DNA of 64,000 nt, from NCBI RefSeq assembly GCF_000308575.1, contig NZ_BAFZ01000165.1, forward strand, positions 62,001 to 126,000, written 5' to 3'. Origin of the DNA: Nocardia exalbida NBRC 100660 (GTDB taxonomy: Bacteria > Actinomycetota > Actinomycetes > Mycobacteriales > Mycobacteriaceae). The notes below the pieces were generated by a model. It saw only the letters and a list, made by a program, of their open reading frames with translations, was not told the origin of the DNA and did no database searches. Position 1 is the stretch's first letter. Each line of letters opens with the position of its first letter. Below, one piece after another: positions 1 to 64,000 of the stretch. A program made the position numbers and the translations under genes.

Positions 1-777
1 CTCGTCGTCGTCGAGCACGACCAGATTCAGGTTCTTCACCCGGCCGTCGGTGGTGTAGATCATGCCGAAATTGCACGGGGCGCTCTTGGCCGTGGCCGTG
101 TAGACGACACCGGCGTCCATCCGTGTGACGTTGCCGGACGGCACGCCGTTCGGATCGTTGTAGGGAATCCCGTACTTCCGCAGCATCGGAATGAAACCGT
201 CCGAGCGGCTGAAGAATTCGTCGTCGACGCAGAACGTTCGATCGGGGACGGGGAGCGCCGCCACATCCGACAGCGACCGGACCTTCAGGCGTTCGGCGGT
301 CGGCGTCGACGCGCCGAACGCGTAGGTGTCGTTGAACTCGGCGGGCGGCAGCCACTCCAGGTCGTGGTCGCGCTTCTCGATGTCGTGGACGCGCTGCCAG
401 AGCTCGTGCGGGTCCGAGATCGTCTCGGTCTGGTTGTGGTAGTTGACCCAGCCGGTGCCGGTGTACTCCCAGAGCACGTCGGCGTCACCGTTGAGCTGGG
501 CCTGCCGAGACGAGGCGGAACCCGGCGCCCCGGTCAGGTCGGTGACGCCCGCGCCCGCCGCGGCCAGGTAGGTCGCGGTGATCTTGCCCAGCAACACGCC
601 CTCGGTGAAGCTCTTCGAGGTGACGACCAGCTTCGCCCCGTCCAGCGGCCGCGCACCGTCCGGCAGACGCGCGTCGTGGAAGGTTCCCGACGAGCTCACC
701 AGGCCGCAACCGGCGAGCATCGCGGCTACGACGAGCGCGGACAGCACCGTGACCACTCGTGCTCGTGGTGATCTCAT
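1..777 (-). CDS. Osmoprotectant ABC transporter substrate-binding lipoprotein (partial, 3' end cut by window edge)
   Basis: This is the solute-binding subunit of a glycine betaine/choline-type (OpuC/ProU) importer, tethered outside the membrane. The visible 259 codons start at ATG 777 with a basic n-region, a hydrophobic stretch and a lipobox LAGC about 24 residues in. The mature part carries the OpuAC-type opening (KLVVTSKSFTEG) and later WEYTGTGWVNY, typical of quaternary-amine binding proteins. The start overlaps the stop of the upstream permease (ATGA), so it is the fourth gene of the operon. The C-terminus lies outside the window. Substrate is inferred from family only; I cannot tell betaine from choline or carnitine. 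Confidence 0.9.
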   Translation of the reverse strand, partial: MRSPRARVVTVLSALVVAAMLAGCGLVSSSGTFHDARLPDGARPLDGAKLVVTSKSFTEGVLLGKITATYLAAAGAGVTDLTGAPGSASSRQAQLNGDADVLWEYTGTGWVNYHNQTETISDPHELWQRVHDIEKRDHDLEWLPPAEFNDTYAFGASTPTAERLKVRSLSDVAALPVPDRTFCVDDEFFSRSDGFIPMLRKYGIPYNDPNGVPSGNVTRMDAGVVYTATAKSAPCNFGMIYTTDGRVKNLNLVVLDDDE

Positions 778-1511
778 GAGATACCCCGTGGGGTCGCGGC
801 CAGTTCCACCAGTCTGCCGAGCCAGTCGATGAGCAAGGCCAGGAGCCCGACCAGAACCGCGCCGGAGACGAGCAGTTTCGGCAGGAAGAGGGTGACCCCG
901 GTCGTGATCAGCGTGCCGAGGCTGGTCGCGCCGATGAACGTGCTCAGCGTCGCGGTGCCGACCAGGATCACCAGCGCGGTGCGCACCCCGTTGAGGATCA
1001 CCGGCACCGCGAGCGGTAGCTCGACCTGGAACAGGGTCCGCGAAGCGGAATAACCGATGCCCCGCGACGCCTCGATCGTGCGCTGATCGACCTGCCGAAG
1101 CCCGACGATCGTGTTCTGCAGGATCGGCAGCACCGCGTACACGACCAGACCGACGATCGCGGTGCGGAATCCGGTGCCCAGCCAGAAGGTGAACAAGACG
1201 AGCAGGCCGACGGCAGGTGCGGCCTGGCCGACATTGGCGATGTTGACGGCGATGGGCTCGAGCCGCTGAACCGCGGGCCGGGTCAGCGCGATGCCCAGCG
1301 GGATCGCGACGACCACCACGATCACCGTGGCCACCACGGTCAGCTTCACGTGCTGAAGGATCGTGGTCTGGAGGTTGGCCCAGTCGAGGGACGCCTGCTC
1401 CGTCGGCGTGAACGTCGTCGAGCGATACCAGATGACGTATCCGACACCGATGACGAGGATGATGATCGGTTCGAACCACACGTCGAGCGGGACGCGGCGC
1501 AGGCGGCTCAT
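774..1511 (-). CDS. Osmoprotectant ABC transporter permease
   Basis: The product is 245 residues and forms one of two membrane subunits of the quaternary-amine importer. It has about six hydrophobic segments and the binding-protein-dependent permease (BPD_transp_1) fold. The EAA-like loop for ATPase contact reads EASRGIGYSASRTLFQVELP near residues 155-175. The start at ATG 1511 overlaps the ATPase stop by 4 bp, which marks translational coupling; the longer upstream reading frame is only the antisense continuation through the ATPase gene. It pairs with the 2788-3432 permease. Confidence 0.93.
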   Translation of the reverse strand: MSRLRRVPLDVWFEPIIILVIGVGYVIWYRSTTFTPTEQASLDWANLQTTILQHVKLTVVATVIVVVVAIPLGIALTRPAVQRLEPIAVNIANVGQAAPAVGLLVLFTFWLGTGFRTAIVGLVVYAVLPILQNTIVGLRQVDQRTIEASRGIGYSASRTLFQVELPLAVPVILNGVRTALVILVGTATLSTFIGATSLGTLITTGVTLFLPKLLVSGAVLVGLLALLIDWLGRLVELAATPRGIS

Positions 1512-2791
1512 GACTGCCCGGCCGATCCGGGTTCGTCGTCGGCGGCGACCACCGGGGTCGGCGCCGGGTCGGTTCCGTCGACGTAGGTCGTGTAGGAGAG
1601 GTCCTCCTCGTCGGCGCGCCCCTCGGCCAGCTTGTTCCGGATCACCTCCGTGACCGTGCCGATCCCCAGCGAGCCGAGGACCGCGCCGCGACCGTCGGTG
1701 ACGAGCGCGGCGCCCTGGCTGGTGGCGAGCATGGCGTCGAGCGCGTCGTTGAGGGTCGAGGATCGTGCGACGACGGGCAATCGCCGATCGAGGTAGTCGG
1801 AGACCTCCGGTTTGGTCGCCAGCTCGCCGAGCGAGGGCCACGACCGCGGCCTTCCGGCCTCGTCGACGACGACGACCCAGGTCTGTCCGGCGGCCTTCGC
1901 GCGCTCGATCACGCTGTGGGCCTGCTCGCCGACGCGAGCGGTGATCACCTCGTCGTAGGCGACGTCGCGCACCCGGGACACGGTCAGATACGCCAGCTTC
2001 GCGCCGGAGCCCACGAACTCCTCCACGAACGGCGTTGCCGGATCGGTGAGGATCTCCTCGGGGCTCGCGTACTGCTCGACGTGACCTCCCTCGGACAGGA
2101 TGAGCACCTTGTCGCCGAGCTTGGTCGCCTCCTCGAAGTCGTGGGTGACCAGCACGATGGTCTTACCGAGTTCGTGCTGGATCGCGATCAGGCTGTCCTG
2201 CAGGCGAACCCGGGTGATCGGGTCGACCGCGCCGAAGGGCTCGTCCATGAGCAGCACCGGCGGGTCCGCCGCGAGCGCGCGCGCGACGCCGACCCGCTGC
2301 TGTTGGCCGCCGGACATGTCCTTCGGCAGGCGGTCGGCGAAGGTGCCCGGGTCGAGACCGACCAGATCGAGCAGGTACTCGGTGCGTTCGGCGATCCGCT
2401 TCTTGTCCCATCCCAGCACCCGCGGGATGGCGCCGACGTTCTTGGCGACCGTCCAATGGGGGAACAGGCCACCGGACTGGATCACATACCCGATCGATTG
2501 CCGCAGTTTGTCGGGATCCTCCCTGGTGACGTCGCGACCGCCGATGAAGATCCGGCCGTCGGTCGGCTCGATCAGCCGGTTGATCATCTTGAGGGTGGTC
2601 GTCTTGCCGCACCCGGACGGGCCGACGAACGCGACGATCTCGCCCGCCTCGATCTCGAGGTCGAGACGCTCCACCGCCGGCTTCTGCTGGCCCTTGTAGC
2701 GCTTGACGACCGAGTCCAGCCGGATGGACGCACCGGTGACGTTGCGCTCCGGCGCGGGCGGTGCGGGCTGACTGGTCACATCGTCGGTCAT
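1508..2791 (-). CDS. Osmoprotectant ABC transporter ATP-binding protein with C-terminal CBS pair
   Basis: This 427-residue ATPase energises betaine-type uptake. Walker A (GPSGCGKTT), the signature MSGGQQQRVGVARAL and Walker B VLLMDEPFGAVD are all intact. After about residue 270 the protein continues into two CBS-like repeats, which in OpuA/OpuC relatives sense ionic strength or nucleotides and gate transport. I chose ATG 2791 (MTDDVTSQ) because it overlaps the upstream permease stop by four bases; a longer in-frame extension runs antisense-like through that permease and is not credible. Order permease-ATPase-permease-binding protein matches the opuC arrangement. Confidence 0.94.
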   Translation of the reverse strand: MTDDVTSQPAPPAPERNVTGASIRLDSVVKRYKGQQKPAVERLDLEIEAGEIVAFVGPSGCGKTTTLKMINRLIEPTDGRIFIGGRDVTREDPDKLRQSIGYVIQSGGLFPHWTVAKNVGAIPRVLGWDKKRIAERTEYLLDLVGLDPGTFADRLPKDMSGGQQQRVGVARALAADPPVLLMDEPFGAVDPITRVRLQDSLIAIQHELGKTIVLVTHDFEEATKLGDKVLILSEGGHVEQYASPEEILTDPATPFVEEFVGSGAKLAYLTVSRVRDVAYDEVITARVGEQAHSVIERAKAAGQTWVVVVDEAGRPRSWPSLGELATKPEVSDYLDRRLPVVARSSTLNDALDAMLATSQGAALVTDGRGAVLGSLGIGTVTEVIRNKLAEGRADEEDLSYTTYVDGTDPAPTPVVAADDEPGSAGQS

Positions 2792-3432
2792 GACAGTCCC
2801 TTTGCGATCGTGAGGCGTCCGAGCAGGACGAGGAGCGCGTCGAACACCAGCGCGATGAGGACGATGAGGATGGTGCCGGTCAGCGCCATCTCCAGGGCGT
2901 TCGCGCCGCCGAGGCGGGAAAGGCCGTTGAAGATCAGCGATCCGAGGCCCGGTCCGAGGACATAGGCGACGATGGCGGCGACACCCACGATCATCTGGGT
3001 GGACACCCTGATGCCGGTGAGGATCACCGGCCAGGCGATCGGCAATTCGACGGTCAGCAGAATGCGCCATCGCGAGAAGCCGATCCCGCGCGCGGATTCG
3101 ACGACCGAGGCGGGCACCGACCGCAAACCCACGATCGCGTTGCCGATCACCGGCAACGCCGCGAAGAACGCGAGCATCACGAAGGACGGGACCACGCCCA
3201 GTCCGAAGGGGACCAGCAGGATCGCCAGCAGTGCCAGCGAGGGGATCGTCAGCGCCACCCGGCTGGAGGTCAGCGAAAGCGCGGACAACAGCGGGAGCCG
3301 ATATACGGCCACCGCGACGAGGACGGCGACGACCGTTCCGACCAAGACCGTCTGGAACGCCAGGGAGGCATGCTGATATGTGAGGAACGCAAGAACTTCG
3401 CCCCGCCCTCGGATGTAGTTCCATAGATTCAC
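2788..3432 (-). CDS. Osmoprotectant ABC transporter permease (first gene of operon)
   Basis: This 214-residue membrane protein has about five or six hydrophobic helices and an EAA-like loop (ESARGIGFSRWRILLTVELP, residues ~112-131) for docking to the ATPase. It is the first gene of the four-gene operon and is followed by the ATPase with a 4-bp overlap. ATG 3432 is preceded by a weak GGGAAT purine stretch. Its N-terminal sequence MNLWNYI is typical of OpuCB/OpuCD proteins. The two permeases of the operon are similar to each other, as in other heteromeric quaternary-amine importers. Confidence 0.92.
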   Translation of the reverse strand: MNLWNYIRGRGEVLAFLTYQHASLAFQTVLVGTVVAVLVAVAVYRLPLLSALSLTSSRVALTIPSLALLAILLVPFGLGVVPSFVMLAFFAALPVIGNAIVGLRSVPASVVESARGIGFSRWRILLTVELPIAWPVILTGIRVSTQMIVGVAAIVAYVLGPGLGSLIFNGLSRLGGANALEMALTGTILIVLIALVFDALLVLLGRLTIAKGLS

Positions 3433-3867
3433 GGGATTCCCATCGTCAGCCGAAGATCAGGCGGTACCTGTCTGCGATCGGTCGTCCGGGGCGCGAGCCG
3501 TCAAAGAGTAATCGATGCCGCGCGTTCGACTGCCGACGGCGCGCGGAGGGCGAATCGCCGGATAACACGGTCATTCATCACAGAGCCTTTCGCTCGAACC
3601 CGACGATCGGCTCAGAGAAAACCACGCTCACCCCGGCCCTGCCAGCGTTACGGTCACCCGGATCGAAATACGCGACCTCAGCGAGAATCCATGCAGGGGG
3701 ATTCGGGTGCGGCTGCCGGGGGTGGTGGGCCGAAGGCGTGGCGGGAAACCCCGGCCTGCGGATTCCAGGCGGGGGAGAGAGCCGCCGATGCGGTGGCGTT
3801 GCTCGCTCCATTCGACGCAGGAGCGGGAGAGACCCGCCGACTCGGGTCGGAACCTGTGGCGGAGTGA
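3433..3867. other. Intergenic region upstream of the osmoprotectant operon
   Basis: About 435 bp separate the operon start from the end of the TetR gene. Reading frames here are short and compositionally arginine/proline-rich, so I see no gene. It must hold the operon promoter, but no convincing -35/-10 pair stands out; a TTTGACGG-like element on the minus strand near 3500 is the best -35 candidate. Confidence 0.5.
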
Positions 3868-3889
3868 GCACCCGGTGTTGCCCGGGTGC
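3868..3889 (-). terminator. Hairpin downstream of tetR
   Basis: Arms GCACCCGG (3868-3875) and CCGGGTGC (3882-3889) pair perfectly around a 6-nt loop, ten bases past the TetR stop. There is no T-run, as is usual in actinobacterial terminators. Confidence 0.5.
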
Positions 3890-3898
3890 GGTCGGGGC

Positions 3899-4465
3899 TC
3901 AGGGGCGGGGACGTAAGCCGTCTACCAGCAGGTCGAGCAGGCGGCCCGCCTGTTCCCGGCGTTCCGCGTTCTCGGTGGCGAGCGAGACGCCGCTGAGGCC
4001 GACGAGCACGTCCTCGGGTGCGACGTCCGACCGCAGCGTTCCGGCCGACGCTCCGGCTCGGAGCAGGGTGGCGACCGCGGCGGTCAGGCGGTCGCGGCTT
4101 TCGGAGAACGGGTTGCCACCGGAGGCGATGAGTGCGCGCAGGGCGTCGCCCATCCCGCGTTTGGCGGTCATGTAGTCGACGAAGCGGTCCATCCACGTGC
4201 GCAACGCCTGGTCCGGCGGGAGAGCGGTCGAGAGATCGTCGACCGAATCGCACAGCCGAGCGAGTTCGTTGCGGTAGGCGGCGTCGATGAGCGCCTCGCG
4301 GGTGGGGAAGTGGCGGTACAGCGTGCCGATGCCGACGCCCGCTTCTCTGGCGATGGCTTCGAGCGTGACCTCCGGCCCCTCGTGGGAGAACGCGCGCACG
4401 GCGACCTCGAGCAACCGGTCTCGGTTGCGTCGTGCGTCGGCGCGCAGCGGGCGTGCGGATGTCAT
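3899..4465 (-). CDS. TetR-family transcriptional repressor
   Basis: The 188-residue protein has an N-terminal TetR helix-turn-helix: VTLEAIAREAGVGIGTLYRH covers the recognition helices at residues ~33-52. A C-terminal ligand domain of the TetR_C type follows. I start it at ATG 4465 because GGAGG lies five bases upstream; a TTG four codons further up overlaps that Shine-Dalgarno. It is divergent from the SDR gene at 4557 across a 91-bp gap holding a clear palindrome, so the simplest reading is autorepression plus control of the SDR. The ligand is unknown. Confidence 0.9.
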   Translation of the reverse strand: MTSARPLRADARRNRDRLLEVAVRAFSHEGPEVTLEAIAREAGVGIGTLYRHFPTREALIDAAYRNELARLCDSVDDLSTALPPDQALRTWMDRFVDYMTAKRGMGDALRALIASGGNPFSESRDRLTAAVATLLRAGASAGTLRSDVAPEDVLVGLSGVSLATENAERREQAGRLLDLLVDGLRPRP

Positions 4466-4512
4466 CGAGTCCTCCAAGGAACAAAGCGGAGGCTCCTCCG
4501 GTTACAGGGAGT

Positions 4513-4530
4513 ACCGGAGTGCCCTCCGGT
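4513..4530. promoter_or_regulatory. Candidate TetR operator between tetR and the SDR gene
   Basis: ACCGGAG (4513-4519) and CTCCGGT (4524-4530) form a perfect inverted repeat with a 4-nt spacer. A further CTCCGGT copy lies at 4496-4502, giving a second overlapping half-site arrangement. The position in the divergent gap fits a TetR operator. Confidence 0.6.
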
Positions 4531-4556
4531 TCGAGTCTACCGAGATGGGACCTGTC

Positions 4557-5495
4557 ATGACCGACCGAATCATCACCCCGTTCACCGCCGAATCGACCGC
4601 CGCCGAGGTGATCGCGGGGATCGACCTCACCGGGCGGCGGGCCGTCGTCACCGGCGGCTCATCCGGAATCGGTATCGAGACCGCGCGCGCGTTGGCCGGG
4701 GCCGGTGCCGAGGTGACCCTCGCGGTCCGCAACCTCGAGGCGGGACGACGCACCGCGGCCGACATCGCCGGCACCACCGGTAACGAGCGGGTGCTGGTCG
4801 CTTCGCTCGATCTGTCCGATCAGGCGTCCGTCGCGGCGTTCGTGGCCGGATGGGATGGGCCGCTGCACATGCTGATCAACAACGCCGGTGTGATGGCCGC
4901 GCCGCTGACGCGCACACCGCAGGGCTGGGAGATGCAGTTCGCCACCAACCACCTCGGCCACTTCGCGCTGGCCACCGGCCTGCACGGGGCCCTGGCCGCG
5001 GCGGGCGGTGCGCGCGTCGTGTCGGTGAGTTCCAGTGCGCATCATCGGTCACCGGTCGTCTTCGACGACATCCACTTCGAGCGCCGCCCCTATGATCCGT
5101 GGTCGGCCTACGGGCAGTCCAAGACGGCCAACGTGCTGTTCGCCGTGGAAGCGACCCGTCGATGGGCCGAAGACGGCATCACGGTCAACGCGCTGATGCC
5201 CGGCGGAATCCGCACCAATCTGCAGCGCCACGTGTCCGACGAGGAACTCGCGCAGCTCCGAGCTGCCGCGGGCGGGGCGCGCATGATGTGGAAGACGCCG
5301 GAGCAGGGCGCGGCCACATCCGTTCTGGTCGCGACGTCGCCCTTGCTCGATGGTGTCGGGGGGCGCTACTTCGAGGATTGCGGCGAAGCCGAGGTCGGCG
5401 TGCTCAGCGCCCGCAACGGGGTCGCCGCGTACGCGCTCGATCCCGACGCCGCCGCCCGGCTGTGGCGGGTATCGAGCGAGATGCCGGCCGCCTGA
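4557..5495 (+). CDS. Short-chain dehydrogenase/reductase (oxidoreductase)
   Basis: The 312-residue protein is a classical SDR acting on an unknown alcohol or carbonyl with NAD(P). The cofactor loop TGGSSGIG is near residues 31-38, NNAGVMA follows near 110, and the catalytic tetrad includes a serine in VSVSSSAHH and YGQSKTANV (YxxxK). It resembles the retinol-dehydrogenase/WW-domain-like SDR branch common in actinobacteria. ATG 4557 follows GATGGGA; an in-frame ATG at 4545 is an alternative. The divergent TetR and the shared operator indicate regulated expression. Confidence 0.9.
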   Translation: MTDRIITPFTAESTAAEVIAGIDLTGRRAVVTGGSSGIGIETARALAGAGAEVTLAVRNLEAGRRTAADIAGTTGNERVLVASLDLSDQASVAAFVAGWDGPLHMLINNAGVMAAPLTRTPQGWEMQFATNHLGHFALATGLHGALAAAGGARVVSVSSSAHHRSPVVFDDIHFERRPYDPWSAYGQSKTANVLFAVEATRRWAEDGITVNALMPGGIRTNLQRHVSDEELAQLRAAAGGARMMWKTPEQGAATSVLVATSPLLDGVGGRYFEDCGEAEVGVLSARNGVAAYALDPDAAARLWRVSSEMPAA

Positions 5496-5525
5496 GGGCG
5501 CGCCGAATTCTGCGGGCATCGGGGA

Positions 5526-7301
5526 TCAGGGACGGTCGACGCGTTCGAGGGCGAAGCGGGCCAGATTGGTGGAGATGATCTCCGGTTGTCCGCCGGATTG
5601 TCTCGCGGCGGCGGTGAGCACGTCGATGTGGTGGTAGCCGGGGGCGGTCACCGTCTCGCCGTGACCACGCGCCCCGGCCGCGACGACCACCCCGGCGCCG
5701 CCGATCAGGTTGATGGTGGGATTGGCGAAGATGCCGCCGGGGTGCGTGCGGTGGCGCGTGAGCTCGGGTGCCTGCGACTGGAAGACGTCGAACGCCAGTC
5801 TCATCGGGAAATACCACTCGGTGAAGTCCAGCGGTTGCGCCGCCAGGCTGCGCGAGAGATCCGCGATGTCGGTGACCTCATGGGTGGCGTCGGTGAACGC
5901 TACGCCGTGGCGGTCGGCCGCGCCCGCGGCCACGGCCGGGTCGTCGTAGTCGCGCCAGGTGTAGAGCGGGCCGTTCGGCTGATCCGGGATGGCTTTGCGA
6001 TCCGGGCCGAACAACATGCCGGTGAGCCCCCGCAGCGCCGGGACGGCGGCGACGTCACCGGGAAGCGGGAAGTCCTTGTCCACTACGGTGCCGCCGTCGA
6101 AGAAGCCGAATCCGGCTTGCAGCAGTGCCAGCGGCTGAGAGTTGGCGTCGAGGAACGCTCCGAGCGCGGCGGCGTTGGTGATGCGGAAGTCGCGCACCGA
6201 GGGCGAACCGGTGGCGGCGGACGCCGCATTCCGCGACACCAGGACGCGGTAGGTGGCCTCCTGGTTGAGGCTGCTGGGAACGTAAGTCGCCAGGTCGGAT
6301 TCGGTGTCGGGCGCGAGATACGCGGCCAGTCCCGCGATGCCGAGCAGGTTCATCGTCTCCGGATTGATGACCGCGGGCAGGGCCAGTACGCGGGGAATCA
6401 CACCGCCGTCGAGCGCGGCCTCGGCCGCGGCGGAGCCGATGCCGCCGACCGAGAGGTCGAGGATGTCGGGGATGCCGTTGAGGGCGGACAGCGAGGTGTC
6501 TATCGAGGAGTCGAGGGCGAAATAACCGGCGCACTGGTCGGCGCCCGCGGCACCGCCGAAATCCCATTCGGCGAAGAACGCGGTGAGCACTCCGCCGAGG
6601 GAATGGCCACCGCACAGCGTCTTTCGCTTGCGCGACGCCGGATCCGGCAGTTCGGCGGTGAGCAGGTCGTATTGGTCCTGCACCGTTTGCGCCACGCCGA
6701 CCCGACCGAGCCATCCGAGCTGCTCGTTCGGCACCACGCCGCCGAAGCGGCGGCCGTCGATATCGGCGCCGCGATAGTAGTAATCGATCGCGAGGTGCAC
6801 GTCGCGCGCTGCGAGACCGGCGCGTATGCCGAGATGGTCCTCCAGGCAGTTGGAGCGGCGATCCAACGCCCAGAACTCCAGATGCCTGCCCTGCTTCGCC
6901 GCCGCGGCAACGGTATTGCGCGCGACGCTGTCGAACGCGCCCGCGCCTTCGAAGATCCCCGGTTGCGCCACCAGAACGGCGTCGGCGTCCGCCGAGCGGG
7001 CCGGCCCCACGGCATCCCGGTAGCGCAGATACGACAGCCGGTCGCAGGCGGCTGGATGCGGCCCGACCGACTCCGGCAAGGGAATTCGCAGAGTGACAAC
7101 GGATTCCGCCACCGATGTGATCGGCGATGAGGACGCGACCGCTGTCTCGGTACGTTCCGGCTCGTTCGGCTGCGCCGTCGCACTGGGCGCCGCGATCGCG
7201 ACGACCAGCGCGGTGGTCACCATGCCGGATTCCAGGAAACGCAGAACACCGTCACGATGTCTGCCGGACCGATCGTGGCTCGTCAACGATTGTGCCGACA
7301 T
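5526..7301 (-). CDS. Secreted alpha/beta-hydrolase (lipase/esterase-like)
   Basis: The 591-residue product is probably exported. A hydrophobic segment at residues ~27-39 is followed by APSATAQ, a plausible signal-peptidase site. The nucleophile elbow is GGHSLGG with Ser234, and the C-terminal portion has PGYHHIDVLTAA, a likely catalytic-histidine region. Many cysteines in the mature part could form disulfides. I start at ATG 7301, which has GAGAGG six bases upstream, not at the longer frame beginning at 7385. It is convergent with the SDR. Substrate cannot be told from sequence. Confidence 0.82.
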   Translation of the reverse strand: MSAQSLTSHDRSGRHRDGVLRFLESGMVTTALVVAIAAPSATAQPNEPERTETAVASSSPITSVAESVVTLRIPLPESVGPHPAACDRLSYLRYRDAVGPARSADADAVLVAQPGIFEGAGAFDSVARNTVAAAAKQGRHLEFWALDRRSNCLEDHLGIRAGLAARDVHLAIDYYYRGADIDGRRFGGVVPNEQLGWLGRVGVAQTVQDQYDLLTAELPDPASRKRKTLCGGHSLGGVLTAFFAEWDFGGAAGADQCAGYFALDSSIDTSLSALNGIPDILDLSVGGIGSAAAEAALDGGVIPRVLALPAVINPETMNLLGIAGLAAYLAPDTESDLATYVPSSLNQEATYRVLVSRNAASAATGSPSVRDFRITNAAALGAFLDANSQPLALLQAGFGFFDGGTVVDKDFPLPGDVAAVPALRGLTGMLFGPDRKAIPDQPNGPLYTWRDYDDPAVAAGAADRHGVAFTDATHEVTDIADLSRSLAAQPLDFTEWYFPMRLAFDVFQSQAPELTRHRTHPGGIFANPTINLIGGAGVVVAAGARGHGETVTAPGYHHIDVLTAAARQSGGQPEIISTNLARFALERVDRP

Positions 7302-7479
7302 CGACGACCTCTCGTCATGACAGCGGAGCAGCTGTATCACCGGCACATTCCGTGTCGGCGCGATGAAACATAGGGCGACCCCCACCGGCTGTCAACGCCG
7401 GTCGAAGCGCCTACGAAACCTCACAAAACGCTGACGGTCAGCTCTGTGGCACAACCCATATGCGTCGAGGCCTTCGGGA

Positions 7480-7833
7480 CTACACCTGATTCCACGCGAG
7501 GCGCAGTGCGCCGTTGACGAGATAGCAGGCGAACAGGATCGCGGCCGACGGCAGGGACGTGGCGCCGTAGAGCGCCACCGCACCGGCGCCGAACCACGCC
7601 AGTTCGAAGAGCGCCCGAGCTGGGCCGTGCAGCGGGAAGGTGGCATTGCTCCCGCCGCCGGCCGCGAACAGCCCCCACAGCACCCCCAGGAGCACCGGCG
7701 CGCCGATACCTGCCGCCACCTTGATCGGCCACTGCGCACTCGCGGTGAAACCCCAGTATCCGGCACTCGCCAGCACGCTCAGTTCCAAGAAGAACATCAG
7801 GACCGCATTGAGCGCTTTGACAGTGCTGAACAT
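7480..7833 (-). CDS. YrdB/DUF2568-family small membrane protein
   Basis: This 117-residue protein has four predicted helices and matches the YrdB-like DUF2568 family by its pattern: an N-terminal helix with FFLELSVLASAGYWGF, a PxxLGxLWG second segment and a C-terminal helix ending NGALRLAW. The function of the family is not known. ATG 7833 has a strong GGAGG Shine-Dalgarno. A near-perfect palindrome lies just upstream (7864-7878), so the gene is probably under a repressor, although no regulator gene is adjacent. Confidence 0.85.
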   Translation of the reverse strand: MFSTVKALNAVLMFFLELSVLASAGYWGFTASAQWPIKVAAGIGAPVLLGVLWGLFAAGGGSNATFPLHGPARALFELAWFGAGAVALYGATSLPSAAILFACYLVNGALRLAWNQV

Positions 7834-8308
7834 AGCTACCTCCAGTGACTACCGCTCTTTATAGAGAGCAATGCTCTCATTTGATAGGCGGCAGGTCAAG
7901 CGGCGGCCGTGTCCACCGCCCCTACCGGGGTGGATTCGGGACGCACTGGTCCATGCCGACACGATGAGCGCTAGGGGTTGCCCGGGCTGTCCAACCAGCC
8001 TGTGTCGGACGCCGCACCGATCCCCGCCCGGTCATCCGGAATTGTGCGGCTACCGCGCCGATCGCCCTTCGCCGCCGCTGTGCGGAGGGAGCGCCGGTGG
8101 CGCACGTCATACGACCGCCCTGTTACGGGGGCGCTGTCGCACGCGTCTAGTGGTCGTCCAGTTACTCGGAAAGGCCGACGTGTAGCCAGTAGAGGTGGGC
8201 CGGAGGTACATGGCCCGCCGACGAACTAGTGGCGCAGACGCTCGGCGCGCTGCCCGCAGCTTCCTGGACGTTTGCAATAAGCGTGGAAACCAGGAAAGGA
8301 CAGTCGTC
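7834..8308. other. Intergenic region between divergent DUF2568 and oxidoreductase genes
   Basis: Apart from the palindrome at 7864-7878 and the ribosome-binding site before 8309, I see no coding region here. The frames on both strands are short and lack family-like sequence. It must carry two divergent promoters. Confidence 0.5.
7864..7878. promoter_or_regulatory. Palindromic operator candidate upstream of the DUF2568 gene
   Basis: GAGAGCA (7864-7870) and TGCTCTC (7872-7878) are perfect 7-bp arms around one base. The site sits 31 bp upstream of the start codon, where a TetR-type repressor would act. Confidence 0.55.
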
Positions 8309-9004
8309 ATGCGTATCACGGTCTTCGGAGCCAATGGTCCCACCGGCCGCCTGCTCACCGGACAGGCGCTGGCCGCCGGGCATCAGGTCACCGCGGTCAC
8401 CCGGCAGCCGAATTCCTTTCCGCTGCGGCATGATCGGCTCGAGGTGGCCGGTGCCGACGTGCTCGATCCGGTGGCCGTCGACGCCGTGGTGGCCGGGCGG
8501 GACGCGGTGCTGTCGACGCTCGGAGTGCCCGCCGGGAAAGAACCGATCACCACCTATTCGCGCGGTGTGGCCAATATCGTCGCCGCGATGGATCGGCACC
8601 GGGTACGCCGGCTGGCTGTCGTCAGCTCGAGTGGGGTCGAGCCGCACTCGTACTCCGACGGGGGGTTCCTCTTCAACCGGATACTGCTGCCCTACGTGAC
8701 GCGGGTGCTGGGCAAGACGCTGTACGACGACATGCGGCGGATGGAAGCGCTGGTCCGCGCCAGCGATCTGGACTGGACGATCGTGCGCCCGAGCGGGCTC
8801 TACCACCTGCCCTCGGTCACCGACTACACCATCGTGGACGGCCACGCCGACAGCAGGTTCACCGCCCGTGCGGACCTGGCCGCGAGCATGCTGGCCCTGC
8901 TGGACGACGACCGTCACCTCCGGGCCACCGTCAGCGTCGTCACCACCGACGACAATCCCACCTTGTTCCAGTGGATCCGCGGCGAAGCACTCGCCAACAG
9001 ATGA
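8309..9004 (+). CDS. NAD(P)-binding atypical SDR (NmrA/SDR_a5-like)
   Basis: The 231-residue protein opens with MRITVFGANGPTGRLL, the GxxGxxG dinucleotide-binding motif of NmrA-like atypical SDRs. It lacks a canonical YxxxK at the usual position, so it may be a redox sensor or an isomerase/reductase. ATG 8309 is preceded by AGGAAAGGA; the longer frame from 8195 has no such site. Its stop overlaps the next start by 4 bp (ATGA at 9001-9004), so the two genes are coexpressed. Confidence 0.85.
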   Translation: MRITVFGANGPTGRLLTGQALAAGHQVTAVTRQPNSFPLRHDRLEVAGADVLDPVAVDAVVAGRDAVLSTLGVPAGKEPITTYSRGVANIVAAMDRHRVRRLAVVSSSGVEPHSYSDGGFLFNRILLPYVTRVLGKTLYDDMRRMEALVRASDLDWTIVRPSGLYHLPSVTDYTIVDGHADSRFTARADLAASMLALLDDDRHLRATVSVVTTDDNPTLFQWIRGEALANR

Positions 9005-9360
9005 ATCATGGGAGCGTCATGATGGTCGGCGCGTCCAACTGCGCCATCCACCCGAATGGCGATGTGGGCTGCGACCTTTCGCCCGGCCATACGCTGTGGG
9101 GCATCGTCCCGATCTCCGATGTCGCGATCGACATCCCATTCCTTCCCGCGCATCCGACCTTCGGATCGGCGGGCGCACACGGTCGTCCGGGCAGCCGGTG
9201 GATCACCGACGTGCCGCGTCCGGAGGGAAAGGTGTACCAGGGCACCCGCGTCAGTTACGCGGGCGTCACCTGCATCGGGGGACTGCCGAAAGGCACCGGC
9301 ATAACCTGTGTCGCCAAGGGGCACAGCTTGACCGACGGGGCGCAAGTCGAGATCAGCTGA
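9001..9360 (+). CDS. Small four-cysteine protein, uncharacterised
   Basis: The 119-residue product has the pattern CAIHPNGDVGCD near its N-terminus and CIGGLPKGTGITC near its C-terminus, giving two cysteine pairs. I recall similar cysteine spacing in secreted uncharacterised actinobacterial proteins, but those carry signal peptides and none is visible here. The ATG overlaps the preceding stop (ATGA), so translation is coupled. Either the protein is cytosolic or an export signal has been lost. No function can be given. Confidence 0.65.
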   Translation: MNHGSVMMVGASNCAIHPNGDVGCDLSPGHTLWGIVPISDVAIDIPFLPAHPTFGSAGAHGRPGSRWITDVPRPEGKVYQGTRVSYAGVTCIGGLPKGTGITCVAKGHSLTDGAQVEIS

Positions 9361-9440
9361 GCACAGCACCCGTTGGCGAACTCGAACCGCGCGGCGGAAT
9401 TCGAGGCTGTCGCTCGTGCGGGACACAGCGGTGTTCGCGC

Positions 9441-9499
9441 CGGATCGGAGTTCGAGAACTCATCGGGAGCTGTGAAATGCCGACTCGAACTCCGATCCG
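9441..9499. repeat. 16-bp perfect inverted repeat between convergent genes
   Basis: Arms CGGATCGGAGTTCGAG (9441-9456) and CTCGAACTCCGATCCG (9484-9499) are perfectly complementary across a 27-nt spacer. It lies between the 9001-9360 gene and the convergent methyltransferase, so it could serve as a bidirectional terminator, but the long spacer is unusual. Confidence 0.6.
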
Positions 9500-9529
9500 A
9501 TGCTGTTCATCGGGGCCGGTCGGTGCCGA

Positions 9530-10381
9530 TCAGGTCGTCGCGATGACGATCTGCTCCGATTCGGCCGGCCGCAGGCCGTCGGTCCGGTCGGCGAAGTAGC
9601 GGGTGGTCAGCTCGGCGGACGAGATGTGCCGGGCGGCGGCGAATCCGGCGTCTTCGGCCAGCTTCACCAATTCCTCGGGCCGGAAGAAGCTGAGGAACGG
9701 GGTGCCGGACCGGCGGGCGCCCTCTTCGGCGAACCGGCGTAGTCGCTGCTCGTCGGCGTCGACGGATTCGAGTGGCAGCAGGAACGTCGTGGCCAGGGTG
9801 GAACCCGCCGCGAGCTGCGAAAGTTGCCGCAGCGTCGCGACGTTCGCCTCGCGGGTGAGGTACATCGAGACGCCGGCGGAGGCGACCAGGGCCGGGCGAG
9901 TGGGGTCGAAGCCGGCCTCGATCAGCCGCCGCCACCACGCGTCCACCTCGAAATCGACCGGTACCAGCCGCAGCCACGGCGGGATGTCGAAACCGAGTTC
10001 GGTGAGACGCTGCCGTTTCCACGCCTGCGGTCCGGGCTGATCGACCTCGAAGACGGTGAACCGTGCGGCGAGGTCGGGCCTGCGCTGGGCGAAGGTGTCC
10101 AGCCCCGCGCCGAGCACGACGTACTGATCCACGCCGCGTTCGGCTTGCTCGGCGAGGAGATCCTCCAGAAAGCGGGCGCGGGACACGATGCCCGCGCGCA
10201 TCGGTGCGGTGGTCCGCTGATCCATGTCCGGCCGGTGCCGCCAGCCCTCCTCGGGCGCGGCCAGGCGCAGGCCGGTGAGATCGTCGAACACGTGCGGGGG
10301 CGGGTCGTCCAGGACGTGCAGGGCACGCCACAGTGCCACCCGGACGGCGGTGCTGTCCGGCGTGAGCGTCTCGTGTGCCAT
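9530..10381 (-). CDS. Class I SAM-dependent methyltransferase (TIGR00027/leucine carboxyl methyltransferase-like)
   Basis: The 283-residue protein has the SAM-binding motif YVVLGAGLDTFAQRRP (residues ~87-102) and the acidic-loop motif FEVDQPGPQAWK. Both are characteristic of the putative SAM methyltransferases abundant in mycobacteria and nocardiae. The acceptor is unknown. ATG 10381 follows GGAG at 7-bp spacing. It is the last gene of the RHH-VOC-methyltransferase set, with only 4 bp between the VOC stop and its start. Confidence 0.88.
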   Translation of the reverse strand: MAHETLTPDSTAVRVALWRALHVLDDPPPHVFDDLTGLRLAAPEEGWRHRPDMDQRTTAPMRAGIVSRARFLEDLLAEQAERGVDQYVVLGAGLDTFAQRRPDLAARFTVFEVDQPGPQAWKRQRLTELGFDIPPWLRLVPVDFEVDAWWRRLIEAGFDPTRPALVASAGVSMYLTREANVATLRQLSQLAAGSTLATTFLLPLESVDADEQRLRRFAEEGARRSGTPFLSFFRPEELVKLAEDAGFAAARHISSAELTTRYFADRTDGLRPAESEQIVIATT

Positions 10382-10385
10382 TGCC

Positions 10386-10727
10386 TCACTCCTCGCCCGG
10401 CGCCTGCAGGCTCCACAGTCGCCCGTCCGGGTCGCGGACGGTCATCTCCTGGGTGCCGTAGTGGGTCGGTTCGAAGCCGGTGACAATCTCGACGCCGTCG
10501 CCCGGAGATTCCCGCGAACTCGGAACCTTCAGCACCAGTTGGGTGCGCGATTGCTGCGTCGGCGGGACCTCGGCGACGAAGACGTACGGGCCGTCGCCGT
10601 TGCGGAACTGGCCGGAATGGTGATCGGTCTCGAACTCTATGGCGAAACCCAACCCCTGCAAGAACTTCGCCATCCTGCCCCAGTTGTGGGTCTCCAGGAA
10701 TACGGCCTCGATGCCCTCGGTCGTCAT
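10386..10727 (-). CDS. VOC (glyoxalase/bleomycin-resistance fold) protein
   Basis: The 113-residue protein is a single vicinal-oxygen-chelate domain: [20 protein letters not shown] is the first beta-alpha unit, and [14 protein letters not shown] is the end of the fold. The usual metal ligands are not all obvious, so it may be a binding protein rather than an enzyme. Start ATG 10727 has GAGAGG upstream and overlaps the stop of the ribbon-helix-helix gene by four bases (ATGA). The pairing suggests the small regulator controls this gene and the methyltransferase. Confidence 0.85.
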
Positions 10728-10897
10728 TGTCGATCCTCTCCAGACGGTGACTGCGGGTGCTCGTCGGCGAGGTAGGCGCGCAGCGCGTCGGTGACCAGCG
10801 CCGACAACGACATCTCCGACTCGATCGCCCGGTACTTGAGCTGCTTGATCAGCTCGACCGGCAGATAGACGTTGAACTGCTTCACTTCCTCGCCCAT
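10724..10897 (-). CDS. Ribbon-helix-helix (CopG/MetJ-type) regulator, 57 aa
   Basis: This short gene reads [20 protein letters not shown] and continues into two helices ending [15 protein letters not shown]. That is a complete ribbon-helix-helix DNA-binding domain: a beta strand (KQFNVYLP) and two helices. It would dimerise and bind direct or inverted repeats. It overlaps the VOC start by 4 bp. No Shine-Dalgarno precedes ATG 10897; a TAGCAT hexamer ends six bases upstream, which fits a leaderless transcript. The TGCTAGCA repeats immediately upstream are its probable operator, implying autoregulation. Confidence 0.85.
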
Positions 10898-10904
10898 GCA
10901 GCGA

Positions 10905-10928
10905 TGCTAGCAAGTTAGCATGCTAGCA
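10905..10928. promoter_or_regulatory. Operator repeats for the RHH regulator
   Basis: Two copies of the self-complementary octamer TGCTAGCA lie at 10905-10912 and 10921-10928, 16 bp apart. The overlapping palindrome TAGCATGCTA is at 10916-10925. Regularly spaced short palindromes are typical RHH sites, and these overlap the presumed -10 of the operon. Confidence 0.65.
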
Positions 10929-11025
10929 ACAACTCGGTCGACCGGTCACGCAGCGCCGGGGACGCTGCTGTCGCGCGACGGTCAGGCCTGGACCCGGAGT
11001 GACGAAGGCTCGACGACAGTCGCGT

Positions 11026-12513
11026 CTACACACCGACACGGACCGGCTCGGTTTCCCGGCTCTCGCCGAGGGGCGGCTCGGCGACCGGACGCACTCGATG
11101 CAGCGCCGCGTATCCCAGCGCGGCAAGGACAAGGGCGACGAAGATACCGAGGTTGCTGCTGCCCAAGCCGCTCGCTCGGGCCGCGGGGGTGAACAGATAT
11201 CCGAGAAGTGGGCCGATGTGCGGATCGGGAGAAGTGATCAGGCCGAACCCGACGATCACGGCCACACAGAGGCTGCCGATTCCTGCCCGGTTCACCCCGC
11301 CGTAGCCGCCGGCCGGACTGAACAGCGCTGCCCGGTCGTAGCCGACGCGGCGGCGCTGCCAGAGGTCGACCACGAAGATCCCGGACCAGGCGGCCATGAC
11401 GACCGCCGTGGTGGTCAGAAATGCTTGGAACGGGGCGAAGAAGCCAGGAGCGGCGAAAACGACATATCCGCCTGCGCAGGCGATCAGAACCGCGTCGATC
11501 AGCACGGTGTAGTGCCGAGGCATCCGCACGCCCAAGGTCTGTAGCGCGAGCCCCGAGGAGTAGAGGCCGATGGTGGAGCCGGACACGAAGCCGACCAGCG
11601 CCAGGATCAGGTACGGCACCAGGAACCACGTGGGCAGATGGGCCGACAAGGCGCTGATCGGATCGGTCTCGGCCAGTGCCGCGACTTCCGGATCGCCCGC
11701 GGCCAGCAGCGTCCCGAATCCCATCAGCACTACCGCGGGTGCGGTGCCGCCGAAGGTGACCCATCCCACCAGCGCGCGTTTGCTGGTCTCGCGAGGCAGG
11801 TACCTGGTGTAGTCGGCCGCGCAGTTGACCCAGCTGAGACCGAGCAAACTGGCGATCAGCAGGACTCCGCCCGCGAATGTGCCCAGGTTGCCGTGGCCGT
11901 GGGTGGCGAACGAGATCCGGGGCAGAGTCAGCGCGATGTAGACGATGGTGAGGGCGGTGAAGGTCAGCGCGAACCACTTCTGGATCCGCAGAATCACGTG
12001 ACAGCCGTAGATTCCGAGCACCGTGCTCACCAGGATGACGGTGAGGAGAGTGACGACCATCAGCGGCCTGGTATCCGCCGCCGGGGCGAGTCGACGCATC
12101 ACGGTGCGAGCGGCGAGCGTCGCCAGGACGGCCGAGAACGTCTCCCATCCGACCAGCGCCAGATAACTGATCGCGGTCGGGACCTTGTTGCCATGGAATC
12201 CGAACGCCGCCCGACCGGCCACCATGGTCGCCGCCCCGCCCTGCTGTCCGGCCAGCGACACCAGAGCCAGCAGCAGGAAGGAAAGGACCGCACCGATCGC
12301 CGCGGCCAGGGCGGCCAGATGCCAGTCGAGTCCGAGCGCCGTCACGTACGGACCGAACGAAACCAAGAGCACATTGCAGCTGGTACCGGCCCACGGCCAG
12401 AAAAGGGTCCTGGGTTTGCCCCGGCGCTCTTCCTCGGCGACCCATTCGGTGCCCTTGCGCTCGAAAGACCAGTCGGAAGGTTTCGCCGAAGCCGCCACCA
12501 TGTCGATATCCAT
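11026..12513 (-). CDS. NCS1-family purine/cytosine permease
   Basis: The 495-residue protein has about twelve hydrophobic segments and the NCS1 hallmarks: a FWPWAGTSCNV first helix, GGAATMVAGRAAFGFHGNKV in helix 3, and SWVNCAADYTRYLP in the middle of the protein. It should import a nucleobase, allantoin, thiamine-precursor or similar ring compound with Na+ or H+. ATG 12513 begins MDIDMVAASAK. A 16-bp palindrome 46 bp upstream suggests repression by a regulator encoded elsewhere, as no regulator or catabolic gene is adjacent. Confidence 0.9.
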   Translation of the reverse strand: MDIDMVAASAKPSDWSFERKGTEWVAEEERRGKPRTLFWPWAGTSCNVLLVSFGPYVTALGLDWHLAALAAAIGAVLSFLLLALVSLAGQQGGAATMVAGRAAFGFHGNKVPTAISYLALVGWETFSAVLATLAARTVMRRLAPAADTRPLMVVTLLTVILVSTVLGIYGCHVILRIQKWFALTFTALTIVYIALTLPRISFATHGHGNLGTFAGGVLLIASLLGLSWVNCAADYTRYLPRETSKRALVGWVTFGGTAPAVVLMGFGTLLAAGDPEVAALAETDPISALSAHLPTWFLVPYLILALVGFVSGSTIGLYSSGLALQTLGVRMPRHYTVLIDAVLIACAGGYVVFAAPGFFAPFQAFLTTTAVVMAAWSGIFVVDLWQRRRVGYDRAALFSPAGGYGGVNRAGIGSLCVAVIVGFGLITSPDPHIGPLLGYLFTPAARASGLGSSNLGIFVALVLAALGYAALHRVRPVAEPPLGESRETEPVRVGV

Positions 12514-12559
12514 TCGTCGAGGGCGGCGAACGAGCCGTTCACGCGCACCTGGATAACGT

Positions 12560-12575
12560 GCCGTTATATAACGGC
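12560..12575. promoter_or_regulatory. 16-bp perfect palindrome upstream of the NCS1 permease
   Basis: GCCGTTAT (12560-12567) and ATAACGGC (12568-12575) form a perfect palindrome. An overlapping repeat ATAACG/CGTTAT lies at 12553-12558/12562-12567. It is placed as an operator for the permease gene; the AT core resembles GntR or TetR sites. Confidence 0.55.
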
Positions 12576-12808
12576 TCAGTGTAGGCGTGAGACTACCGGT
12601 GCGGAACCTTCATTGACGTGACAACTTATTCGGCCGTGCGGAAGCCGGTGAGCTGCTGTGAAATGAGCCAAGGTGAAGGTGGCATCCAATCGGAGGGCAA
12701 CTCCACTCACGTGCAGGAAGAACTCGCGCGCTCATATGACCTGTATGACGAGCCAATAACTGACGGTTTAGTGACGCCCGTATCGAGCCTCGAACGACTG
12801 CCGCGAGG

Positions 12809-15262
12809 TCAAAGCCCCGCGCGCCGTGCGCCCCGCCGCCGCGGGCGCAACTGGTACAGGCGGTACCAGGCCAGGGCGAGGAAGGCGACCCCCAGGCCGG
12901 CCACGACTCCCATATCGAGGAGCCAGGTGCCGAGGGTGTGCTTCCATAGCGGGTCGGGTGGGCCCGTATGCGGTGAGAGGGTGTCGAGGTCGAGAGTGGC
13001 GGCTCCCGCGCCGAACCCCCAGCGGGACGGCGCGATGTAGGCCAGTTGCTCCAGAACGGGTGTGCCGGGGAGTCGCACCAGCCCGCCCGTGAGTACCAGT
13101 TGCGCCATCGAGAGCACGATCAGCAGCGGCAGCGTCTTCTCCGAGGTGTTCACCGCCACCGACACCAGCAAGCCCAGAGCCAGTGACGCGATGCCGAGCA
13201 GCGCCATCGCGAGGATCAGCTCCAGCTCGACGGAGGTGAAAAGCCCTTTCGGCGGCATGCTCACGCCGATGGTGCCGACCAGCACCAGCACCGCCGCCTG
13301 CAAGGTGGTGATCACTCCCAGGACCAGCAGTTTCGACATCAGATATACGCCCGCCGACAAACCCGCGGCGCGTTCTCTGCGGTAGATCGTCTGCTCCTTG
13401 ACGATCTCGCGAATCGAGTTGCCGGTGCCGACGAAGCAGGCGGCGAAGGCCAAGACCATGAGCTTGGTCGGGGCATCGACGTTGGTTCCCGGCGCCCCGA
13501 TGAACCCCTCGCCCGATGGCACCGCGGCGATCAGGCCGCCCAGCAGTACGGGCATCACACCGAGTAGTGCCAGATAGCTGCGATCCGAGGCGATCACCGC
13601 CAGATATCGCCTGCACAACGTACTGAGCTGGCTGAACTTGGACTGTGGCGCGGGCGGTGGGGCAGGTGCGTGCACTTCCGCGGGACCGACGTCGTCGGCC
13701 GGTGCGACCGCCGCGTACTGCTCGAAGCGTGGCGAAGCCCGGAATTCACCGGCCCAGTCGCGCTCCTCATCGCGGTCGAATGCCTGGAAGACCTCGGCCC
13801 AGGTGCGCTTCCCGAACTGCTGCAAACCCTCGGCGGGTGGTCCGTAGTAGGCCAGTTTGCCGCCGGGCACCAAGACCAGCAGACGGTCACAGGAATCGAG
13901 GTTCGCCACGCTGTGGGTGACGACGATGACCGTCCGTCCGTCGTGTGCCAGTTCGGACAGCATCTCCATGACCGTCTTGTCCAGACCGGGGTCCAGACCG
14001 GAGGTCGGTTCGTCGAGGAACAGCAGCGACGGTTTGGTCAGCAACTCCAGCGCGACGCTCACCCGTTTGCGCTGACCGCCCGAGAGCTTGTCGATGCGGG
14101 TGTCCGCGTGCCGTGCCAGGCCCAGTTCTTCGAGCACTTCGTCGACCCGCTGCTCGCGCTCCTCACGTCCCGTGTCACCGGGGAAGCGCAGCTCGGCAGC
14201 GTAGAGCAGCGCGCGCCGCGTCGGAAGCTGGTTGTGCAGGATGTCCTCCTGCGGGACCAGTCCGATCCGGTGCCGGAGCTCGTCGTAATCGGTGTACAGG
14301 TCGCGTCCGTCGTAGCGGACCGTCCCTTCCGTCGCGGGCCGCAATCCGGTGACCGCGCCGAGCAGAGTGGACTTGCCCGCCCCGCTGGGCCCGATGACGC
14401 CGACGAGCGAGCGTTGCGGGATGGGGAACCCCACCCCGTCCAGGAGCACTTTGCCTTCCGGTGTCCGTACCGTGAGGTTCTGCACCGAAACCGACACCTC
14501 ACCGGTGTCGACGGACTCGCGCAGCTCGTCGCCGACCAGCCGGAACGTGGTATGCCCCAGACCGATCGAATCGAAGTCGGCGAGGTCGGCGGTATCGACT
14601 CGGGAGCCGTTGACGTAGGTGCCGTTATGGCTGCCGAGGTCGACGATCTGGTATTTACCCGGGCCGATCGTGCGCAGCTCGGCGTGATGGCGGGAGACCA
14701 TGAGGTCGGGCGTGACGATGTCGTTGTCGGTGGCCCGTCCGATCCGGAGCGTGGGTTCGGTGATCCGGACGACCGCGGTGGGGTGGGCGGTCGGAGGCGA
14801 AACCCGCCGGGGGAGGCCCGGAAGGAACTTCGTGACCGTGGCTTCGTCATCGAGGTCGTAGCCGGGATCGGCGACGAGCATCGTGTCTCCACCGGCCTCT
14901 CCACCGGACTCGGGGGCGGGCCGCCCGTCTTGTCCTTCCAAGGAACAGGCCAATTGCTCGCCGTCGACGGCGTGACCCAGCTGGAACGTCTCGTCGTGGT
15001 CGATCACCATCTCCTCGACGCGGTGACCGTCGAAAAAGGTTCCGTTCAGACTGCCCGCGTCCTCGATTTTCCAACCTTCCGCATCCCGTTCCAGAACGGC
15101 ATGCAAGGAAGATACGCGCGGATCGGTGACGACGACGTCGGCCTCTGGATCCCGGCCGACGTTATATGCGCCCCCGGCACGTAGCCGATAGACGCGTTCC
15201 CTGGTATGCACCACGAGAACCGGTGCATCGGGAAATTCGGTGGAGGACGATTCATCCGCCAT
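12809..15262 (-). CDS. FHA-domain ABC transporter fused ATPase-permease (Rv1747-like)
   Basis: This 817-residue protein resembles the mycobacterial exporter Rv1747. It has two forkhead-associated domains: residues ~12-85 with YNVGRD and SLNGTFFDG, and ~150-230 with RIGRATDND, SRHH and SHNGTYVNG. An ABCG-type ATPase follows with GPSGAGKST, LSGGQRKRVSVALEL and LLFLDEPTSGLD. The last ~250 residues form a six-helix membrane domain. FHA domains bind phosphothreonine, so Ser/Thr kinases probably regulate transport. ATG 15262 lies six bases past a TATACT hexamer, consistent with a leaderless mRNA; an in-frame 37-codon extension is rejected. The substrate is unknown. Confidence 0.92.
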   Translation of the reverse strand: MADESSSTEFPDAPVLVVHTRERVYRLRAGGAYNVGRDPEADVVVTDPRVSSLHAVLERDAEGWKIEDAGSLNGTFFDGHRVEEMVIDHDETFQLGHAVDGEQLACSLEGQDGRPAPESGGEAGGDTMLVADPGYDLDDEATVTKFLPGLPRRVSPPTAHPTAVVRITEPTLRIGRATDNDIVTPDLMVSRHHAELRTIGPGKYQIVDLGSHNGTYVNGSRVDTADLADFDSIGLGHTTFRLVGDELRESVDTGEVSVSVQNLTVRTPEGKVLLDGVGFPIPQRSLVGVIGPSGAGKSTLLGAVTGLRPATEGTVRYDGRDLYTDYDELRHRIGLVPQEDILHNQLPTRRALLYAAELRFPGDTGREEREQRVDEVLEELGLARHADTRIDKLSGGQRKRVSVALELLTKPSLLFLDEPTSGLDPGLDKTVMEMLSELAHDGRTVIVVTHSVANLDSCDRLLVLVPGGKLAYYGPPAEGLQQFGKRTWAEVFQAFDRDEERDWAGEFRASPRFEQYAAVAPADDVGPAEVHAPAPPPAPQSKFSQLSTLCRRYLAVIASDRSYLALLGVMPVLLGGLIAAVPSGEGFIGAPGTNVDAPTKLMVLAFAACFVGTGNSIREIVKEQTIYRRERAAGLSAGVYLMSKLLVLGVITTLQAAVLVLVGTIGVSMPPKGLFTSVELELILAMALLGIASLALGLLVSVAVNTSEKTLPLLIVLSMAQLVLTGGLVRLPGTPVLEQLAYIAPSRWGFGAGAATLDLDTLSPHTGPPDPLWKHTLGTWLLDMGVVAGLGVAFLALAWYRLYQLRPRRRGARRAGL

Positions 15263-15268
15263 ATTGCG

Positions 15269-15299
15269 AGTATACGACCGGGCCGTACCACCACCGCAA
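15269..15299 (-). promoter_or_regulatory. Promoter of the FHA-ABC gene (leaderless)
   Basis: On the minus strand, TATACT (15274-15269) is a near-consensus -10 and TTGCGG (15299-15294) a fair -35, with a 19-bp spacer. The start codon follows the -10 by only six bases. Confidence 0.6.
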
Positions 15300-15892
15300 G
15301 AGTTGTTCATCGCCGAGGCGTCAGGGCGAGATCGGCCGCATCGGGCATCGTCGGCGCTACCGAGCAATCCCATCGAACCCAGTTCGAACAGCGCATACCC
15401 ACCGGACGGGCCGAAGAGCTACCGCCTCCGTGCCCGTGTGAACCCGGCGGACGATCTGGCGGGTTTCCGTCGGTCGGTGTTATTCGGCGAAGATTGATCA
15501 CGCGGGTCTGAAATACCGACGGGCGCTGGAAGATACGGCTTCGCTGCGAAAGATGGAAGCGAACTCGAACCATCGGGAATTTTCGGAACATTGTGCTGCG
15601 AGCGGTTCTGCTGCGATAACTCGTCCTGTCGGATGCTTCGAAAGAGGTATCACGCCGCGTATGTCCCTCGAATTCGTCGACGCGCCACCCGCTGGCGCTG
15701 ATCGACAATTTTCGGGTCGATCAACGAATTCGTGCTTTTGGGGGCGCTTCGGTCTCGGCCGGATCGATCTCCGGTAAGCACCGTCTCGAGCAAAATCCTT
15801 GCGGAGGTGTCTGATTCAGCCGGATCGAGATCAGATCCCGTGGCAGTCGGATGCCCGCTGTCGCCGTCACGGTACCAAGTTGGGCAGGCCCT
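15300..15892. other. Non-coding, relatively AT-richer stretch
   Basis: About 590 bp upstream of the FHA-ABC promoter have no recognisable gene. A 133-residue minus frame ending at 15307 is arginine/serine-rich and unlike any family I know. Base composition is visibly less GC-rich than the flanks around 15500-15750. It may be decayed sequence. Confidence 0.45.
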
Positions 15893-16192
15893 TCATGCGG
15901 GTGTCGGTGTCACCGTGCGATCAGCCGGCGAATGGGGGCAGGGCCGCGAATTCTCCATGCGCAACAGTGCGGGCTGAGCATCCAGCCACACCACGAAAGC
16001 TTCGATCAGGCAGCCGTTCTCGGCGCTTCGCTCGGCCAGGCGACGACGCAGAGTGGTCAGATCCTCGAGCGGTGCGGGCAGGTCGGGGACGAGGCCGAAG
16101 TACGTCACGTTCACCATGTCACCGGTCCGGGGATCGCGCCAGGTCGCGTTGTCGACCTGCTGCATCCGGCCGGTGTCGAACGAAATGGGCAC
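15893..16192 (-). pseudogene. Probable 3'-truncated uncharacterised actinobacterial gene
   Basis: The 99-codon frame begins MPISFDTGRMQQVDNATWRD and continues convincingly to FVVWLDAQPALLRM at about residue 79. The last 20 residues are proline/arginine-rich and look out of frame. From memory, full-length relatives continue for another 60-100 residues after the GCLIEA.V..LD.LPAL segment, so this copy seems to be cut short. I see no continuation in the other frames downstream. A functional short protein cannot be excluded. The function of the family is unknown to me. Confidence 0.45.
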
Positions 16193-16240
16193 CGGGTCAG
16201 AGTATCCGCGACCGGCAGGTACGGGCGCGCGAGCCGGTGA

Positions 16241-16297
16241 TAAGGTGGCCGCGTGCTCATCGAGGTCGACAGACTGTAGCCGCCTCTTCGAAGGCGG
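16241..16297 (+). promoter_or_regulatory. Possible leader-peptide attenuator upstream of the ABC-F gene
   Basis: TAAGGT (16241-16246) is followed after six bases by GTG 16253, opening an 8-codon frame (VLIEVDRL) that stops at 16279. A hairpin begins at the very next base: CCGCCT (16280-16285) pairs with AGGCGG (16292-16297). The geometry -10/6 nt/start matches other leaderless starts in this window. The ABC-F start is about 290 bp downstream, leaving a long 5' leader in which ribosome stalling could control readthrough. This is inference from layout. Confidence 0.4.
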
Positions 16298-16585
16298 CGT
16301 CTCCGGGTCGGGCGTTCATCACTCCGATGAACCGCCGAGTCGCGCGTATGCGTATCGCGCGGACACCCTTGTGCGCACCCTCACCATGTCGTCGACAGGT
16401 CGTGGAATCGGCCTCGGCGCACGGTGCCCGTCGCCCAGCCTTCGAAGATCTCATCGCGCGGTAATCGTCCGCGGGCCTGACGTCTCCGAGTTCCACGGTG
16501 ATCGCCGCTGCCCGCTGCCGCGTGCGCAGCCCGCAACCCGGGCTTCGAACGCAAAGCTTCCCTCAGGGCACAAGGAGAACCACAC

Positions 16586-18208
16586 ATGCCTTCATCCACG
16601 CATTCGCCGATCACGCTGCACGATCTGTCGTTCGAATGGCCCGACGGCGGCGTCGCGCTCGCGCGGCTCAACGGCGTCTTCGGCGCCGGACGAACGGGAC
16701 TGGTCGGTCGCAACGGCGCGGGCAAGTCCACCCTGCTGCGCCTGATCGCGGGGATCCTGACGCCCACCTCGGGCCACATCGAGGTCGCGGGCGAAGTCGG
16801 CTACCTACCCCAGACGCTGACCCTCGGCCACGGCACCACCCTCGCCGAACTGCTCGGCATCGCGGGCACGCTTGCCGCATTACGCGCGATCGAATCCGGA
16901 GACACCGACGAACGGCACTTCGAGGAGGTGGGCGACGACTGGGACATCGAAGCGCGCGCCGACGAGGCGCTGCACGAGATCGGCTTCACCGCAGCGGATC
17001 TCGACCGGCGTGTCGACGAGATCTCCGGCGGGCAAGCCGTGCTCGCGGCCGTCACCGGGCTGCGGATCCGCCGCACTCCGATCACGCTGCTCGATGAACC
17101 GACGAACAATCTGGACCGGGCCACGCGCGCGCAACTGGGCGCGTTCGTCGACACTTGGCCGGGGACCCTCGTCGTGGTCAGCCACGACCTCGAACTGCTC
17201 GAACGCATGGACAGCACCGCCGAACTACACGCGGCGGCGATGGAAGTGTTCGGTGGCCCCTACAGTGCTTGGAAACAACAACTCGAACAGCGACAGTCCG
17301 CGGCCGCGCAGGCGGCCCGGACCGCCGAACAGGCACTGAAGACCGAAAAACGGCAGCGGATCGAAGCCGAGACCAAACTCGCGCGCCGCGAGCGCACCGC
17401 ACGAGCGACGCAGCAGCACGGCGGCATCCCGCGCATCCTGGCTGGCAACCGGGCCAGTCGAGCACAGGCATCGGCGGGCGCGATGCGCACCGGTCTCGAC
17501 GCGAAAGTCCGAACCGCTCAGCAACTTCTCGATGACGCCGCCTCTCGCGTCCGCCGCGAGGAACACATCCACCTCGACCTGCCCGACCCGGACGTGCCAC
17601 GCGGCAGGCGCATCGCCGAACTACACGACGGCGACCACACCCTCGTCATCCAGGGCCCCGAGCGGGTCGCGCTGGTGGGACCCAACGGCGCCGGGAAATC
17701 GACGTTGATCGAGAACCTGCTGGGCATCAGGATTCACGCGCCAGGGCACGTGACGGGCGCCCTGTTCACCGACCGCGTCGGCTACCTGCCGCAACGCCTG
17801 GACGGACTCGTCGAGTACGCAGGCGCGGTGGACAACGTGCACGCCGTCGCCACCACCACCCCACCGGCTACCATCCGCAATCAGCTGGCCCGGCTGCTGC
17901 TGCGGGGCGACAGCGTGGACCGGCCGGTGTCGACGCTCTCGGGTGGTGAACGCTTCCGCGTCTCGCTGGCCCGGCTGCTGCTGGCCGACCCACCCGCCCA
18001 ACTGCTGATTCTCGACGAGCCCACCAACAACCTCGATATCGCCAGCGTCGAGCAGCTCATCGAGGCGCTCGCCGGCTACCGGGGCGCGGTCCTCGTCGTC
18101 AGCCACGACCATCCGTTCCTGGCGCGAATCGGCATCGACACCATCGTCGAACTCGGAACGGACGGCCATCTGCGGCGGCACGGGACGCTCGAGGAACTCA
18201 CCCACTGA
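16586..18208 (+). CDS. ABC-F family ATPase (ribosome-associated, possible antibiotic-resistance type)
   Basis: The 540-residue protein has two ABC cassettes and no membrane segments. Cassette 1 has GRNGAGKST near residue 38 and LLDEPTNNLD near 170. Cassette 2 has GPNGAGKST near 370 and LSGGERFRVSLARLLL near 450 with LILDEPTNNLD. They are joined by a basic, charged linker (~residues 230-330) of the kind that reaches into the ribosomal P site. The first signature reads SGGQAVLAAV, lacking the usual arginine. ABC-F proteins act in translation or protect ribosomes from antibiotics. ATG 16586 follows AAGGAG. Which role applies is undecided. Confidence 0.9.
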   Translation: MPSSTHSPITLHDLSFEWPDGGVALARLNGVFGAGRTGLVGRNGAGKSTLLRLIAGILTPTSGHIEVAGEVGYLPQTLTLGHGTTLAELLGIAGTLAALRAIESGDTDERHFEEVGDDWDIEARADEALHEIGFTAADLDRRVDEISGGQAVLAAVTGLRIRRTPITLLDEPTNNLDRATRAQLGAFVDTWPGTLVVVSHDLELLERMDSTAELHAAAMEVFGGPYSAWKQQLEQRQSAAAQAARTAEQALKTEKRQRIEAETKLARRERTARATQQHGGIPRILAGNRASRAQASAGAMRTGLDAKVRTAQQLLDDAASRVRREEHIHLDLPDPDVPRGRRIAELHDGDHTLVIQGPERVALVGPNGAGKSTLIENLLGIRIHAPGHVTGALFTDRVGYLPQRLDGLVEYAGAVDNVHAVATTTPPATIRNQLARLLLRGDSVDRPVSTLSGGERFRVSLARLLLADPPAQLLILDEPTNNLDIASVEQLIEALAGYRGAVLVVSHDHPFLARIGIDTIVELGTDGHLRRHGTLEELTH

Positions 18209-18218
18209 CGAACCGGCG

Positions 18219-18277
18219 CGGCCACCATGCGCGATACGCGTCGCGCACCACCCATTGGGCGACCGGCATGGTGGCCG
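18219..18277. repeat. Nested inverted repeats between convergent ABC-F and LuxR genes
   Basis: Outer arms CGGCCACCATGC (18219-18230) and GCATGGTGGCCG (18266-18277) are perfect across 35 nt. Inside lies a second hairpin, GCGCGA (18229-18234) with TCGCGC (18241-18246). The site is 10 bp past the ABC-F stop and could terminate both converging transcripts. Confidence 0.55.
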
Positions 18278-18328
18278 CCGCGGCACCGGAATTCGCCACT
18301 GTTGCGGTCCGGGACGTTATCGGAGGGG

Positions 18329-21040
18329 TTATGCGGTGGCGTCGTCTCCGGCCGGTAGGAGTCCGGCGAGATCGGTTCGTGAGCTGACTCCGAGCTTGGG
18401 GAAGATCCGGTGCAGGTGGGTGCTGACGGTGCGATGCGACAGATACAGCCGCTGCCCGATCTCGCGGTTGGTCAGGCCCTGAGCCGCCAACCGCGCGATG
18501 CTCAGCTCGTGCGGGGTGAGCTGCTCGCGGGCGTCCGGGCTCCGGTTGGGGCTCGATTCGCCGGCGCCGCGCAGTTCGAGGCGGGCTCGTTCGCTCCAGG
18601 CGGCGAACCCGAGAGCGTCGAAAGTCTCTCTGGCCGTGCGCAAATGGGTCCGGGATTCGACGACCCGGCGCTGCCGCCGCAGCCATTCACCGTAGGAAAG
18701 GTGCAGTCGCGCGCGTTCGGCAGGCCAGCCGCTCAGGTCCGCCGCCAGCGCACCGGTGAAATGCTCTTCGGCGGTGTCCGTCGCGAGCAGGGCCTGTGCG
18801 TAGCGCAATCCGATGTGCAGGGCGGGTGCGGGTGTGGCCGCAGCCGCGGGTTCCAGTTCGCGCACCAGCTCCCGGAGGGCGTCGGCCTGCCCGGCCCGGA
18901 TCGCGGCATCGGTGAGTTCGGTGAGGAAATACGCGCGCAGGGCCGGCGAGTGGGACGGATCGCCGGGGTCGTGCATCCGGCGGAGATCGGCGAAGGCGTC
19001 GTCGAATCGTCCCTCACCGAGGGCCGCGATCCCGCGAGCGAGCTGCACGGTGGCAAGTACCGGCCGTGCGCCGGAGGCGAGGCCGATCCGTTCGGCGTCC
19101 GCGCCGAGGGCGGCGGCGTGCGGATATTCGCCGTGCAGTGCGGCGATCTCGGCTTGCACGGCGACGGCCAGTCCGTGCATGAAGGGTTGCCCGGTCTCGT
19201 GGGCGAAGGTCGCGGCTTCGGCCGCGACGGGTGCCGCGGTGGCGAGGTCGCCGAGCCGGGTCAGGCTCCAGGCCCGCACCGTGAGCGCGCGTGGCAGCAG
19301 TCCCAGCTTGCCCGCCGTGCGCAGGCCGGGTGCGGCCGCGGTGGAGAAGTGGGCGGCGAGGTCGAACGCGCCCACCTGGAGGGCCGCGCTGCCCAGGAAA
19401 CGATCGGTCTCGGGGTCGCGGCCGGTGCCGGAGGCCAGTGCGCGCAGGTGGTGGTGAACGCGTTCGCCGCGTTCGAAGGGGGCCACATACGCGGCGACGG
19501 CGACCAATCGCGGGTCGTCCTCGGGAATGGGGAGTTCGTCGGCGACGGCGAGGAGCGCGCGACGGGTGGCGAGGCCGGGTTCGGACCAGAAGCACCGCAT
19601 GGCCGCACCCCACAGAATCCGCATCGCCGCGTCGGCGTGGCCGTCGGCGGCGACGGCTGCTGCCAGCGCCGCCAACTCGGCGATGCGCGAGGGATCTTCG
19701 CGTACTCCGTCGTCGAATCCGCTGAGCAACCAGGCCGCGGTGGCGTGGTGGCGGGGTGTCGAGGGGAGTGCGCGCGCGGCGTGGACGAGTCGCTCGGCGG
19801 TGGCGCGGCGGCCGGAGTCGACGGCGAGTTCGGCCGCGCGCAGCAGACGGTCCGCTTGCCGGTCGGGGTGGTCGGTCAGGGCGGCAGCCCGCTCCAGCGC
19901 CGCGATCGCGCCGGTGCGGTGGCGGGCGCGTTCGGCGACGTCTTCCAGTTCGAGGGCCACCCGTTCGTCCGGACCCACCGTGGCCGCGGCGCGCTGCCAG
20001 GTGCGCCGGTCCGGCCGTTCGATGGTGTCGGCGAGCGCGTGGTGCGCGCGCCGGCGTTCGTCGGCCGTCGCTGTGGCGGCGATGGCCGATCGCATCAGCG
20101 GGTGCCGGAAGGTCATCGTGGCGGTGCCGAGTTCGATCAGCCGGGCCTCGACCGCGGGCGTGAGGATCGCGGGCTCGGCCGTGGATCCGAGCAGAACGCC
20201 TGTGGCGGTGAGCGTTTCCGCGAGGGAGTCGCTGTCGTTGAGCGCGGCGACGAGTAACGCGGATCGGGTCGGAGCGGGAAGTGTGGCGCCGCGTGCGGTG
20301 AAAGCGCGTTCGAGCCGTTCGGTCAGCGGCAGGGCCGCGCCGGGTTCCTGGAGGTCACCGGCCACCGTGGGCAGCTCGGTGAGCGCGAGCGGGTTGCCGT
20401 GGGCCGCGGCCAGCAGTCGCCGACGGCTCGGCGCGGACAGCTCGGGTGCGGCGTGGTCGAGCAGTGCCGCCGCGTGATCGTCGGGCAACGGCTCGAGTGG
20501 CGTGAGGGTCAGCTCCGCGTCGGCGAGCGGTGAGTGGTAGCCGTCGCGGAGCGTGGCGATCATGGCGATCGGTTCGGTGTCGATGCGGCGGGCGACGAAG
20601 GCGAGGACCTCGACGCAGGCGTGATCGAGCCAGTGCACGTCTTCGGCGACGATCAGCAGCGGCCGCTCGACCGCCGCGTCGGCCAGCAGTGTCAGCGCGG
20701 CGAGCCCGACCAGGTAGGTGCTCGGCTCCGCCTCGGCGTCCGACAGGCCCAATGCGGTTGTCAGCGCCTCGTATTGACGTGGGGGCAAGGCGTCGAACCC
20801 GTGGCGCAGCGGGTACAGCAGGCGGTGCAATCCGGCGTAGGCGTAGTTCTGTTCGGCTTCGACGCCCGCCGTCCGCAGCACCCGCAGCCCCGCGATGGCC
20901 GCGGCGGCGACCGTCTCGTCCACGAGCGCCGACTTTCCGATGCCGGCCTCCCCCCGCAGGAGGATACCGCTGCGTTCGGCGGGACCGTCGACGAGTGCGC
21001 GCAGGTCCTTCAGCTCGGTGTCTCGGCCGAACAGCGGCAT
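18329..21040 (-). CDS. LAL-type LuxR regulator (large AAA/ATPase with C-terminal HTH)
   Basis: The 903-residue protein is a large ATP-binding regulator of the LuxR family. It starts MPLFGRDTELKDLRAL with Walker A GEAGIGKSALVDE (residues ~31-43) and a Walker B-like PLLIVAEDVHWLD. A long helical TPR-like middle follows. The end is a GerE/LuxR helix-turn-helix: LTPHELSIARLAAQGLTNRE and HRTVSTHLHRIFPKLG. Such proteins activate carbohydrate or secondary-metabolism operons on binding an inducer. ATG 21040 has GGAG at 9 bp. It is monocistronic, so its targets are unclear; the ABC-F gene next door is convergent. Confidence 0.92.
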   Translation of the reverse strand: MPLFGRDTELKDLRALVDGPAERSGILLRGEAGIGKSALVDETVAAAAIAGLRVLRTAGVEAEQNYAYAGLHRLLYPLRHGFDALPPRQYEALTTALGLSDAEAEPSTYLVGLAALTLLADAAVERPLLIVAEDVHWLDHACVEVLAFVARRIDTEPIAMIATLRDGYHSPLADAELTLTPLEPLPDDHAAALLDHAAPELSAPSRRRLLAAAHGNPLALTELPTVAGDLQEPGAALPLTERLERAFTARGATLPAPTRSALLVAALNDSDSLAETLTATGVLLGSTAEPAILTPAVEARLIELGTATMTFRHPLMRSAIAATATADERRRAHHALADTIERPDRRTWQRAAATVGPDERVALELEDVAERARHRTGAIAALERAAALTDHPDRQADRLLRAAELAVDSGRRATAERLVHAARALPSTPRHHATAAWLLSGFDDGVREDPSRIAELAALAAAVAADGHADAAMRILWGAAMRCFWSEPGLATRRALLAVADELPIPEDDPRLVAVAAYVAPFERGERVHHHLRALASGTGRDPETDRFLGSAALQVGAFDLAAHFSTAAAPGLRTAGKLGLLPRALTVRAWSLTRLGDLATAAPVAAEAATFAHETGQPFMHGLAVAVQAEIAALHGEYPHAAALGADAERIGLASGARPVLATVQLARGIAALGEGRFDDAFADLRRMHDPGDPSHSPALRAYFLTELTDAAIRAGQADALRELVRELEPAAAATPAPALHIGLRYAQALLATDTAEEHFTGALAADLSGWPAERARLHLSYGEWLRRQRRVVESRTHLRTARETFDALGFAAWSERARLELRGAGESSPNRSPDAREQLTPHELSIARLAAQGLTNREIGQRLYLSHRTVSTHLHRIFPKLGVSSRTDLAGLLPAGDDATA

Positions 21041-21185
21041 GACGCGGCACTCCTTCTCCGGGTCGCCCGCCGGATGCGGGCCCTGCCGAGACCCTACCCA
21101 CGCGGGTGAACCCGAGCCCGTGGAGCGGATGGTGCCATGTGGTGGCCGGGATGACCCGCCTGCGCTGGTCGATCACCCCGGACAG

Positions 21186-21695
21186 CTACGGTGAGGTCCG
21201 TAGCCAATCGGTGAGCGCTGTGAAGTCCGTATCGAGCAGACCCAGAACGCCGTCGACACGATGCAGCAGGGCGCGGCCGTGGTGGTTGCCGCAGACCCAG
21301 GCCGAATCCTGCTCCCTGATCTCGTCATCGATCCAGATGAACGAGCGTCCGGCGGCCGAGGTGACCACAGCTCTGGTCTTCCAGTGCAACTCGTCGTCGA
21401 AATAGTCGCCTCCGGGATAGTCGGGCAACGCCACCACCGGCAGCTGCGGCAGACCGAGGATCGGCGCGAGCACGCGGTTGGCGTCCTCGCCCCAGCCGGT
21501 GGCCCACCTCAGTTCACAGTCCAGTGCCAGCAGCCGGTCGCCGACGCTTCGGGTCAGCCCGGACAGGAGCGGATTCGATGGCTGCTGCCATGCTGACCAG
21601 TCCACCTCGCTCACCGATGGAGCGGCGGTGCCGTAGGGGAGCAATGTCCCGTCGACGTCCAAGAACAACAACGGTCGAGTCGAACCACCGGCCAC
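21186..21695 (-). CDS. HAD-superfamily-like hydrolase
   Basis: The 169-residue protein begins with the HAD nucleophile motif PLLFLDVDGTLLPYG (DxDGT). It carries a conserved WATGWGEDAN segment and a later FIWIDDEI acidic motif (DD) that completes the Mg2+ site. It resembles the HAD domain of uncharacterised actinobacterial proteins related to RNA-repair HADs. I favour GTG 21695, seven bases after a CAGAAT hexamer, over ATG 21791, because the extra 32 residues are basic and cysteine-rich and precede the fold. Substrate unknown. Confidence 0.78.
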   Translation of the reverse strand: MAGGSTRPLLFLDVDGTLLPYGTAAPSVSEVDWSAWQQPSNPLLSGLTRSVGDRLLALDCELRWATGWGEDANRVLAPILGLPQLPVVALPDYPGGDYFDDELHWKTRAVVTSAAGRSFIWIDDEIREQDSAWVCGNHHGRALLHRVDGVLGLLDTDFTALTDWLRTSP

Positions 21696-21871
21696 GGCGA
21701 CAATTCTGCGCACCGCAGCGCAGTGACGGCAACCAGGTCGGGAGCAACTCCCGGCAGTTGCTCGAACCTGCCGCATCGGCTGTGCTGACATTCGCGGTGA
21801 ATCCTTTGGTGATGTCCGGCCCTCTCATACTTGTGCCGGCCACCAGGTCGGCGCGAATCGAGGAGGTTGTC

Positions 21872-21961
21872 ATGATCATTGCCGCCATCGCAGTGGCGAC
21901 CGTGCTGGTGGGCTGGTGCAGCGTTACCGTGCTTCGGCGTTGGAGCCGCTCGCGTGACTGA
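21872..21961 (+). CDS. 29-residue single-span membrane peptide, first gene of sigma operon
   Basis: The frame encodes MIIAAIAVATVLVGWCSVTV followed by a short basic tail (LRRWSRSRD). That is one transmembrane helix with a positively charged cytosolic end. It has the strongest Shine-Dalgarno of the neighbourhood, AGGAGG at 21861-21866, five bases from the ATG. Its stop lies inside the sigma-factor gene: the two frames overlap by 8 bp (21954-21961), so sigma translation is probably coupled to it. It could be a regulatory membrane peptide or merely a coupling leader. No homologue is known to me. Confidence 0.6.
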   Translation: MIIAAIAVATVLVGWCSVTVLRRWSRSRD

Positions 21962-22523
21962 CCACACCTGGCCGGACGAGCGTTTGATCGCCGCGGCGCG
22001 CGAAGGTGACGCCACGGCGATCGCCGCACTGGTATCCGGTTCGTACCCGCATGTGCGCCGGTTCGCTCACACACTGTGCGCTTCCGCCGAAGACGCGGAG
22101 GACGCCGCACAAGAAGCGCTGATCATCCTCTATCGCAAGATCGGGACGTTGCGGGCCTCCGGTGCGCTGGCGTCGTGGATGTTCCGCATCGTCCGCAACG
22201 AGTGCGTACGGCAGTGGCGCATGGTGACAAGGCAATTCGACCTGATGCCCGATTCCTTCGTGGTGTCGGCCGAGGACGCGGCCGTGCAGCGACTCGAAAC
22301 CGCCCAGGTGGCGGCGGTGATCGCCGCGCTGCCCGCCGACCAGCGGCGGGTGCTGATCATGCGAGACGTTCAGGGGTACAGCGGCCGGATGGTCGCGGGC
22401 ATGCTCGGCCTGAGTGTCGCGGCGATGAAGTCACGGCTGCACCGTGCCCGGGCAACGGTGCAGCACCAGCTGCGGAATACACCGCACCCGACTCCGGAAA
22501 GGAGCGGACAGAATGACCGATGA
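21954..22523 (+). CDS. ECF (sigma-70 family) RNA polymerase sigma factor
   Basis: The 189-residue protein has sigma region 2 at residues ~10-75 (LIAAAREGDATAIAALV, then DAEDAAQEALIILYRKI) and region 4 at ~120-170 (ALPADQRRVLIMRDVQGYSG, then LSVAAMKSRLHRARA). Together these define an extracytoplasmic-function sigma factor. It begins at GTG 21954 with GGAG upstream, inside the end of the 29-codon peptide gene, and its end overlaps the next gene. No ZAS-type anti-sigma follows; the membrane protein at 22513 is the only candidate partner. Confidence 0.92.
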   Translation: MTDHTWPDERLIAAAREGDATAIAALVSGSYPHVRRFAHTLCASAEDAEDAAQEALIILYRKIGTLRASGALASWMFRIVRNECVRQWRMVTRQFDLMPDSFVVSAEDAAVQRLETAQVAAVIAALPADQRRVLIMRDVQGYSGRMVAGMLGLSVAAMKSRLHRARATVQHQLRNTPHPTPERSGQNDR

Positions 22524-22875
22524 GCAGAACTTCGCCAGCGCCTCGGTGCCCCGGCATCTGGTACGCGGCGTCGTGGGATTCGGCGCGCTGATCGGCGCGA
22601 TCGCGTTGCTGCCGGTATTCGGGATGTTCGCATTGCTGCTGGCACCGGTGGGTCTGCTCGCACTGCGCGGGTGCCCGACCTGCTGGGCGATCGGGCTGAT
22701 GCAAACCATCTCGCGCGGCCGGCTGCAACGTTCGTGCGCCGACGGTCGGTGTCGCCTGACCGGTGCCGATCAGCTCCGGTCCGGACACGGCACCCGGGCG
22801 CCTGATCATGTGGTGCCAGCGGTCGGCGGCGATGTGCGACGAGCGTCACACTCGGAAGATCAAGGCGTCATGTAA
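22513..22875 (+). CDS. Two-helix membrane protein with CxxC and CxxxxC motifs, sigma-linked
   Basis: The 120-residue product has two hydrophobic helices (residues ~20-34 and 36-52), then RGCPTCWAIGL and RSCADGRCRL. That gives cysteines at ~54, 57, 75 and 80. The four thiols directly after the membrane could bind Zn or Fe-S or act as a redox switch. Start ATG 22513 has GGAGCGGA upstream and overlaps the sigma stop by 11 bp. By position it may be a membrane anchor or anti-sigma for the ECF factor, but it lacks the HxxxCxxC motif of classical zinc anti-sigma proteins. The function is a hypothesis only. Confidence 0.75.
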   Translation: MTDEQNFASASVPRHLVRGVVGFGALIGAIALLPVFGMFALLLAPVGLLALRGCPTCWAIGLMQTISRGRLQRSCADGRCRLTGADQLRSGHGTRAPDHVVPAVGGDVRRASHSEDQGVM

Positions 22876-23099
22876 CGCTGGGCGCCGCTGTAACGAATAA
22901 CAGCCGGGTACAGATGTTTTGGTCACCACTGGGGGTGACCGGTACCCACTGTCGGATACGCGCGCTGCCGCCGGACCAAGCACAACTTTCCCCCTGCCCG
23001 GCGGCAGCGCCCGCCGGCGCGAGTCGTCACATCCCGCTTGCTGAGCGGGCCGGGCTGGTCTTCGGCGGCTACCGACCTTCGACGGGCCGGGGACGGTTG

Positions 23100-23378
23100 T
23101 CAGTGGTGCGGCTGGTGGGTGGTGGCTCTGAACAGCACCCGATCCAAGGATTCGCGTAGCGCGTCCATGTCTCGAGGTGCGCCGATCTCGGGGAGTTCCT
23201 CGACAACCGCGGCCGCGATGTCGCGGAGTTTGACGTTGGTGTCCTGGGAGGCGATTCGCAGGATCGCGAAGGCGTGGTCGGCGTCGACGCTGTAGACCAG
23301 CATCACCGCACCCTTCGCCTGCTCGATCACCTGTCGCGCGGCGGCGACCACTGCCTCATCGACCCCGTCAGGCGGCAT
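23100..23378 (-). CDS. Stand-alone ANTAR-domain RNA-binding antiterminator
   Basis: The 92-residue protein is essentially an ANTAR domain: ARQVIEQAKGAVMLVYSVDA, then HAFAILRIASQDTNVKLRDI. ANTAR domains bind paired hexaloop RNA hairpins and prevent termination. There is no sensory domain, unlike most relatives. ATG 23378 has GGAG eight bases upstream; ATG 23396 is an in-frame alternative. It is related to the ANTAR part of the next gene upstream (23454-23882) and may be a partial duplicate. No RNA target is visible nearby. Confidence 0.85.
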   Translation of the reverse strand: MPPDGVDEAVVAAARQVIEQAKGAVMLVYSVDADHAFAILRIASQDTNVKLRDIAAAVVEELPEIGAPRDMDALRESLDRVLFRATTHQPHH

Positions 23379-23453
23379 GTTTCCCACTCCCGGCATCTAC
23401 CCCGTCTTCCGGCATCGAAACGAGCCCGGGACGATTCCCGCGGCGGTCGCAGT

Positions 23454-23882
23454 TCAGGGTTCGCGGACAGTCAGCAGCAGGTGATCGAAACGAGTGCGGG
23501 TGCGGGTGTCGGCGCCACCGAAGGCGGCCAAGCCTGCGACGAGTCTTTCGGCCAGCACGCGAAGTTTGGTATCGGTCTCCTGCGAGCGCCACCGCAACAC
23601 CGCGAAGGCCTGCTCGGCGTTGATGCCGTAGATGGCGCTCAACGCGCCCTTGGCCTGTTCGATCACCTCGCGCGCGGCCACCATCTCCGGCAACTGCTCG
23701 TCGATGGTCTCCTGGCGCTCGGCGGCCACGGGGTCGGTGACGTCGATGTAGAACCCCGCGGTGCCCACCAACGCGCCGACGGAGTCGTGTAGCTGGTCGC
23801 CGACCACGAGCACATGGTGCATCACCCCGGCGGTGTCGATGATGCGGTGCCTGCTCGAGAACGGCAACCCGGTCTTGACCAC
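23454..23882 (-). pseudogene. PAS-ANTAR regulator missing the N-terminal half of its PAS domain
   Basis: The 142-codon frame starts mid-PAS: VKTGLPFSSRHRIIDTAG, then HHVLVVGDQLHD and GTAGFYIDVTD. It is followed by a complete ANTAR domain (AAREVIEQAKGALSAIYGIN and LRWRSQETDTKLR). Family members have about 70 more residues before this point. A TGA stop lies three codons above the GTG at 23882, and only 65 bp separate it from the antigen-85-like gene, so the missing part is deleted, not frameshifted. The remaining protein could still make an ANTAR domain. Confidence 0.65.
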
Positions 23883-23947
23883 CGTCTCTCACACGCGAAG
23901 GACCCGGCGGTGCTGCTTCCGGACCGCTGTCCCGCTGACCGCCGCCC

Positions 23948-24943
23948 TCAGTGCGCGCCGAGCGTATCGAGGATCATCGGACGCGCCGTCGCGAGCGCTT
24001 GCTGCCAGTAGGGCCAGGTGTGCGTTCCATCGAGGATGTCGATGCGGGCGGTGATGCCGAGTTCCGCGAGCCGATCGCGGAACATCTGGGCGGAAGTGAT
24101 CGTCATCGTCTCGAGCCCCATCGCGTTGACGGTGTTCCCGAATCCGAACGGCACATCGAGCGGGCCGGGCAGGCCATTGCCGCTCGAGACGTAGATCGGC
24201 AGTCCGCGCAGCAATTCCGCCTGTTCGGTGGCATCATTGCGGCTCCAGGCGGGGTCCCCGGCCGGGCCCCACATGTCGTCGACGTTGAAGTTGCCCTCAT
24301 CCCACATGGCGGCGCGCATCGCTTCGTTCCAGAGCGGGAATGTCGGGTGCAGGAATCCGGAGAAGGATCCGGCGAACTTGAACTGATTGCGGTGGAAGGC
24401 GGCCAGCGTCAGCGCGGCGTTGCCGCCCATGGAGGCGCCGACGATGGCGTTGTTGGTGCGCGACACGCCGTATCCCTGCAAATAGGCAGGCAGTTCCTTG
24501 GTGAGGAAGGTTTCCCATTTGTACGTCGCCGCTTGACCATTGGTGCTACTGGATCGGTACCAGTCGGTGTAGAAGCTCGAGTGGCCACCGACCGGGAACA
24601 CCACTGTGACGTTGTCGTCCGCGAACTGGCGCAGCGCGTCGGTATCGGTGGTCCACTGACTGTGATCGGCCGGTGCACGCAGGCCGTCGAGCACATAGAG
24701 CGCCGCGCTCCCGCCGCGGGCCGCCCACTGGACCTGGACTTTGATCGGCCCCATGCTGGATGGCACGGATAGCTCCGTGAATCCGCCCACCGGTGCGCGC
24801 GCAATCGGTGCGTGGATCGGCGCGGCTGTCGCCACGGTCGCCCCGATCGACGACATGAGCACGGCTGTCGCCATGACAGCGCCGGTCTTTCTCAGCCGAC
24901 CACGAACAACCCGCTGCTTCCCAGATCGCGCTGCCGAGCCCAC
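23948..24943 (-). CDS. Secreted antigen-85-like mycolyltransferase/esterase
   Basis: The 331-residue product is an exported alpha/beta-hydrolase of the antigen 85/esterase D family, which moves mycolates onto trehalose or arabinogalactan in mycolic-acid bacteria. A twin-basic n-region and hydrophobic core precede VATAAP, a signal-peptidase site near residue 43. The nucleophile is in GASMGG (Ser ~171) and the catalytic His in DGTHTWPYW near the C-terminus. AGGAGG lies one base from ATG 24949 but seven from GTG 24943, so I prefer GTG. Whether it is a mycolyltransferase or an esterase is undecided. Confidence 0.88.
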   Translation of the reverse strand: MGSAARSGKQRVVRGRLRKTGAVMATAVLMSSIGATVATAAPIHAPIARAPVGGFTELSVPSSMGPIKVQVQWAARGGSAALYVLDGLRAPADHSQWTTDTDALRQFADDNVTVVFPVGGHSSFYTDWYRSSSTNGQAATYKWETFLTKELPAYLQGYGVSRTNNAIVGASMGGNAALTLAAFHRNQFKFAGSFSGFLHPTFPLWNEAMRAAMWDEGNFNVDDMWGPAGDPAWSRNDATEQAELLRGLPIYVSSGNGLPGPLDVPFGFGNTVNAMGLETMTITSAQMFRDRLAELGITARIDILDGTHTWPYWQQALATARPMILDTLGAH

Positions 24944-25404
24944 CCGCATCCCTCCTCTTTCTTCCGGTTCGATGACCGGAGAATTCCGATTCGTTCGTCG
25001 TCGAGAGCATGTCGTTCCCTGCGCGTTCGCGGCCCACCGTGCTCGGGATCGGGAAGATCATCCTAGGTCGCGCCGCAGCGGCTCCGGAGCGCCGAACTTG
25101 TCAGGTCTGGGAAAACCGGTCCTGACGACTTGTCCGGGTGACGCGGGCGGACTGCCGGCTCCGGGCCGCCGCGGACCGGGGCGAGGGATGCGGATCACCG
25201 GCCGGGAACCATCGCTGAACGTACATTTGCCAGATGGTAGCCGGAATGTCCGCTTCGCGGCCCGGCCTGCGGCACCGATCAGGTATGCGGCGTGTCACCG
25301 GCCGATCTCGGTCGAGTCGCCTCGTCCACCGGCCCGGCCGGGACCCCGCCCAGGCACTCACCGCCGCCTCGGTGCCGCGGATCCGGTCACGAGACGCTGT
25401 GTGC
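24944..25404. other. Intergenic region upstream of the antigen-85-like gene
   Basis: The 460 bp carry the ribosome-binding site of the antigen-85-like gene and presumably its promoter. No frame on either strand shows family-like sequence, and I found no strong hairpin. Confidence 0.45.
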
Positions 25405-26086
25405 TCATCCTTCTTCGGCTGTCCGCGTCCACCGCAGCCGTGCCACGATCATTTCCGCCACGGTCCAACCCCTCGTGAGATCGAATCGTTCGGCGAATTC
25501 CGACATTCGGCCGTGCTGTTCATCGGCCGCCCCCGGGGCCAGGTTGACCACGATCCGCGTTCACTCCTCGATCTTCGAGTTGCCGGACCTGTTCGACCGA
25601 CAGATCGGCCGAGCCCCAGCGGGTGTACTCGAGCGCGGCCGGGTCACGGCCCGCTTCGGCGGCCGCCTTGCGTGCCAGGTCGATTTGCAGATCACGCTCG
25701 GTGTCGTCGAGCATGCCACCCGCGAAGTAGCCGTCGCCCCGTCGACCGGCGCGGCGTGCGGCAGCGCGGCTCGACCCGCCGGGGCCGCCCGGCCACAGCA
25801 GCCGCAGCACGTCGATCGCCTCGTCGGCGCGGCGACCGCGGGTGCGGAAGTCCACCCCCATCGCCCGCGCCTCGCCCGGCAGGGCGCCGAGTCCGACGGT
25901 GAGCAGCCGCATGCGTCCGGCGGACAAGACGTCGATGGTGGCCAAGCGTTTGGCCAGCACTACCGGGTGGCGGTAAGGCAGCAACAGGACACCGGTACCG
26001 AGCAGCAGCCGTCGTGTGGCCGCGGCGACGAAGCTCAGACAGTCCAGCGGATCGAAGTCAGGCGTATCTGCGGTACGCGCCCTCAC
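25405..26086 (-). pseudogene. Decayed luciferase-like (LLM) F420-dependent oxidoreductase
   Basis: The relic reads PDFDPLDCLSFVAAATRRLL, then HPVVLAKRLATIDVLSAGRM, a good match to the core of F420-type LLM oxidoreductases. Three lesions are visible. The first ~50-60 residues are absent. An in-frame gap of about 30-35 codons joins LRLLWPGGPG directly to GSSRAAARRAGRRGDGYF. One extra base at 25560-25561 throws the C-terminus out of frame. Skipping that base restores RIVVNLAPGAADEQHGRMSE and WTVAEMIVARLRWTRTAEEG before a stop at 25405. It is therefore non-functional. Confidence 0.8.
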
Positions 26087-26110
26087 ATGACGCGCTCGCC
26101 TCGTCGCATA

Positions 26111-26441
26111 TCACCTGGTGTGGCCGCCTTTCGCGGTCATGCGCAGCCCCCAGATCTCCAAGGTCGCCGCAACGCCCAGGTATTGCAGGTAGGCGGCGAT
26201 CACCAGCCATGCGCCGTAGTCGTGCAACCATGCCCGTAACGGCAGCAGCGCCACGAGGCCCAGGCAGATCATCAGGGCGCCTAAGGCCAGCGCCGGGATT
26301 CTCAGCGGCGCGAGTTGCTCGTCGAAGCCGCGTGCGGACCGCGCCGGGTCCGCGGTGGCGCTCCGGCTCGATCGGGCGGCGGGGGGGAACACCGGTACCG
26401 GCCGTTTCGAATGGGTCGGACATGGACGCTGGGATAGCCAT
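26111..26441 (-). pseudogene. Two-helix membrane protein with a G7-tract frameshift
   Basis: A frame with a good Shine-Dalgarno (GGAGA, seven bases from ATG 26441) begins MAIPASMSDPFETAGTGVPP. The downstream frame carries SSRSATADPARSARGFDEQL and two helices (ALALGALMICLGLVALLPL and LVIAAYLQYLGVAATLEIWG), stopping at 26111. They are joined only if one G is removed from the run of seven G at 26381-26387, which gives a continuous 109-residue protein. The shift may be a real mutation, a slippage-prone contingency tract or a sequencing error. No family is recognised. Confidence 0.6.
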
Positions 26442-26871
26442 AACGTTCTCCGGGCCGACACTCCGATCGACCGAGGTAGCGATTCGATATGGAACAGGAC
26501 GCTCGATCTCCGTTACCGGCGGCCGAGTCGTCGCGTGAGGCGGGTACTACAGCCGCTCTTCGACGTTCATGAGGCTAACTATCGGTTACCGACAGTGTGG
26601 CGGTAATACCGGTTCCAGGAAAGGCCGGTCCTGCTCCGGCGCGACGAGCGATCCGGCGTGACCGAATCGTGACCTTTCGCCGAAACGTCGCCGTGACCTC
26701 GGGCAGGACTCGTCCGGCCGGTGCGGCCTGCACAGGATCGGCAAGCCCAGGGAGGCGACGGGGGTTACCGAACCGATATCTGGCGCCGCGAAGGAGCCCG
26801 GCGGTGTGCTCGCGAAAGCGCCCGGACTCGTGGGCCGTCCGGGTCGCAGGAGCAGCGTGCCGACGCGCCGT
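26442..26871. other. Intergenic region with a TetR-like palindrome
   Basis: No gene is seen in about 430 bp. ACTATCGGT (26578-26586) and ACCGACAGT (26588-26596) form an inverted repeat with one mismatch and a single-base centre, typical of TetR operators. No TetR gene lies nearby, so it may be left from a deleted regulator or belong to the membrane-protein promoter. Confidence 0.5.
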
Positions 26872-28188
26872 TCAGATCCGGCCGCCTCGGAGAGACACGC
26901 CGGTGCCGAGCAAGGTGAAGCCGGTGCCGCTCAGCAGGTGCTCGTCGAGCAGGTTGCGGGTGTCCACGACGACGGGCCGGTCGACGACGGTCGCGATTTT
27001 CGCCCAGTCGAGCGAACGGAACTCGGGCCACTCGGTGAGGATTACGAGCGCACCGGCGTCCTTGGCCACCAGATACGGGTCGTCCACCACCCGAACGCCG
27101 TCGAGGCCGGGGGTGCCCGCCGGGACACACGGATCGTAGGCGGTGACGGTGGCGTCGTGCCTCGTGAGCTGCCGTGCGACCGCGAGGGCGGGGGAGTCGC
27201 GCAGGTCTCCCGTCCCGGCTTTGAACGCGAGGCCGAGCACGCCGATTCGCGTCCCCGACAGCGAGCCCTCGACCGTGCCGGTGACCGCGCGGCGGATCTT
27301 GCGCAGCACCATCGCCTGCTGACGGTCGTTGGCGCGCAGAGCGTCACGGATGACGGCGAAGTCCACCCCGGATGCCTCCGCGGCCCGCAGGAGCGCGCGC
27401 GTGTCCTTGGGCAGGCACGATCCGCCCCAACCGGGGCCCGGCGCGAGAAAGGCCGGACCGATCCGGTCGTCCATTCCCATCGCGCCGGTGACCTTCCTGA
27501 TATCGGCGCCGACCCGTTCGCACAGTTCGGCCAAGGTGTTCACGAACGAGAGCTTGACCGCGAGAAAGGCGTTGCTGGCGTACTTGGCCAGTTCCGCGCT
27601 GGCCGGGCCCGATCGCAGTACCGGCGCGCCCGTCGCGGCGTACAGTGCCGCGACGCGGTCGGCCGCCTCCCGGTCCTCGTCGGCCGCACCGACGAGGATG
27701 CGGTCGGGGCGCAGGAAATCCTCGACCGCGTGGCCCTCCCGGAGGAATTCGGGGTTGCTGACAACCGGCGTGCCCGCGAGACCGAACCGGGCGGGGATCC
27801 GTGCGGCCGTCCCCACCGGGACGGTGGACTTGGTGACCAGCACGCAGTCCGGCGACAGGACGGTGGACAACGTCTCGAGCGCCTCCTCGATCACCCCCAG
27901 GTCGGCCGTTCCGCTGGTGCCCGTCGGCGTGGGCAGGCACAGCAGAACCACTTCGCATCGGTGCAACTCGCCGGGGTTCGGCGTGAAGACGAGCCGGTTC
28001 TCCGAAAGCCCTTCCCGAACCAGTTCCGGCAAGCCCGGCTCGGCGATCGAGACGGTGCCCGCGCGAAGTTCCGCGATTTTGGACCGGTCGTTGTCGACAC
28101 AGACCACATGGTGTCCCCAGTGGGCGAGGCAGGCGGCACTGGTGAGCCCCACGTAACCGGCACCCACCACACCGACGCGACTACCCAT
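26872..28188 (-). CDS. ugd: UDP-glucose 6-dehydrogenase (nucleotide-sugar dehydrogenase)
   Basis: The 438-residue enzyme oxidises a nucleotide sugar twice at C6, most likely UDP-glucose to UDP-glucuronate. The N-terminal Rossmann motif is GVVGAGYVGLTSA. The middle domain has SNPEFLREGHAVEDF and ELAKYASNAFLAVKLSFVN. The catalytic cysteine is in GGSCLPKD near residue 260. ATG 28188 overlaps the preceding glycosyltransferase by 8 bp, so it is the last gene of the heptose/xylose glycan operon. It would supply the substrate for the UXS-like enzyme at 36031. GDP-mannose specificity cannot be excluded. Confidence 0.92.
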   Translation of the reverse strand: MGSRVGVVGAGYVGLTSAACLAHWGHHVVCVDNDRSKIAELRAGTVSIAEPGLPELVREGLSENRLVFTPNPGELHRCEVVLLCLPTPTGTSGTADLGVIEEALETLSTVLSPDCVLVTKSTVPVGTAARIPARFGLAGTPVVSNPEFLREGHAVEDFLRPDRILVGAADEDREAADRVAALYAATGAPVLRSGPASAELAKYASNAFLAVKLSFVNTLAELCERVGADIRKVTGAMGMDDRIGPAFLAPGPGWGGSCLPKDTRALLRAAEASGVDFAVIRDALRANDRQQAMVLRKIRRAVTGTVEGSLSGTRIGVLGLAFKAGTGDLRDSPALAVARQLTRHDATVTAYDPCVPAGTPGLDGVRVVDDPYLVAKDAGALVILTEWPEFRSLDWAKIATVVDRPVVVDTRNLLDEHLLSGTGFTLLGTGVSLRGGRI

Positions 28189-29131
28189 GGCGCACCTTCT
28201 CGCCGAGCAGCCCGGCCGCGGCGGCGAGCACATGCTCGGGTCGCAGCATGAGCAGCCCGGGATCCGGATGGCCGGAACGCGGATCGCCCACGGCCCCGGC
28301 CCACAGCGGCACATGGTGTTTCGCGGCGGCGGGCGGTCCCCAGCGGTGCGGCGGCGTGGGGCCGAACAGCAGCACCGACGGGGTGCCGAAGGCGGTGGCG
28401 AGATGCCCTACGCCGGTGTCGCCGCACACGACCAGTGCCGCGCCGGCCACCAGCGCGGCGAGTTGAGCCAGGCCGGTGCGTCCCGCGTACACCGCCGAGG
28501 GCGGTAGTCCGGCTTGTTCGGCGACGGCGTTCGCCAACGGGATCTCGCCGCGCGTACCGGTGATCACCACGCGGTGGCCGTCGGCGCCGAGTTCCCGCGC
28601 CACTCGGGCGAAGCGTTCGGACGGCCAGCGACGTGCGGGATAGGCCGCGCCGGGATGCAGCACGACCACGTTCGACTCGGGGGCGGGCTCCGGTGGCACG
28701 GGCAGCAGCAGGGCGGTGGGATCGGCGTCGATGCGTCCGAATCGCAGCAGCCGGCACCAGCGATCCACCTCGTGCATGTCGTCGTGCCACTCGGGGCCGG
28801 GCAGATCGGGGAAATCCGGATGGTGGTGGGTCAGCATGGTGCCGGGACGTGCCGCCGAGAGGTCCCGGATGCTTTCCGGCCCACTGCCGTGCAAATTCAC
28901 CGCCAGCTTCGGCGGCGCGCCGTGCCATCGGAGCGCACCCAGTCCCGCGGTCGGCAGCAGTTCGTCCACCGCGTCGATGAGACCGACCAGATCGCGGAGC
29001 GCTTCCGGCGCGGCGAGTACCACCCGGTCGTCCGGGTAGGCGTTTCTCAGCCCGCGCAGGGCGGGCACGATGGTGAGGAGGTCACCGAGCCCGAGTGCGC
29101 GGAGCACGAGAATGGGGTGGCTCAGGGCCAC
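28181..29131 (-). CDS. GT9-family glycosyltransferase (heptosyltransferase-like)
   Basis: The 316-residue protein has the two-domain GT-B layout of GT9, the family of ADP-heptose:LPS heptosyltransferases. Its N-terminus is ILVLRALGLGDLLTIVPALR. The donor-binding half has VVVLHPGAAYPARRWP and VVCGDTGVGHLATAFGTPSV, the GDTGxxHLA ADP-heptose-binding signature. GTG 29131 overlaps the SDR stop by 10 bp; a longer frame upstream lies antisense-like within the SDR. Together with HldE and GmhA it strongly suggests transfer of heptose, here to a non-LPS acceptor. Confidence 0.9.
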   Translation of the reverse strand: MALSHPILVLRALGLGDLLTIVPALRGLRNAYPDDRVVLAAPEALRDLVGLIDAVDELLPTAGLGALRWHGAPPKLAVNLHGSGPESIRDLSAARPGTMLTHHHPDFPDLPGPEWHDDMHEVDRWCRLLRFGRIDADPTALLLPVPPEPAPESNVVVLHPGAAYPARRWPSERFARVARELGADGHRVVITGTRGEIPLANAVAEQAGLPPSAVYAGRTGLAQLAALVAGAALVVCGDTGVGHLATAFGTPSVLLFGPTPPHRWGPPAAAKHHVPLWAGAVGDPRSGHPDPGLLMLRPEHVLAAAAGLLGEKVRHG

Positions 29132-29811
29132 GATCCCTCTTCCGAGGCGCACACGACCATCTCCCTGACCTCGCAGCCCGGCGGCTGCCGCAGCGCGAAG
29201 ATCACCGCGTCGGCGACATCCCGGGGCCGGTTGAGTTTCGCGTCGGGCGGCGGCTTGTACTGATCGTCGCGGTCGTCGAAGAACGCGGTGTGCATTCCAC
29301 CCGGGATCAGCAAGGTCACCCCGACGCTGCCGGCTGTTTCGGCGGCGAGCGCCCGGGTGAAGCCGACGACACCGAATTTCGAGGCGCAATAGGCGGTCGC
29401 GTCACCGACGGCCTTGATTCCCAGGGTGGAAGCGCAGGTCACCACCGTGCCCTGGCTCTCACGAAGGGACGGAAGGGCGGCGCGGATGACGGCGGCTGTG
29501 CCGAGCAGGTTGACCTGGACCACGTACTCCCACTTCTTCGTGGGCACCTTGTCCAGGGGACCGCACGCGTCGATTCCCGCGGCGGTGAACACGCCGTCGA
29601 TCCGGCCACCGGCGCGTTCGACGAGTTCGCGCACGGCTTGTTCGGCGGCGAAGGTGTCGGCGAGATCGGCACACACGAAGTCGACGGGCGTCTCCGGCTC
29701 CACCCGGTCGATCACGTAGGGGCGGCCCCCGTTCTCGCGGACAGCGGCGGTGACCGCCGCGCCGAGCCCGGAAGCGCCACCGGTGATCAAGACATTGCCG
29801 AGGGTTCGCAT
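29122..29811 (-). CDS. Short-chain dehydrogenase in glycan operon
   Basis: The 229-residue classical SDR has NVLITGGASGLG at the N-terminus, TAAGID in place of NNAG, and the catalytic YCASK near residue 155. Classical SDRs in sugar clusters reduce or oxidise keto intermediates. It is too short and lacks the extended-SDR features to be the ADP-heptose 6-epimerase HldD. It lies 18 bp after hldE and overlaps the downstream GT9. The substrate may be a modified heptose or a lipid carrier part. Confidence 0.85.
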   Translation of the reverse strand: MRTLGNVLITGGASGLGAAVTAAVRENGGRPYVIDRVEPETPVDFVCADLADTFAAEQAVRELVERAGGRIDGVFTAAGIDACGPLDKVPTKKWEYVVQVNLLGTAAVIRAALPSLRESQGTVVTCASTLGIKAVGDATAYCASKFGVVGFTRALAAETAGSVGVTLLIPGGMHTAFFDDRDDQYKPPPDAKLNRPRDVADAVIFALRQPPGCEVREMVVCASEEGSWP

Positions 29812-29829
29812 CGCGCTCCTTACGTCGTG

Positions 29830-31212
29830 TCAGCCGCGGGCCTGGGTCGCGGCGACCAGTTGTGTTGTCGAGTAACCGCGAACGGTCGGAATCAGCGCGA
29901 TCTCGCCGCCGTAACCGCGGACCACCGCGGCTTCGGGGAGGTCGACGCCGGTGTAGTCGCCGCCCTTGACCCACACATCGGGGCGAAGGCGGTCCAGCAG
30001 TGCGCTCGGTGCGGATTCGTCGAACACGACGACGGCGTCCACCGAGGACAGGGCGATGAGCAGCCGGGCACGATCGCGCGCGGGGACGATCGGGCGGTGC
30101 GGACCTTTCAGACGCCGCACCGACGCATCGGAGTTGAGGCAGACCACCAGCGCATCGCCCATGGCGCGAGCCCGGCGCAGCAGGCTCACATGGCCGGGGT
30201 GCAGCAGGTCGAAACAGCCGCCGGTGGCAACGAGCCTGCCGCCCGCCGCCCGCACTCGCGCCGCCACCTCGAACGCCGACCCGCCCGTTTCGGTGGTGTC
30301 CGACTCCGCGGCAGCGGTGCTGTCGCAGATGGACAACGTGGCAGCGCCGCCCGCCGCGACGAACCCGGCCGCCGCGTCCACGGCGTGCGATACCGCCTCG
30401 GCCACCGTGGACCCGTGGCACAGTGCGGCCGTCGCGGCCGAGGCGAATCGGTCGCCTGCGCCGCAAGTGTCGGTACCGGCGTGCCCGGCGATCCGTATCT
30501 CGGCGGGCACCGGCACCACGGTGAGACGCTTCCCGTTGGCCAGCACCGCCCCGCCCGAACCGGTGGTGACCGCGACCGAATCCGCGGCCCACTCGTCACG
30601 GAGTACTTTCGCCAATTCGTCGGCTTCGACATAGCCCGGTGCGAACTGGCGCGCCTCCTTCAGATTCGGCGTAACCAGAGAGGCACCCGGCGTCGGGGCG
30701 GGGCCGCGGGGGTGCGGATCCCACACCACCGGTACCGACCGGGCCAGTTCGGTCAGCGTGTGCCGGATCTGCGGATGCGCGGCGACACCTCGGCCGTAGT
30801 CGGCGACGAGGATCGCGCCGGCCGCCCGCAGGGTCGTGGCGACCGAAGCGGTGAGCTGGCCGCCATCCGCCGTCCCGTCACCGGTGTCCAGCCGAAGCAG
30901 GGACTGACCGGCGGCGCGGATGCGGGTCTTGCGTACCGTCTCGCCCCGCAGCGGCATCGTGACGACTCGAACGTCCCGGCCCAGCAGCCGCGCGAGGGTG
31001 TGGCCGTCCCGGTCGTCGGTGGTCGCGGTGATGAGGGAGACCTCCGCGACCGACTGTGCGGCCAGCGCCGCGGCCAGACCGGCGCCGCCGGGACGTACCC
31101 ACCGGCGTTCGACGTCCACCACGGGCACCGGCGCTTCGGGGGACAACCGGTCGGCGACGCCCTCGATGTCGACGTCGAGAATACTGTCGCCGACCACGAC
31201 CAACGGCTTCAC
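29830..31212 (-). CDS. hldE: Bifunctional heptose-7-phosphate kinase/heptose-1-phosphate adenylyltransferase
   Basis: The 460-residue protein fuses a PfkB-type kinase (residues ~1-300) to a nucleotidyltransferase (~320-460). The kinase part shows VVVGDSILDVDIEGVADRLS and GTDTCGAGDRFASA; the transferase part has TGGCFDLLHPGHVSLLRRA (HxGH) and WVKGGDYTG. It makes D,D-heptose 1,7-bisphosphate from the 7-phosphate, then ADP-heptose from the 1-phosphate. Length and order match Gram-negative HldE. GTG 31212 overlaps gmhA by 4 bp. In an LPS-free actinomycete the ADP-heptose must serve another glycan. Confidence 0.93.
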   Translation of the reverse strand: MKPLVVVGDSILDVDIEGVADRLSPEAPVPVVDVERRWVRPGGAGLAAALAAQSVAEVSLITATTDDRDGHTLARLLGRDVRVVTMPLRGETVRKTRIRAAGQSLLRLDTGDGTADGGQLTASVATTLRAAGAILVADYGRGVAAHPQIRHTLTELARSVPVVWDPHPRGPAPTPGASLVTPNLKEARQFAPGYVEADELAKVLRDEWAADSVAVTTGSGGAVLANGKRLTVVPVPAEIRIAGHAGTDTCGAGDRFASAATAALCHGSTVAEAVSHAVDAAAGFVAAGGAATLSICDSTAAAESDTTETGGSAFEVAARVRAAGGRLVATGGCFDLLHPGHVSLLRRARAMGDALVVCLNSDASVRRLKGPHRPIVPARDRARLLIALSSVDAVVVFDESAPSALLDRLRPDVWVKGGDYTGVDLPEAAVVRGYGGEIALIPTVRGYSTTQLVAATQARG

Positions 31213-31772
31213 GTCGGTACCCCCAGCGCGTCGTCGAGTGCCGAGCACAGGGCATGCACCAAGACCAGATGCACTTCCTGCACGGTGGCGGTGGTGGCCG
31301 CCTCCACGGCCACGGCGTCATCGCACAGTGCCGCGAGCGGATTGGGCGCGGGGCCGGTCATGGCCCACGTGGTGACGCCGATGTCGTGTGCCGCCTTCGC
31401 CGCGGCCACCACGTTGGGGCTGGTGCCACTCGTGGACAGCAGGATGAGCACGTCGTCGGGCCTGCCGTGCGCGCGAACCTGCCGCGCGAACAGTTCGATT
31501 CCGCCGTAGTCGTTCACGATCGCGGTGCCCGCCGAAGTGTCGGCGTGCAGGGCGATCGCCGAGAACGGGCGCCGCTCGTTGCGGAAGCGGCCGACCAGTT
31601 CCCCGGTCAGGTGCTGGGCTTCGGCCGCGCTGCCACCGTTGCCGCACGCGAGCAACCTGCCACCGTTGTCGAGCACGGTCGCCAGTTCCCGTCCCCACCT
31701 GCGGATATTCGGTGCGAAGCGACTGGTGCGCTCCAGTGCCGCGGCCAAAGCCGCGAAATGCTCCTCGATCAC
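31209..31772 (-). CDS. gmhA: Sedoheptulose-7-phosphate isomerase
   Basis: The 187-residue SIS-domain protein converts sedoheptulose 7-phosphate to D-glycero-D-manno-heptose 7-phosphate, the first step to ADP-heptose. LLACGNGGSAAEAQHLTGEL carries the phosphate-binding loop, and LLSTSGTSPNVVAA is the second SIS motif. VQEVHLVLVHALC contains the active-site glutamate and histidine of GmhA. ATG 31772 overlaps the upstream GT9 by 4 bp and its stop overlaps hldE by 4 bp. Confidence 0.93.
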   Translation of the reverse strand: MIEEHFAALAAALERTSRFAPNIRRWGRELATVLDNGGRLLACGNGGSAAEAQHLTGELVGRFRNERRPFSAIALHADTSAGTAIVNDYGGIELFARQVRAHGRPDDVLILLSTSGTSPNVVAAAKAAHDIGVTTWAMTGPAPNPLAALCDDAVAVEAATTATVQEVHLVLVHALCSALDDALGVPT

Positions 31773-32812
31773 CGCGCACCTCCTGTCCGCAGACGCTCAC
31801 GCCTGCCCGCACCGAGTTCTTCCGCCACCGTGACGACCTGCTCCGGGGTGATCGAATCGAGGCACGGGTGCCCTGGCACCGGGCACTCGCGCGCCCTGCT
31901 GCCGCGGCAAGGGGCGCGTTGGTCACCGAGCATGACCACCGGCACGCCGTAGGGAGCCCACCGCTCGGCGGGCACGACCGGTGCGAAGAGCGAGACCACG
32001 GGCGTCCCGACGGCCGCGGCGAGGTGCGCGGGCCCGGTATTGGGCGCCACCACCACGCTCGCGTCGCGGAGCACGGCGGCGAGCTCGGGCAGCGTGGTGG
32101 CTCCGCCGAGGTCGATGGCGTGCCTACCGGCGACCGTGTGGGTGAGCGGTCGGTCGGATCGGTCGCCGGTCACGATCACCCGGTGTCCGGCGCCGGTCAG
32201 CGCGGCGACGATGGCCGCGGAACGGGAGGACGACGGCTGCCGCGCCGGGACCGACGCGGCCGGGTGGACCACCACGTAGCCGGGTTCGCCGGTGAGACCA
32301 CCGACCTTCGGCAGCGGTTGCCGAACGGCGAGTTTCCCGTCGTCGCCGGGCGGCAGCCGGAAACCCGCCGCCTGCGCGAGCGACAGCGCGCGTTCCGCTT
32401 CGGGCGGATCGCCGTGGACGCGATGACGCAGGTCCAGCAGCGAACCGGGGTAGTCCTCGGAGATGGCGCCGATACAGGGGACTCCGGCCATCCTGAGCAG
32501 GAGCGCCAGCGGCAGCGGCGACTGGTGGAAAGAGGTGAGAATCAACGCCAGATCGACCTCGAGAGCGCGTATCCGCTCGATGAAGGCGGTGGTGTCCGCC
32601 GAGGTGACCGGGGGTGGCTCCGGGTCGATCCAGGGAGCGCACCAGTTCGAGACCTGGTGCACACCGGGCAAGAGGTCACCGGCGGCGCGGCCGCGAGGTC
32701 CGGTCAGCAGTGTCACCGAATCGACGTGCGCGGCCACCGCGCGCACGCACGGACCGGCCAGCAGCACATCGCCGAAGTTGTCCATGCGTGCTACCAGCGC
32801 CCGGCCTGTCAT
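31769..32812 (-). CDS. GT9-family glycosyltransferase (heptosyltransferase-like)
   Basis: This 347-residue GT9 protein begins ALVARMDNFGDVLLAGPCVR and carries VVVHPAASVPARQPSSSR and VVAPNTGPAHLAAAVGTPVV, the donor-binding motif. It differs clearly from the second GT9 of the operon, so two distinct heptose linkages or acceptors are likely. A cysteine-containing C-terminal part (CRGSRARECPVPGHPCLD) recalls heptosyltransferases with C-rich tails. ATG 32812 and its stop both overlap neighbours by 4 bp. Confidence 0.9.
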   Translation of the reverse strand: MTGRALVARMDNFGDVLLAGPCVRAVAAHVDSVTLLTGPRGRAAGDLLPGVHQVSNWCAPWIDPEPPPVTSADTTAFIERIRALEVDLALILTSFHQSPLPLALLLRMAGVPCIGAISEDYPGSLLDLRHRVHGDPPEAERALSLAQAAGFRLPPGDDGKLAVRQPLPKVGGLTGEPGYVVVHPAASVPARQPSSSRSAAIVAALTGAGHRVIVTGDRSDRPLTHTVAGRHAIDLGGATTLPELAAVLRDASVVVAPNTGPAHLAAAVGTPVVSLFAPVVPAERWAPYGVPVVMLGDQRAPCRGSRARECPVPGHPCLDSITPEQVVTVAEELGAGRRERLRTGGAR

Positions 32813-34308
32813 CGCACGCCCGCCATCGCCAGCCGTACGGCTTCGGCCAGGTCTTGCGCCACGGTCGCGTCGCGACGCGCGCGACGCACCTCTTCGGGGC
32901 GAGTTCTCGCGGTGGGCACCAGGATCGCGCGTGCGCCCGCGCTCATCGCGGCGGTGACGTCCGCGCCGGTGTCGCCGATGACCACGCATCTGCCGACGTC
33001 GACGCCGAGGTCCGCGGCGGCCTGCCGAATCAAGCCGGGCTCGGGTTTGCGGCATTCGCAGCCGTCGCCCTCACCGTGCACGCACACCTGCCAGGTCGCG
33101 AACGGTCCGAGCAACTCCTCGACCCGGGAGTTGACCGCGGCGAGCTGTTCGGGACTGATCAGCCCTCGCGCGACACCGGACTGGTTGCTCACGACACCGA
33201 GCTGGACGCCGGCCGCGCGCAGCTTCCGCAGTGCGTCGACCGCCCCCGGCACCGGTTGCACTCGGCCGGGATCGGCGAGGTAGGGGATATCGATGATGAG
33301 GGTGTCGTCCCGGTCGAACAACAACGCCAAGGGCGAGGTGTGGGTCGCGTTCCGGTGGCGCAGCTCACCGCGCAGTCGGTGCCAGCACGCGGCCGGTGGT
33401 ATGAGCGCGCTGGTCACCGTCATCCGGCCGATCTCCGCCGGTGTGCGGGGCCCCGGCGCGATCCGGCGCGCGGCGAACGCGCCGGTCAGCGCCGTCCACG
33501 CCGCAGCGAGCAGGATGGCGGACCGGTGCCGGCCCGCGACGCCGAGCGCCATGGCCGCCGCGCCCGCGGCCGTGGTGAGCGCGTGGCGGGGCAGCAGTCC
33601 CTGGTCTTCGCCGATGCGCCGGCGCCACCGAGCGCCGTACTTGCGCCGCAGCAAGGCGTTGTCGGCGTTTCCACGTTGCGCTCGCACACTCGCCATGGGT
33701 CCCGATTCGCGGACCGGGTGGCGCGTGAGCCGGTTTCCGGACGCGATGGCGAACCCCGCGAGGAAAACCCGAAGCGCGAGGTCGGCGTCCTCGCGAAAGG
33801 CCCTCGGGAACCGCTCGTCGAAGCCGCCGACCGTGACCAGCGCGGACCTGCGGTAGGCCATGTCCGCGGTGATCCACCGCGCCGTGGCCAGCCGTGCCGT
33901 CGCGCGTTCCGCGTCGGTCGGTCGCCGGTGCTTCGGCAGCGGAACCTCGATGCGGGCCGTGGACGCCGCGGTGTGCTGGTCCAGATCGCGCAGGTCGTCG
34001 GCCAGGCGGGCGGGCCAGTCCGGCGCGGTGATCACGTCGTCGTCGAGGAAGGCGATCCACGTGCCCGCCGCGTGCCGCCACCCCGCGTTCCGCGCCGCGG
34101 CGGGTCCGCGGCCACCCGACCGGATGACCCGCGCCGGAGGCGCTGTCTCGGGCAGCGTCAGCTCCCCGCCCCGTGGCCGATCGTCCACCACGATGATTTC
34201 CCGTGGCTTCGGACCCGACGCTGCGGCGAGCGACTCGAGCAGCAGCCGAAGGCTTTCCCGGCCGGTAGTCGGGATCACGATGCTGTAGTCCACGGTGTGC
34301 GCGTTCAT
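32809..34308 (-). CDS. Fusion: GT2 glycosyltransferase + GmhB heptose-bisphosphate phosphatase
   Basis: The 499-residue protein joins two enzymes. Residues ~1-300 are a GT-A family 2 transferase: YSIVIPTTGRESLRLLLESL, DDRPRGGE, FLDDDVITAPDWP and a FREDADLALR acceptor-side motif. Residues ~330-490 are an HAD phosphatase of the GmhB type: LLFDRDDTLI (DxD), VVSNQSGVARG, a zinc loop CVHGEGDGCECRKPEPGL and VVIGDTGADV. GmhB removes the 7-phosphate from heptose 1,7-bisphosphate between the two HldE reactions. Fusion to a glycosyltransferase is unusual and implies both act on the same product. It overlaps both neighbours by 4 bp. Confidence 0.9.
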   Translation of the reverse strand: MNAHTVDYSIVIPTTGRESLRLLLESLAAASGPKPREIIVVDDRPRGGELTLPETAPPARVIRSGGRGPAAARNAGWRHAAGTWIAFLDDDVITAPDWPARLADDLRDLDQHTAASTARIEVPLPKHRRPTDAERATARLATARWITADMAYRRSALVTVGGFDERFPRAFREDADLALRVFLAGFAIASGNRLTRHPVRESGPMASVRAQRGNADNALLRRKYGARWRRRIGEDQGLLPRHALTTAAGAAAMALGVAGRHRSAILLAAAWTALTGAFAARRIAPGPRTPAEIGRMTVTSALIPPAACWHRLRGELRHRNATHTSPLALLFDRDDTLIIDIPYLADPGRVQPVPGAVDALRKLRAAGVQLGVVSNQSGVARGLISPEQLAAVNSRVEELLGPFATWQVCVHGEGDGCECRKPEPGLIRQAAADLGVDVGRCVVIGDTGADVTAAMSAGARAILVPTARTRPEEVRRARRDATVAQDLAEAVRLAMAGVR

Positions 34309-35927
34309 GAGCGACGGACCACGAACGAGCCGAGGGCGAGCAGATCGATCGGGGCGGATCCGAAGCACTCGAGGGCGTCGCGGGGCGAGTCGACCATCGG
34401 CCTGCCCGCGGTGTTCAAGCTCGTGTTGATCACCACGGGCAACCCCGTGCGCTTGTCGAACTCCGACAGCATCCGCGCCAGGACCGGGTTGTCCGCGGGA
34501 TCGACGGTTTGCACCCGGGCGGTGCCGTCCACATGCGTCACGGCCGGGATCCGCTCCCGCCAAGCCGGATCCACGTCGTGGACGAAAAGCATGTAGGGGC
34601 TGGGCAACGGTCCGCGTCCGAAGATCTCGGACGCTCGATCGGTGAGCACCATCGGTGCGAGCGGCCGGAACTGTTCGCGCCCCTTCACCTCGTTGAGGCG
34701 TTCGAGATTCGCCGACCGGCCGGGATGCGCCAGCAGCGAGCGGTGCCCGAGGGCGCGCGGGCCGAATTCAGCCCGGCCCTGGAACCAGGCCACCACCTGG
34801 TCGTCCGCGAGCGCTTGCGCCACTTCGGCCGCGATGTCCTCGGATCTGGTGTATTTGACCTTTGCGGTACGGAGAACGGTCTCCAGTTGCTGGTCGGTCC
34901 ACTCGCGGCCGAGAGCGGCCCCCCGCATCGGGGTGGCACGCTCACCGAATTCGGCCGCCAATTGCAGTGCGGCGCCCAGCGCGGTGCCCGCGTCACCGGC
35001 TGCCGGCTGCACCCAGATCCGTTGGTAGGGGCCTTCGGCGTGCAGCCGGCTGTTGGCCACGCAGTTCAGCGCGACGCCACCGGCCAGCGTGAGGTTCTGC
35101 TGTCCGGTCTGGCGATGCAGCCAGGAGCTCAGTTCCAGCAACACGTCCTCTAATCGCCGCTGGACACTCGCGGCGAGGTCGGCATGGTCCCGGCCGAGCG
35201 CACCGCCGGTCACGGCGGGAGCGAATTCCTCCCAGTCCACCTGTTCGGTGTGGAAACCGCCGTCCCGGACGGAATACAGCAGTTCGCGGAATCGGTCGAG
35301 GAAGCGGGGCGTGCCGTAGGAGGCGAGAGCCATCACCTTGTATTCGTCGCTCGACCGGGTGAATCCGAGGTGCTCGGTGAGGTCCTCGTACATCAGCCCG
35401 AGTGAGTGCGGCAACCGCTGTGACGCCAATTCGACGAATTTGCCGTCCCGGTATTCTCCGGCGAGATAGGAATGGCTTTCGCCGCGCCCGTCGGCCACCA
35501 GGACCGCTGAGTCGCCGAAAGGGGCCGCGAGAGCCGCGGACGCGGCATGGGCCAGATGATGTCGCACGAAGCGCACGATCGAGGGATCCAGGCCGGGTAA
35601 GGCGGCGGCGAGGAATGCGGGCGCACGGAACGCGTAGTCCGTCCGGGTCGGTTCGCTGTTCTGATCGAGACCGCCGAGCGAATGATCGACCAGATTCGGG
35701 TCATAGGAATAGCCCACCGCGTCGAGCTGCTCGGGACGTAATCCCGCGCGCTCCAGGCACCACGTGGCCGCTTGCTCGGGCACCTCCCACGCCGAGAACG
35801 GCACCGGCCGCTTGCCGTGTTTGCGCCGGGTGAACCGCTCCTCCTCGGCCGCCGCGACGATTTCTCCGTCGACGATCAGGGCGGCAGCAGGGTCGTGGAA
35901 CACCGCGTTGATTCCGAGAATGCGCAC
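34305..35927 (-). CDS. Carbamoyltransferase, NodU/CmcH/TobZ family
   Basis: The 540-residue enzyme has an N-terminal Kae1-like domain (ILGINAVFHDPAAALIVDG, AAAEEERFTRRKHGK, FVRHHLAHAASAA) and a C-terminal YrdC-like region with GRAEFGPRALGHRSLLAHP. Such proteins transfer carbamoyl phosphate, via carbamoyl-AMP, to sugar or cephem hydroxyls. I start at GTG 35927, after AAAGGCGG; upstream ATG codons at 35978 and 36008 add low-complexity residues. The stop overlaps the GT2-GmhB start. It predicts O-carbamoylation of the heptose or xylose in this glycan. Confidence 0.92.
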   Translation of the reverse strand: MRILGINAVFHDPAAALIVDGEIVAAAEEERFTRRKHGKRPVPFSAWEVPEQAATWCLERAGLRPEQLDAVGYSYDPNLVDHSLGGLDQNSEPTRTDYAFRAPAFLAAALPGLDPSIVRFVRHHLAHAASAALAAPFGDSAVLVADGRGESHSYLAGEYRDGKFVELASQRLPHSLGLMYEDLTEHLGFTRSSDEYKVMALASYGTPRFLDRFRELLYSVRDGGFHTEQVDWEEFAPAVTGGALGRDHADLAASVQRRLEDVLLELSSWLHRQTGQQNLTLAGGVALNCVANSRLHAEGPYQRIWVQPAAGDAGTALGAALQLAAEFGERATPMRGAALGREWTDQQLETVLRTAKVKYTRSEDIAAEVAQALADDQVVAWFQGRAEFGPRALGHRSLLAHPGRSANLERLNEVKGREQFRPLAPMVLTDRASEIFGRGPLPSPYMLFVHDVDPAWRERIPAVTHVDGTARVQTVDPADNPVLARMLSEFDKRTGLPVVINTSLNTAGRPMVDSPRDALECFGSAPIDLLALGSFVVRRS

Positions 35928-36030
35928 GGGCCGCCTTTCTGTTGGAGACGCGGGACCTGTCGGTCTGCCCGCTGACATATGGGTGGCGCTACCCGCTGAA
36001 GTCACCACTAAACCGATTCATGCACGACGG

Positions 36031-37005
36031 CTATCGTCGCAGCAACTTCTCAGCAGACTCGCTCTCGCGCCCCGCGAACCAGTCGATCGTGCGGCGCAGT
36101 CCCTCCGCTCTGCCGACCGACGGCTCCCAGCCCAGTGCCCGGCGGGCCAGCGTGATGTCCGGGCAGCGCCGCTTCGGATCATCGATCGCGCCCTCGACAT
36201 AGGTCAGCACCGATCGGCTGCCGGTTACCGAGCGGATCTCGTCGGCGAGGCGGCGCACGGAGATCTCGTGCGGATTGCCGATGTTGACCGGTCCCGGGTG
36301 GTCGGTGGCCGCCAGCGCCAGCAGGCCGCGCACCGTGTCGTCGATGTAGCACAGGGAGCGGGTCTGCTCGCCGGTTCCGGCGATGGTGAGCGGTGCGTCC
36401 GACAACGCCTGTGCGATGAATGTGGGCACCATCCGGCCGTCGTCGGCACGCATGCGGGGACCATAGGTGTTGAAGATTCGGGCGATTCCGGTATCGAGGC
36501 CCCGTTCCCGGCGGTGTGCCATGGTCAACGCTTCGGCATACCGTTTCGCCTCGTCGTAGACGCTGCGCGGACCGACCGGATTGACGTGTCCCCAGTATTG
36601 CTCGGGCTGCGGGTGCACAGTCGGGTCGCCGTAGACCTCGCTCGTCGACGCGAGGACGAATCGCGCGTCGTTCCGCTCGGCCAGGTCGAGGGCGTTGGCA
36701 GTGCCGAGTGATCCGGCGCGCAGTGTCTCGATCGGCAGCCGAAGGTAGTCCGGAGGCGACGCGGCCGACGCGAGGTGGAAGACGACGTCGAAAAAGCCCA
36801 GCGCCGGCCACCGCTCGGTGACGTCGTGCTGGATGAGGTCGAACTCGGGACGGTCCAGCAGCCGGGCGACATCGTCCACCGTGGAGGTGGCGAAGTTGTC
36901 CAGCGCGACCACGGCCGTGCCCGCGTCCAGCAGCTGTTCGCACAGGTGCGATCCGACGAATCCGCAACCGCCGGTGACCAAGGCGCGTTCGTATTGTCCG
37001 GACAT
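36031..37005 (-). CDS. UDP-glucuronate decarboxylase-like extended SDR (UDP-xylose synthase type)
   Basis: The 324-residue extended SDR has ALVTGGCGFVGSHLCEQLLD, then FVLASTSEVYGDPTVHPQPE, YWGHVNPVGPRSVYDEAKR and ARIFNTYGPRMRADDGRMVP. The GPRSxYDEAKR and NTYGPRM segments are characteristic of UDP-glucuronate decarboxylase (UXS), which makes UDP-xylose via a 4-keto intermediate. Catalytic YxxxK is intact. It is 9 bp downstream of a GT4 gene. With Ugd at the operon end it completes a route from UDP-glucose to UDP-xylose. A related dehydratase/epimerase activity is possible. Confidence 0.87.
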   Translation of the reverse strand: MSGQYERALVTGGCGFVGSHLCEQLLDAGTAVVALDNFATSTVDDVARLLDRPEFDLIQHDVTERWPALGFFDVVFHLASAASPPDYLRLPIETLRAGSLGTANALDLAERNDARFVLASTSEVYGDPTVHPQPEQYWGHVNPVGPRSVYDEAKRYAEALTMAHRRERGLDTGIARIFNTYGPRMRADDGRMVPTFIAQALSDAPLTIAGTGEQTRSLCYIDDTVRGLLALAATDHPGPVNIGNPHEISVRRLADEIRSVTGSRSVLTYVEGAIDDPKRRCPDITLARRALGWEPSVGRAEGLRRTIDWFAGRESESAEKLLRR

Positions 37006-37013
37006 GGTGTCGC

Positions 37014-38324
37014 CTACCCGTGGCCGTTCGCGGGAATGCTGTGATCAATCGAGGATCCCCCGGTGGCAAGCTCGTCGCTGTCCCCGGCGTGGCCGACCGC
37101 GCGGCCGTCGGTGGGCCCGCTTTCGTTCTGCGCCCGTACGGTCGCGGCGGCCACCCGCCGGTACGCGTGCAGGGTCTCGGTGGCGATCCGATCCCACGAG
37201 TAGCGCGCTTCGACGCGTTCGCGCCCGGCGCGACCGTAGTTCTGCCTGATCGCAGGCGTGGCGAGAAGTTCACCGACCGCGTCGGCCAGCTTCGCCGGTT
37301 CCCGGGGTGGGATCAGCCTGCCGGTCACCCCGTCGACGACGGTGTCGATGAGACCTCCGACCGCGGTCGCGACCACGGGAACCCCGCAAGCCATCGCTTC
37401 CAGCGGTGTGATGCCGAAGGGTTCGTACCACGGCGTGCACACGACCACGTCCGCCGACCTCAGTAGCGGGGCCATCCGAGTCCGCGGCACCTGGCCCAGC
37501 AGATGGAGCCGGTCGCGCACACCGAGTTCCGCCGCCAGCGCGAGCAGCCGCCTGCCTTCGGGGTCATCGGCCACGTCGCCGTCGTCCGGGCCGCCCACCA
37601 AGATCAACTCGGTGTCGGGCAAACTGGTGAGTGCGGTGATCGCGGTGTCGAAACCTTTGCGCGGCACCAATCTGCCCACACTGACCATCCGGTGCCCGGC
37701 CGGCCGCGGTGCGCTCGGTCCGTCGGGCGTGAACTGGACGAGATCTACGCCGCACGGAATCACCGACGTCCGCGACCGTGGCACACCCATCCTGGCCAAT
37801 TCGAAGATCTCGTCGGTGCAGGTGGCGATGATGCGGTCGGTCTGCGCGGCGATCAATCGTTCGAGGCGCACCCGGTCGGCCGGGCTGGTGTCGTTCGCCC
37901 CCTGATGGCGGCGTTTCACCACCCCCAGCGCGTGGAAGGTCTGCACCACCGGCAGGGTGGCGGGGCGAGCGGCTCGCAGGGCGGCCAGGCCGGACATCCA
38001 GAAATGCGCGTGCACCACGTCTGGGCGCTGATGCCGCCAGTGCGCGCGCAGAAACGCGCCGAAATCGCCCATGTGCGGTAGCAATTCGTCCTTCGGCAGG
38101 GGATGGGCGGGCCCGGCCGGTACGCGGATCACGCGATAGCCCTGTTCGGTGGTCACAGTGTGCGGCGCCTGCGTCTCCTCCCGGCGCGTGTAGACGGTGA
38201 CCTCGTGCCCCTGTCGGCACAGGGCCGCGGACAGTTCCGCCACATGAACGTTCTGCCCGCCGGCATCGACCCCGCCCAGCGCGGCGAGTGGGCTGGCGTG
38301 CTCGGACACCATCGCGATCTTCAT
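37014..38324 (-). CDS. GT4-family glycosyltransferase
   Basis: The 436-residue GT-B enzyme starts KIAMVSEHASPLAALGGVDA and GGQNVHVAELSAALCRQGHE, the glycine-rich acceptor loop of retaining GT4 transferases. It carries SVGRLVPRKGFD and EPFGITPLEAMACGVPVVAT, the EX7E donor motif. The last ~40 residues are acidic and low-complexity. The donor is not predictable but could be UDP-xylose or UDP-glucuronate made by this operon. ATG 38324 is 31 bp below the first gene's stop. Confidence 0.9.
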   Translation of the reverse strand: MKIAMVSEHASPLAALGGVDAGGQNVHVAELSAALCRQGHEVTVYTRREETQAPHTVTTEQGYRVIRVPAGPAHPLPKDELLPHMGDFGAFLRAHWRHQRPDVVHAHFWMSGLAALRAARPATLPVVQTFHALGVVKRRHQGANDTSPADRVRLERLIAAQTDRIIATCTDEIFELARMGVPRSRTSVIPCGVDLVQFTPDGPSAPRPAGHRMVSVGRLVPRKGFDTAITALTSLPDTELILVGGPDDGDVADDPEGRRLLALAAELGVRDRLHLLGQVPRTRMAPLLRSADVVVCTPWYEPFGITPLEAMACGVPVVATAVGGLIDTVVDGVTGRLIPPREPAKLADAVGELLATPAIRQNYGRAGRERVEARYSWDRIATETLHAYRRVAAATVRAQNESGPTDGRAVGHAGDSDELATGGSSIDHSIPANGHG

Positions 38325-38355
38325 GATTCCGCCTTCTGTCTCCGGGACACTGCCT

Positions 38356-39333
38356 TCATCGGGTGACCTCGGCGAGGAGGGAATCCCACCGGCGCAGGAA
38401 GACCTCGAGGCCGTAATGTTCCAGCGCGAACTGCCGTCCCGACTTGCCCGCGAGCGCCGCCAGATCGGGTTCGTGGAGGAATTCGTGGAACTTCGCGGTG
38501 AGCGCCGCGACGTCGGAAGAGAGGGCACCGGCTTCCGGGGGCACCGCGCGGACGGCCTCGGTGGTGGCGAGGGCGACCACCGGCATGGCCAGGTGCATGG
38601 CCTCCAGGAGTGACAATCCGAGGGAGGTCCACCGCGCGGTGTGCAGATACACCCTCCTGCGCGCCATTTCCGGATGCAGCACCGACTGCCGCAGATCACC
38701 GATGCCGCGGATCGGGTGGACGGTGGGCCGGTCGGCGGTGAAGGCGTCGGCTCCGATCCCGTACACATCGACCGGTCCCGCCATCGCGAAGTCCGGCAGC
38801 AGATCGCTTCCGGTGATCCTTCCGCGCCGCATCGGTTCGTTGATCAGGGCCACGCCGTGCGGCAGTTCGCCGGTGTACAGCGCGCCGGGGTCAACGATGC
38901 CGTGCGGCACAACCCGGGTGGGCGCGTGTCCGCTGTCCCACATCAGGTTGTTGAAATGCGTGACGTGCACGATCGGGATGTCGGTGCGATCCGCCAGCGG
39001 ATGCCTGCTGGTAGCCGCGCTGGGACGCGGCGTGTTGTGCTCGACGTAGACCGCCGGAATGTCGGCGCCGGGACGGCGCCCGAGCCATCGCTCGGTGAGG
39101 TCGATTTCCTCTGGGCGCTGGAGAACGACCACGTCCGGCTCGGTGTCGCGCAACGCCGTCGCGGGCACCTCCTCGGCGAAGGGCCAGTCGCGGCCGCACC
39201 GTCCGCGCCCCCACGGGCCACCGCCGTCCACCACCGGCATCAGGTATCGGTGCGGCCCTCGGACGAACGATGTCGTCCATGAGCCGTGCACGTGCCACAG
39301 CAGCACGGTCAGCCGTTCGGTGATTGCGGCCAT
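38356..39333 (-). CDS. GT4-like glycosyltransferase, first gene of the glycan operon
   Basis: The 325-residue protein opens LTVLLWHVHGSWTTSFVRGP and later has VYVEHNTPRP, VVPHGIVDP and TSLGLSLLEAMHLAMPVVAL, the C-terminal EX7E-type donor site. It resembles short GT4 enzymes found with heptose genes, in which the donor Rossmann half is compact. ATG 39333 opens the eleven-gene operon. A divergent aldehyde dehydrogenase begins about 210 bp upstream, so the operon promoter must lie within 39334-39545; I could not pick out a clear -10. Confidence 0.85.
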   Translation of the reverse strand: MAAITERLTVLLWHVHGSWTTSFVRGPHRYLMPVVDGGGPWGRGRCGRDWPFAEEVPATALRDTEPDVVVLQRPEEIDLTERWLGRRPGADIPAVYVEHNTPRPSAATSRHPLADRTDIPIVHVTHFNNLMWDSGHAPTRVVPHGIVDPGALYTGELPHGVALINEPMRRGRITGSDLLPDFAMAGPVDVYGIGADAFTADRPTVHPIRGIGDLRQSVLHPEMARRRVYLHTARWTSLGLSLLEAMHLAMPVVALATTEAVRAVPPEAGALSSDVAALTAKFHEFLHEPDLAALAGKSGRQFALEHYGLEVFLRRWDSLLAEVTR

Positions 39334-39545
39334 GCCGGTAGCTCTTGCCTATAACTCCCGCGACCAAACCTGGTTTCCGCACCTGTTAGCAATCTGTCAG
39401 CTATCGACGTGCGGGTGCCGCCGCTTCCCGGCCGCTGACGCGGACGGCGGTGCCGACGAGTTTGAACAGCGGGTGCCAGGCAATGGCTCGCGGTATGAGC
39501 GCAGCGAACGCTGTCACGTTTCCCACCGAGAATCGGGCGACCGCG

Positions 39546-40886
39546 ATGATCGAGATACTCGATCCCGCCACCGGTGCCACCGTCGGCCATGTGCCTATGA
39601 CCGGCCTCGCGGAGATCGATCGGCAGGTCGAGCTGGCCGATCGGGTCCAGCCGGCGTGGGCGCGCACCGCGCCGGCGGAGCGGGCCGCCGCACTGCGTGC
39701 CGGTGCCGCCTTGCTGCGCGAGTGTGCCCACGAGCTGGCCGAACTCAACCGTGTCGAAACAGGACGCCCGTTGTCCGAAGGCGAACAAGGTGTGCTGACC
39801 GGTGCCGCGACGTTGGAACAGTATGCCGAGCTGGGGCCACTGCACCGGGGGAAGACCCTGCAAGGAGACTTCGAGGCGACCGACCTCATGGTGTGGGAGC
39901 CGTGCGGCGTCGTCGTCGCGCTGACGCCGTGGAACGACCCGGTCGCGGTGTCCTGCGGCTTGCTCGGCGCGGCGCTGGCCACGGGGAACACGGTCGTCTA
40001 CAAGCCGAGCGAACGCGCACCGCATACCGGCGGTCTGCTCGGCGAATTGCTCGCCCGTGCGCTTCCCGAGGGGGTGCTGCAGACGGTTCAAGGTGATGGG
40101 AGGGTCGGCGCGCTGCTCGCCGCGCGCACCGATGTGGACGTCGTCGCGCACGTCGGCAGCACGTCCACGGGGCGGTCGATCGCGAAGAGTGTGGCGGCTA
40201 CCGGCGCCAAGGCATTGCTGGAGAACGGCGGCAACGACGCGCTCGTCGTCGACGCCGGGGTGGATCCTGTCTGGGCCGCCGGGCAGGCGGCGCTCGGCGC
40301 GTTCGCGAACTCCGGCCAGATCTGCGTGTCCGTCGAAAGGATCTTCGTGCACCGGGATGTCGCGCAGGCGTTTCTGGCGGCGCTGGTCGCCGAAGCCGAG
40401 TCCTGGAAGACGGCGCCGTTGGTCGACCGGCGTCATCGCGATCAGGTCCACGCCCACGTGCGCGACGCGGTGGACCTCGGGGCCGATCTGCTGACCGGCG
40501 GAGCGGTGCCCGACGGCGCCGGTGCGCACTATCCGGCAACCGTGCTGGCACACTGCGATTCGAACATGCGCATCATGCGGGAGGAGACCTTCGGTCCGGT
40601 CGCGCCGGTGCGGCGGGTGGACACGTTCGAGCAGGGCATCGCGGAGGCCGCCACCGACGACTACGGGCTCGCGGCGACCGTACTCACTGCATCGATGGCC
40701 CATGCCCAGCACGCCTGGCGAGAATTGCCGGTCGGCACGGTGAAGATCAACGCTGTGTTCGGTGGGGCGCCCGGCGGAGCGGCGCATCCCCGGCGGGCCA
40801 GCGGATCCGGCTTCGGTTATGGACCCGAATTGCTGGACGAGATGACGCAGACGAAGGTCGTGCACCTGCGCCCGGCGCCCCACTAG
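39546..40886 (+). CDS. Aldehyde dehydrogenase (NAD(P)-dependent)
   Basis: The 446-residue enzyme has the ALDH fold: WEPCGVVVALTPWNDPVAVS (oxyanion Asn), YKPSERAPHTGG, AKALLENGGNDALVV (general-base Glu) and FANSGQICVSVERIFV (nucleophilic Cys). The substrate is undefined. I start at ATG 39546 (MIEILDPATG), where the domain begins. In-frame ATG codons at 39450 and 39495 are possible, and none has a good Shine-Dalgarno. It is divergent from the glycan operon and may belong to it functionally or merely share the promoter region. Confidence 0.88.
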   Translation: MIEILDPATGATVGHVPMTGLAEIDRQVELADRVQPAWARTAPAERAAALRAGAALLRECAHELAELNRVETGRPLSEGEQGVLTGAATLEQYAELGPLHRGKTLQGDFEATDLMVWEPCGVVVALTPWNDPVAVSCGLLGAALATGNTVVYKPSERAPHTGGLLGELLARALPEGVLQTVQGDGRVGALLAARTDVDVVAHVGSTSTGRSIAKSVAATGAKALLENGGNDALVVDAGVDPVWAAGQAALGAFANSGQICVSVERIFVHRDVAQAFLAALVAEAESWKTAPLVDRRHRDQVHAHVRDAVDLGADLLTGGAVPDGAGAHYPATVLAHCDSNMRIMREETFGPVAPVRRVDTFEQGIAEAATDDYGLAATVLTASMAHAQHAWRELPVGTVKINAVFGGAPGGAAHPRRASGSGFGYGPELLDEMTQTKVVHLRPAPH

Positions 40887-41278
40887 AAGATGTTCTACGG
40901 TGCGGTCACCGAGCGGAGGGACCACTCGCGCGGCGGATTGACCTGCGGTGCAGCGGGTACGCGCGGACACATGCGGGTACTTGCCTCGACGCGCTGGTCA
41001 CCACGCGCTCGCACGGTTCGGCGCCGGGACTGTGAGCGGGTGTCCCGGTCTCGGCAGTCGACCCCACCGCGGGCGGAGGGAAGGTCACCACGCAGGCGAG
41101 GGCATCCGACCGGCCCGCGCTGGTCTGCGCCGAGCGATCCGCCGCCGCAGGCGCGTCCGACCAGCGGTGGCACCGGTGTCCGGCGCAGCCGGCAAGCGAA
41201 CGCGCGCGTCGACGGGGGTTCCCGGCGGTCGACGCCTTGACCAGGGACCTGCTCGACGCTGCTCGCGGGGCCGTCGGC
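40887..41278. other. Gap between the aldehyde dehydrogenase and GT2 genes
   Basis: About 390 bp without a recognisable gene. All frames are arginine/proline-rich translations. A TTG-started extension of the downstream GT2 from 41237 would use part of it. No strong hairpin follows the dehydrogenase stop. Confidence 0.4.
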
Positions 41279-42163
41279 GTGAGCGCGTTGCCCGTGGCGA
41301 AGACCACCGTCGTCATCGCCACGCGTAACCGCGCGTCCGAATTGGCCCGCACCTTGACCGAGTTGCGCGCACTGCGCCCCTGTCCGGCGATCGTGGTGCT
41401 GGACAACGCTTCCGACGACAACACCGCGGACGAGGCGAAGGCGTTCGCGGGGGTGAAAGTCATACGACTGTCCCGCAATCTCGGTGCGGCGGCGCGCAAT
41501 CTCGGCGTAGCGATCGCCCGCACGCCGTACGTCGCCTTCAGTGACGACGACTCGTGGTGGGCCGATGACGCGCTCTGCGAAGCCGAGCGGGTGCTGGACG
41601 CCTATCCACGGCTCGGCCTGGTGGCCGGACGCACGCTCATCGGCGACGATCACCGTGACGACCCCGTCAACGACCTGATGGCGGCCAGCCCGCTCGGGCA
41701 TCCCCTCGGGCTGCCGGGGCCACGGGTCCTCGGGTTCCTGGCCTGTGCGGCGATCGTCCGGAAGGAGGCGTACCTGCAGGCCGCCGGGTTCAGCGCGCTT
41801 CTGCATTTCGGCGCCGAAGAACGGTTGCTGTCACTCGATATGGCGGCGTGCGGCTGGGATCTCTGTTATGTCGCGCGAGTGCGCGCCCACCATCACCCGT
41901 CGGCGCGGCGCCCACCGCACGCGTGGCGCGAATCGGCCGAACTGCGCAACAACGCGTTGATCGTCTGGATGCGGCGGCCGCTACGGCGCTGCGCGGCCGA
42001 ATCGGTCGGCCTGCTGGGCCGAGCGGTGCGTGACCCGGGGATGCTGCGCGCGGTCGCCGGGATCTTTCGCCGCCTGCCGCGAGCGTTGGCGCAGCGCCGC
42101 CGGCTGCCGCCTGAGGTAGAGCGCCGGGCCAGGGCGCTGGAACTCGCCCACGGAAGGAAGTGA
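41279..42163 (+). CDS. GT2-family glycosyltransferase (tandem copy 1)
   Basis: The 294-residue GT-A protein has TTVVIATRNRASELARTLTE, VVLDNASDDNT, LGAAARNLGVAIARTPYVAF and SDDDSWWADDAL with the DDD metal motif. A GAEERLLSLDMAACGW acceptor region follows. The C-terminus is basic (RRLPPEVERRARALE) and may touch the membrane. GTG 41279 starts just before the fold; TTG 41237 is an alternative. It is followed after 4 bp by a close paralogue, so the pair arose by tandem duplication and probably adds successive sugars. Confidence 0.87.
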   Translation: MSALPVAKTTVVIATRNRASELARTLTELRALRPCPAIVVLDNASDDNTADEAKAFAGVKVIRLSRNLGAAARNLGVAIARTPYVAFSDDDSWWADDALCEAERVLDAYPRLGLVAGRTLIGDDHRDDPVNDLMAASPLGHPLGLPGPRVLGFLACAAIVRKEAYLQAAGFSALLHFGAEERLLSLDMAACGWDLCYVARVRAHHHPSARRPPHAWRESAELRNNALIVWMRRPLRRCAAESVGLLGRAVRDPGMLRAVAGIFRRLPRALAQRRRLPPEVERRARALELAHGRK

Positions 42164-42167
42164 CCGC

Positions 42168-43064
42168 ATGGTTACCGAGCGCATGACGGTCGTCGTCATC
42201 ACCCGCGACCGGCGCGAACAACTGCTGGACACCCTCGCGCACATGACTACGCTGGCCGACGCGGCGCCTATCGTCCTCGTCGACAACGGGTCCACGGACG
42301 GCACGGCCGACGCGGTCGCCGCGGCGTTCCCTGATTTGAAACTCATTCGCGCAACGGAGAATATGGGCGCGGTGGCCAGAAACATCGCGGTGGAGCGGGT
42401 GATCACGCCGTACGTGGCGTTCTGCGACGACGACACTCGATGGCAGCCGGGCGCTTTGACCCGCGCCGCCGATCTGCTCGACCGGTACCCCGGCCTCGGT
42501 TCGGTGACCGGCCGATGCCTGGTCGAGCCCGATCTGCACGAGGACCCGATCACGCCGGAGCTGCGCTATTCGCCGGTTCCGGGGCCCGACTGGCTGCCGG
42601 GGCCCGCTCTGCTGGGCGTGATGGCAGGCCTATCTGCCTTCCGGGTCAGTGCGTTCCGGGAAGTCGGCGGCTTCTCCCGGCGCTTGTGGTTCGGCGGCGA
42701 AGAGGAACTGCTCGCGCTCGACCTCGCGGCACACGGCTGGTGGATGTGCTGGGTGGAGGACATGCTGATCCACCACGCGCCATCGCAAATGCGTGATCCG
42801 ACCCATCGTCGTCGACTCGGTATCCGGAACACCTTGTGGACGCTGTGGTTGCGCCGCCCGGCCCGTAGTGCCGCTCGGCGCACCGGCGTTGTGCTCAGCT
42901 CGGCCCCGGCCGATCTCACCACGGCTGCGGCCGTTTTCGAGACGCTGCGTGGCCTGCCTTGGGTGCTGCGCGAACGAAGAGTCCTGCCGCCGCGCGTGGA
43001 GGCCGGTCTCGTGCTGCTGGAAGACTCCCAGCGCCGCTCCACCGCACGCCGTTATGTGGGCTGA
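42168..43064 (+). CDS. GT2-family glycosyltransferase (tandem copy 2)
   Basis: The 298-residue protein mirrors its neighbour: MTVVVITRDRREQLLDTLAH, VLVDNGSTDGT, NMGAVARNIAVERVITPYVA and FCDDDTRWQPGAL (DDD). It then has FGGEEELLALDLAAHGWWMC and a matching basic tail ending LPPRVEAGLVLLED. ATG 42168 follows GGAAGGAAG. Both copies keep the catalytic acidic residues. They lie on the strand opposite the heptose operon but within 2 kb of it, so they may act on the same glycan. Confidence 0.88.
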   Translation: MVTERMTVVVITRDRREQLLDTLAHMTTLADAAPIVLVDNGSTDGTADAVAAAFPDLKLIRATENMGAVARNIAVERVITPYVAFCDDDTRWQPGALTRAADLLDRYPGLGSVTGRCLVEPDLHEDPITPELRYSPVPGPDWLPGPALLGVMAGLSAFRVSAFREVGGFSRRLWFGGEEELLALDLAAHGWWMCWVEDMLIHHAPSQMRDPTHRRRLGIRNTLWTLWLRRPARSAARRTGVVLSSAPADLTTAAAVFETLRGLPWVLRERRVLPPRVEAGLVLLEDSQRRSTARRYVG

Positions 43065-43083
43065 CGATCATCGGGCCGGGCCG

Positions 43084-43797
43084 TCAGTTCCCGGCGCCAC
43101 CCCACGGCAACCGCAGAGATGTGACCGGGCGGTTGTATACCCACTGAGCGACGGCGGTGACGGCCGAGCCGAGCGAGGTGACACCGGCGAGCAATGGCCA
43201 ATGGGTGAGTCCGGCGGTGTCGTAGGAGACCTGCCGGATTCCCGGCGCGATGAGGCTGCCATTGCCGAAGGCCCAGCTCGTCACCATTCCGATCTGCCCA
43301 CCCAGGTCGGTGGTGCGGGCGAGCATGGCGCGTAACTCGGGGGCCTTGCTGTTGATGTAGAGCACCGTGAGCAGGACGAGGGCGGCGGTGGTCACCGTGG
43401 AGACCGTCGCCGCGTGCGACAGGATGTCGGTGCGGAGCCGCAGATTCGCCGCCACCAAGCAGATGGTGAGGACGATCGCGCCGGCGGAAAGTATCGCCAG
43501 GGTGCCACTGATACGCGCCATGGGCGGTTGCGAGGACGACCAGGTGTTCAGGTACGAGGTGGTCGCGGTGATCCGGCCGAAGGCATTGGCACTGGCCTTG
43601 CCGTCGGCGCCTGCGGCCCTGAGCCACGGCTGGAACAGCAGGATCAGCGTGACGACGCTGCCGCCCCCGGCGCTCAGATAGCCCCAGTGGCCGTGGAAAG
43701 ACGACAGGTCCGCGCGGAAACCGGCGAGCCGTCCCGGCACAGTGCTCGGTACTCGTTCGAGCCGAGCGTCTCTCGCTGACCACGGGGTTGGCTGCAC
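43084..43797 (-). CDS. Uncharacterised membrane protein (four or five helices)
   Basis: The 237-residue protein has a short cytosolic N-terminus, a helix at ~40-57 (YLSAGGGSVVTLILLFQPWL), an extracytoplasmic loop, helices near 100-120 and 130-148 and a C-terminal helix near 205-225. The extracellular loop containing TTSYLNTWSSSQPP recalls conserved nocardial membrane proteins of unknown role. GTG 43797 has GGAG about four bases upstream. It is convergent with the second GT2 across 19 bp. No function is proposed. Confidence 0.75.
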   Translation of the reverse strand: MQPTPWSARDARLERVPSTVPGRLAGFRADLSSFHGHWGYLSAGGGSVVTLILLFQPWLRAAGADGKASANAFGRITATTSYLNTWSSSQPPMARISGTLAILSAGAIVLTICLVAANLRLRTDILSHAATVSTVTTAALVLLTVLYINSKAPELRAMLARTTDLGGQIGMVTSWAFGNGSLIAPGIRQVSYDTAGLTHWPLLAGVTSLGSAVTAVAQWVYNRPVTSLRLPWGGAGN

Positions 43798-44374
43798 TTC
43801 GCTCCGAAATCAAGGTGGATCGGTGTCGAGAACCGAGGCGGATACGGCGGTCCCCGACCGCGGTCGTCCGGACGGACGACGCGGCAGAGGGGGTATCCGG
43901 ACAGTAAGAGGCGCAGTACGTTCGGTGAATGATTGCGATCAGCGCGATCCGATGTCCGGCGCCGAGATGCCGTGCTCGCGCGTCCTCTCGCTGTGTTCGA
44001 GGAAACGCGAGCCCGAGCGGGTGAGGCCACGGCCGAAGCCGCGCCCCCGGGCTGCACCGGGCAGCGGCGGATCGACGCTACGGGAATCCTTTCACCGACT
44101 CGCTGCCAGAAGCTTCGCGCCCGTGCCTATCTGGGCACGCACACGCGCATTGATGATCGAAAGCACGGGCGAGGCAGTCCTTTGGAATGCCGACAACCTT
44201 CCCCGTCCGACCGCGCAGTGGACGCGGACGCCCGGAGGTCGGGGAAGAACTGAAACCCGTTGCGGCGCAGCGCCCCACCTGCGATCGAGAAGGCCGGCGA
44301 CTCGCCGGAGTCCGCAACGCCGATCGATCGGCCGGACGAACAGCCGAAAGATGATTCCGAGGAGGTAGGGGAGA
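43798..44374. other. Non-coding gap upstream of the SLATT gene
   Basis: About 580 bp hold no convincing gene on either strand; the longest frames are shadows with arginine/proline-rich translation. It separates a nocardial-type membrane protein from the SLATT gene. Confidence 0.45.
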
Positions 44375-44380
44375 TACAGT
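44375..44380 (+). promoter_or_regulatory. -10 element of a leaderless SLATT transcript
   Basis: TACAGT is followed by exactly six bases and then the GTG start at 44387. No Shine-Dalgarno lies at a proper distance, so transcription probably starts at or next to the start codon. Confidence 0.5.
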
Positions 44381-44386
44381 ACGGCC

Positions 44387-44986
44387 GTGACAGAGCACCG
44401 ATCGCCCATCGGCGGGGATCGCTCGCAGGACCTCGGAGTGCCGCCTTCGCTGGACCTCCGATCCGCCGACTGGTCGAGTTCCGATGAGACCCTTGCCCGG
44501 TTGTTCCAACGTGTCGAGGCGTATGCCATAGACGCGCGCGATTGGTACTCGAGGGACAGCCTAACGAAGCGGCGAACCAGCCTGGCCCTCACCGCGACGA
44601 CGCTCGTTCTGGGCCTACTCGGAATATTGGTGCCCTTACTGACCACCGCCGGAGTGCACGCCATCGACCCGAGCTGGGGATACGTCCTGCTCGCTTGCGC
44701 GGCCGGAGGCGCCGGATTCGACCGCTTCTTCGGCGTCTCCACCGCGTGGATGCGCGACCTCCGCAGCGCGCAGTCGATCAACGCGATGTTGTGCGACTTC
44801 CAACTGGAATGGGCATCCGTCTCGCGGGCCGCCGCCAATTCGAACGGGGAGATAGACCGCCGGATGGGACTGCTGAGGGATTTCTCCTATCGGGTCAACG
44901 AGGTGATCGCCCACGAAACGGACAGCTGGGCGGGCCAATCGCAACCCTCGGTCACCGCGCGGATGGGCAAATTTGATCGGAGGTAG
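44387..44986 (+). CDS. SLATT-domain two-helix membrane protein
   Basis: The 199-residue protein has a soluble N-terminus, then FQRVEAYAIDARDWYSRDSL, two adjacent membrane helices (~64-86 and ~95-112), and a conserved post-helix region FDRFFGVSTAWMRDLRSAQS followed by an amphipathic helical tail. This pattern fits SLATT domains (SMODS and SLOG-associating two-TM effectors), thought to form membrane pores in nucleotide-signalled defence. No CD-NTase, SLOG, TIR or nuclease gene is adjacent, so it is an orphan. Assignment rests on recognising the pattern and needs a profile search. Confidence 0.7.
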   Translation: MTEHRSPIGGDRSQDLGVPPSLDLRSADWSSSDETLARLFQRVEAYAIDARDWYSRDSLTKRRTSLALTATTLVLGLLGILVPLLTTAGVHAIDPSWGYVLLACAAGGAGFDRFFGVSTAWMRDLRSAQSINAMLCDFQLEWASVSRAAANSNGEIDRRMGLLRDFSYRVNEVIAHETDSWAGQSQPSVTARMGKFDRR

Positions 44987-45033
44987 ACCCCGGCGACGGG
45001 GGCGAGCGGCAGCAGCGGTCTCCCATACTGAAC

Positions 45034-45047
45034 CAGCTGATCAGCTG
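45034..45047. promoter_or_regulatory. 14-bp perfect palindrome upstream of the SDR-PPOX gene
   Basis: CAGCTGA (45034-45040) and TCAGCTG (45041-45047) form a perfect palindrome ending 16 bp before the -35 element, a usual place for an operator or activator site. Confidence 0.5.
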
Positions 45048-45063
45048 AGATGTACTGGCCGGG

Positions 45064-45091
45064 TGACATAAATGAACTTGTCGGTTAAATT
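45064..45091 (+). promoter_or_regulatory. Promoter of the SDR-PPOX fusion gene
   Basis: TGACAT (45064-45069) and TAAATT (45086-45091) are a good -35/-10 pair with a 16-bp spacer. ATG 45099 follows the -10 by seven bases, indicating a leaderless mRNA and ruling out the in-frame ATG 45072, which lies inside the promoter. Confidence 0.65.
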
Positions 45092-45098
45092 TCAGTCC

Positions 45099-46343
45099 AT
45101 GAGGCATGTAGTGATCGCGGGTGGGACCGACGGGATCGGCCGGGCTGTCGCGCTCGACCGCCTGGCCGCCGGGGACGTTGTCGTGGTGATCGGGCGAGAC
45201 CCGGTGAAAGGCAAGGACCTTCTCGCCGCCGCCGAGGCGCTCGGTGCGGCCGACCGCGCGCACTTCGTGCCGGCGGATCTGAGTTCGATCGCGGCGACTC
45301 GCGCCGCGATCGACGCTATCCGCGCCCGGATCAGCACAGTGGATGCCCTGGTGCTGTGCGCTCGGCACTACCGGTCCGATCGGCTGGTGACCGCGGAAGG
45401 CTTCGAATACACCTTCGCGCTGTTCTACCTGAGCCGGTTCGTGCTCAGCTACGAACTCGGCGATCTGATGAGCACCGCCGCGAACCCGGTCATCGTGAAT
45501 GTGGCCGGTCCGGGCAGCGGCACCGGTGAGATCCGCTGGGACGACCTCGGCCACGAGCGTGATTACCACGGGATGCACGCTCTCGCCCAGGGCGGACAGC
45601 TCAACGACCTGCTCGGCATCGAGTTCGCGCGCCGGCCGGTATCGGCCCGGGTGCGCTATGTACTGCTGCATCCGGGGGTGGTGAACACCGCCCTGTCCGG
45701 AGACTACGACGCCGAGATGGCGGCCCGGATCGAAACGCTGCGCCGCGCCGCGCAACCGATCGACGTGGCGATCGGCCCGATCCTCGCAGTGCTGGACGAT
45801 CCGCCGGCCGAGGCACTGACCGCGATCGTCCAGGGACAACCTGTGGACGTCCACGGACCCGCGTTCGATACCGCGGCGGCCGCGAGACTGTACGACGAGA
45901 CGACGAAGTTGCTCGGCCGGCTGCAACCGGCGTCGCTCGGCGTTTCCCCGGCCAGGTTGCGGCAGGTCCTCGACTCACCGGTATTCGGCATCGTGTCCAC
46001 CGTCCAGCCCGACGGCAGCCCCCATCAGTCGGTGGTGTGGATACTCCGCGACGGCGACGACGTACTCTTCGCGGTAGCAGCCGGTAGCCGCAAGGAGCGC
46101 AACCTGCGCCGTGACCCTCGCGTCAGCGTGCTGGTCACCCCGCCCGAACAGCCCTACACCTACGCCGCGATCCGCGGCACCGCCACCCTGGTCGAAGGCG
46201 GCTCGGAAGTGCGAGATCGCCTGGCGCTCAAATACACCGGGATGACCTACGCCGAGCACAACCCCGAAGCCGCGGCCGCCTACGGCGACATCCCGATCGT
46301 CACCGTCCGGGTGACTCCAGACCGGGTCGTCGGAAGGCTCTGA
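45099..46343 (+). CDS. Fusion: SDR + PPOX-class F420-dependent oxidoreductase
   Basis: The 414-residue protein has two redox domains. Residues ~1-270 are SDR-like: HVVIAGGTDGIGRAVALDRL (cofactor loop) and FVPADLSSIAATRAAIDAI. The catalytic Tyr-Lys pair is not clearly in place, as the expected YxxxK is replaced around VNVAGPGSGTG. Residues ~285-414 are a split-beta-barrel PPOX domain: SPVFGIVSTVQPDGSPHQSV, AAGSRKERNLRRDPRVSVLV and YAAIRGTATLVEGG, as in F420-binding enzymes. I have not seen this fusion before. An intramolecular NAD(P)H-F420 transfer or two-step reduction is conceivable but unproven. Confidence 0.85.
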   Translation: MRHVVIAGGTDGIGRAVALDRLAAGDVVVVIGRDPVKGKDLLAAAEALGAADRAHFVPADLSSIAATRAAIDAIRARISTVDALVLCARHYRSDRLVTAEGFEYTFALFYLSRFVLSYELGDLMSTAANPVIVNVAGPGSGTGEIRWDDLGHERDYHGMHALAQGGQLNDLLGIEFARRPVSARVRYVLLHPGVVNTALSGDYDAEMAARIETLRRAAQPIDVAIGPILAVLDDPPAEALTAIVQGQPVDVHGPAFDTAAAARLYDETTKLLGRLQPASLGVSPARLRQVLDSPVFGIVSTVQPDGSPHQSVVWILRDGDDVLFAVAAGSRKERNLRRDPRVSVLVTPPEQPYTYAAIRGTATLVEGGSEVRDRLALKYTGMTYAEHNPEAAAAYGDIPIVTVRVTPDRVVGRL

Positions 46344-46374
46344 GCCGGAAGCGCAAACCCTTGTGCTTGGGCTC
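46342..46374. terminator. Imperfect hairpin after the SDR-PPOX gene
   Basis: GAGCC at 46342-46346 plus AAGCGCAA pair with TTGTGCTT and GGCTC at 46361-46374, with a bulge and one G-T pair. It begins at the stop codon and could terminate the transcript before the convergent MpaB gene. Confidence 0.4.
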
Positions 46375-46535
46375 GACGGAAGTCAGTACCCCGTCCCGGC
46401 GGCCGGGCCCATTCCACACTTCGACGATTTCTGCGGTGCTCATAACTGCTTTCGGTGTCGGTGGACACGACGGTGGCGCATCGGTCCGGGGTCGGCGCGG
46501 ACGCGGCGGCGCGCAGGGCGCGACCGCCGCGAAGG

Positions 46536-47828
46536 TCATCGGCGTAGTGCCCCGCTGGCGTCGAAAGCCGCTTCGCGGCCCTGCATCTGGGCGCGGTACC
46601 AGTTCTCGCGGTGCCAGAGCATGAGCTTCTCGTGCGCCCGCGCGAAGGGCGGGAAGGTTCTGCGCAAGATCTCCATCGCCGTGATGAGGGGGAAACGCAG
46701 GAGGGGAATGCCGATCCAGGGAAACGCCGGGGGCATGGTGTACCGGCGCCGGGTCCACGGAGCCATGTACATCGCGGAGTACACGGAATTGATGCGGAAG
46801 TTGTACGCCTCACGCAGTCGCGTGAGCCCGCGGTGCTCGTCGCGCGGCGCGAACGCCACCGGGTAGGACTCGATCAACTCCGCGCCGTGCCTACCGGCGT
46901 CGTAGGAGCGGGACGCGATGGTCATGGCGAGAACACGCAGCGAGTCGAGGACCGTTTCCGGGTACCAGCGCAGCCGCACGCCGAGCAGGTATCCCATGTA
47001 CTTCTGGAAATGCAGCAGCGCACGGATTTCCGAGGGGGTGGTCTGGTAGCCGAGCGCCCACAATCCGAGGCCGGGGGTGACGCTGCCGCCCAGGAGGGTC
47101 AGCATCTGGTAGGTCTGGCCGATCGGCAGGCCCCACCTGTCCATGTCCCACTCCGGATGACCCGCGACCTTCGCGCGGATCGAGACATGCATGATGCGCA
47201 CCTTCAGTGCCGTGGCACGTCCCGCCGAGCCCGGAGTCAGCAGTGCGCGCGGCTCGGAGACATCGATCCAGAAGCGGGTGGTCTCCAGGAAGCGGCGCAG
47301 CGCGCTGTCCCCGGCGTAACCGCCGGCCAGCGACAGCGGGGTCGCGATGGCGGCCTCGGTGTACATCTCCAGTGTTTCCGCGCCGGCGAAGCTGAACAGC
47401 ATCGTGCCCCACCGTCGCCAGATCGCCGCGCCTTGCTCGACCAGTTCGGGCACCACCCACTCGGGCACCGTCTCGAATTCCTCGAACAGCGCGCGCATCG
47501 ACTCCGGCGCGTCCGGTACGGCGTCGATGCCTGCGGCGAGGGCGGTTTCCAGCATCCGTCGTCCGGCCTGGGGGCCTGCCGCGCCGTGCATCACCTCCGC
47601 GACGAACCGTTCCGCGACCGGATCGCCGGTGAACAAGTCCTCGCACAACGCGACTGCTTGCGCGTCGGTGGGAAACAGCTCTTTCCCGGTGACTTTCACG
47701 AACAGACGCTCGAAGCGCCGAACCTTGGGGGACCGGCGCGCTTCCCAGTACCGGAACGCGGTCGGGCACTTCACCGACGGCTGTTGCGCGACGGCATCCG
47801 CGCCCGCGGGCGGTACTTCCACTGACAT
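46536..47828 (-). CDS. MpaB/latex-clearing-type oxygenase (DUF2236 family)
   Basis: The 430-residue protein belongs to the oxygenase MpaB/rubber oxygenase-related DUF2236 family. It is helical, with FVAEVMHGAAGPQAGRRMLE, VPEWVVPELVEQGAAIWRRW, RIMHVSIRAKVAGHPEWDMD and WGLPIGQTYQMLTLLGGSV. The MHVSIR and H-rich segments supply possible heme-binding histidines. Family members oxidise terpenoid or polyisoprene chains. ATG 47828 follows GGAGGAG. A divergent TetR lies 263 bp upstream with a palindrome between, the common arrangement for this family. Confidence 0.87.
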   Translation of the reverse strand: MSVEVPPAGADAVAQQPSVKCPTAFRYWEARRSPKVRRFERLFVKVTGKELFPTDAQAVALCEDLFTGDPVAERFVAEVMHGAAGPQAGRRMLETALAAGIDAVPDAPESMRALFEEFETVPEWVVPELVEQGAAIWRRWGTMLFSFAGAETLEMYTEAAIATPLSLAGGYAGDSALRRFLETTRFWIDVSEPRALLTPGSAGRATALKVRIMHVSIRAKVAGHPEWDMDRWGLPIGQTYQMLTLLGGSVTPGLGLWALGYQTTPSEIRALLHFQKYMGYLLGVRLRWYPETVLDSLRVLAMTIASRSYDAGRHGAELIESYPVAFAPRDEHRGLTRLREAYNFRINSVYSAMYMAPWTRRRYTMPPAFPWIGIPLLRFPLITAMEILRRTFPPFARAHEKLMLWHRENWYRAQMQGREAAFDASGALRR

Positions 47829-47891
47829 GGGTGACTTCTCCTCCGCAGTCCCTTACTCGGGCGGCCTCGTCGCCACCCCACGTCGGCGACC

Positions 47892-47905
47892 ATACCATTG
47901 GGTAT
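47892..47905. promoter_or_regulatory. Candidate TetR operator in the mpaB/tetR gap
   Basis: ATACC (47892-47896) and GGTAT (47901-47905) form an inverted repeat across four bases, about 63 bp upstream of the MpaB start. A weaker GGTA/TACC repeat overlaps it downstream. Confidence 0.45.
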
Positions 47906-47969
47906 AGTTATCGGTACCTTTTTGAATGGAGGAATCGGGTCCGTGCGGAATGATCGCGAAAGGAACTCG

Positions 47970-48095
47970 GTGACCGGCAGATACGGCACCATCGCCAGGC
48001 GGGTGCGGTGGACAGTCACCGCCCTGAAGTGGCCCCGTGACGGGGGCACCTACCATCGAGTGGTGATTTCCACCGACATGGGTCCGCACCGATGA
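47970..48095 (+). CDS. Possible 41-residue basic peptide coupled to tetR
   Basis: GTG 47970 has AAAGGA five bases upstream and opens a 41-codon frame (TGRYGTIARRVRWTVTALKW, then PRDGGTYHRVVISTDMGPHR). Its stop overlaps the TetR ATG by four bases (ATGA at 48092-48095). The spacing and overlap favour real translation, perhaps coupling TetR synthesis. Sequence gives no function, and it could be chance. Confidence 0.35.
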   Translation: MTGRYGTIARRVRWTVTALKWPRDGGTYHRVVISTDMGPHR

Positions 48096-48769
48096 CAGCC
48101 GACCGGCCACCGGCCGGCGACAGCATCGGGCCCCCCGACGTGGACACCACGAACTCCGCACCGCGGCGCTCCCGGAAAGCGGCGGCGCAGCAACGCGGCC
48201 GCAGCCGCGCTCCGCGGCTTTCGTACGAGGCATGGGTAGACGGCGCTCTGGCACTGCTCGCCCGAGAAGGTGTCTCCGCCATCAAGATTCCCCGGCTGTG
48301 CCAGGAACTCGGTGTCACCAAAGGCAGTTTCTACTGGCATTTCGACGATATCGAACAGCTCATGGAGGCGATGGCCGACCGTTGGAGCGCGCTGCAAACC
48401 GAGATCATTCGCGCGCTCGGCGCGATCGAGTCCGTTCCGGTCGAGCAGCGCATCGCCAACATGGCCGCCAATCTCATCGACCAAGGCACCTGGGCCACCG
48501 AAGCCACCGTGCGCGAATGGGCGCGAAGCGATGAGAAGGTGGCAGCGACGGTGCGCGCCTTGGATCAACAGATCTTCGAAACGGTGCAGAAAGCGATGCT
48601 GGAACTGGGCTTCGCACCGGAGGAAGCACGGCTGCGCGCCGGTGCGATGGTGTACTTGGGCATCGGCTTCATCCACGGCCGCGGCAGCCTGCCCACGCCG
48701 ACCGCCGAGCAGGCCCGGGCGATTCTCGGCCTGTTGACCATTCCCGCCCCGAAAGAGAATCGGGCGTAG
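48092..48769 (+). CDS. TetR-family transcriptional regulator (divergent from mpaB)
   Basis: The 225-residue protein has an unusually long basic N-terminus of ~40 residues (RRSRKAAAQQRGRSRAPRLS), then a TetR helix-turn-helix: YEAWVDGALALLAREGVSAI and CQELGVTKGSFYWHFDDIEQ. A ligand domain follows. It is divergent from the MpaB oxygenase gene, whose operator candidate lies in the shared gap. The N-terminal arm may add minor-groove contacts. Its stop abuts that of the convergent hydrolase gene (48770). Confidence 0.88.
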   Translation: MTADRPPAGDSIGPPDVDTTNSAPRRSRKAAAQQRGRSRAPRLSYEAWVDGALALLAREGVSAIKIPRLCQELGVTKGSFYWHFDDIEQLMEAMADRWSALQTEIIRALGAIESVPVEQRIANMAANLIDQGTWATEATVREWARSDEKVAATVRALDQQIFETVQKAMLELGFAPEEARLRAGAMVYLGIGFIHGRGSLPTPTAEQARAILGLLTIPAPKENRA

Positions 48770-50317
48770 CTAACGGGCGTAGCCGGTGATGCCGCGAATC
48801 CAGGCGATGAAGTCTCCGGCGTCTTCGTTGCTGCCGTGGCCCGCGTCCCAATACATGGCGGCGTTCACGTCCGCGCCGAGATTCTCCAGCTTGGCGGCGA
48901 GGTTGCCGACGACGGTGAGGGAGGTGTCGGAGTCTTTGGTGCCGACGCGAATCCACCAGTGCTGGGCGCGGCCGGGATTGCCCCGGCCGAGGAAGTACAT
49001 GGGGTTCATCAACTCGATCTTGTCCGGCAGGTCGCTGTCGAGCCGCGCGTTCGCATCGCCGGTGGCGCGGCGCAGGCTGTAGAGGGTGAAGTGGCGCGCT
49101 CTGGTGGTGCCGTTGCCGAATTCGTTGTTCTCGCCCGAGGACAGGTCGAAAGCGTCGAAGGCGGGCACGTTCTTCTTGCGCGTGCCGACGTGGGTGAGGT
49201 AATCGGCCCACGTGAAGGTCGCGGTGTCGTTATCGAAACGCAGCCAGGGGTTCGCGGCCAGATAGGCGCCGCGCTCGGCGTCCGGCAGTGCCTTCAGGTA
49301 CTTGCCCGCCGCCGGTTGCAGGTAGGTGCGCAGTAGATGGTCGGCGTAGTTGTCGGCGGTGAGCGCTCCGGACCCGTTGCGCCCGCGGAGATTCAGCGAC
49401 GCTTGATAGGCCGGAAAGGCTGTCGCGAGTTCCCGCGACACCGTCTGGTCGACCTGTTCACCGGACTGCGGCGGGTTGGCGCCCCAGTTCCATTCGTAGG
49501 CCATGTCGGCGTGCTCGAGGTCGGTGATCGGGCAGTAGTCGGCGCTGGCGAAGATGGCGTCGGAGGCGTCGGCCGCGCCGAGTTCGGTGAGGTAGGAGTG
49601 GTAGCGGTCGCTGTCCCCCGAGGCGCCCAGCAGCGCCGACATCGCGCCGCCCGCGCTCACGCCGGTGGAGATGATCCAGTCGGTGTTGCCGGGCACCCGC
49701 CCGCTGTTGTGCCGCAGATATCGCACCGCCGCCTTCAGATCCACGATCGCCGCCGGAGCGACCCCGTAGTAGACGCCGTCGGAGCCGACCAGATCGCGCC
49801 CTCGCGCGCCCGGCTCGACGACCACATAACCGGCGGCCAGCGCGAGGTCGGGGTTGCTGGTGCGATTCGCGGCGTCGTCGAACCCGCCCGATCCGGCCGG
49901 CGCCGCGCCGCTGGGCGGGGCCGCGCCGGACGGCAGGCCACCGAGCGTGCCGCCGGACTTGATCACCGAGGACGACATGTATCCGCCGATGTTGTTGCTG
50001 AGCAGGATCGGTGCCCTGCTCGCGTCGACGGTGCTGCCGTCGATCTGGACCGGGACGCTGACGGTCAGGCTCTGGTACTGCTCGTCCACCGGTTTCGCGA
50101 CGTAGACGATGCCCTTGTACTGGTGGTAGGTGATCCGTCGCTCGCCATCGGCGGTGGCGACCGACTTGGCTTCGATGCTGTACTTCTCGGGGTCGAAGCG
50201 CAGGGCGTCCGATTCGGCCGACTCGGTGTCCTGCTCCTGTCGCGAGTCGCACCCCGAGGCCACCAGTGGGGCCGCGGTCACCGCGGCCAGTGCCGCCAGC
50301 ATCGTTCTGCGTCGCAC
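48770..50317 (-). CDS. Lipoprotein alpha/beta-hydrolase, subtype B tannase/feruloyl-esterase-like
   Basis: The 515-residue product starts RRRTMLAALAAVTAAPLVAS and then GC, a twin-arginine-like basic stretch and a lipobox. It is therefore a cell-surface lipoprotein. The nucleophile elbow is STGVSAGG near residue 240, and the C-terminal MYWDAGHGSNEDAGDF provides Asp and His. The layout matches subtype B tannase-like hydrolases that cleave ester or depside bonds. AAAGGA is six bases from GTG 50317 but abuts ATG 50323, so I choose GTG. It is followed upstream by the DUF2218 gene in the same direction. Confidence 0.83.
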   Translation of the reverse strand: MRRRTMLAALAAVTAAPLVASGCDSRQEQDTESAESDALRFDPEKYSIEAKSVATADGERRITYHQYKGIVYVAKPVDEQYQSLTVSVPVQIDGSTVDASRAPILLSNNIGGYMSSSVIKSGGTLGGLPSGAAPPSGAAPAGSGGFDDAANRTSNPDLALAAGYVVVEPGARGRDLVGSDGVYYGVAPAAIVDLKAAVRYLRHNSGRVPGNTDWIISTGVSAGGAMSALLGASGDSDRYHSYLTELGAADASDAIFASADYCPITDLEHADMAYEWNWGANPPQSGEQVDQTVSRELATAFPAYQASLNLRGRNGSGALTADNYADHLLRTYLQPAAGKYLKALPDAERGAYLAANPWLRFDNDTATFTWADYLTHVGTRKKNVPAFDAFDLSSGENNEFGNGTTRARHFTLYSLRRATGDANARLDSDLPDKIELMNPMYFLGRGNPGRAQHWWIRVGTKDSDTSLTVVGNLAAKLENLGADVNAAMYWDAGHGSNEDAGDFIAWIRGITGYAR

Positions 50318-50349
50318 GAACATTCCTTTCGGATCAGAGAACCGGGTCT

Positions 50350-50709
50350 TCACCAGGGCGTGTCACCGAGGTCGCCGCTCGGATCGGTAGATTCGACGGC
50401 GGCGGGATCGTGCTGCCACGTCACGCTCAGCTGGTCGCGCTCGCCGAACCGGACCAGGTGCCTCGCGAGCACGTCCTCGAGGCGCGGCAGGTCCTCGGCG
50501 GCCGCCTCGAGCCGCAGATGCAGTTCGCCTTCCTGCGCGGTGACCGTCGCGCGACCGGAGTCCAAGTCGATCCAGCCCGACGAGGACTGCGCCGACCACT
50601 CGCCGCCGTTGCGCCGCCCGAGATGCGACACCAACTGCTTGCCGTACCGCTCCGGCCGATCGGTGCGAACCACCGCCCGGGACGCGGTGGACGAGCCGCC
50701 CGCGGTCAC
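50350..50709 (-). CDS. DUF2218-domain protein
   Basis: The 119-residue protein contains a DUF2218 domain: AVVRTDRPERYGKQLVSHLG, then GEWSAQSSSGWIDLDSGRAT and LEDVLARHLVRFGERDQLSV. These small proteins often accompany siderophore uptake or oxidative functions, but their biochemistry is unsettled. GTG 50709 gives the family length; the frame continues upstream but with cysteine-rich unrelated sequence. It precedes the tannase-like gene by 32 bp and is probably cotranscribed. Confidence 0.8.
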   Translation of the reverse strand: MTAGGSSTASRAVVRTDRPERYGKQLVSHLGRRNGGEWSAQSSSGWIDLDSGRATVTAQEGELHLRLEAAAEDLPRLEDVLARHLVRFGERDQLSVTWQHDPAAVESTDPSGDLGDTPW

Positions 50710-51047
50710 GACGCGGCCCGCGAGGGGGATCCGGCGTGCGAGACAACATGGGCATCCAGAATCTGCGAGACCATGACGGCACCAGCCTTCGGATTGCTCT
50801 ACATTTGCGTGAATCTGTCGCCCTGGGAAACGCGACACATCGATGGGGCATCGGGCAGCGTCGACGCAGCGACGACATGGTCAGCACTACCCGGGGCCGC
50901 TGCCGTTCACACACCCCGTCGACCTCAACAGCGAACCCTCAGCACACGCTGCGACCGCGCTGTACGACCAGCCGCCGGTTTGCCCCGGTACTCCATCGGG
51001 CAGGCGGCCCGCGCCGTGTTCCGGGCCACCGCGCCGACCCGACTACG
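50710..51047. other. Gap upstream of the DUF2218 and PPOX genes
   Basis: About 340 bp of divergent upstream region with no family-like frame. It must contain promoters for the DUF2218-hydrolase pair and, at its right end, the leaderless PPOX promoter. Confidence 0.45.
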
Positions 51048-51053
51048 TAGACT
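51048..51053 (+). promoter_or_regulatory. -10 element of a leaderless PPOX transcript
   Basis: TAGACT is followed by six bases and then GTG 51060, the same geometry as at the SLATT gene. No Shine-Dalgarno precedes the start. Confidence 0.5.
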
Positions 51054-51059
51054 TCCGGC

Positions 51060-51503
51060 GTGACCGATCTCGCGGACTTCGCCCGGCTGATCACCGGCGA
51101 CCACGGACTCTGTGTCGTCTCCACCCTGCGAGCCGACCGCACGGTTCAATCGTCCGTGGTCAACGCCGGTGTTTTGCGACACCCGGCGACCGGTGCGGAC
51201 GTGGTGGGCATGGTGGTGCGCGGCGACGCCCGCAAATTGGACAATCTGCGTGCCCGGCCGCGTGCCACGGTCGTGGTTCGCGTCGGTTGGGAATGGTCCG
51301 CTGTCGAGGGGTCGGTGTGGATCGCCGGTCCCGACGACCCGGCCCCCGACGTCGATGCCGAGCGGTTGCGGCTTCTGCTGCGTGAGGTGTTCACCGCGGC
51401 CGGTGGCGTGCACGAGGATTGGGACGAGTACGACAGAGTGATGGCCGCAGAGCGCCGGGCAGTGGTCATGGTCCTGCCGGACCGGGTCTACGGCAACGGC
51501 TGA
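51060..51503 (+). CDS. PPOX-class (F420-type) oxidoreductase
   Basis: The 147-residue protein is a split-barrel flavin/F420-binding domain: DHGLCVVSTLRADRTVQSSV, GDARKLDNLRARPRATVVVR and WSAVEGSVWIAGPDDP match the PPOX family. It may reduce small enones with F420H2 or bind FMN or heme. It is monocistronic on the plus strand and converges on the small 51532-51759 gene. GTG 51060 is chosen from the -10 spacing. Confidence 0.87.
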   Translation: MTDLADFARLITGDHGLCVVSTLRADRTVQSSVVNAGVLRHPATGADVVGMVVRGDARKLDNLRARPRATVVVRVGWEWSAVEGSVWIAGPDDPAPDVDAERLRLLLREVFTAAGGVHEDWDEYDRVMAAERRAVVMVLPDRVYGNG

Positions 51504-51531
51504 TTATTACTCGCGCAGTCTCGGCGGGACG

Positions 51532-51759
51532 CTACGCGTGGGGCGCGACGTCCAAGACGTACTCGAGGTCCCTGATTTCGTCGGCGATCTGCGGTGAGCA
51601 GGAGATGACGACGCGATCCGCGCCGCAGAGCTCGACGACCTCGGCGTCGTCGGTTCGCAGCCAGTCGAGAAACTTCCCACGCACACCTCTCGGTGTCGCA
51701 CTCTCGCCGCGCAGGGAGGGGTCGAGGCGGACGAGGTAGGTGCGGTGTAGCACCGGCAT
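51532..51759 (-). CDS. Small uncharacterised protein, 75 aa
   Basis: The frame MPVLHRTYLVRLDPSLRGES continues through LDWLRTDDAEVVELCGADRV to DLEYVLDVAPHA. It has alternating beta-like and charged segments and one cysteine. ATG 51759 has GGAG six bases upstream, and the longer frame above it is unrelated. I recognise no family. It converges with the PPOX gene. Confidence 0.6.
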   Translation of the reverse strand: MPVLHRTYLVRLDPSLRGESATPRGVRGKFLDWLRTDDAEVVELCGADRVVISCSPQIADEIRDLEYVLDVAPHA

Positions 51760-52204
51760 GGCGCTCTCCTTCGATCGTCCGGGCGGTAGCCGAGGTGCGG
51801 CGCTTCGCGCCGCGTTCGGGTGCTCGTGCACGTGCGATGGTCGCTGTGCGAGCGTCATACCCGGCTTGGGCGACCGCACGCGATATCGAGGGATATTCGC
51901 GGCGGAATTCGCCGGGGTCGAATCAGAGCAGGACAGCGGCTTGCGGTTCCGCTCACCGGTGCGGGTCCGCGGCGCGCAAGGGTGGTGGCCAGGCATGCGA
52001 CGAGTGCCGGTGGCTGCGCAGGATCCGCAGAGGCGTCCGGCGAACTCCGGTCTGTTGAGGCGGTTCACCGGTTCCGGGACGGGTAGTTCGGTATCAACCG
52101 CAATCCTCGAGATCGGCGCCCGGCCACCACGGTCGGGTTCCGTCGGGGCGGTTGCTGTCGGCAGCGGTATGTGGGTTGTGTTCACATGGCGAGGACGACG
52201 GATC
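51760..52204. other. Gap upstream of the beta-trefoil gene
   Basis: About 445 bp lack a credible gene; the plus frame in phase with the beta-trefoil gene continues upstream but its translation is low-complexity, rich in Arg and Ser. It separates two divergently transcribed small genes. Confidence 0.4.
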
Positions 52205-52639
52205 ATGGCTGAGTTGAGCGAGGGTGTGTATCGGATCGTCAACGTCGGCACGGGTTATGTGCTGGCGCTCGACAGCGCTGACCAGGTCACGGTAGTGGGG
52301 GAGGTAAGTGTGGAGGATGGCTGGCAGCACTGGCTGTTGTCGAGCGCGCCGGAGTTCGGCGGAGGGATCTGGTACATCACCAACGGGCGCACCGGGACCC
52401 GGCTGGGCCTCGGTGACGGTCTGGTGTCGGAGGGGGTTCATGTCGAATGCAGCGGGACGCCGATGGGATGGCAGATCAGCACCGATGAAGTCCATCCCGC
52501 CTGCTACCGCATCGCCGTTTGGCCCGCCGCCGAGTTCGTTCTGGCTCTGCCGGGCCTCGAGATCGGCACCGAGCAGATCGGGTTGACGCGCTACGCGGCC
52601 ACCAGCGATATCCAGCAGTGGCGGTTCCATCGCCCGTGA
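52205..52639 (+). CDS. Beta-trefoil (ricin-B-like) domain protein
   Basis: The 144-residue protein has three repeating units: GVYRIVNVGTGYVLALDSAD, WYITNGRTGTRLGLGD and CYRIAVWPAAEFVLALP. The last ends QWRFHRP. The Q-x-W and LAL spacing recalls ricin-type beta-trefoil lectins or fascin-like folds. There is no signal peptide, so it would be cytosolic. Sugar binding is uncertain, because key lectin residues are not confirmed. ATG 52205 is used; GTG 52170 is an alternative start. Confidence 0.65.
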   Translation: MAELSEGVYRIVNVGTGYVLALDSADQVTVVGEVSVEDGWQHWLLSSAPEFGGGIWYITNGRTGTRLGLGDGLVSEGVHVECSGTPMGWQISTDEVHPACYRIAVWPAAEFVLALPGLEIGTEQIGLTRYAATSDIQQWRFHRP

Positions 52640-52669
52640 ACAGGTCCGATATACGGACGGTCCGCGTCG

Positions 52670-53272
52670 CTATGGCTCGACCGGGCGGTGCTGTTCGATG
52701 AGCATTCGCGCCATGAGCGCGGCGCGGCGGGCGGCCAGCAGATCTCCCTCGGCGGCGGAGATGATCGAGCCCTTCATGAGGATGTGCCAGGACCGGGCGA
52801 AATCGTCGGGGTCACACAATCCCGCCGCCTCGGCCCGGCCGCGCACGATGGCCCGGATATTGTCCAGGTATCCGATGCTGGCCTGCCCGGCCGGATGCGC
52901 GGCGCCCAGCTCCAGCAGCACGTTGATGAACGAGCAGCCGTCGAAATCCTCGCGCTTCTGGAACCAGTCGTGGAAAACGTCGAAAATCGCCAGCAACTGT
53001 TCTTCGGGTGTGTTGCCACGCGCACGAGACTGGGTTTCGACCAGGCCGAGCGTCCACAGCTGCTCGCGCCGCTGCAACACGGCGAGCACGAGATCGTCCT
53101 TGGACGGAAAATGCCTGTACAGCGTTGCCTTGGCCACACCGGACAGCGCGATCACTTCGTCGGTGCCCACCGCTCGGATACCGCGACGCGTGAACAACGC
53201 GTAGGCGGTGCTGAGGATTCGCTCGCGCGCGGGCGCGGCGGGTGCGACGTGTGAAAGGTTCGGCGTTTCCAT
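52670..53272 (-). CDS. TetR-family transcriptional regulator with twin operators
   Basis: The 200-residue protein has the TetR helix-turn-helix: RERILSTAYALFTRRGIRAV, then DEVIALSGVAKATLYRHFPS. A C-terminal domain of the TetR_C type follows, with FEDGCS-like FDGCSFINVLLELG. ATG 53272 is adjacent to GGGAG. The 130-bp gap to the divergent STAS gene contains two similar 14-bp palindromes, so this regulator probably represses itself and possibly the STAS gene. Confidence 0.88.
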   Translation of the reverse strand: METPNLSHVAPAAPARERILSTAYALFTRRGIRAVGTDEVIALSGVAKATLYRHFPSKDDLVLAVLQRREQLWTLGLVETQSRARGNTPEEQLLAIFDVFHDWFQKREDFDGCSFINVLLELGAAHPAGQASIGYLDNIRAIVRGRAEAAGLCDPDDFARSWHILMKGSIISAAEGDLLAARRAALMARMLIEQHRPVEP

Positions 53273-53296
53273 CTCCCTGTCACCATAGCGCTGTAC

Positions 53297-53338
53297 AGAC
53301 CGGCCTGTCTCTGTTAGTAAAGAAAGACAGGTCTGTCT
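53297..53338. promoter_or_regulatory. Two TetR operator sites
   Basis: AGACCGGCCTGTCT (53297-53310) and AGACAGGTCTGTCT (53325-53338) share the half-site AGAC/TGTCT and are 28 bp centre to centre. The second is a nearly perfect palindrome extended by flanking A and T. Confidence 0.65.
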
Positions 53339-53402
53339 TGAGGATGCAGGGTGGGCCCGACTTTCGAGCGCCCTAGGCGCGAAACGAATCGAGTGTGCCC
53401 AT

Positions 53403-53855
53403 ATGAGCACAGCACTGCACGGTCTCAGCAATCCCACCCGACAACCGGCCGATGAACCGGAAGACACTCTCCCCGGCCTGAACGCGACCGTCGAACGTCG
53501 GGGCAACGCGGCCATCGTCCATGTTCACGGCGAGGTCGACGCCTACACTCTCCCGACGTGGCGCAGACTGCTGCGGGAGGTTGTCACAGCAACCGCGGCG
53601 CCGGGCCCCATCGTGATCGACACCGGCGGCCTCGGCTTCATGGCCTGCCGTTCCATGCTGGCCTTGGCCGAGGAGGCCGAGGCATGCGGGCTCCGGGATA
53701 TTCGGCTGTGCGTGGTCGGCAGCCCATTGGTGGTGACCCGCATCGTGGCCCTCCTCGACCTCGACGTTCTCCAGCCCATCTACGCCTGCGTCGAGGACGC
53801 CCTGGCCGGCTCCGTGCCGAGCGGGGGCTCCTTGGGAGGCCGGGTCGCGGGATAG
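53403..53855 (+). CDS. STAS-domain anti-sigma factor antagonist
   Basis: The 150-residue protein carries a STAS domain: AIVHVHGEVDAYTLPTWRRL, then IVIDTGGLGFMACRSMLALA and LRLCVVGSP-like RLCVVGSPLVVTRI. In SpoIIAA/RsbV proteins the phosphorylatable serine is in a DxSxLxFxxxxG motif. Here the region reads DTGGLGFMACRS, so the usual serine is glycine and regulation by phosphorylation is doubtful. ATG 53403 has no strong ribosome site. A strong hairpin lies just after the stop. Confidence 0.82.
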   Translation: MSTALHGLSNPTRQPADEPEDTLPGLNATVERRGNAAIVHVHGEVDAYTLPTWRRLLREVVTATAAPGPIVIDTGGLGFMACRSMLALAEEAEACGLRDIRLCVVGSPLVVTRIVALLDLDVLQPIYACVEDALAGSVPSGGSLGGRVAG

Positions 53856-53872
53856 CGCGGGAGCCGGATCAT

Positions 53873-53911
53873 GCTGAGTCCCGGCGGGCCGATGGCCCGC
53901 CGGGACTCAGC
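53873..53911 (+). terminator. Strong 18-bp perfect hairpin terminator
   Basis: GCTGAGTCCCGGCGGGCC (53873-53890) and GGCCCGCCGGGACTCAGC (53894-53911) pair perfectly around GAT. It lies 17 bp past the STAS stop and lacks a T-run, as in other actinobacterial terminators. Confidence 0.8.
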
Positions 53912-54025
53912 GCGATAGGGGCCGATAGCTACGAGGCGTCGACGCCGCTAGACCCCGTCCCGGCCCGGCGGTGACGGATCGAGGCTTGACAGGCGACGTG
54001 TCAGCAATCACACTTTGCGAGGAAA

Positions 54026-54048
54026 GTTGACATGACTGTCACGTCATC
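54026..54048. promoter_or_regulatory. 23-bp operator overlapping the cyclase start (copy 1)
   Basis: Left arm GTTGACaTGAC and right arm GTCAcGTCATC surround a central T. It differs from the copy at 62590 in only two positions of 23. The start codon of the cyclase gene lies inside the site, so binding would block initiation. A TTGACA -35-like element lies at 53986-53991. Confidence 0.75.
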
Positions 54049-54994
54049 ATCAGTGAGTCAGGAGGCACCGGTGCCTGCAGTTCCCGATATGCGCGCGCTC
54101 GGGCGAGAAGTGAGCAACTGGGGTCGCTGGGGAAGCGACGACGAGCGGGGGACCACGAATCTCATCACGCCCGATCGCGTGGTGGCCGCGGCCGGATTGA
54201 TCCGGTCGGGCCAGGTCTTCCACCTGGGTATTCCACTCGACTCGGACGGCCCGCAACCGGGGGGAGCGCGGATCAACCCGATCCGGCTGATGTCGGAGAA
54301 CGGGCAGGAACAGGTACTGCCGGGCGGGTTCAAGTGGGCCGACGATTACGTGTTCATGCCCCTGCAGGCAGGTTCGCAGTACGACTCGCTCGCTCACGTG
54401 CATTACGACGACCAGCTCTACAACGGCCACTCCGGCTCCGGTGTCACGGTCAAGGGCGCGGACAAATGCGGCATCCACACCCAGGCGGCGGGCATCGCCG
54501 GGCGCGGCGTCCTGCTCGACGTGGCGCGGGTGCGCGGCGTGGACTGGCTCGAGGCGGGCACCGCGATCGGCCCCGATGAGCTGGCCGCGGTCGCCGACGC
54601 CCAAGGGGTCACGGTCGGCTCGGGTGACATCCTGCTGATCAGGACCGGATGGCGGAAGAAGTTCCTCGCCGATCGCGATGCCGCCACGTTCATGGCAGGG
54701 GAGCCGGGTCTGAGCCTGAGCTGCGCCACTTGGCTGCGCGAGCGTGACGTCGCGGTGGTCGGCTCGGACAACTGGGCGGTCGAAGTGATGCCGGGTGAGA
54801 ACCCCGGCGGCGCGTTCGAACTGCACATGGTCCTGATCCGGGATATGGGACTGACGCTGGCGGAGATGCTCGATTTCGAGGATCTCGCCGAGGCCTGTGC
54901 CGCGGACGGCCACTACGACTTCTTCTACGCCGGGCCGCCGTTGCAGTTCACCCGAGGCGTCGGATCACCGATCAACCCGCTCGCGATCAAATGA
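54032..54994 (+). CDS. Cyclase-family (PF04199, kynurenine-formamidase/isatin-hydrolase-like) hydrolase
   Basis: The 320-residue protein is a metal-dependent cyclase-family hydrolase. It has WGSDDERGTTNLITPDRVVA, FHLGIPLDSDGPQ, then the region where most members read HxGTHxD, here QAGSQYDSLAHVHYDD, and later VVGSDNWAVEVMPG with HMVLIRD. The substitution at the first metal ligand is shared with some actinobacterial subfamilies but may alter activity. ATG 54032 follows AGGAAAG and lies within the operator. It is the first gene of an operon with the CoA ligase; it may open a ring or hydrolyse an amide. Confidence 0.85.
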   Translation: MTVTSSSVSQEAPVPAVPDMRALGREVSNWGRWGSDDERGTTNLITPDRVVAAAGLIRSGQVFHLGIPLDSDGPQPGGARINPIRLMSENGQEQVLPGGFKWADDYVFMPLQAGSQYDSLAHVHYDDQLYNGHSGSGVTVKGADKCGIHTQAAGIAGRGVLLDVARVRGVDWLEAGTAIGPDELAAVADAQGVTVGSGDILLIRTGWRKKFLADRDAATFMAGEPGLSLSCATWLRERDVAVVGSDNWAVEVMPGENPGGAFELHMVLIRDMGLTLAEMLDFEDLAEACAADGHYDFFYAGPPLQFTRGVGSPINPLAIK

Positions 54995-55045
54995 GGCAAG
55001 TGATGGCTGTCGTGTGGACGCCCGGATCGGCAAAAGGTGATGTGA

Positions 55046-56575
55046 ATGTTGGTCGGTGACATCATCGAGTACGGCGCGCGCAAGCATCCGGACCGGATCG
55101 CGCTTCGATTCGAGGACGAGCAGATCGGTTACCGGCAGTTGTGCGATCGCAGCCGCCGCCTGGCGAACGCTCTGCTGCGAGTCGCCGCGCCGGGGGACCG
55201 GGTGGCGATCCTCTCCGGCAACTGCACGGAGTATTTCGACTGCTATTACGGCGTGCCCATGGCCGGGATGGTGTTGACGATCCTCAACTACCGGTCGCAC
55301 CCGGAGCAGGTGGCCGCACTGCTGGAGCATTCCGGCGCGGGCGTGTTGATCGTCGCCGCGGAGTTCGCCGATGTGGTCGAGCGGATTCGCGATCGCATAC
55401 CCACCGTGCACACCGTGGTCTCCATCGGCGCGGCCGATGGTCTCCAGGAATGGGACGAATTCGTCGGTGCCGCAGACGCTTCGGTTCCGGCGGTGCGGCC
55501 GGAAGCGGACGATACCGCCTGGCTGGTGTACACGAGCGGGACGACCGGAACCCCCAAGGGGGTGATGATCAGTCATCGCAACTTGCTCGCCGGAATCACC
55601 TCCTCCGCGTTGCACTGGGAGCTGCCGGAAGACACGGTGTTCCTGTTCTGCTTCCCGCTGTGCCACGTCGGCGGTTATGTCACGGTGCTCAACCATCTGC
55701 TCGGCGCGACCGTCGGGTTCCTGCGCGCCTACGACAACGCCACCTTCCTGCGGCTGGTCGGCGAATGGCAGGTCACCCAGACAGGTCTGGCCCCGACGAT
55801 GATCAGCTTCCTGCTCCGGGATCCGCAACTGGAGACCCACGCGCTGAAATCGTTGCAGGCCATCGGCTACGGCTCCGCGCCGATTCCGGCGGCTGTGCTG
55901 CGGGAAGGGTTGGAGCGTTTCGGCTGCGACTTCTACCAGGGCATGGGAATGACCGAACTGTCCGGCAATATCCTGCACTTGGACTTCGCGGCGCATCGCC
56001 GCGCGGCCGCGGGCGAGACCGGACTGCTCGCGTCGGCGGGTAAGCCCATGCGGCTGGCGGATCTGCGCATCGTGGACGACGACTTCGACGATGTTCCCGC
56101 CGGGGTGGTGGGGGAGATGGTCGTCCGCGGCGATCAGGTGAGCGCCGGCTACTGGAACGATCCGGACGCGACCGCGGATGCCTTCACCGACGGCTGGTTC
56201 CACACCGGTGATCTGGTGCGGCAGGACGACGAGGGCTTCGTCTACATCGTGGACCGGAAGAAGGACCTCATCATCAGCGGCGGCGAGAACGTCGCTTCGC
56301 TGATGGTCGAGCAGGCGCTGTACCGCAATCCCGCCGTCGCGGAAGCGGCCGCCATCGGTGTTCGTGACGACACCTGGGGCGAGGTGGTCTGCGCGGTCGT
56401 GGTGCTGCGCGACGGCGCCGTCGCGGACGCATCGGACATCGTCGCGAGCTGCCGGGAGCACCTGGGCGGCTTCCAGGTGCCACGCCGCGTCGAATTCGTG
56501 GAAGCCCTGCCGAAGAATGTGACCGGCAAGATCCTCAAACGCGAACTGCGCGAGCGTTTCTCGAAAGCAAGGTGA
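55046..56575 (+). CDS. Acyl-CoA ligase (AMP-dependent synthetase, FadD-like)
   Basis: The 509-residue enzyme activates a carboxylic acid as its CoA thioester through an acyl-AMP. The P-loop-like motif is WLVYTSGTTGTPKG near residue 157. It has YQGMGMTELSG near 300, DGWFHTGDLV near 390, RKKDLIISGGENV near 415 and a C-terminal lysine in NVTGKILKRELRE. Substrate is not predictable. It follows the cyclase gene by about 50 bp with a weak AAAAGG ribosome site, and a strong hairpin terminates the operon. Confidence 0.92.
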   Translation: MLVGDIIEYGARKHPDRIALRFEDEQIGYRQLCDRSRRLANALLRVAAPGDRVAILSGNCTEYFDCYYGVPMAGMVLTILNYRSHPEQVAALLEHSGAGVLIVAAEFADVVERIRDRIPTVHTVVSIGAADGLQEWDEFVGAADASVPAVRPEADDTAWLVYTSGTTGTPKGVMISHRNLLAGITSSALHWELPEDTVFLFCFPLCHVGGYVTVLNHLLGATVGFLRAYDNATFLRLVGEWQVTQTGLAPTMISFLLRDPQLETHALKSLQAIGYGSAPIPAAVLREGLERFGCDFYQGMGMTELSGNILHLDFAAHRRAAAGETGLLASAGKPMRLADLRIVDDDFDDVPAGVVGEMVVRGDQVSAGYWNDPDATADAFTDGWFHTGDLVRQDDEGFVYIVDRKKDLIISGGENVASLMVEQALYRNPAVAEAAAIGVRDDTWGEVVCAVVVLRDGAVADASDIVASCREHLGGFQVPRRVEFVEALPKNVTGKILKRELRERFSKAR

Positions 56576-56605
56576 CTCGCGGGCGCGATGAATGCGCCAC
56601 CGACG

Positions 56606-56641
56606 CGACCCGGCCACGACTGCGAAGTCGTGGCCGGGTCG
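56606..56641. terminator. Strong bidirectional 16-bp hairpin terminator
   Basis: CGACCCGGCCACGACT (56606-56621) pairs perfectly with AGTCGTGGCCGGGTCG (56626-56641) around GCGA. It lies between the convergent ligase and kinase-like genes and probably ends both transcripts. Confidence 0.8.
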
Positions 56642-56673
56642 TGGTGTCGTGGCGGTTGGATGATGGAGCGCAG

Positions 56674-58035
56674 TCAACCGAGGTGTTTCGGATTCGCCAC
56701 CCGCAGGCGCGACAGCACGGCGGCCGAGACCGTCCGGCGGACTTCGTCGTCCGCGTACGCCAGTGCGCCCGCGCGCAGTTTCTCGGCCAGTTCCCGCTCG
56801 GACGAGCAGTGCAGCGCGTCCAGCAGTTCGGCCACTCGGGCCTCGGTACCCGCCTCTTGGAGTTCACGTCCGCAAATTCGTAGCAGCGACATGCAGATTC
56901 GCAGCAGATAGCGCTGCCGCTCTCGGTCTTCGGTCAGGGCCGGGGCGATGTCCTCGGCCAACGTCCCGGCCACGAGATCGAGTATCTCGGCGACGCCGGG
57001 GCGGTCGTGCAGGGTGGACCGGGTGGGCTGCGGCGGGGTGACGGATGCGGTCGTGTCGAGGAGATCGAGCGCATCGAGGAGGTCGTATTCGGATTCGCAG
57101 ACCCGCCGTCCGATCGCCGCCAGCTCGAGTGATCGCTCCGCGCCGCCGAGGTGACGCTCCGCTTGGAACCTGCTCAGGATCAACCACTTCAGCGTTCCGA
57201 AGACTTCCCACCAACGCAGTTCGGTCCGCGCCGGACGGTCGCCGGTGGCGCGCTGGTATCCGTCGAGTAGCTGTTCGCGGGTGCCGAGGCCGCCGACCGG
57301 CGCAGGCGCACCGAAGCGCCAGGCGCGGACGCAGAGCCAGCCGAGGTCCTCGATCGGGTTGCCGAGGTGGGCGAGTTCCCAGTCGAGGACACCGCGGATA
57401 CCGCTGGGGTCGATCAGCAGGTTGCCGAGCCGGAAGTCGCCGTGCACCAGGCGGGCCGCCCGGCTCGGCGGGCGATGTTCGCGCAGCCACCGCAGGCCCG
57501 CTTCCACGGCCGGGCGGGGTTCGCGGAGGTCGAGATAGATGCGTTCGATGGCGTCCAACGGATCCGCGTCGTCGAGGTCGGTGAGCGAATCGAGGGGAGT
57601 GCGATGGATCAGACCGAGCACGTACCCGAAGTCTTCGGCGAGATGGGTTCGCGCCTCCGCGAATTCCGGGTCCCGCTGGATCTTCCGGGGTAGCGACTCG
57701 CCGTCGATCAGATTCATCAACAGATACGGAGCGTCGATGCCCGGCGCGGTGTCGTCACAGGCGAGGACTTCGGGTACCGGGACTCCTGCCGCCGCCGCGG
57801 CCCGCAGGCAGGCCGCCTCGGCGCGCATCCGGCCGATATCGCCGTGCCCGGGTGGATCGCGGCGCAACACGGCCGCGAGCTGTTTCCCGGTGCGGTCGGT
57901 GGCTGCGACCGCGTACACCTCGCGGCTCGCGCCGCCGGTGAGTCTGCGCATCTCGGCGGCGACGAGCGCGGTGCCGGTGGCCTCGCTCAGGACCGCGCGG
58001 ACGCCGTCGGCGAGCGTCGGCGGCGGGATGGTCAC
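56674..58035 (-). CDS. Fusion: ACAD10/APH-like phosphotransferase + DUF6285 domain
   Basis: The 453-residue protein has two parts. Residues ~1-330 are an aminoglycoside-phosphotransferase-like kinase: RRLTGGASREVYAVA, then LVHGDFRLGNLLIDPSGIRG and DWELAHLGNP. These are the catalytic HGDxxxxN and the DxE metal sites. Residues ~345-453 resemble DUF6285: RPGVAEILDLVAGTLAEDI, then LLRICMSLLRICGRELQEAG. In other actinobacteria these are usually two adjacent genes next to an acyl-CoA dehydrogenase. Human ACAD10/11 kinases phosphorylate 4-hydroxyacyl-CoAs, so a similar role is possible. GTG 58035 overlaps the dehydrogenase stop by 4 bp. Confidence 0.88.
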   Translation of the reverse strand: MTIPPPTLADGVRAVLSEATGTALVAAEMRRLTGGASREVYAVAATDRTGKQLAAVLRRDPPGHGDIGRMRAEAACLRAAAAAGVPVPEVLACDDTAPGIDAPYLLMNLIDGESLPRKIQRDPEFAEARTHLAEDFGYVLGLIHRTPLDSLTDLDDADPLDAIERIYLDLREPRPAVEAGLRWLREHRPPSRAARLVHGDFRLGNLLIDPSGIRGVLDWELAHLGNPIEDLGWLCVRAWRFGAPAPVGGLGTREQLLDGYQRATGDRPARTELRWWEVFGTLKWLILSRFQAERHLGGAERSLELAAIGRRVCESEYDLLDALDLLDTTASVTPPQPTRSTLHDRPGVAEILDLVAGTLAEDIAPALTEDRERQRYLLRICMSLLRICGRELQEAGTEARVAELLDALHCSSERELAEKLRAGALAYADDEVRRTVSAAVLSRLRVANPKHLG

Positions 58036-59216
58036 AGCCACGGTGCGGCTCCGGGATCGCGCAGCAGCCGCCGCGCGGCCGACATGCGGTGGACCTCGTC
58101 GGGCCCGTCGTACACGCGAGCGTATCTGGCCTGCCGGTACATGCGTTCCAGCGGCGTATCGGCGGTCAGGCCGAGTGCGCCGTGCACCTGGATGGCGCGA
58201 TCGATGACGTCGTGCAGCATGCGGGCGCCCCAGAACTTCACCAGCCCGACCCGTACGCGGTAGTCGGCTCCGGCGTCCATCGCGCGCGCGGCGTCGAGGG
58301 TCATCAGCCGCGCGGCGTGGATCTGGGCGGCGGACTCGGCGATGTAGCGGTGGATCTCGCCCTTCTCCGCCAGCAACGACCCATGGGCGAAGCGGGTGTT
58401 CGCGCGGGCGCACATCAGCTCGTAGGCGCGCTGTGCCTGGCCCAGCCAGCGCATGCAGTGGAAGATCCGGCCCGCGCCGAGGCGGTCCTGCGCCACCACG
58501 AATCCCCTCCCGCGTTCTCCGAGCAGGTCGGCCGCGGGCACCCGGACATCGGTGAGCCGGACTTCGTAATGATCGCTGGGGTCGTGTCCCATCGTCGGGA
58601 TGGCGCGCACGATCTCGAAACCCGGTGTGTCGGTCGGCACGATGATCGCGCTGATGCGCTCGTGCCTGGGCGCGCTGTCGGGCTCGGTGCGCGCGAACAC
58701 GGTGCAGAACGCCGCCTGCTCGGCTGCCGTGGTGAACCACTTGTGCCCGTTGATGATCCAGCTGTCGCCGTCGAGTTCGGCCCGGGTTTCGATCAGGGTC
58801 GGGTCGGAACCAGCGACATCCGGTTCGGTCAGCCCGACCGAGGGCAGGATCTCCCCGGCCACCATCGGCCCGATCCACCGGCGGCGCTGCTCGTCGGTGC
58901 CGTGCCGGTGCAGCATGAGGGTGTCCTGCATGGACACCGAGCCGACGGCCAGCTGGCCGAATTCGGAACGGCCGATGATCTCGTTGAGATAGACGAAATC
59001 GAGGAACGGCAGGCCCCCGCCCCCGACCTCGGCCGGATGGCCCAGCGCCCAGAGACCGAGTTCCTTCGCCCGCTCGCGCAGCCCGGCCAGCACCGCCCGC
59101 GCGGTGTCGCCCTCCACGGCCAAGGTCGGCTCCTGGGGGATGACCTCGTCGTCGATGAACGTGCGCAGCCGCGAGGCCGTTTCGGCCACCCTGCCCGCGG
59201 GAAGGTCGTAGGTCAT
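58032..59216 (-). CDS. Acyl-CoA dehydrogenase
   Basis: The 394-residue flavoprotein has SVGLTEPDVAGSDPTLIETR and WIINGHKWFTTAAEQAAFCT, the FAD and substrate motifs. It also has IIVPTDTPGFEIVR and the C-terminal AIQVHGALGLTADTPLERMY and RYARVYDGPDEVHR. The HDP-type middle and ending fit long/branched or ACAD10/11-like enzymes. The catalytic base is not pinned down. ATG 59216 overlaps the NTF2-like stop by 4 bp, and its stop overlaps the kinase-like gene. It probably acts on the CoA ester made by the plus-strand ligase. Confidence 0.92.
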   Translation of the reverse strand: MTYDLPAGRVAETASRLRTFIDDEVIPQEPTLAVEGDTARAVLAGLRERAKELGLWALGHPAEVGGGGLPFLDFVYLNEIIGRSEFGQLAVGSVSMQDTLMLHRHGTDEQRRRWIGPMVAGEILPSVGLTEPDVAGSDPTLIETRAELDGDSWIINGHKWFTTAAEQAAFCTVFARTEPDSAPRHERISAIIVPTDTPGFEIVRAIPTMGHDPSDHYEVRLTDVRVPAADLLGERGRGFVVAQDRLGAGRIFHCMRWLGQAQRAYELMCARANTRFAHGSLLAEKGEIHRYIAESAAQIHAARLMTLDAARAMDAGADYRVRVGLVKFWGARMLHDVIDRAIQVHGALGLTADTPLERMYRQARYARVYDGPDEVHRMSAARRLLRDPGAAPWL

Positions 59217-59605
59217 GCCCGACTCTCCCGGCTGGAGGTGGACGCCTCGCGCAGCGGCCGCGTCGCGGCCGAGTCGACGTATTCGTCGATTCGGGTGATG
59301 CGCGCGTCCCGGACGCGGACGAACAGGCTCGCCGGAACCTCGAGCGCGCCGAATCCCGGCAGGTGACCACGCAGGACATGTTGCTGGGCGAAGCCGTCGG
59401 GGAGCGGATAGCGGCGGATGTCCTCGTAGCGCAGATTCTCGACGGTGCGCGACAACCAGCGCAGCACCCGCAGATTCTCGGCGACGGTCTGCTCGGTGCC
59501 GTCGTCGTTGTGCCAGATCCGGGCATCGGGCGCGTACAGGTCGGTCAATGCCGTCACGTCGCCCGCGCTGACGGCGGCGAAGAAGCGTTCGGCCAGATCA
59601 TTCAT
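59213..59605 (-). CDS. NTF2/SnoaL-like protein
   Basis: The 130-residue protein has the cone-shaped NTF2 pattern: RFFAAVSAGDVTALTDLYAP, then ARIWHNDDGTEQ and ITRIDEYVDSA. Family members are isomerases, dehydratases or ketosteroid-type enzymes, and some bind acyl chains. ATG 59605 is preceded by GAGGA and lies about 35 bp after the HMG-CoA-lyase-like gene, bridged by a 13-codon frame. The stop overlaps the acyl-CoA dehydrogenase start by four bases. Confidence 0.82.
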   Translation of the reverse strand: MNDLAERFFAAVSAGDVTALTDLYAPDARIWHNDDGTEQTVAENLRVLRWLSRTVENLRYEDIRRYPLPDGFAQQHVLRGHLPGFGALEVPASLFVRVRDARITRIDEYVDSAATRPLREASTSSRESRA

Positions 59606-59639
59606 CGGATGTCCTCTTCTTCGAGCACGGTCTGCGCGG

Positions 59640-60557
59640 TCATCGCCCGAGCGGAGCGGGTGCGGGCGTCAGGCGTCCGCCGGCGCGCAGCAGGTTGCTG
59701 TCGGCCGGTTTGCCGAGCAGGCGGGAGAAAAGTCTCGCGGCGTCGAGGGTCGCGTCGAGGTCGACGCCGGTGGCGATGCCGCTGTCTTCGAACAGGTAGA
59801 CCAGTTCCTCGGTGGCGATGTTCCCGCTGGCGGCGGGGGCGAACGGGCAGCCGCCGAAACCGCCCGCCGAGGCGTCGAACCGGCGGATCCCGTGCAGGTA
59901 TCCGGCCCACGCGTTGGCCGAGCTCTGGCCGCGGGTGTTGTGCAGGTGCAGGCCGACGTCGACGCCGGGCGCCGCGGCACGGACCAGGTCGACCACCGCA
60001 CCGGTGCGCCGCGGCGTGGCGGTGCCGACCGTATCGGCGATCGAAAGGCTGTCGGCGCCCGCGGCGATCGCGCGGGCGGCGATGGCCGCGACTCGCTCCG
60101 GCGGGGTCGGTCCGTCGAACGGGCAGTCGAAAGCGATGGCGACGATCACCTCCAGCTCACCGCCCGCGCCGTGTACCAGCTCGGCGATGGGCGCGATGAG
60201 CGCGATCGAATCCTCGGTATCGCGACCGACATTCGCCCGGCTGTGACCGTCCGACGCCGAGACCACGTACTCGAGCCGCGTCATTCCCGCGGCGAGCGCG
60301 CGCCGAACCCCGCCCATTCCGGCGACCAGCGCGGAGAAGGCCACCTCCGGCCACCGATCCAGCTGGGCGGCGATGCGCTCGGCATCGGCGAGTGCCGGAA
60401 CCGCGCGGGGCGAGACGAACGAGGTGACCTCGATGCGGCCCACGCCGGTCGCGACGAGCGCCTGGGTCAGCTCGAGCTTCGCCTCGGTCGGGAGGGGCGC
60501 CTCGATCTGCAAGCCGTCGCGCGGTCCCACCTCACGAATATCGACCCGCGCACTCAC
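59640..60557 (-). CDS. Hydroxymethylglutaryl-CoA lyase-like enzyme
   Basis: The 305-residue TIM-barrel protein has DIREVGPRDGLQIEAPLPTE and IEVTSFVSPRAVPALADAER at the N-terminus, GLHLHNTRGQSSANAW for metal ligands, and GGFGGCPFAPAASGNIATEE. The last is the HMG-CoA lyase signature with its catalytic cysteine. It should cleave a 3-hydroxy-3-alkylglutaryl- or citramalyl-type CoA ester into acetyl-CoA or another acyl-CoA and a keto acid. GTG 60557 overlaps the CoA-transferase stop by four bases. Confidence 0.9.
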   Translation of the reverse strand: MSARVDIREVGPRDGLQIEAPLPTEAKLELTQALVATGVGRIEVTSFVSPRAVPALADAERIAAQLDRWPEVAFSALVAGMGGVRRALAAGMTRLEYVVSASDGHSRANVGRDTEDSIALIAPIAELVHGAGGELEVIVAIAFDCPFDGPTPPERVAAIAARAIAAGADSLSIADTVGTATPRRTGAVVDLVRAAAPGVDVGLHLHNTRGQSSANAWAGYLHGIRRFDASAGGFGGCPFAPAASGNIATEELVYLFEDSGIATGVDLDATLDAARLFSRLLGKPADSNLLRAGGRLTPAPAPLGR

Positions 60558-61816
60558 GCGATCGTGCCTTGGGTGCGGAGCGTGGCGAGCCGATCCTGGT
60601 CGTAGCCGAGGAGTTCGGTGAGGACCTCGTCGGTGTGCGTGCCCGGGCGGCTCGGCCCGCCCCACCGCACGCCACCGGGTGTGTCGCTGAGCTTGGGTAC
60701 CACTCCGACTCCTTTCACCGGTTCCGGATCGAACCCGTCGTCGGCTGGCCCCACCGAGGGGTCACGATGGTCGACGAAGATCTCTCGCGCGGCGAACTGC
60801 GGATCGGTCATCACCTCGGCGACGGTGTTGACCGGACCGGCGACCACACCGAATTCGGTCAGCAGCTCGATGAGATCGGTGGCCGTGTACCCCGCCGCCC
60901 ACTGCGCGATCATCTCGTCGAGTTCGTCCTGACGTTCGCCGCGCGCGGTGTGATTGGCGTAACGGGGGTCGGATGCCAGCTCGGGCCGGCCCATCGCGGC
61001 CGCCAGCCGCCCGAACACCGTGTCCTGGTTGGCCGCGATGATCACCCACAACCCGTCCTGGGAGCGATACAGATTCGACGGCGCGATCCGGTCGAGCCGG
61101 GTGCCCGAGGGCTGCCGCACGTGTCCAGTCTTGTGATAGTCGGGAACGGTCGATTCCTGGATGGCGAGGGACGACTCGGTCAGTGCCGCGTCGACGATCT
61201 GTCCGCGCCCGGTGCGTTCCCGCACCAGCAGCGCCGCGAGAACACCTTGGCAGGCGAAGAGGCCTGCGAGACTGTCGCCGAGCGACAGCGCGATTCGCGG
61301 CGGGGCCTGCCCGGGGAATCCGTTGAGGTATCGCAGGCCGCTGATGCCCTCGGCGACCGAGGCGTAACCCGGCCGCGACGCGTAGGGGCCGGTTTGCCCG
61401 TATCCCGACACCCGCGCGAGCACCAACCCCGGGCAGGCCGCGGACAGCACGTCGTAGCCGAGCCCCCAGCGTTCCAACGTGCCGGGACGGAAGCTCTCCA
61501 CCACCACGTCCGCGGTGCGCACCAGTTCCAGGAACACCTCGCGCCCCGCCTCGGTGCGCAGGTCGAGGCTCACGCACCGTTTGTTGCGCGCGTGCACCGA
61601 CCAGAAGTACTGATGCCCGCCCGCCGCCTGGCCCCATTCCCGGAGGGGATCCGGGCGGTCGGGGGCTTCGATCTTGATGACATCGGCGCCCAGATCACCG
61701 AGGAGCCTGCCGCAGTACGGACCGGCGATCAACGTCCCGAGTTCCAGCACGCGGTACCCGTCGAGCGCGCCAGGGGGTGCCTGCGCGTGCGCGCCGGGCT
61801 GTGCGTCCATTGTCAT
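60554..61816 (-). CDS. CaiB/BaiF (family III) CoA-transferase
   Basis: The 420-residue protein has LDGYRVLELGTLIAGPYCGR, LLGDLGADVIKIEAPDRPDP, then VHARNKRCVSLDLRTEAGRE and VVESFRPGTLERWGLGYD, the family III fold with its conserved aspartate region. It transfers CoA between carboxylates without free intermediates. It is paired with an HMG-CoA-lyase-like gene, as in citramalate/itaconate- or leucine-like pathways. ATG 61816 follows GGAGG at nine bases. It is the first structural gene after the TetR, across a 121-bp gap. Confidence 0.9.
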   Translation of the reverse strand: MTMDAQPGAHAQAPPGALDGYRVLELGTLIAGPYCGRLLGDLGADVIKIEAPDRPDPLREWGQAAGGHQYFWSVHARNKRCVSLDLRTEAGREVFLELVRTADVVVESFRPGTLERWGLGYDVLSAACPGLVLARVSGYGQTGPYASRPGYASVAEGISGLRYLNGFPGQAPPRIALSLGDSLAGLFACQGVLAALLVRERTGRGQIVDAALTESSLAIQESTVPDYHKTGHVRQPSGTRLDRIAPSNLYRSQDGLWVIIAANQDTVFGRLAAAMGRPELASDPRYANHTARGERQDELDEMIAQWAAGYTATDLIELLTEFGVVAGPVNTVAEVMTDPQFAAREIFVDHRDPSVGPADDGFDPEPVKGVGVVPKLSDTPGGVRWGGPSRPGTHTDEVLTELLGYDQDRLATLRTQGTIA

Positions 61817-61937
61817 GATGGCTTGCCTCCTCGGGGAAATGGCGACGCGGCGGGAGCTGCCGCAGCGGGCGACACCTCGGTAGGCTCGCCGGATTCCGCA
61901 CGCGGGTAAGGGGTTCGTCGATACGACCCGTCGGTGG

Positions 61938-62570
61938 TCAGTGCCCTCGATCGAGCCCGAGCGCGCCGACGCACATCTGATCGAGGGTCTCCAGCAGCGC
62001 CTCTTCGTTCGCGTCGTCACCCTGGATCAACCACAGGTACAGGGTGTGATCGACCATCGCGGCCATCGCACGGGCCGCCAGCTCCGGGTCGAGGTTCGCG
62101 CGTACCAAGCCGTCGGACTGCCAGCGGGCGATGGCACGCGAGGTCCGGTCGATCAGCTGGCGGCGATGCTCGTGACGCAGCAGGCGGAAATCGTCGTTGA
62201 TGGTCGCGACCTGTTCGATGATCGCCATCATCAGCGCGTTGCGCCGGTATGCCCGGTAGTACGACCGGTTCGAGGCGATCAATTTCTCGGCGGGGGACAG
62301 ATCCGTCTCCGCGGGTTCGCGGCGGTGCATATCCTCGAAGAGCCGATTGCTCAATTCGCCGAAGACGTCTTCCTTCGATTCGAAATAGCGATAGAACGTT
62401 CCGTAGGAGACCCCGGCCTCTTGAGCGATCTGCTCCACCCGAGCGTCCAGGAAACCGACTGTCTCGAAGACCTTTCGCGCCGCGTCCAGCAGCGCGTCAC
62501 GCGTCTTTCGGCCCCGCGGGGTGAGCGTGTCCACCGGGGCGGGGGAGCTATTGACAGATGACTTCGCCAC
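61938..62570 (-). CDS. TetR-family regulator of the 54-64 kb catabolic regulon
   Basis: The 210-residue protein has GRKTRDALLDAARKVFETVG, then VEQIAQEAGVSYGTFYRYFE (helix-turn-helix) and a TetR_C-type ligand domain with SYYRAYRRNALMMAIIEQVA. GTG 62570 lies five bases after a TAGTCT hexamer, so the mRNA may be leaderless. The 23-bp palindrome at 62590-62612 lies just upstream, in the divergent gap with the VOC gene. The same palindrome at 54026 shows it can control both ends of the region. The ligand is presumably a CoA ester or the ring compound. Confidence 0.9.
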   Translation of the reverse strand: MAKSSVNSSPAPVDTLTPRGRKTRDALLDAARKVFETVGFLDARVEQIAQEAGVSYGTFYRYFESKEDVFGELSNRLFEDMHRREPAETDLSPAEKLIASNRSYYRAYRRNALMMAIIEQVATINDDFRLLRHEHRRQLIDRTSRAIARWQSDGLVRANLDPELAARAMAAMVDHTLYLWLIQGDDANEEALLETLDQMCVGALGLDRGH

Positions 62571-62589
62571 GGGACAGACTATTCACCAA

Positions 62590-62612
62590 GATGACATGAC
62601 TGTCAAGTCATC
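62590..62612. promoter_or_regulatory. 23-bp perfect operator in the divergent tetR/VOC gap (copy 2)
   Basis: Left arm GATGACaTGAC and right arm GTCAaGTCATC surround a central T; the capitals pair perfectly, and the lower-case positions complete a 23-bp palindrome. The site covers the presumed -35 of the TetR gene and can affect the VOC promoter. Confidence 0.8.
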
Positions 62613-62677
62613 TTTGTCGGTCGTCAGTGACCGAAAGCTCGAGACGGCGACCATTGTCGCTCATCGGAAGGATTGCC

Positions 62678-63244
62678 ATGAACGCTTCCAATTCGAAATT
62701 CGAACTGCGCGGAATCAATCACCTGGCCCTGGTGTGCTCCGATATGCGCCGGACGATCGATTTCTACTCCGGAACGCTGGGTATGCCCCTGATCAAGACC
62801 ATCGAGCTGCCCGGCGATCTGGGACAGCACTTCTTCTTCGACTGCGGCAACGGCAACACCCTTGCCTTCTTCTGGCTGGCCGACGCTCCCGATCCCGTTC
62901 CCGGCGTATCGGCGCCCAGGGGCCTGCCCGACGCCGGTGAACTCGTCAGCGCGGTGGGTTCGATGAACCACGTCGCCTTCGCCGTCCCGCCGGAGCTGTT
63001 CGACGAGTACTACCGGCGGTTGCAAGCCGAGGGGATCCAGGTCAGCCGCGTGCTCAACCACGACGACAGCCGGGCCGGGGTGTCGCGAGAGGTTCATCCC
63101 GGAACTTTCGTCCGGTCGTTCTACTTCCGGGATCCCGACGGAGCGCTACTCGAATTCGCGTGCTGGACGCGGACATTCACGGACGCGGATGTGTCGCACG
63201 AGCCGAAGACCGCCGCCGACCGCCGCGTTCCCGCGTCGCACTGA
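62678..63244 (+). CDS. VOC-family dioxygenase/glyoxalase-like enzyme
   Basis: The 188-residue protein has GINHLALVCSDMRRTIDFYS and MNHVAFAVPPELFDEYYRRL, then FYFRDPDGALLEFACW. The two His and the Glu form a vicinal-oxygen-chelate metal site, as in extradiol ring-cleavage dioxygenases and glyoxalases. A dioxygenase role is inferred from the catabolic neighbours. ATG 62678 has GGAAGGA five bases upstream. The CMD-family gene follows after 18 bp in the same direction. Confidence 0.85.
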   Translation: MNASNSKFELRGINHLALVCSDMRRTIDFYSGTLGMPLIKTIELPGDLGQHFFFDCGNGNTLAFFWLADAPDPVPGVSAPRGLPDAGELVSAVGSMNHVAFAVPPELFDEYYRRLQAEGIQVSRVLNHDDSRAGVSREVHPGTFVRSFYFRDPDGALLEFACWTRTFTDADVSHEPKTAADRRVPASH

Positions 63245-63262
63245 GCCGAAAGGAACCCCGCC

Positions 63263-63904
63263 ATGCCCCGACTGCGCGAAGTGCCTCGCGCCGAAGTCAC
63301 CGACGAGAAGATCCTGTTCTTCTACGACCGGCTGTTCGGCCCCGACAAGGACCCCGCCGTCGATCACGGCACGATCCATGCCACACCCGGCGACTGGTGG
63401 ACGGTGTTCGCGCAATCGCCGGAGGTGTTCCGGCACGCCGTGCGCGGTTTCGGCGTCTACCGCAACGCGACCCTCGATCCGGCATTGCGCGAATTGGGCC
63501 AGAGCCGGGCCGGTTACGCCCGCGGCAGTCAATTCGTCTTCTCCCAGCACTGCAAGCAGATGCGCTCGCTCGGCGTCCCCGAAGCGAAGATCGCGGCGAT
63601 CCCGCACTGGCAGATCAGCGCCTGCTTCTCTGTGCTCGAACGGGCCGTGCTCGCCTACACCGACGCGCTCGTCTACGACGGTGGACGCGTGTCGGACGAG
63701 GTGTTCGCGGTGTTGCAAGCCGAACTCACCGATCAGGAGATCCTCGAGCTCACCTACATCACCACCCTCTACGACATGCATGCCACCATCTGCCGTGCGC
63801 TGCGTCTGGAATACGACGACCGGCCCGAACCGGTGGAGGAAGTGCGACTGCCCGAAGGCGTGCAGGCCCGCGACCTTTCCGCGGATCTGTCGGGTACCGG
63901 CTAG
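63263..63904 (+). CDS. Carboxymuconolactone decarboxylase (CMD/AhpD-like) family protein
   Basis: The 213-residue protein has the CMD core: GSQFVFSQHCKQMRSLGVPE, then RAVLAYTDALVYDGGRVSDE and LTYITTLYDMHATICRALRL. A single cysteine replaces the CxxC of AhpD peroxidases, so it resembles the decarboxylase branch. It may act on a ring-cleavage product. ATG 63263 has AAAGGA upstream. It lies in the VOC operon, controlled by the operator at 62590. Confidence 0.87.
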   Translation: MPRLREVPRAEVTDEKILFFYDRLFGPDKDPAVDHGTIHATPGDWWTVFAQSPEVFRHAVRGFGVYRNATLDPALRELGQSRAGYARGSQFVFSQHCKQMRSLGVPEAKIAAIPHWQISACFSVLERAVLAYTDALVYDGGRVSDEVFAVLQAELTDQEILELTYITTLYDMHATICRALRLEYDDRPEPVEEVRLPEGVQARDLSADLSGTG

Positions 63905-64000
63905 GCGGAGGGCGACTCGGTGCGGGGCTGTTTCCTTCGGCTTCGCGCCGGTGTTGTCGGCTCGATCGGCGCGGAATAAGCTGCGGGCTCCTACGGGGCC

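Follow-up and report, generated by a model that had tools for sequence, protein, structure and literature searches.

The window analysed here, a stretch of 64,000 nt from Nocardia exalbida NBRC 100660 (contig NZ_BAFZ01000165.1), contains eleven codirectional genes (G1-G11; Table 1), read on the minus strand from position 39333 to 26872 as the original prediction had described. All eleven ORFs are open, their start codons being our choice. Neighbouring genes overlap at 6 of the 10 junctions (by 4, 4, 4, 4, 10 and 8 nt), which bears out the mostly overlapping arrangement claimed earlier; the remaining four junctions are gaps of 25, 8, 22 and 18 nt. The unit extends beyond the limits first drawn for it, since a divergent set on the plus strand (39450-43064) encodes an aldehyde dehydrogenase (ALDH) and two GT2 glycosyltransferases (U1, U3 and U4). 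Homologues of this set adjoin or sit within related clusters, and its genes would belong to the same system. For comparison we used 97 related loci, i.e. those of at least 19 kb among 114 chosen by HldE similarity or by the Streptomyces cwg promoter (see below); they include duplicated contigs, e.g. L038/L062, L039/L061 and L043/L069. The decayed gene between U1 and U3 corresponds to a 295-aa protein, intact in loci L038-L040, which matches PF04230 (residues 184-222; 38.7 bits, cut-off 25.3). An ORF designated U2 (40890-41240) was dropped from the gene list: it has no Pfam match and no homologue in the 97 loci, and it overlaps the pyruvyltransferase remnant.

Table 1. Predicted features of the N. 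exalbida cluster (positions within the window; L170, Streptomyces-type reference locus)
Feature	Position	Strand	Basis
G11, UDP-glucose 6-dehydrogenase (Ugd)	26872..28188	-	PF03721, PF00984, PF03720
G10, second GT9 heptosyltransferase-like (cwgJ-like)	28181..29131	-	PF01075, 97 bits
G9, short-chain dehydrogenase (SDR), outside the 12 cwg genes	29122..29811	-	PF00106, 117 bits
G8, HldE, bifunctional heptose-7-phosphate kinase/heptose-1-phosphate adenylyltransferase (cwgI-like)	29830..31212	-	TIGR02199, TIGR02198
G7, GmhA, sedoheptulose-7-phosphate isomerase (cwgH-like)	31209..31772	-	PRK13936, TIGR00441; PDB phosphoheptose isomerases
G6, GT9 heptosyltransferase-like (cwgE-like)	31769..32812	-	PF01075, 76.5 bits; 62% to L170 gene
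G5, GT2 fused to GmhB-type HAD phosphatase (cwgC+cwgD-like)	32809..34308	-	PF00535, PRK08942
G4, O-carbamoyltransferase, NodU/TobZ/GdmN family (cwgB-like)	34305..36008	-	PF16861, 223.6 bits; PF02543, 186 bits
G3, UDP-glucuronate decarboxylase, UXS (cwgA-like)	36031..37005	-	PDB 4gll/2b69, 327 bits
G2, GT4, MshA/sucrose-phosphate-synthase type (cwgG-like)	37014..38330	-	PF00534, 130.8 bits
G1, GT4-like glycosyltransferase (cwgF-like)	38356..39333	-	PF13692, 27.1 bits (cut-off 27); 55% to sixth gene of L170
Degenerate copy of GTTTGAAC element before G1, spacer 12	39345..39369	-	Matching copies in other Nocardia loci
U1, aldehyde dehydrogenase (ALDH), divergent	39450..40886	+	PF00171, 377.6 bits
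Promoter- or operator-like element GTTTGAAC-N11-GGCAA before ALDH	39460..39483	+	Nocardia-conserved motif
Decayed remnant, polysaccharide pyruvyltransferase-family gene	40985..41257	+	53% over residues 197-287 of the 295-aa protein intact in L038-L040
U3, GT2 (cwgK-like)	41237..42163	+	PF00535, 81.7 bits; 51% to L170
U4, GT2 (cwgL-like)	42168..43064	+	PF00535, 62.8 bits; 58% to L170

Domains for all steps of an ADP-heptose pathway (isomerase, kinase, phosphatase and adenylyltransferase), together with their motifs, were found by profile, PDB and motif matches, in agreement with the predicted route to ADP-D-glycero-manno-heptose. The adenylyltransferase domain of HldE passes the TIGR02199 cut-off (183 versus 181.5 bits), and both the GAGD and the GCFDLLHPGH motif are present in the protein. 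Scores that are significant, but below the equivalog cut-offs, were obtained for the HldE kinase domain (TIGR02198, 136.7 versus 345 bits), for GmhA (TIGR00441, 154.8 versus 209.45 bits; PRK13936, 175 bits, also below cut-off) and for the GmhB domain of G5 (PRK08942, 116.1 versus 178 bits; residues 328-492), the GT2 domain of which occupies residues 9-115 (PF00535, 67 bits). G6 and G10 exceed the PF01075 cut-off of 22 bits, and G10 matches a GT9 enzyme and heptosyltransferase II in the PDB (67 and 62 bits). The GT9 hits are far below the cut-offs for LPS heptosyltransferases. Profile searches, on which the original prediction had staked its HldE, GmhA and GT9 assignments, support all three, the kinase and GmhA at the sub-equivalog level given above. 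By homology, GmhA, the HldE kinase, the GmhB domain and the HldE adenylyltransferase would convert sedoheptulose-7-phosphate into ADP-D-glycero-beta-D-manno-heptose. As had been anticipated, no HldD scores above the TIGR02197 cut-off in this one genome assembly (13 weaker matches, the best with 105.6 versus 274.6 bits), and without HldD the heptose would be expected to remain in the D,D form. The LPS inner-core heptose pathway (GmhA, HldE, GmhB, HldD, WaaC/WaaF) has the nucleotide-sugar steps and the GT9 family in common with the window, whereas here there is no HldD above cut-off and no lipid A context was seen; nothing observed points to LPS, in line with the earlier claim.

The best solved match of G3 is UDP-glucuronate decarboxylase 1 (4gll, 2b69), the next kind being UDP-glucose 4-epimerase with 130 bits. 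This relation, closest to UDP-glucuronate decarboxylases, and the Ugd domains of G11 support the proposed UDP-Glc-UDP-GlcA-UDP-Xyl route, i.e. Ugd and UXS would, by homology, transform UDP-glucose into UDP-xylose. The predicted carbamoyltransferase likewise stands, on the basis of a Carbam_trans_C domain in G4 (223.6 bits, cut-off 27) and its PDB relatives (7xb6, TobZ and GdmN). G4 shares its two-domain family with the TobZ, GdmN and novobiocin carbamoyltransferases, and this NodU/TobZ-type enzyme would O-carbamoylate the glycan. G2 scores 240.8 bits against the MshA profile TIGR03449, below the cut-off of 462.5, and its best PDB sequence match is Tll1590 (6kih, 249.5 bits), a sucrose-phosphate synthase. 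Two GT9 enzymes (putatively transferring heptose), two GT4 and three GT2 enzymes would assemble the glycan.

The S. coelicolor cwg operon (SCO6179-6190) and the window both contain the GmhA, HldE, GmhB, UXS and carbamoyltransferase families and two GT9 genes. This Streptomyces "cell wall glycan" operon has a published record going back to Hong et al. 2002; in the accessible portions of the published work it is described in S. coelicolor as vancomycin-induced and partly sigma-E dependent, with cwgH annotated as a phosphoheptose isomerase, cwgI as a bifunctional enzyme and cwgE as a putative heptosyl transferase, and its product, including the designation "cell wall glycan" itself, is there a prediction. 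Our literature search found no determined structure of a cwg-type glycan, and queries combining heptose with actinobacteria, Streptomyces, Nocardia or bleomycin gave no paper that we recognised as dealing with this gene set; an Actinoplanes polysaccharide paper (PMC13390465) contained none of six terms looked for. As a reference we used L170, a Streptomyces-type locus that carries the exact published S. coelicolor cwg promoter and is linked to S. coelicolor via that promoter. The order of its 12 downstream genes fits the published annotation, and next to them, in divergent orientation, lies a gene for a polysaccharide deacetylase resembling SCO6178.

All 12 genes of L170 have homologues within 26872-43064, so the window holds a cwg-type cluster by gene content: ten of the families are in the main unit, and two (relatives of cwgK and cwgL) in the divergent unit, outside the coordinates considered originally. 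The exact S. coelicolor layout, a single 12-gene operon in Streptomyces order, was not found. In Nocardia (i) the GT4 genes have moved to the front, (ii) the GT2 and GmhB genes, separate in L170, are fused, (iii) the cwgK and cwgL relatives are on the divergent unit, (iv) SDR, Ugd and ALDH genes are added and the pyruvyltransferase-family neighbour has decayed, and (v) the upstream element differs, with no sigma-E-type promoter found. The Nocardia cluster is thus related to the cwg operon but does not reproduce its layout. The earlier view of the locus as an isolated oddity is not supported, since the same gene set is the Streptomyces cwg operon and is scattered through actinomycetes; most of the puzzle is already known and the cluster is ordinary in kind. 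New here are the joint inheritance of the genes, the rarity of multi-TM ORFs, the extra SDR, Ugd and ALDH genes, the decayed pyruvyltransferase-family gene and the Nocardia motif before both divergent starts.

Cluster-type HldE (at least 76%) was detected in 25 of 148 Nocardia genomes. Some genomes of Nocardia and of Mycobacterium encode the ADP-heptose route, whereas it was not found in others (those of Mycobacterium without it being presumed members of the genus). Among the 97 related loci, the SDR of G9 type occurs in 81, the U3-type GT2 in 56, Ugd of G11 type in 50, the U4-type GT2 in 36 and ALDH of U1 type in 26; ALDH is divergent from G1 in every one of the 11 other Nocardia loci examined, which represent 9 distinct contigs. 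A pyruvyltransferase-family relative matching over at least 263 residues is found in 34 loci (duplicates included; one was tested against Pfam). The pairwise distances of eight genes, calculated for the 51 of the 97 loci that hold all eight, correlate with r of 0.69-0.91; for HldE versus carbamoyltransferase, the one pair that was permuted, 500 permutations gave at most 0.11. These eight genes are jointly inherited across the 51 loci.

A hydrophobicity scan, which is crude, revealed no ORF with three or more hydrophobic TM-like segments in 15374-64000; G6 and G10 have two hydrophobic stretches each (up to 1.92). A multi-TM ORF lies inside the cluster span in 3 of the 97 loci, each from a different family (EamA, FtsX, MFS), and no more than 1.5 kb outside it in 14 further loci. 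One of these 14 is L058 of N. abscessus, where an MFS protein adjoins the cluster, and in a plasmid cluster of S. fungicidicus an MFS gene is adjacent to HldE, so that an exporter may be close to the cluster in some genomes. No flippase, polymerase or exporter of the Wzx/Wzy or ABC polysaccharide type was found within the cluster, nor any multi-TM family common to the related spans.

Taken on its gene content, the locus is probably a cwg-type Nocardia cluster making a carbamoylated heptose/xylose glycan, which is more likely a defined oligosaccharide than a Wzy-type polymer because clear membrane helices are lacking in the glycosyltransferases and the clusters share no internal exporter or polymerase family. 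The product would be an oligosaccharide of approximately five to seven sugars. It would be completed on an acceptor (a small molecule, a lipid or a protein) while still in the cytoplasm and then exported via general machinery for use in the cell envelope. No product, mutant or expression record was found for the Nocardia cluster. A precedent for heptose genes in mycolic actinomycetes that lack LPS is Rhodococcus ruber, in which, according to the accessible part of PMC12298843, deletion of gmhD results in cells without a capsule. The system is comparable to that proposed for the window in that heptose is activated for a surface glycan of a mycolic actinomycete, although the activation is, judging by name, by GDP versus ADP here.

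The R. ruber phenotype also fits a capsule, exopolysaccharide or wall-polymer cluster, in which the repeat would be built on a lipid carrier and the flippase, polymerase and ligase encoded elsewhere. The sigma-E control and the cwg name reported for S. coelicolor, the pyruvyltransferase-family relatives and the MFS genes flanking some clusters point the same way. We regard such a polymer as a serious but less probable alternative, given that no multi-TM family is shared inside the spans of the related loci and that the 20 window proteins scanned include no initiating transferase. It is improbable that the genes serve to glycosylate a secreted small molecule comparable to the carbamoylated antibiotics. 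The kinship of G4 to TobZ, GdmN and the novobiocin enzymes and the patchy distribution speak for it, as does septacidin, named as an NDP-heptose product in the accessible part of PMC11461863. Bleomycin sugar genes may be of similar type. However, no PKS or NRPS is among the 20 window proteins scanned, and the core is the same across many genera. Protein heptosyltransferases are related to GT9, and such enzymes exist (aah is mentioned in the same portion of PMC11461863), but protein heptosylation by G6 and G10 is very unlikely in view of five additional glycosyltransferase domains, beyond the needs of simple heptosylation.

The defined-oligosaccharide reading of the Nocardia cluster may be extended, rather doubtfully, to cwg clusters in general, which would then make no wall polymer but a carbamoylated, often pyruvylated D,D-heptose/xylose oligosaccharide, synthesized wholly in the cytoplasm from a soluble acceptor; the latter is suggested because the GT4 resembles MshA and sucrose-phosphate synthase. 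If this is true, actinomycetes would possess a new class of stress glycoconjugate, and some Nocardia and Mycobacterium could become visible to ALPK1 through the ADP-heptose precursor of that product. The ALPK1 link made in the original prediction is plausible but general, as heptose-nucleotide enzymes have already been reported across kingdoms (in the accessible part of the commentary PMC11461863). The gene-set comparison defines a core gene set and a chemical expectation (D,D-heptose, xylose, carbamoyl and sometimes pyruvate), which makes the question of the cwg product testable.

Five Streptomyces-type regions had been picked by promoter. L170 and L171 hold the full gene set. In L172, whose promoter has one mismatch, there are only two homologues, and in L173 and L174, with three mismatches to the cwg promoter, there are none; the cwg promoter sequence alone is thus no marker of a cwg cluster. 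Among eight other g93 regions, L155 held GmhA and HldE only. In the window, the sigma-E-type promoter [ACG]AAC-N16-18-[CG]GT[CT] has no match in 39334-39800, including the region before G1, and since another element is conserved instead, we did not file the cluster as a sigma-E target. A sigma-E-like candidate before G1 (a GGAAAC stretch) was rejected for want of conservation in other Nocardia. The pattern GTTTGAAC-N9-13-GGCAA has a single exact match in the genome assembly, the element before ALDH. To read GTTT-N15-GGCAA as sigma-B/F-like is a guess. All 11 other Nocardia loci, from 9 distinct contigs, have a shared element upstream of both divergent units.

Eleven open genes are located on the minus strand, from position 39333 down to 26872. 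In the order of transcription, profile and PDB searches identified them as encoding a GT4-like protein, a GT4 glycosyltransferase of the MshA/sucrose-phosphate-synthase type, a UDP-glucuronate decarboxylase (UXS), a NodU/TobZ-type carbamoyltransferase, a GT2-GmhB fusion, a GT9 enzyme, GmhA, HldE, an SDR, a second GT9 enzyme and Ugd. HldE, GmhA, the GmhB domain, UXS and Ugd each carry their motifs, and six of the ten gene junctions overlap. The open reading frames, database matches, motifs and overlapping junctions together show that the genes are real and that most of the assignments in the original prediction hold; the operon had been read correctly. The adenylyltransferase half of HldE passes the NCBIfam equivalog cut-off; GmhA, the HldE kinase half and GmhB score below theirs. 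Within the genome assembly (7.37 Mb in 164 contigs), the HldE adenylyltransferase model has one match, and a profile search detected no HldD above the cut-off. The chemistry expected from this gene set comprises ADP-D,D-heptose, UDP-xylose and a carbamoyl group, which is a useful addition.

A known operon type, the predicted cell wall glycan (cwg) operon of Streptomyces coelicolor, largely accounts for the gene set. The cwg genes are given as SCO6179-6190 in a 2018 study of that species, which lists cwgH as a putative phosphoheptose isomerase gene and describes cwgI as coding for a bifunctional synthase/transferase (PMC5839063); cwgE is reported to encode a putative heptosyl transferase (PMC5882110). 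The published cwg promoter, sought with up to 3 mismatches in 392 genomes of one genus (g93, presumably Streptomyces), was matched in 9 of them, once exactly (locus L170). The exact match is followed, in the 3′ direction, by genes for UXS, carbamoyltransferase, GT2, GmhB, GT9, GT4, GT4, GmhA, HldE, GT9, GT2 and GT2, all 12 of which have homologs in the window (50-68% identity). The divergent neighbor encodes a polysaccharide deacetylase, like SCO6178, and we infer that L170 is S. coelicolor or a near relative. Among four other regions selected by the promoter, only L171 contains the set. GT2 and GmhB are encoded by two genes in L170 but by one in the window, and are aligned as a single stretch in several relatives. 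No determined cwg product was found in the consulted parts of the regulation and expression literature retrieved by cwg names and SCO numbers, a coverage outside which most subscription literature lies.

The nearest named loci are those of Nocardia (HldE is 88% identical to that of N. abscessus). Relatives of HldE, in counts that include partial and more distant copies, occur in 166 of 298 genomes of the order (E≤1e-30), 89 of 394 of the class (E≤1e-60) and 33 of 148 Nocardia genomes (E≤1e-100); 25 of these 33 contain a match of at least 76% identity, and the other eight show just 49-59%. The operon is thus an accessory trait. Across 97 partly redundant loci with a minimum length of 19 kb, selected for the most part by HldE similarity, the window genes were represented as follows: GmhA 95, GT9b 91, GT4b 88, GT2/GmhB 88, GT9a 88, carbamoyltransferase 85, GT4a 84, SDR 81, UXS 80, U3 56, Ugd 50, U4 36 and ALDH 26, the outer genes being undercounted because the loci stop at fixed distances. 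The pairwise distances of eight genes from 51 loci are correlated (r 0.69-0.91; maximum 0.11 in 500 permutations of one gene pair), which demonstrates joint inheritance, not function, since shared genome descent alone also raises such correlations.

A divergent unit encodes an aldehyde dehydrogenase (ALDH) and two GT2 proteins (U3 and U4). In all three Nocardia loci covering this place (L038-L040; Pfam run on L038), an intact PF04230-family gene (295 aa) lies between ALDH and U3. The sequence GTTTGA(A/T)(C/T)-N11-GG(C/T)AA is present shortly 5′ of the start codon at both divergent starts in 11 further Nocardia loci, which lie on 9 distinct contigs. This common element links the ALDH-GT2-GT2 unit with the main operon; the assembly contains a single instance of the exact pattern. 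The element faintly resembles a sigma-B/F promoter; a sigma-E-type promoter was not found upstream of the main operon in the window.

Features located in the window near the divergent unit
Feature	Position	Strand	Remarks
Paired element, degenerate copy	39345-39369	-	before the first GT4 gene (G1)
Paired element GTTTGAAC-N11-GGCAA	39460-39483	+	exact copy before ALDH
PF04230 pyruvyltransferase-family gene fragment	40985-41257	+	all that the window keeps of the gene intact in L038-L040
SLATT_2 domain protein (SMODS and SLOG-associating 2TM effector domain)	44387-44986	+	
Short-chain dehydrogenase domain fused to PNPOx-like domain	45072-46343	+	

In a crude hydrophobicity scan, 3 of the 97 loci had a multi-TM ORF within the cluster span, each from a different family (EamA, FtsX and MFS); another 14 loci had one in the flanks, no more than 1.5 kb from the span. 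The Pfam scan covered 8 of these 17 ORFs, the flanking ones including an MFS protein (N. abscessus, L058), a phosphate transporter and an Nramp protein. In a S. fungicidicus plasmid cluster, outside the 97 loci, an MFS gene adjoins HldE. The same type of scan detected no ORF with three or more hydrophobic segments at 15374-64000 of the window, and the main-operon proteins and ALDH have at most one or two hydrophobic stretches (G1 and G2, the GT4 proteins; G6 and G10, the GT9 proteins; ALDH). These results speak against a self-contained Wzy or ABC polymer system; they favor an oligosaccharide finished in the cytoplasm, whose export may depend on genes located elsewhere. That the clusters share no exporter inside their span is a useful addition to what was known.

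Further homologs were observed outside the operon. The genome of the window contains a kinase-only HldE relative (about 50%, PfkB family; G000:C86:4986-5924, L167:4938-5972), adjoined by an ORF resembling a sigma factor by eye, as well as more homologs of GT9b (55%) and GT4b (59%) (L168:10205-11125, L168:15911-17317, L169:13401-14348). Six Nocardia genomes (G1051, G1118, G1084, G1023, G1156 and G1103) carry an HldE relative (51%) with an identical bit score of 370.4, which suggests a recently spread, near-identical second copy. In three Arthrobacter-type loci (L037, L135 and L137), a second HldE relative is located downstream of the cluster.
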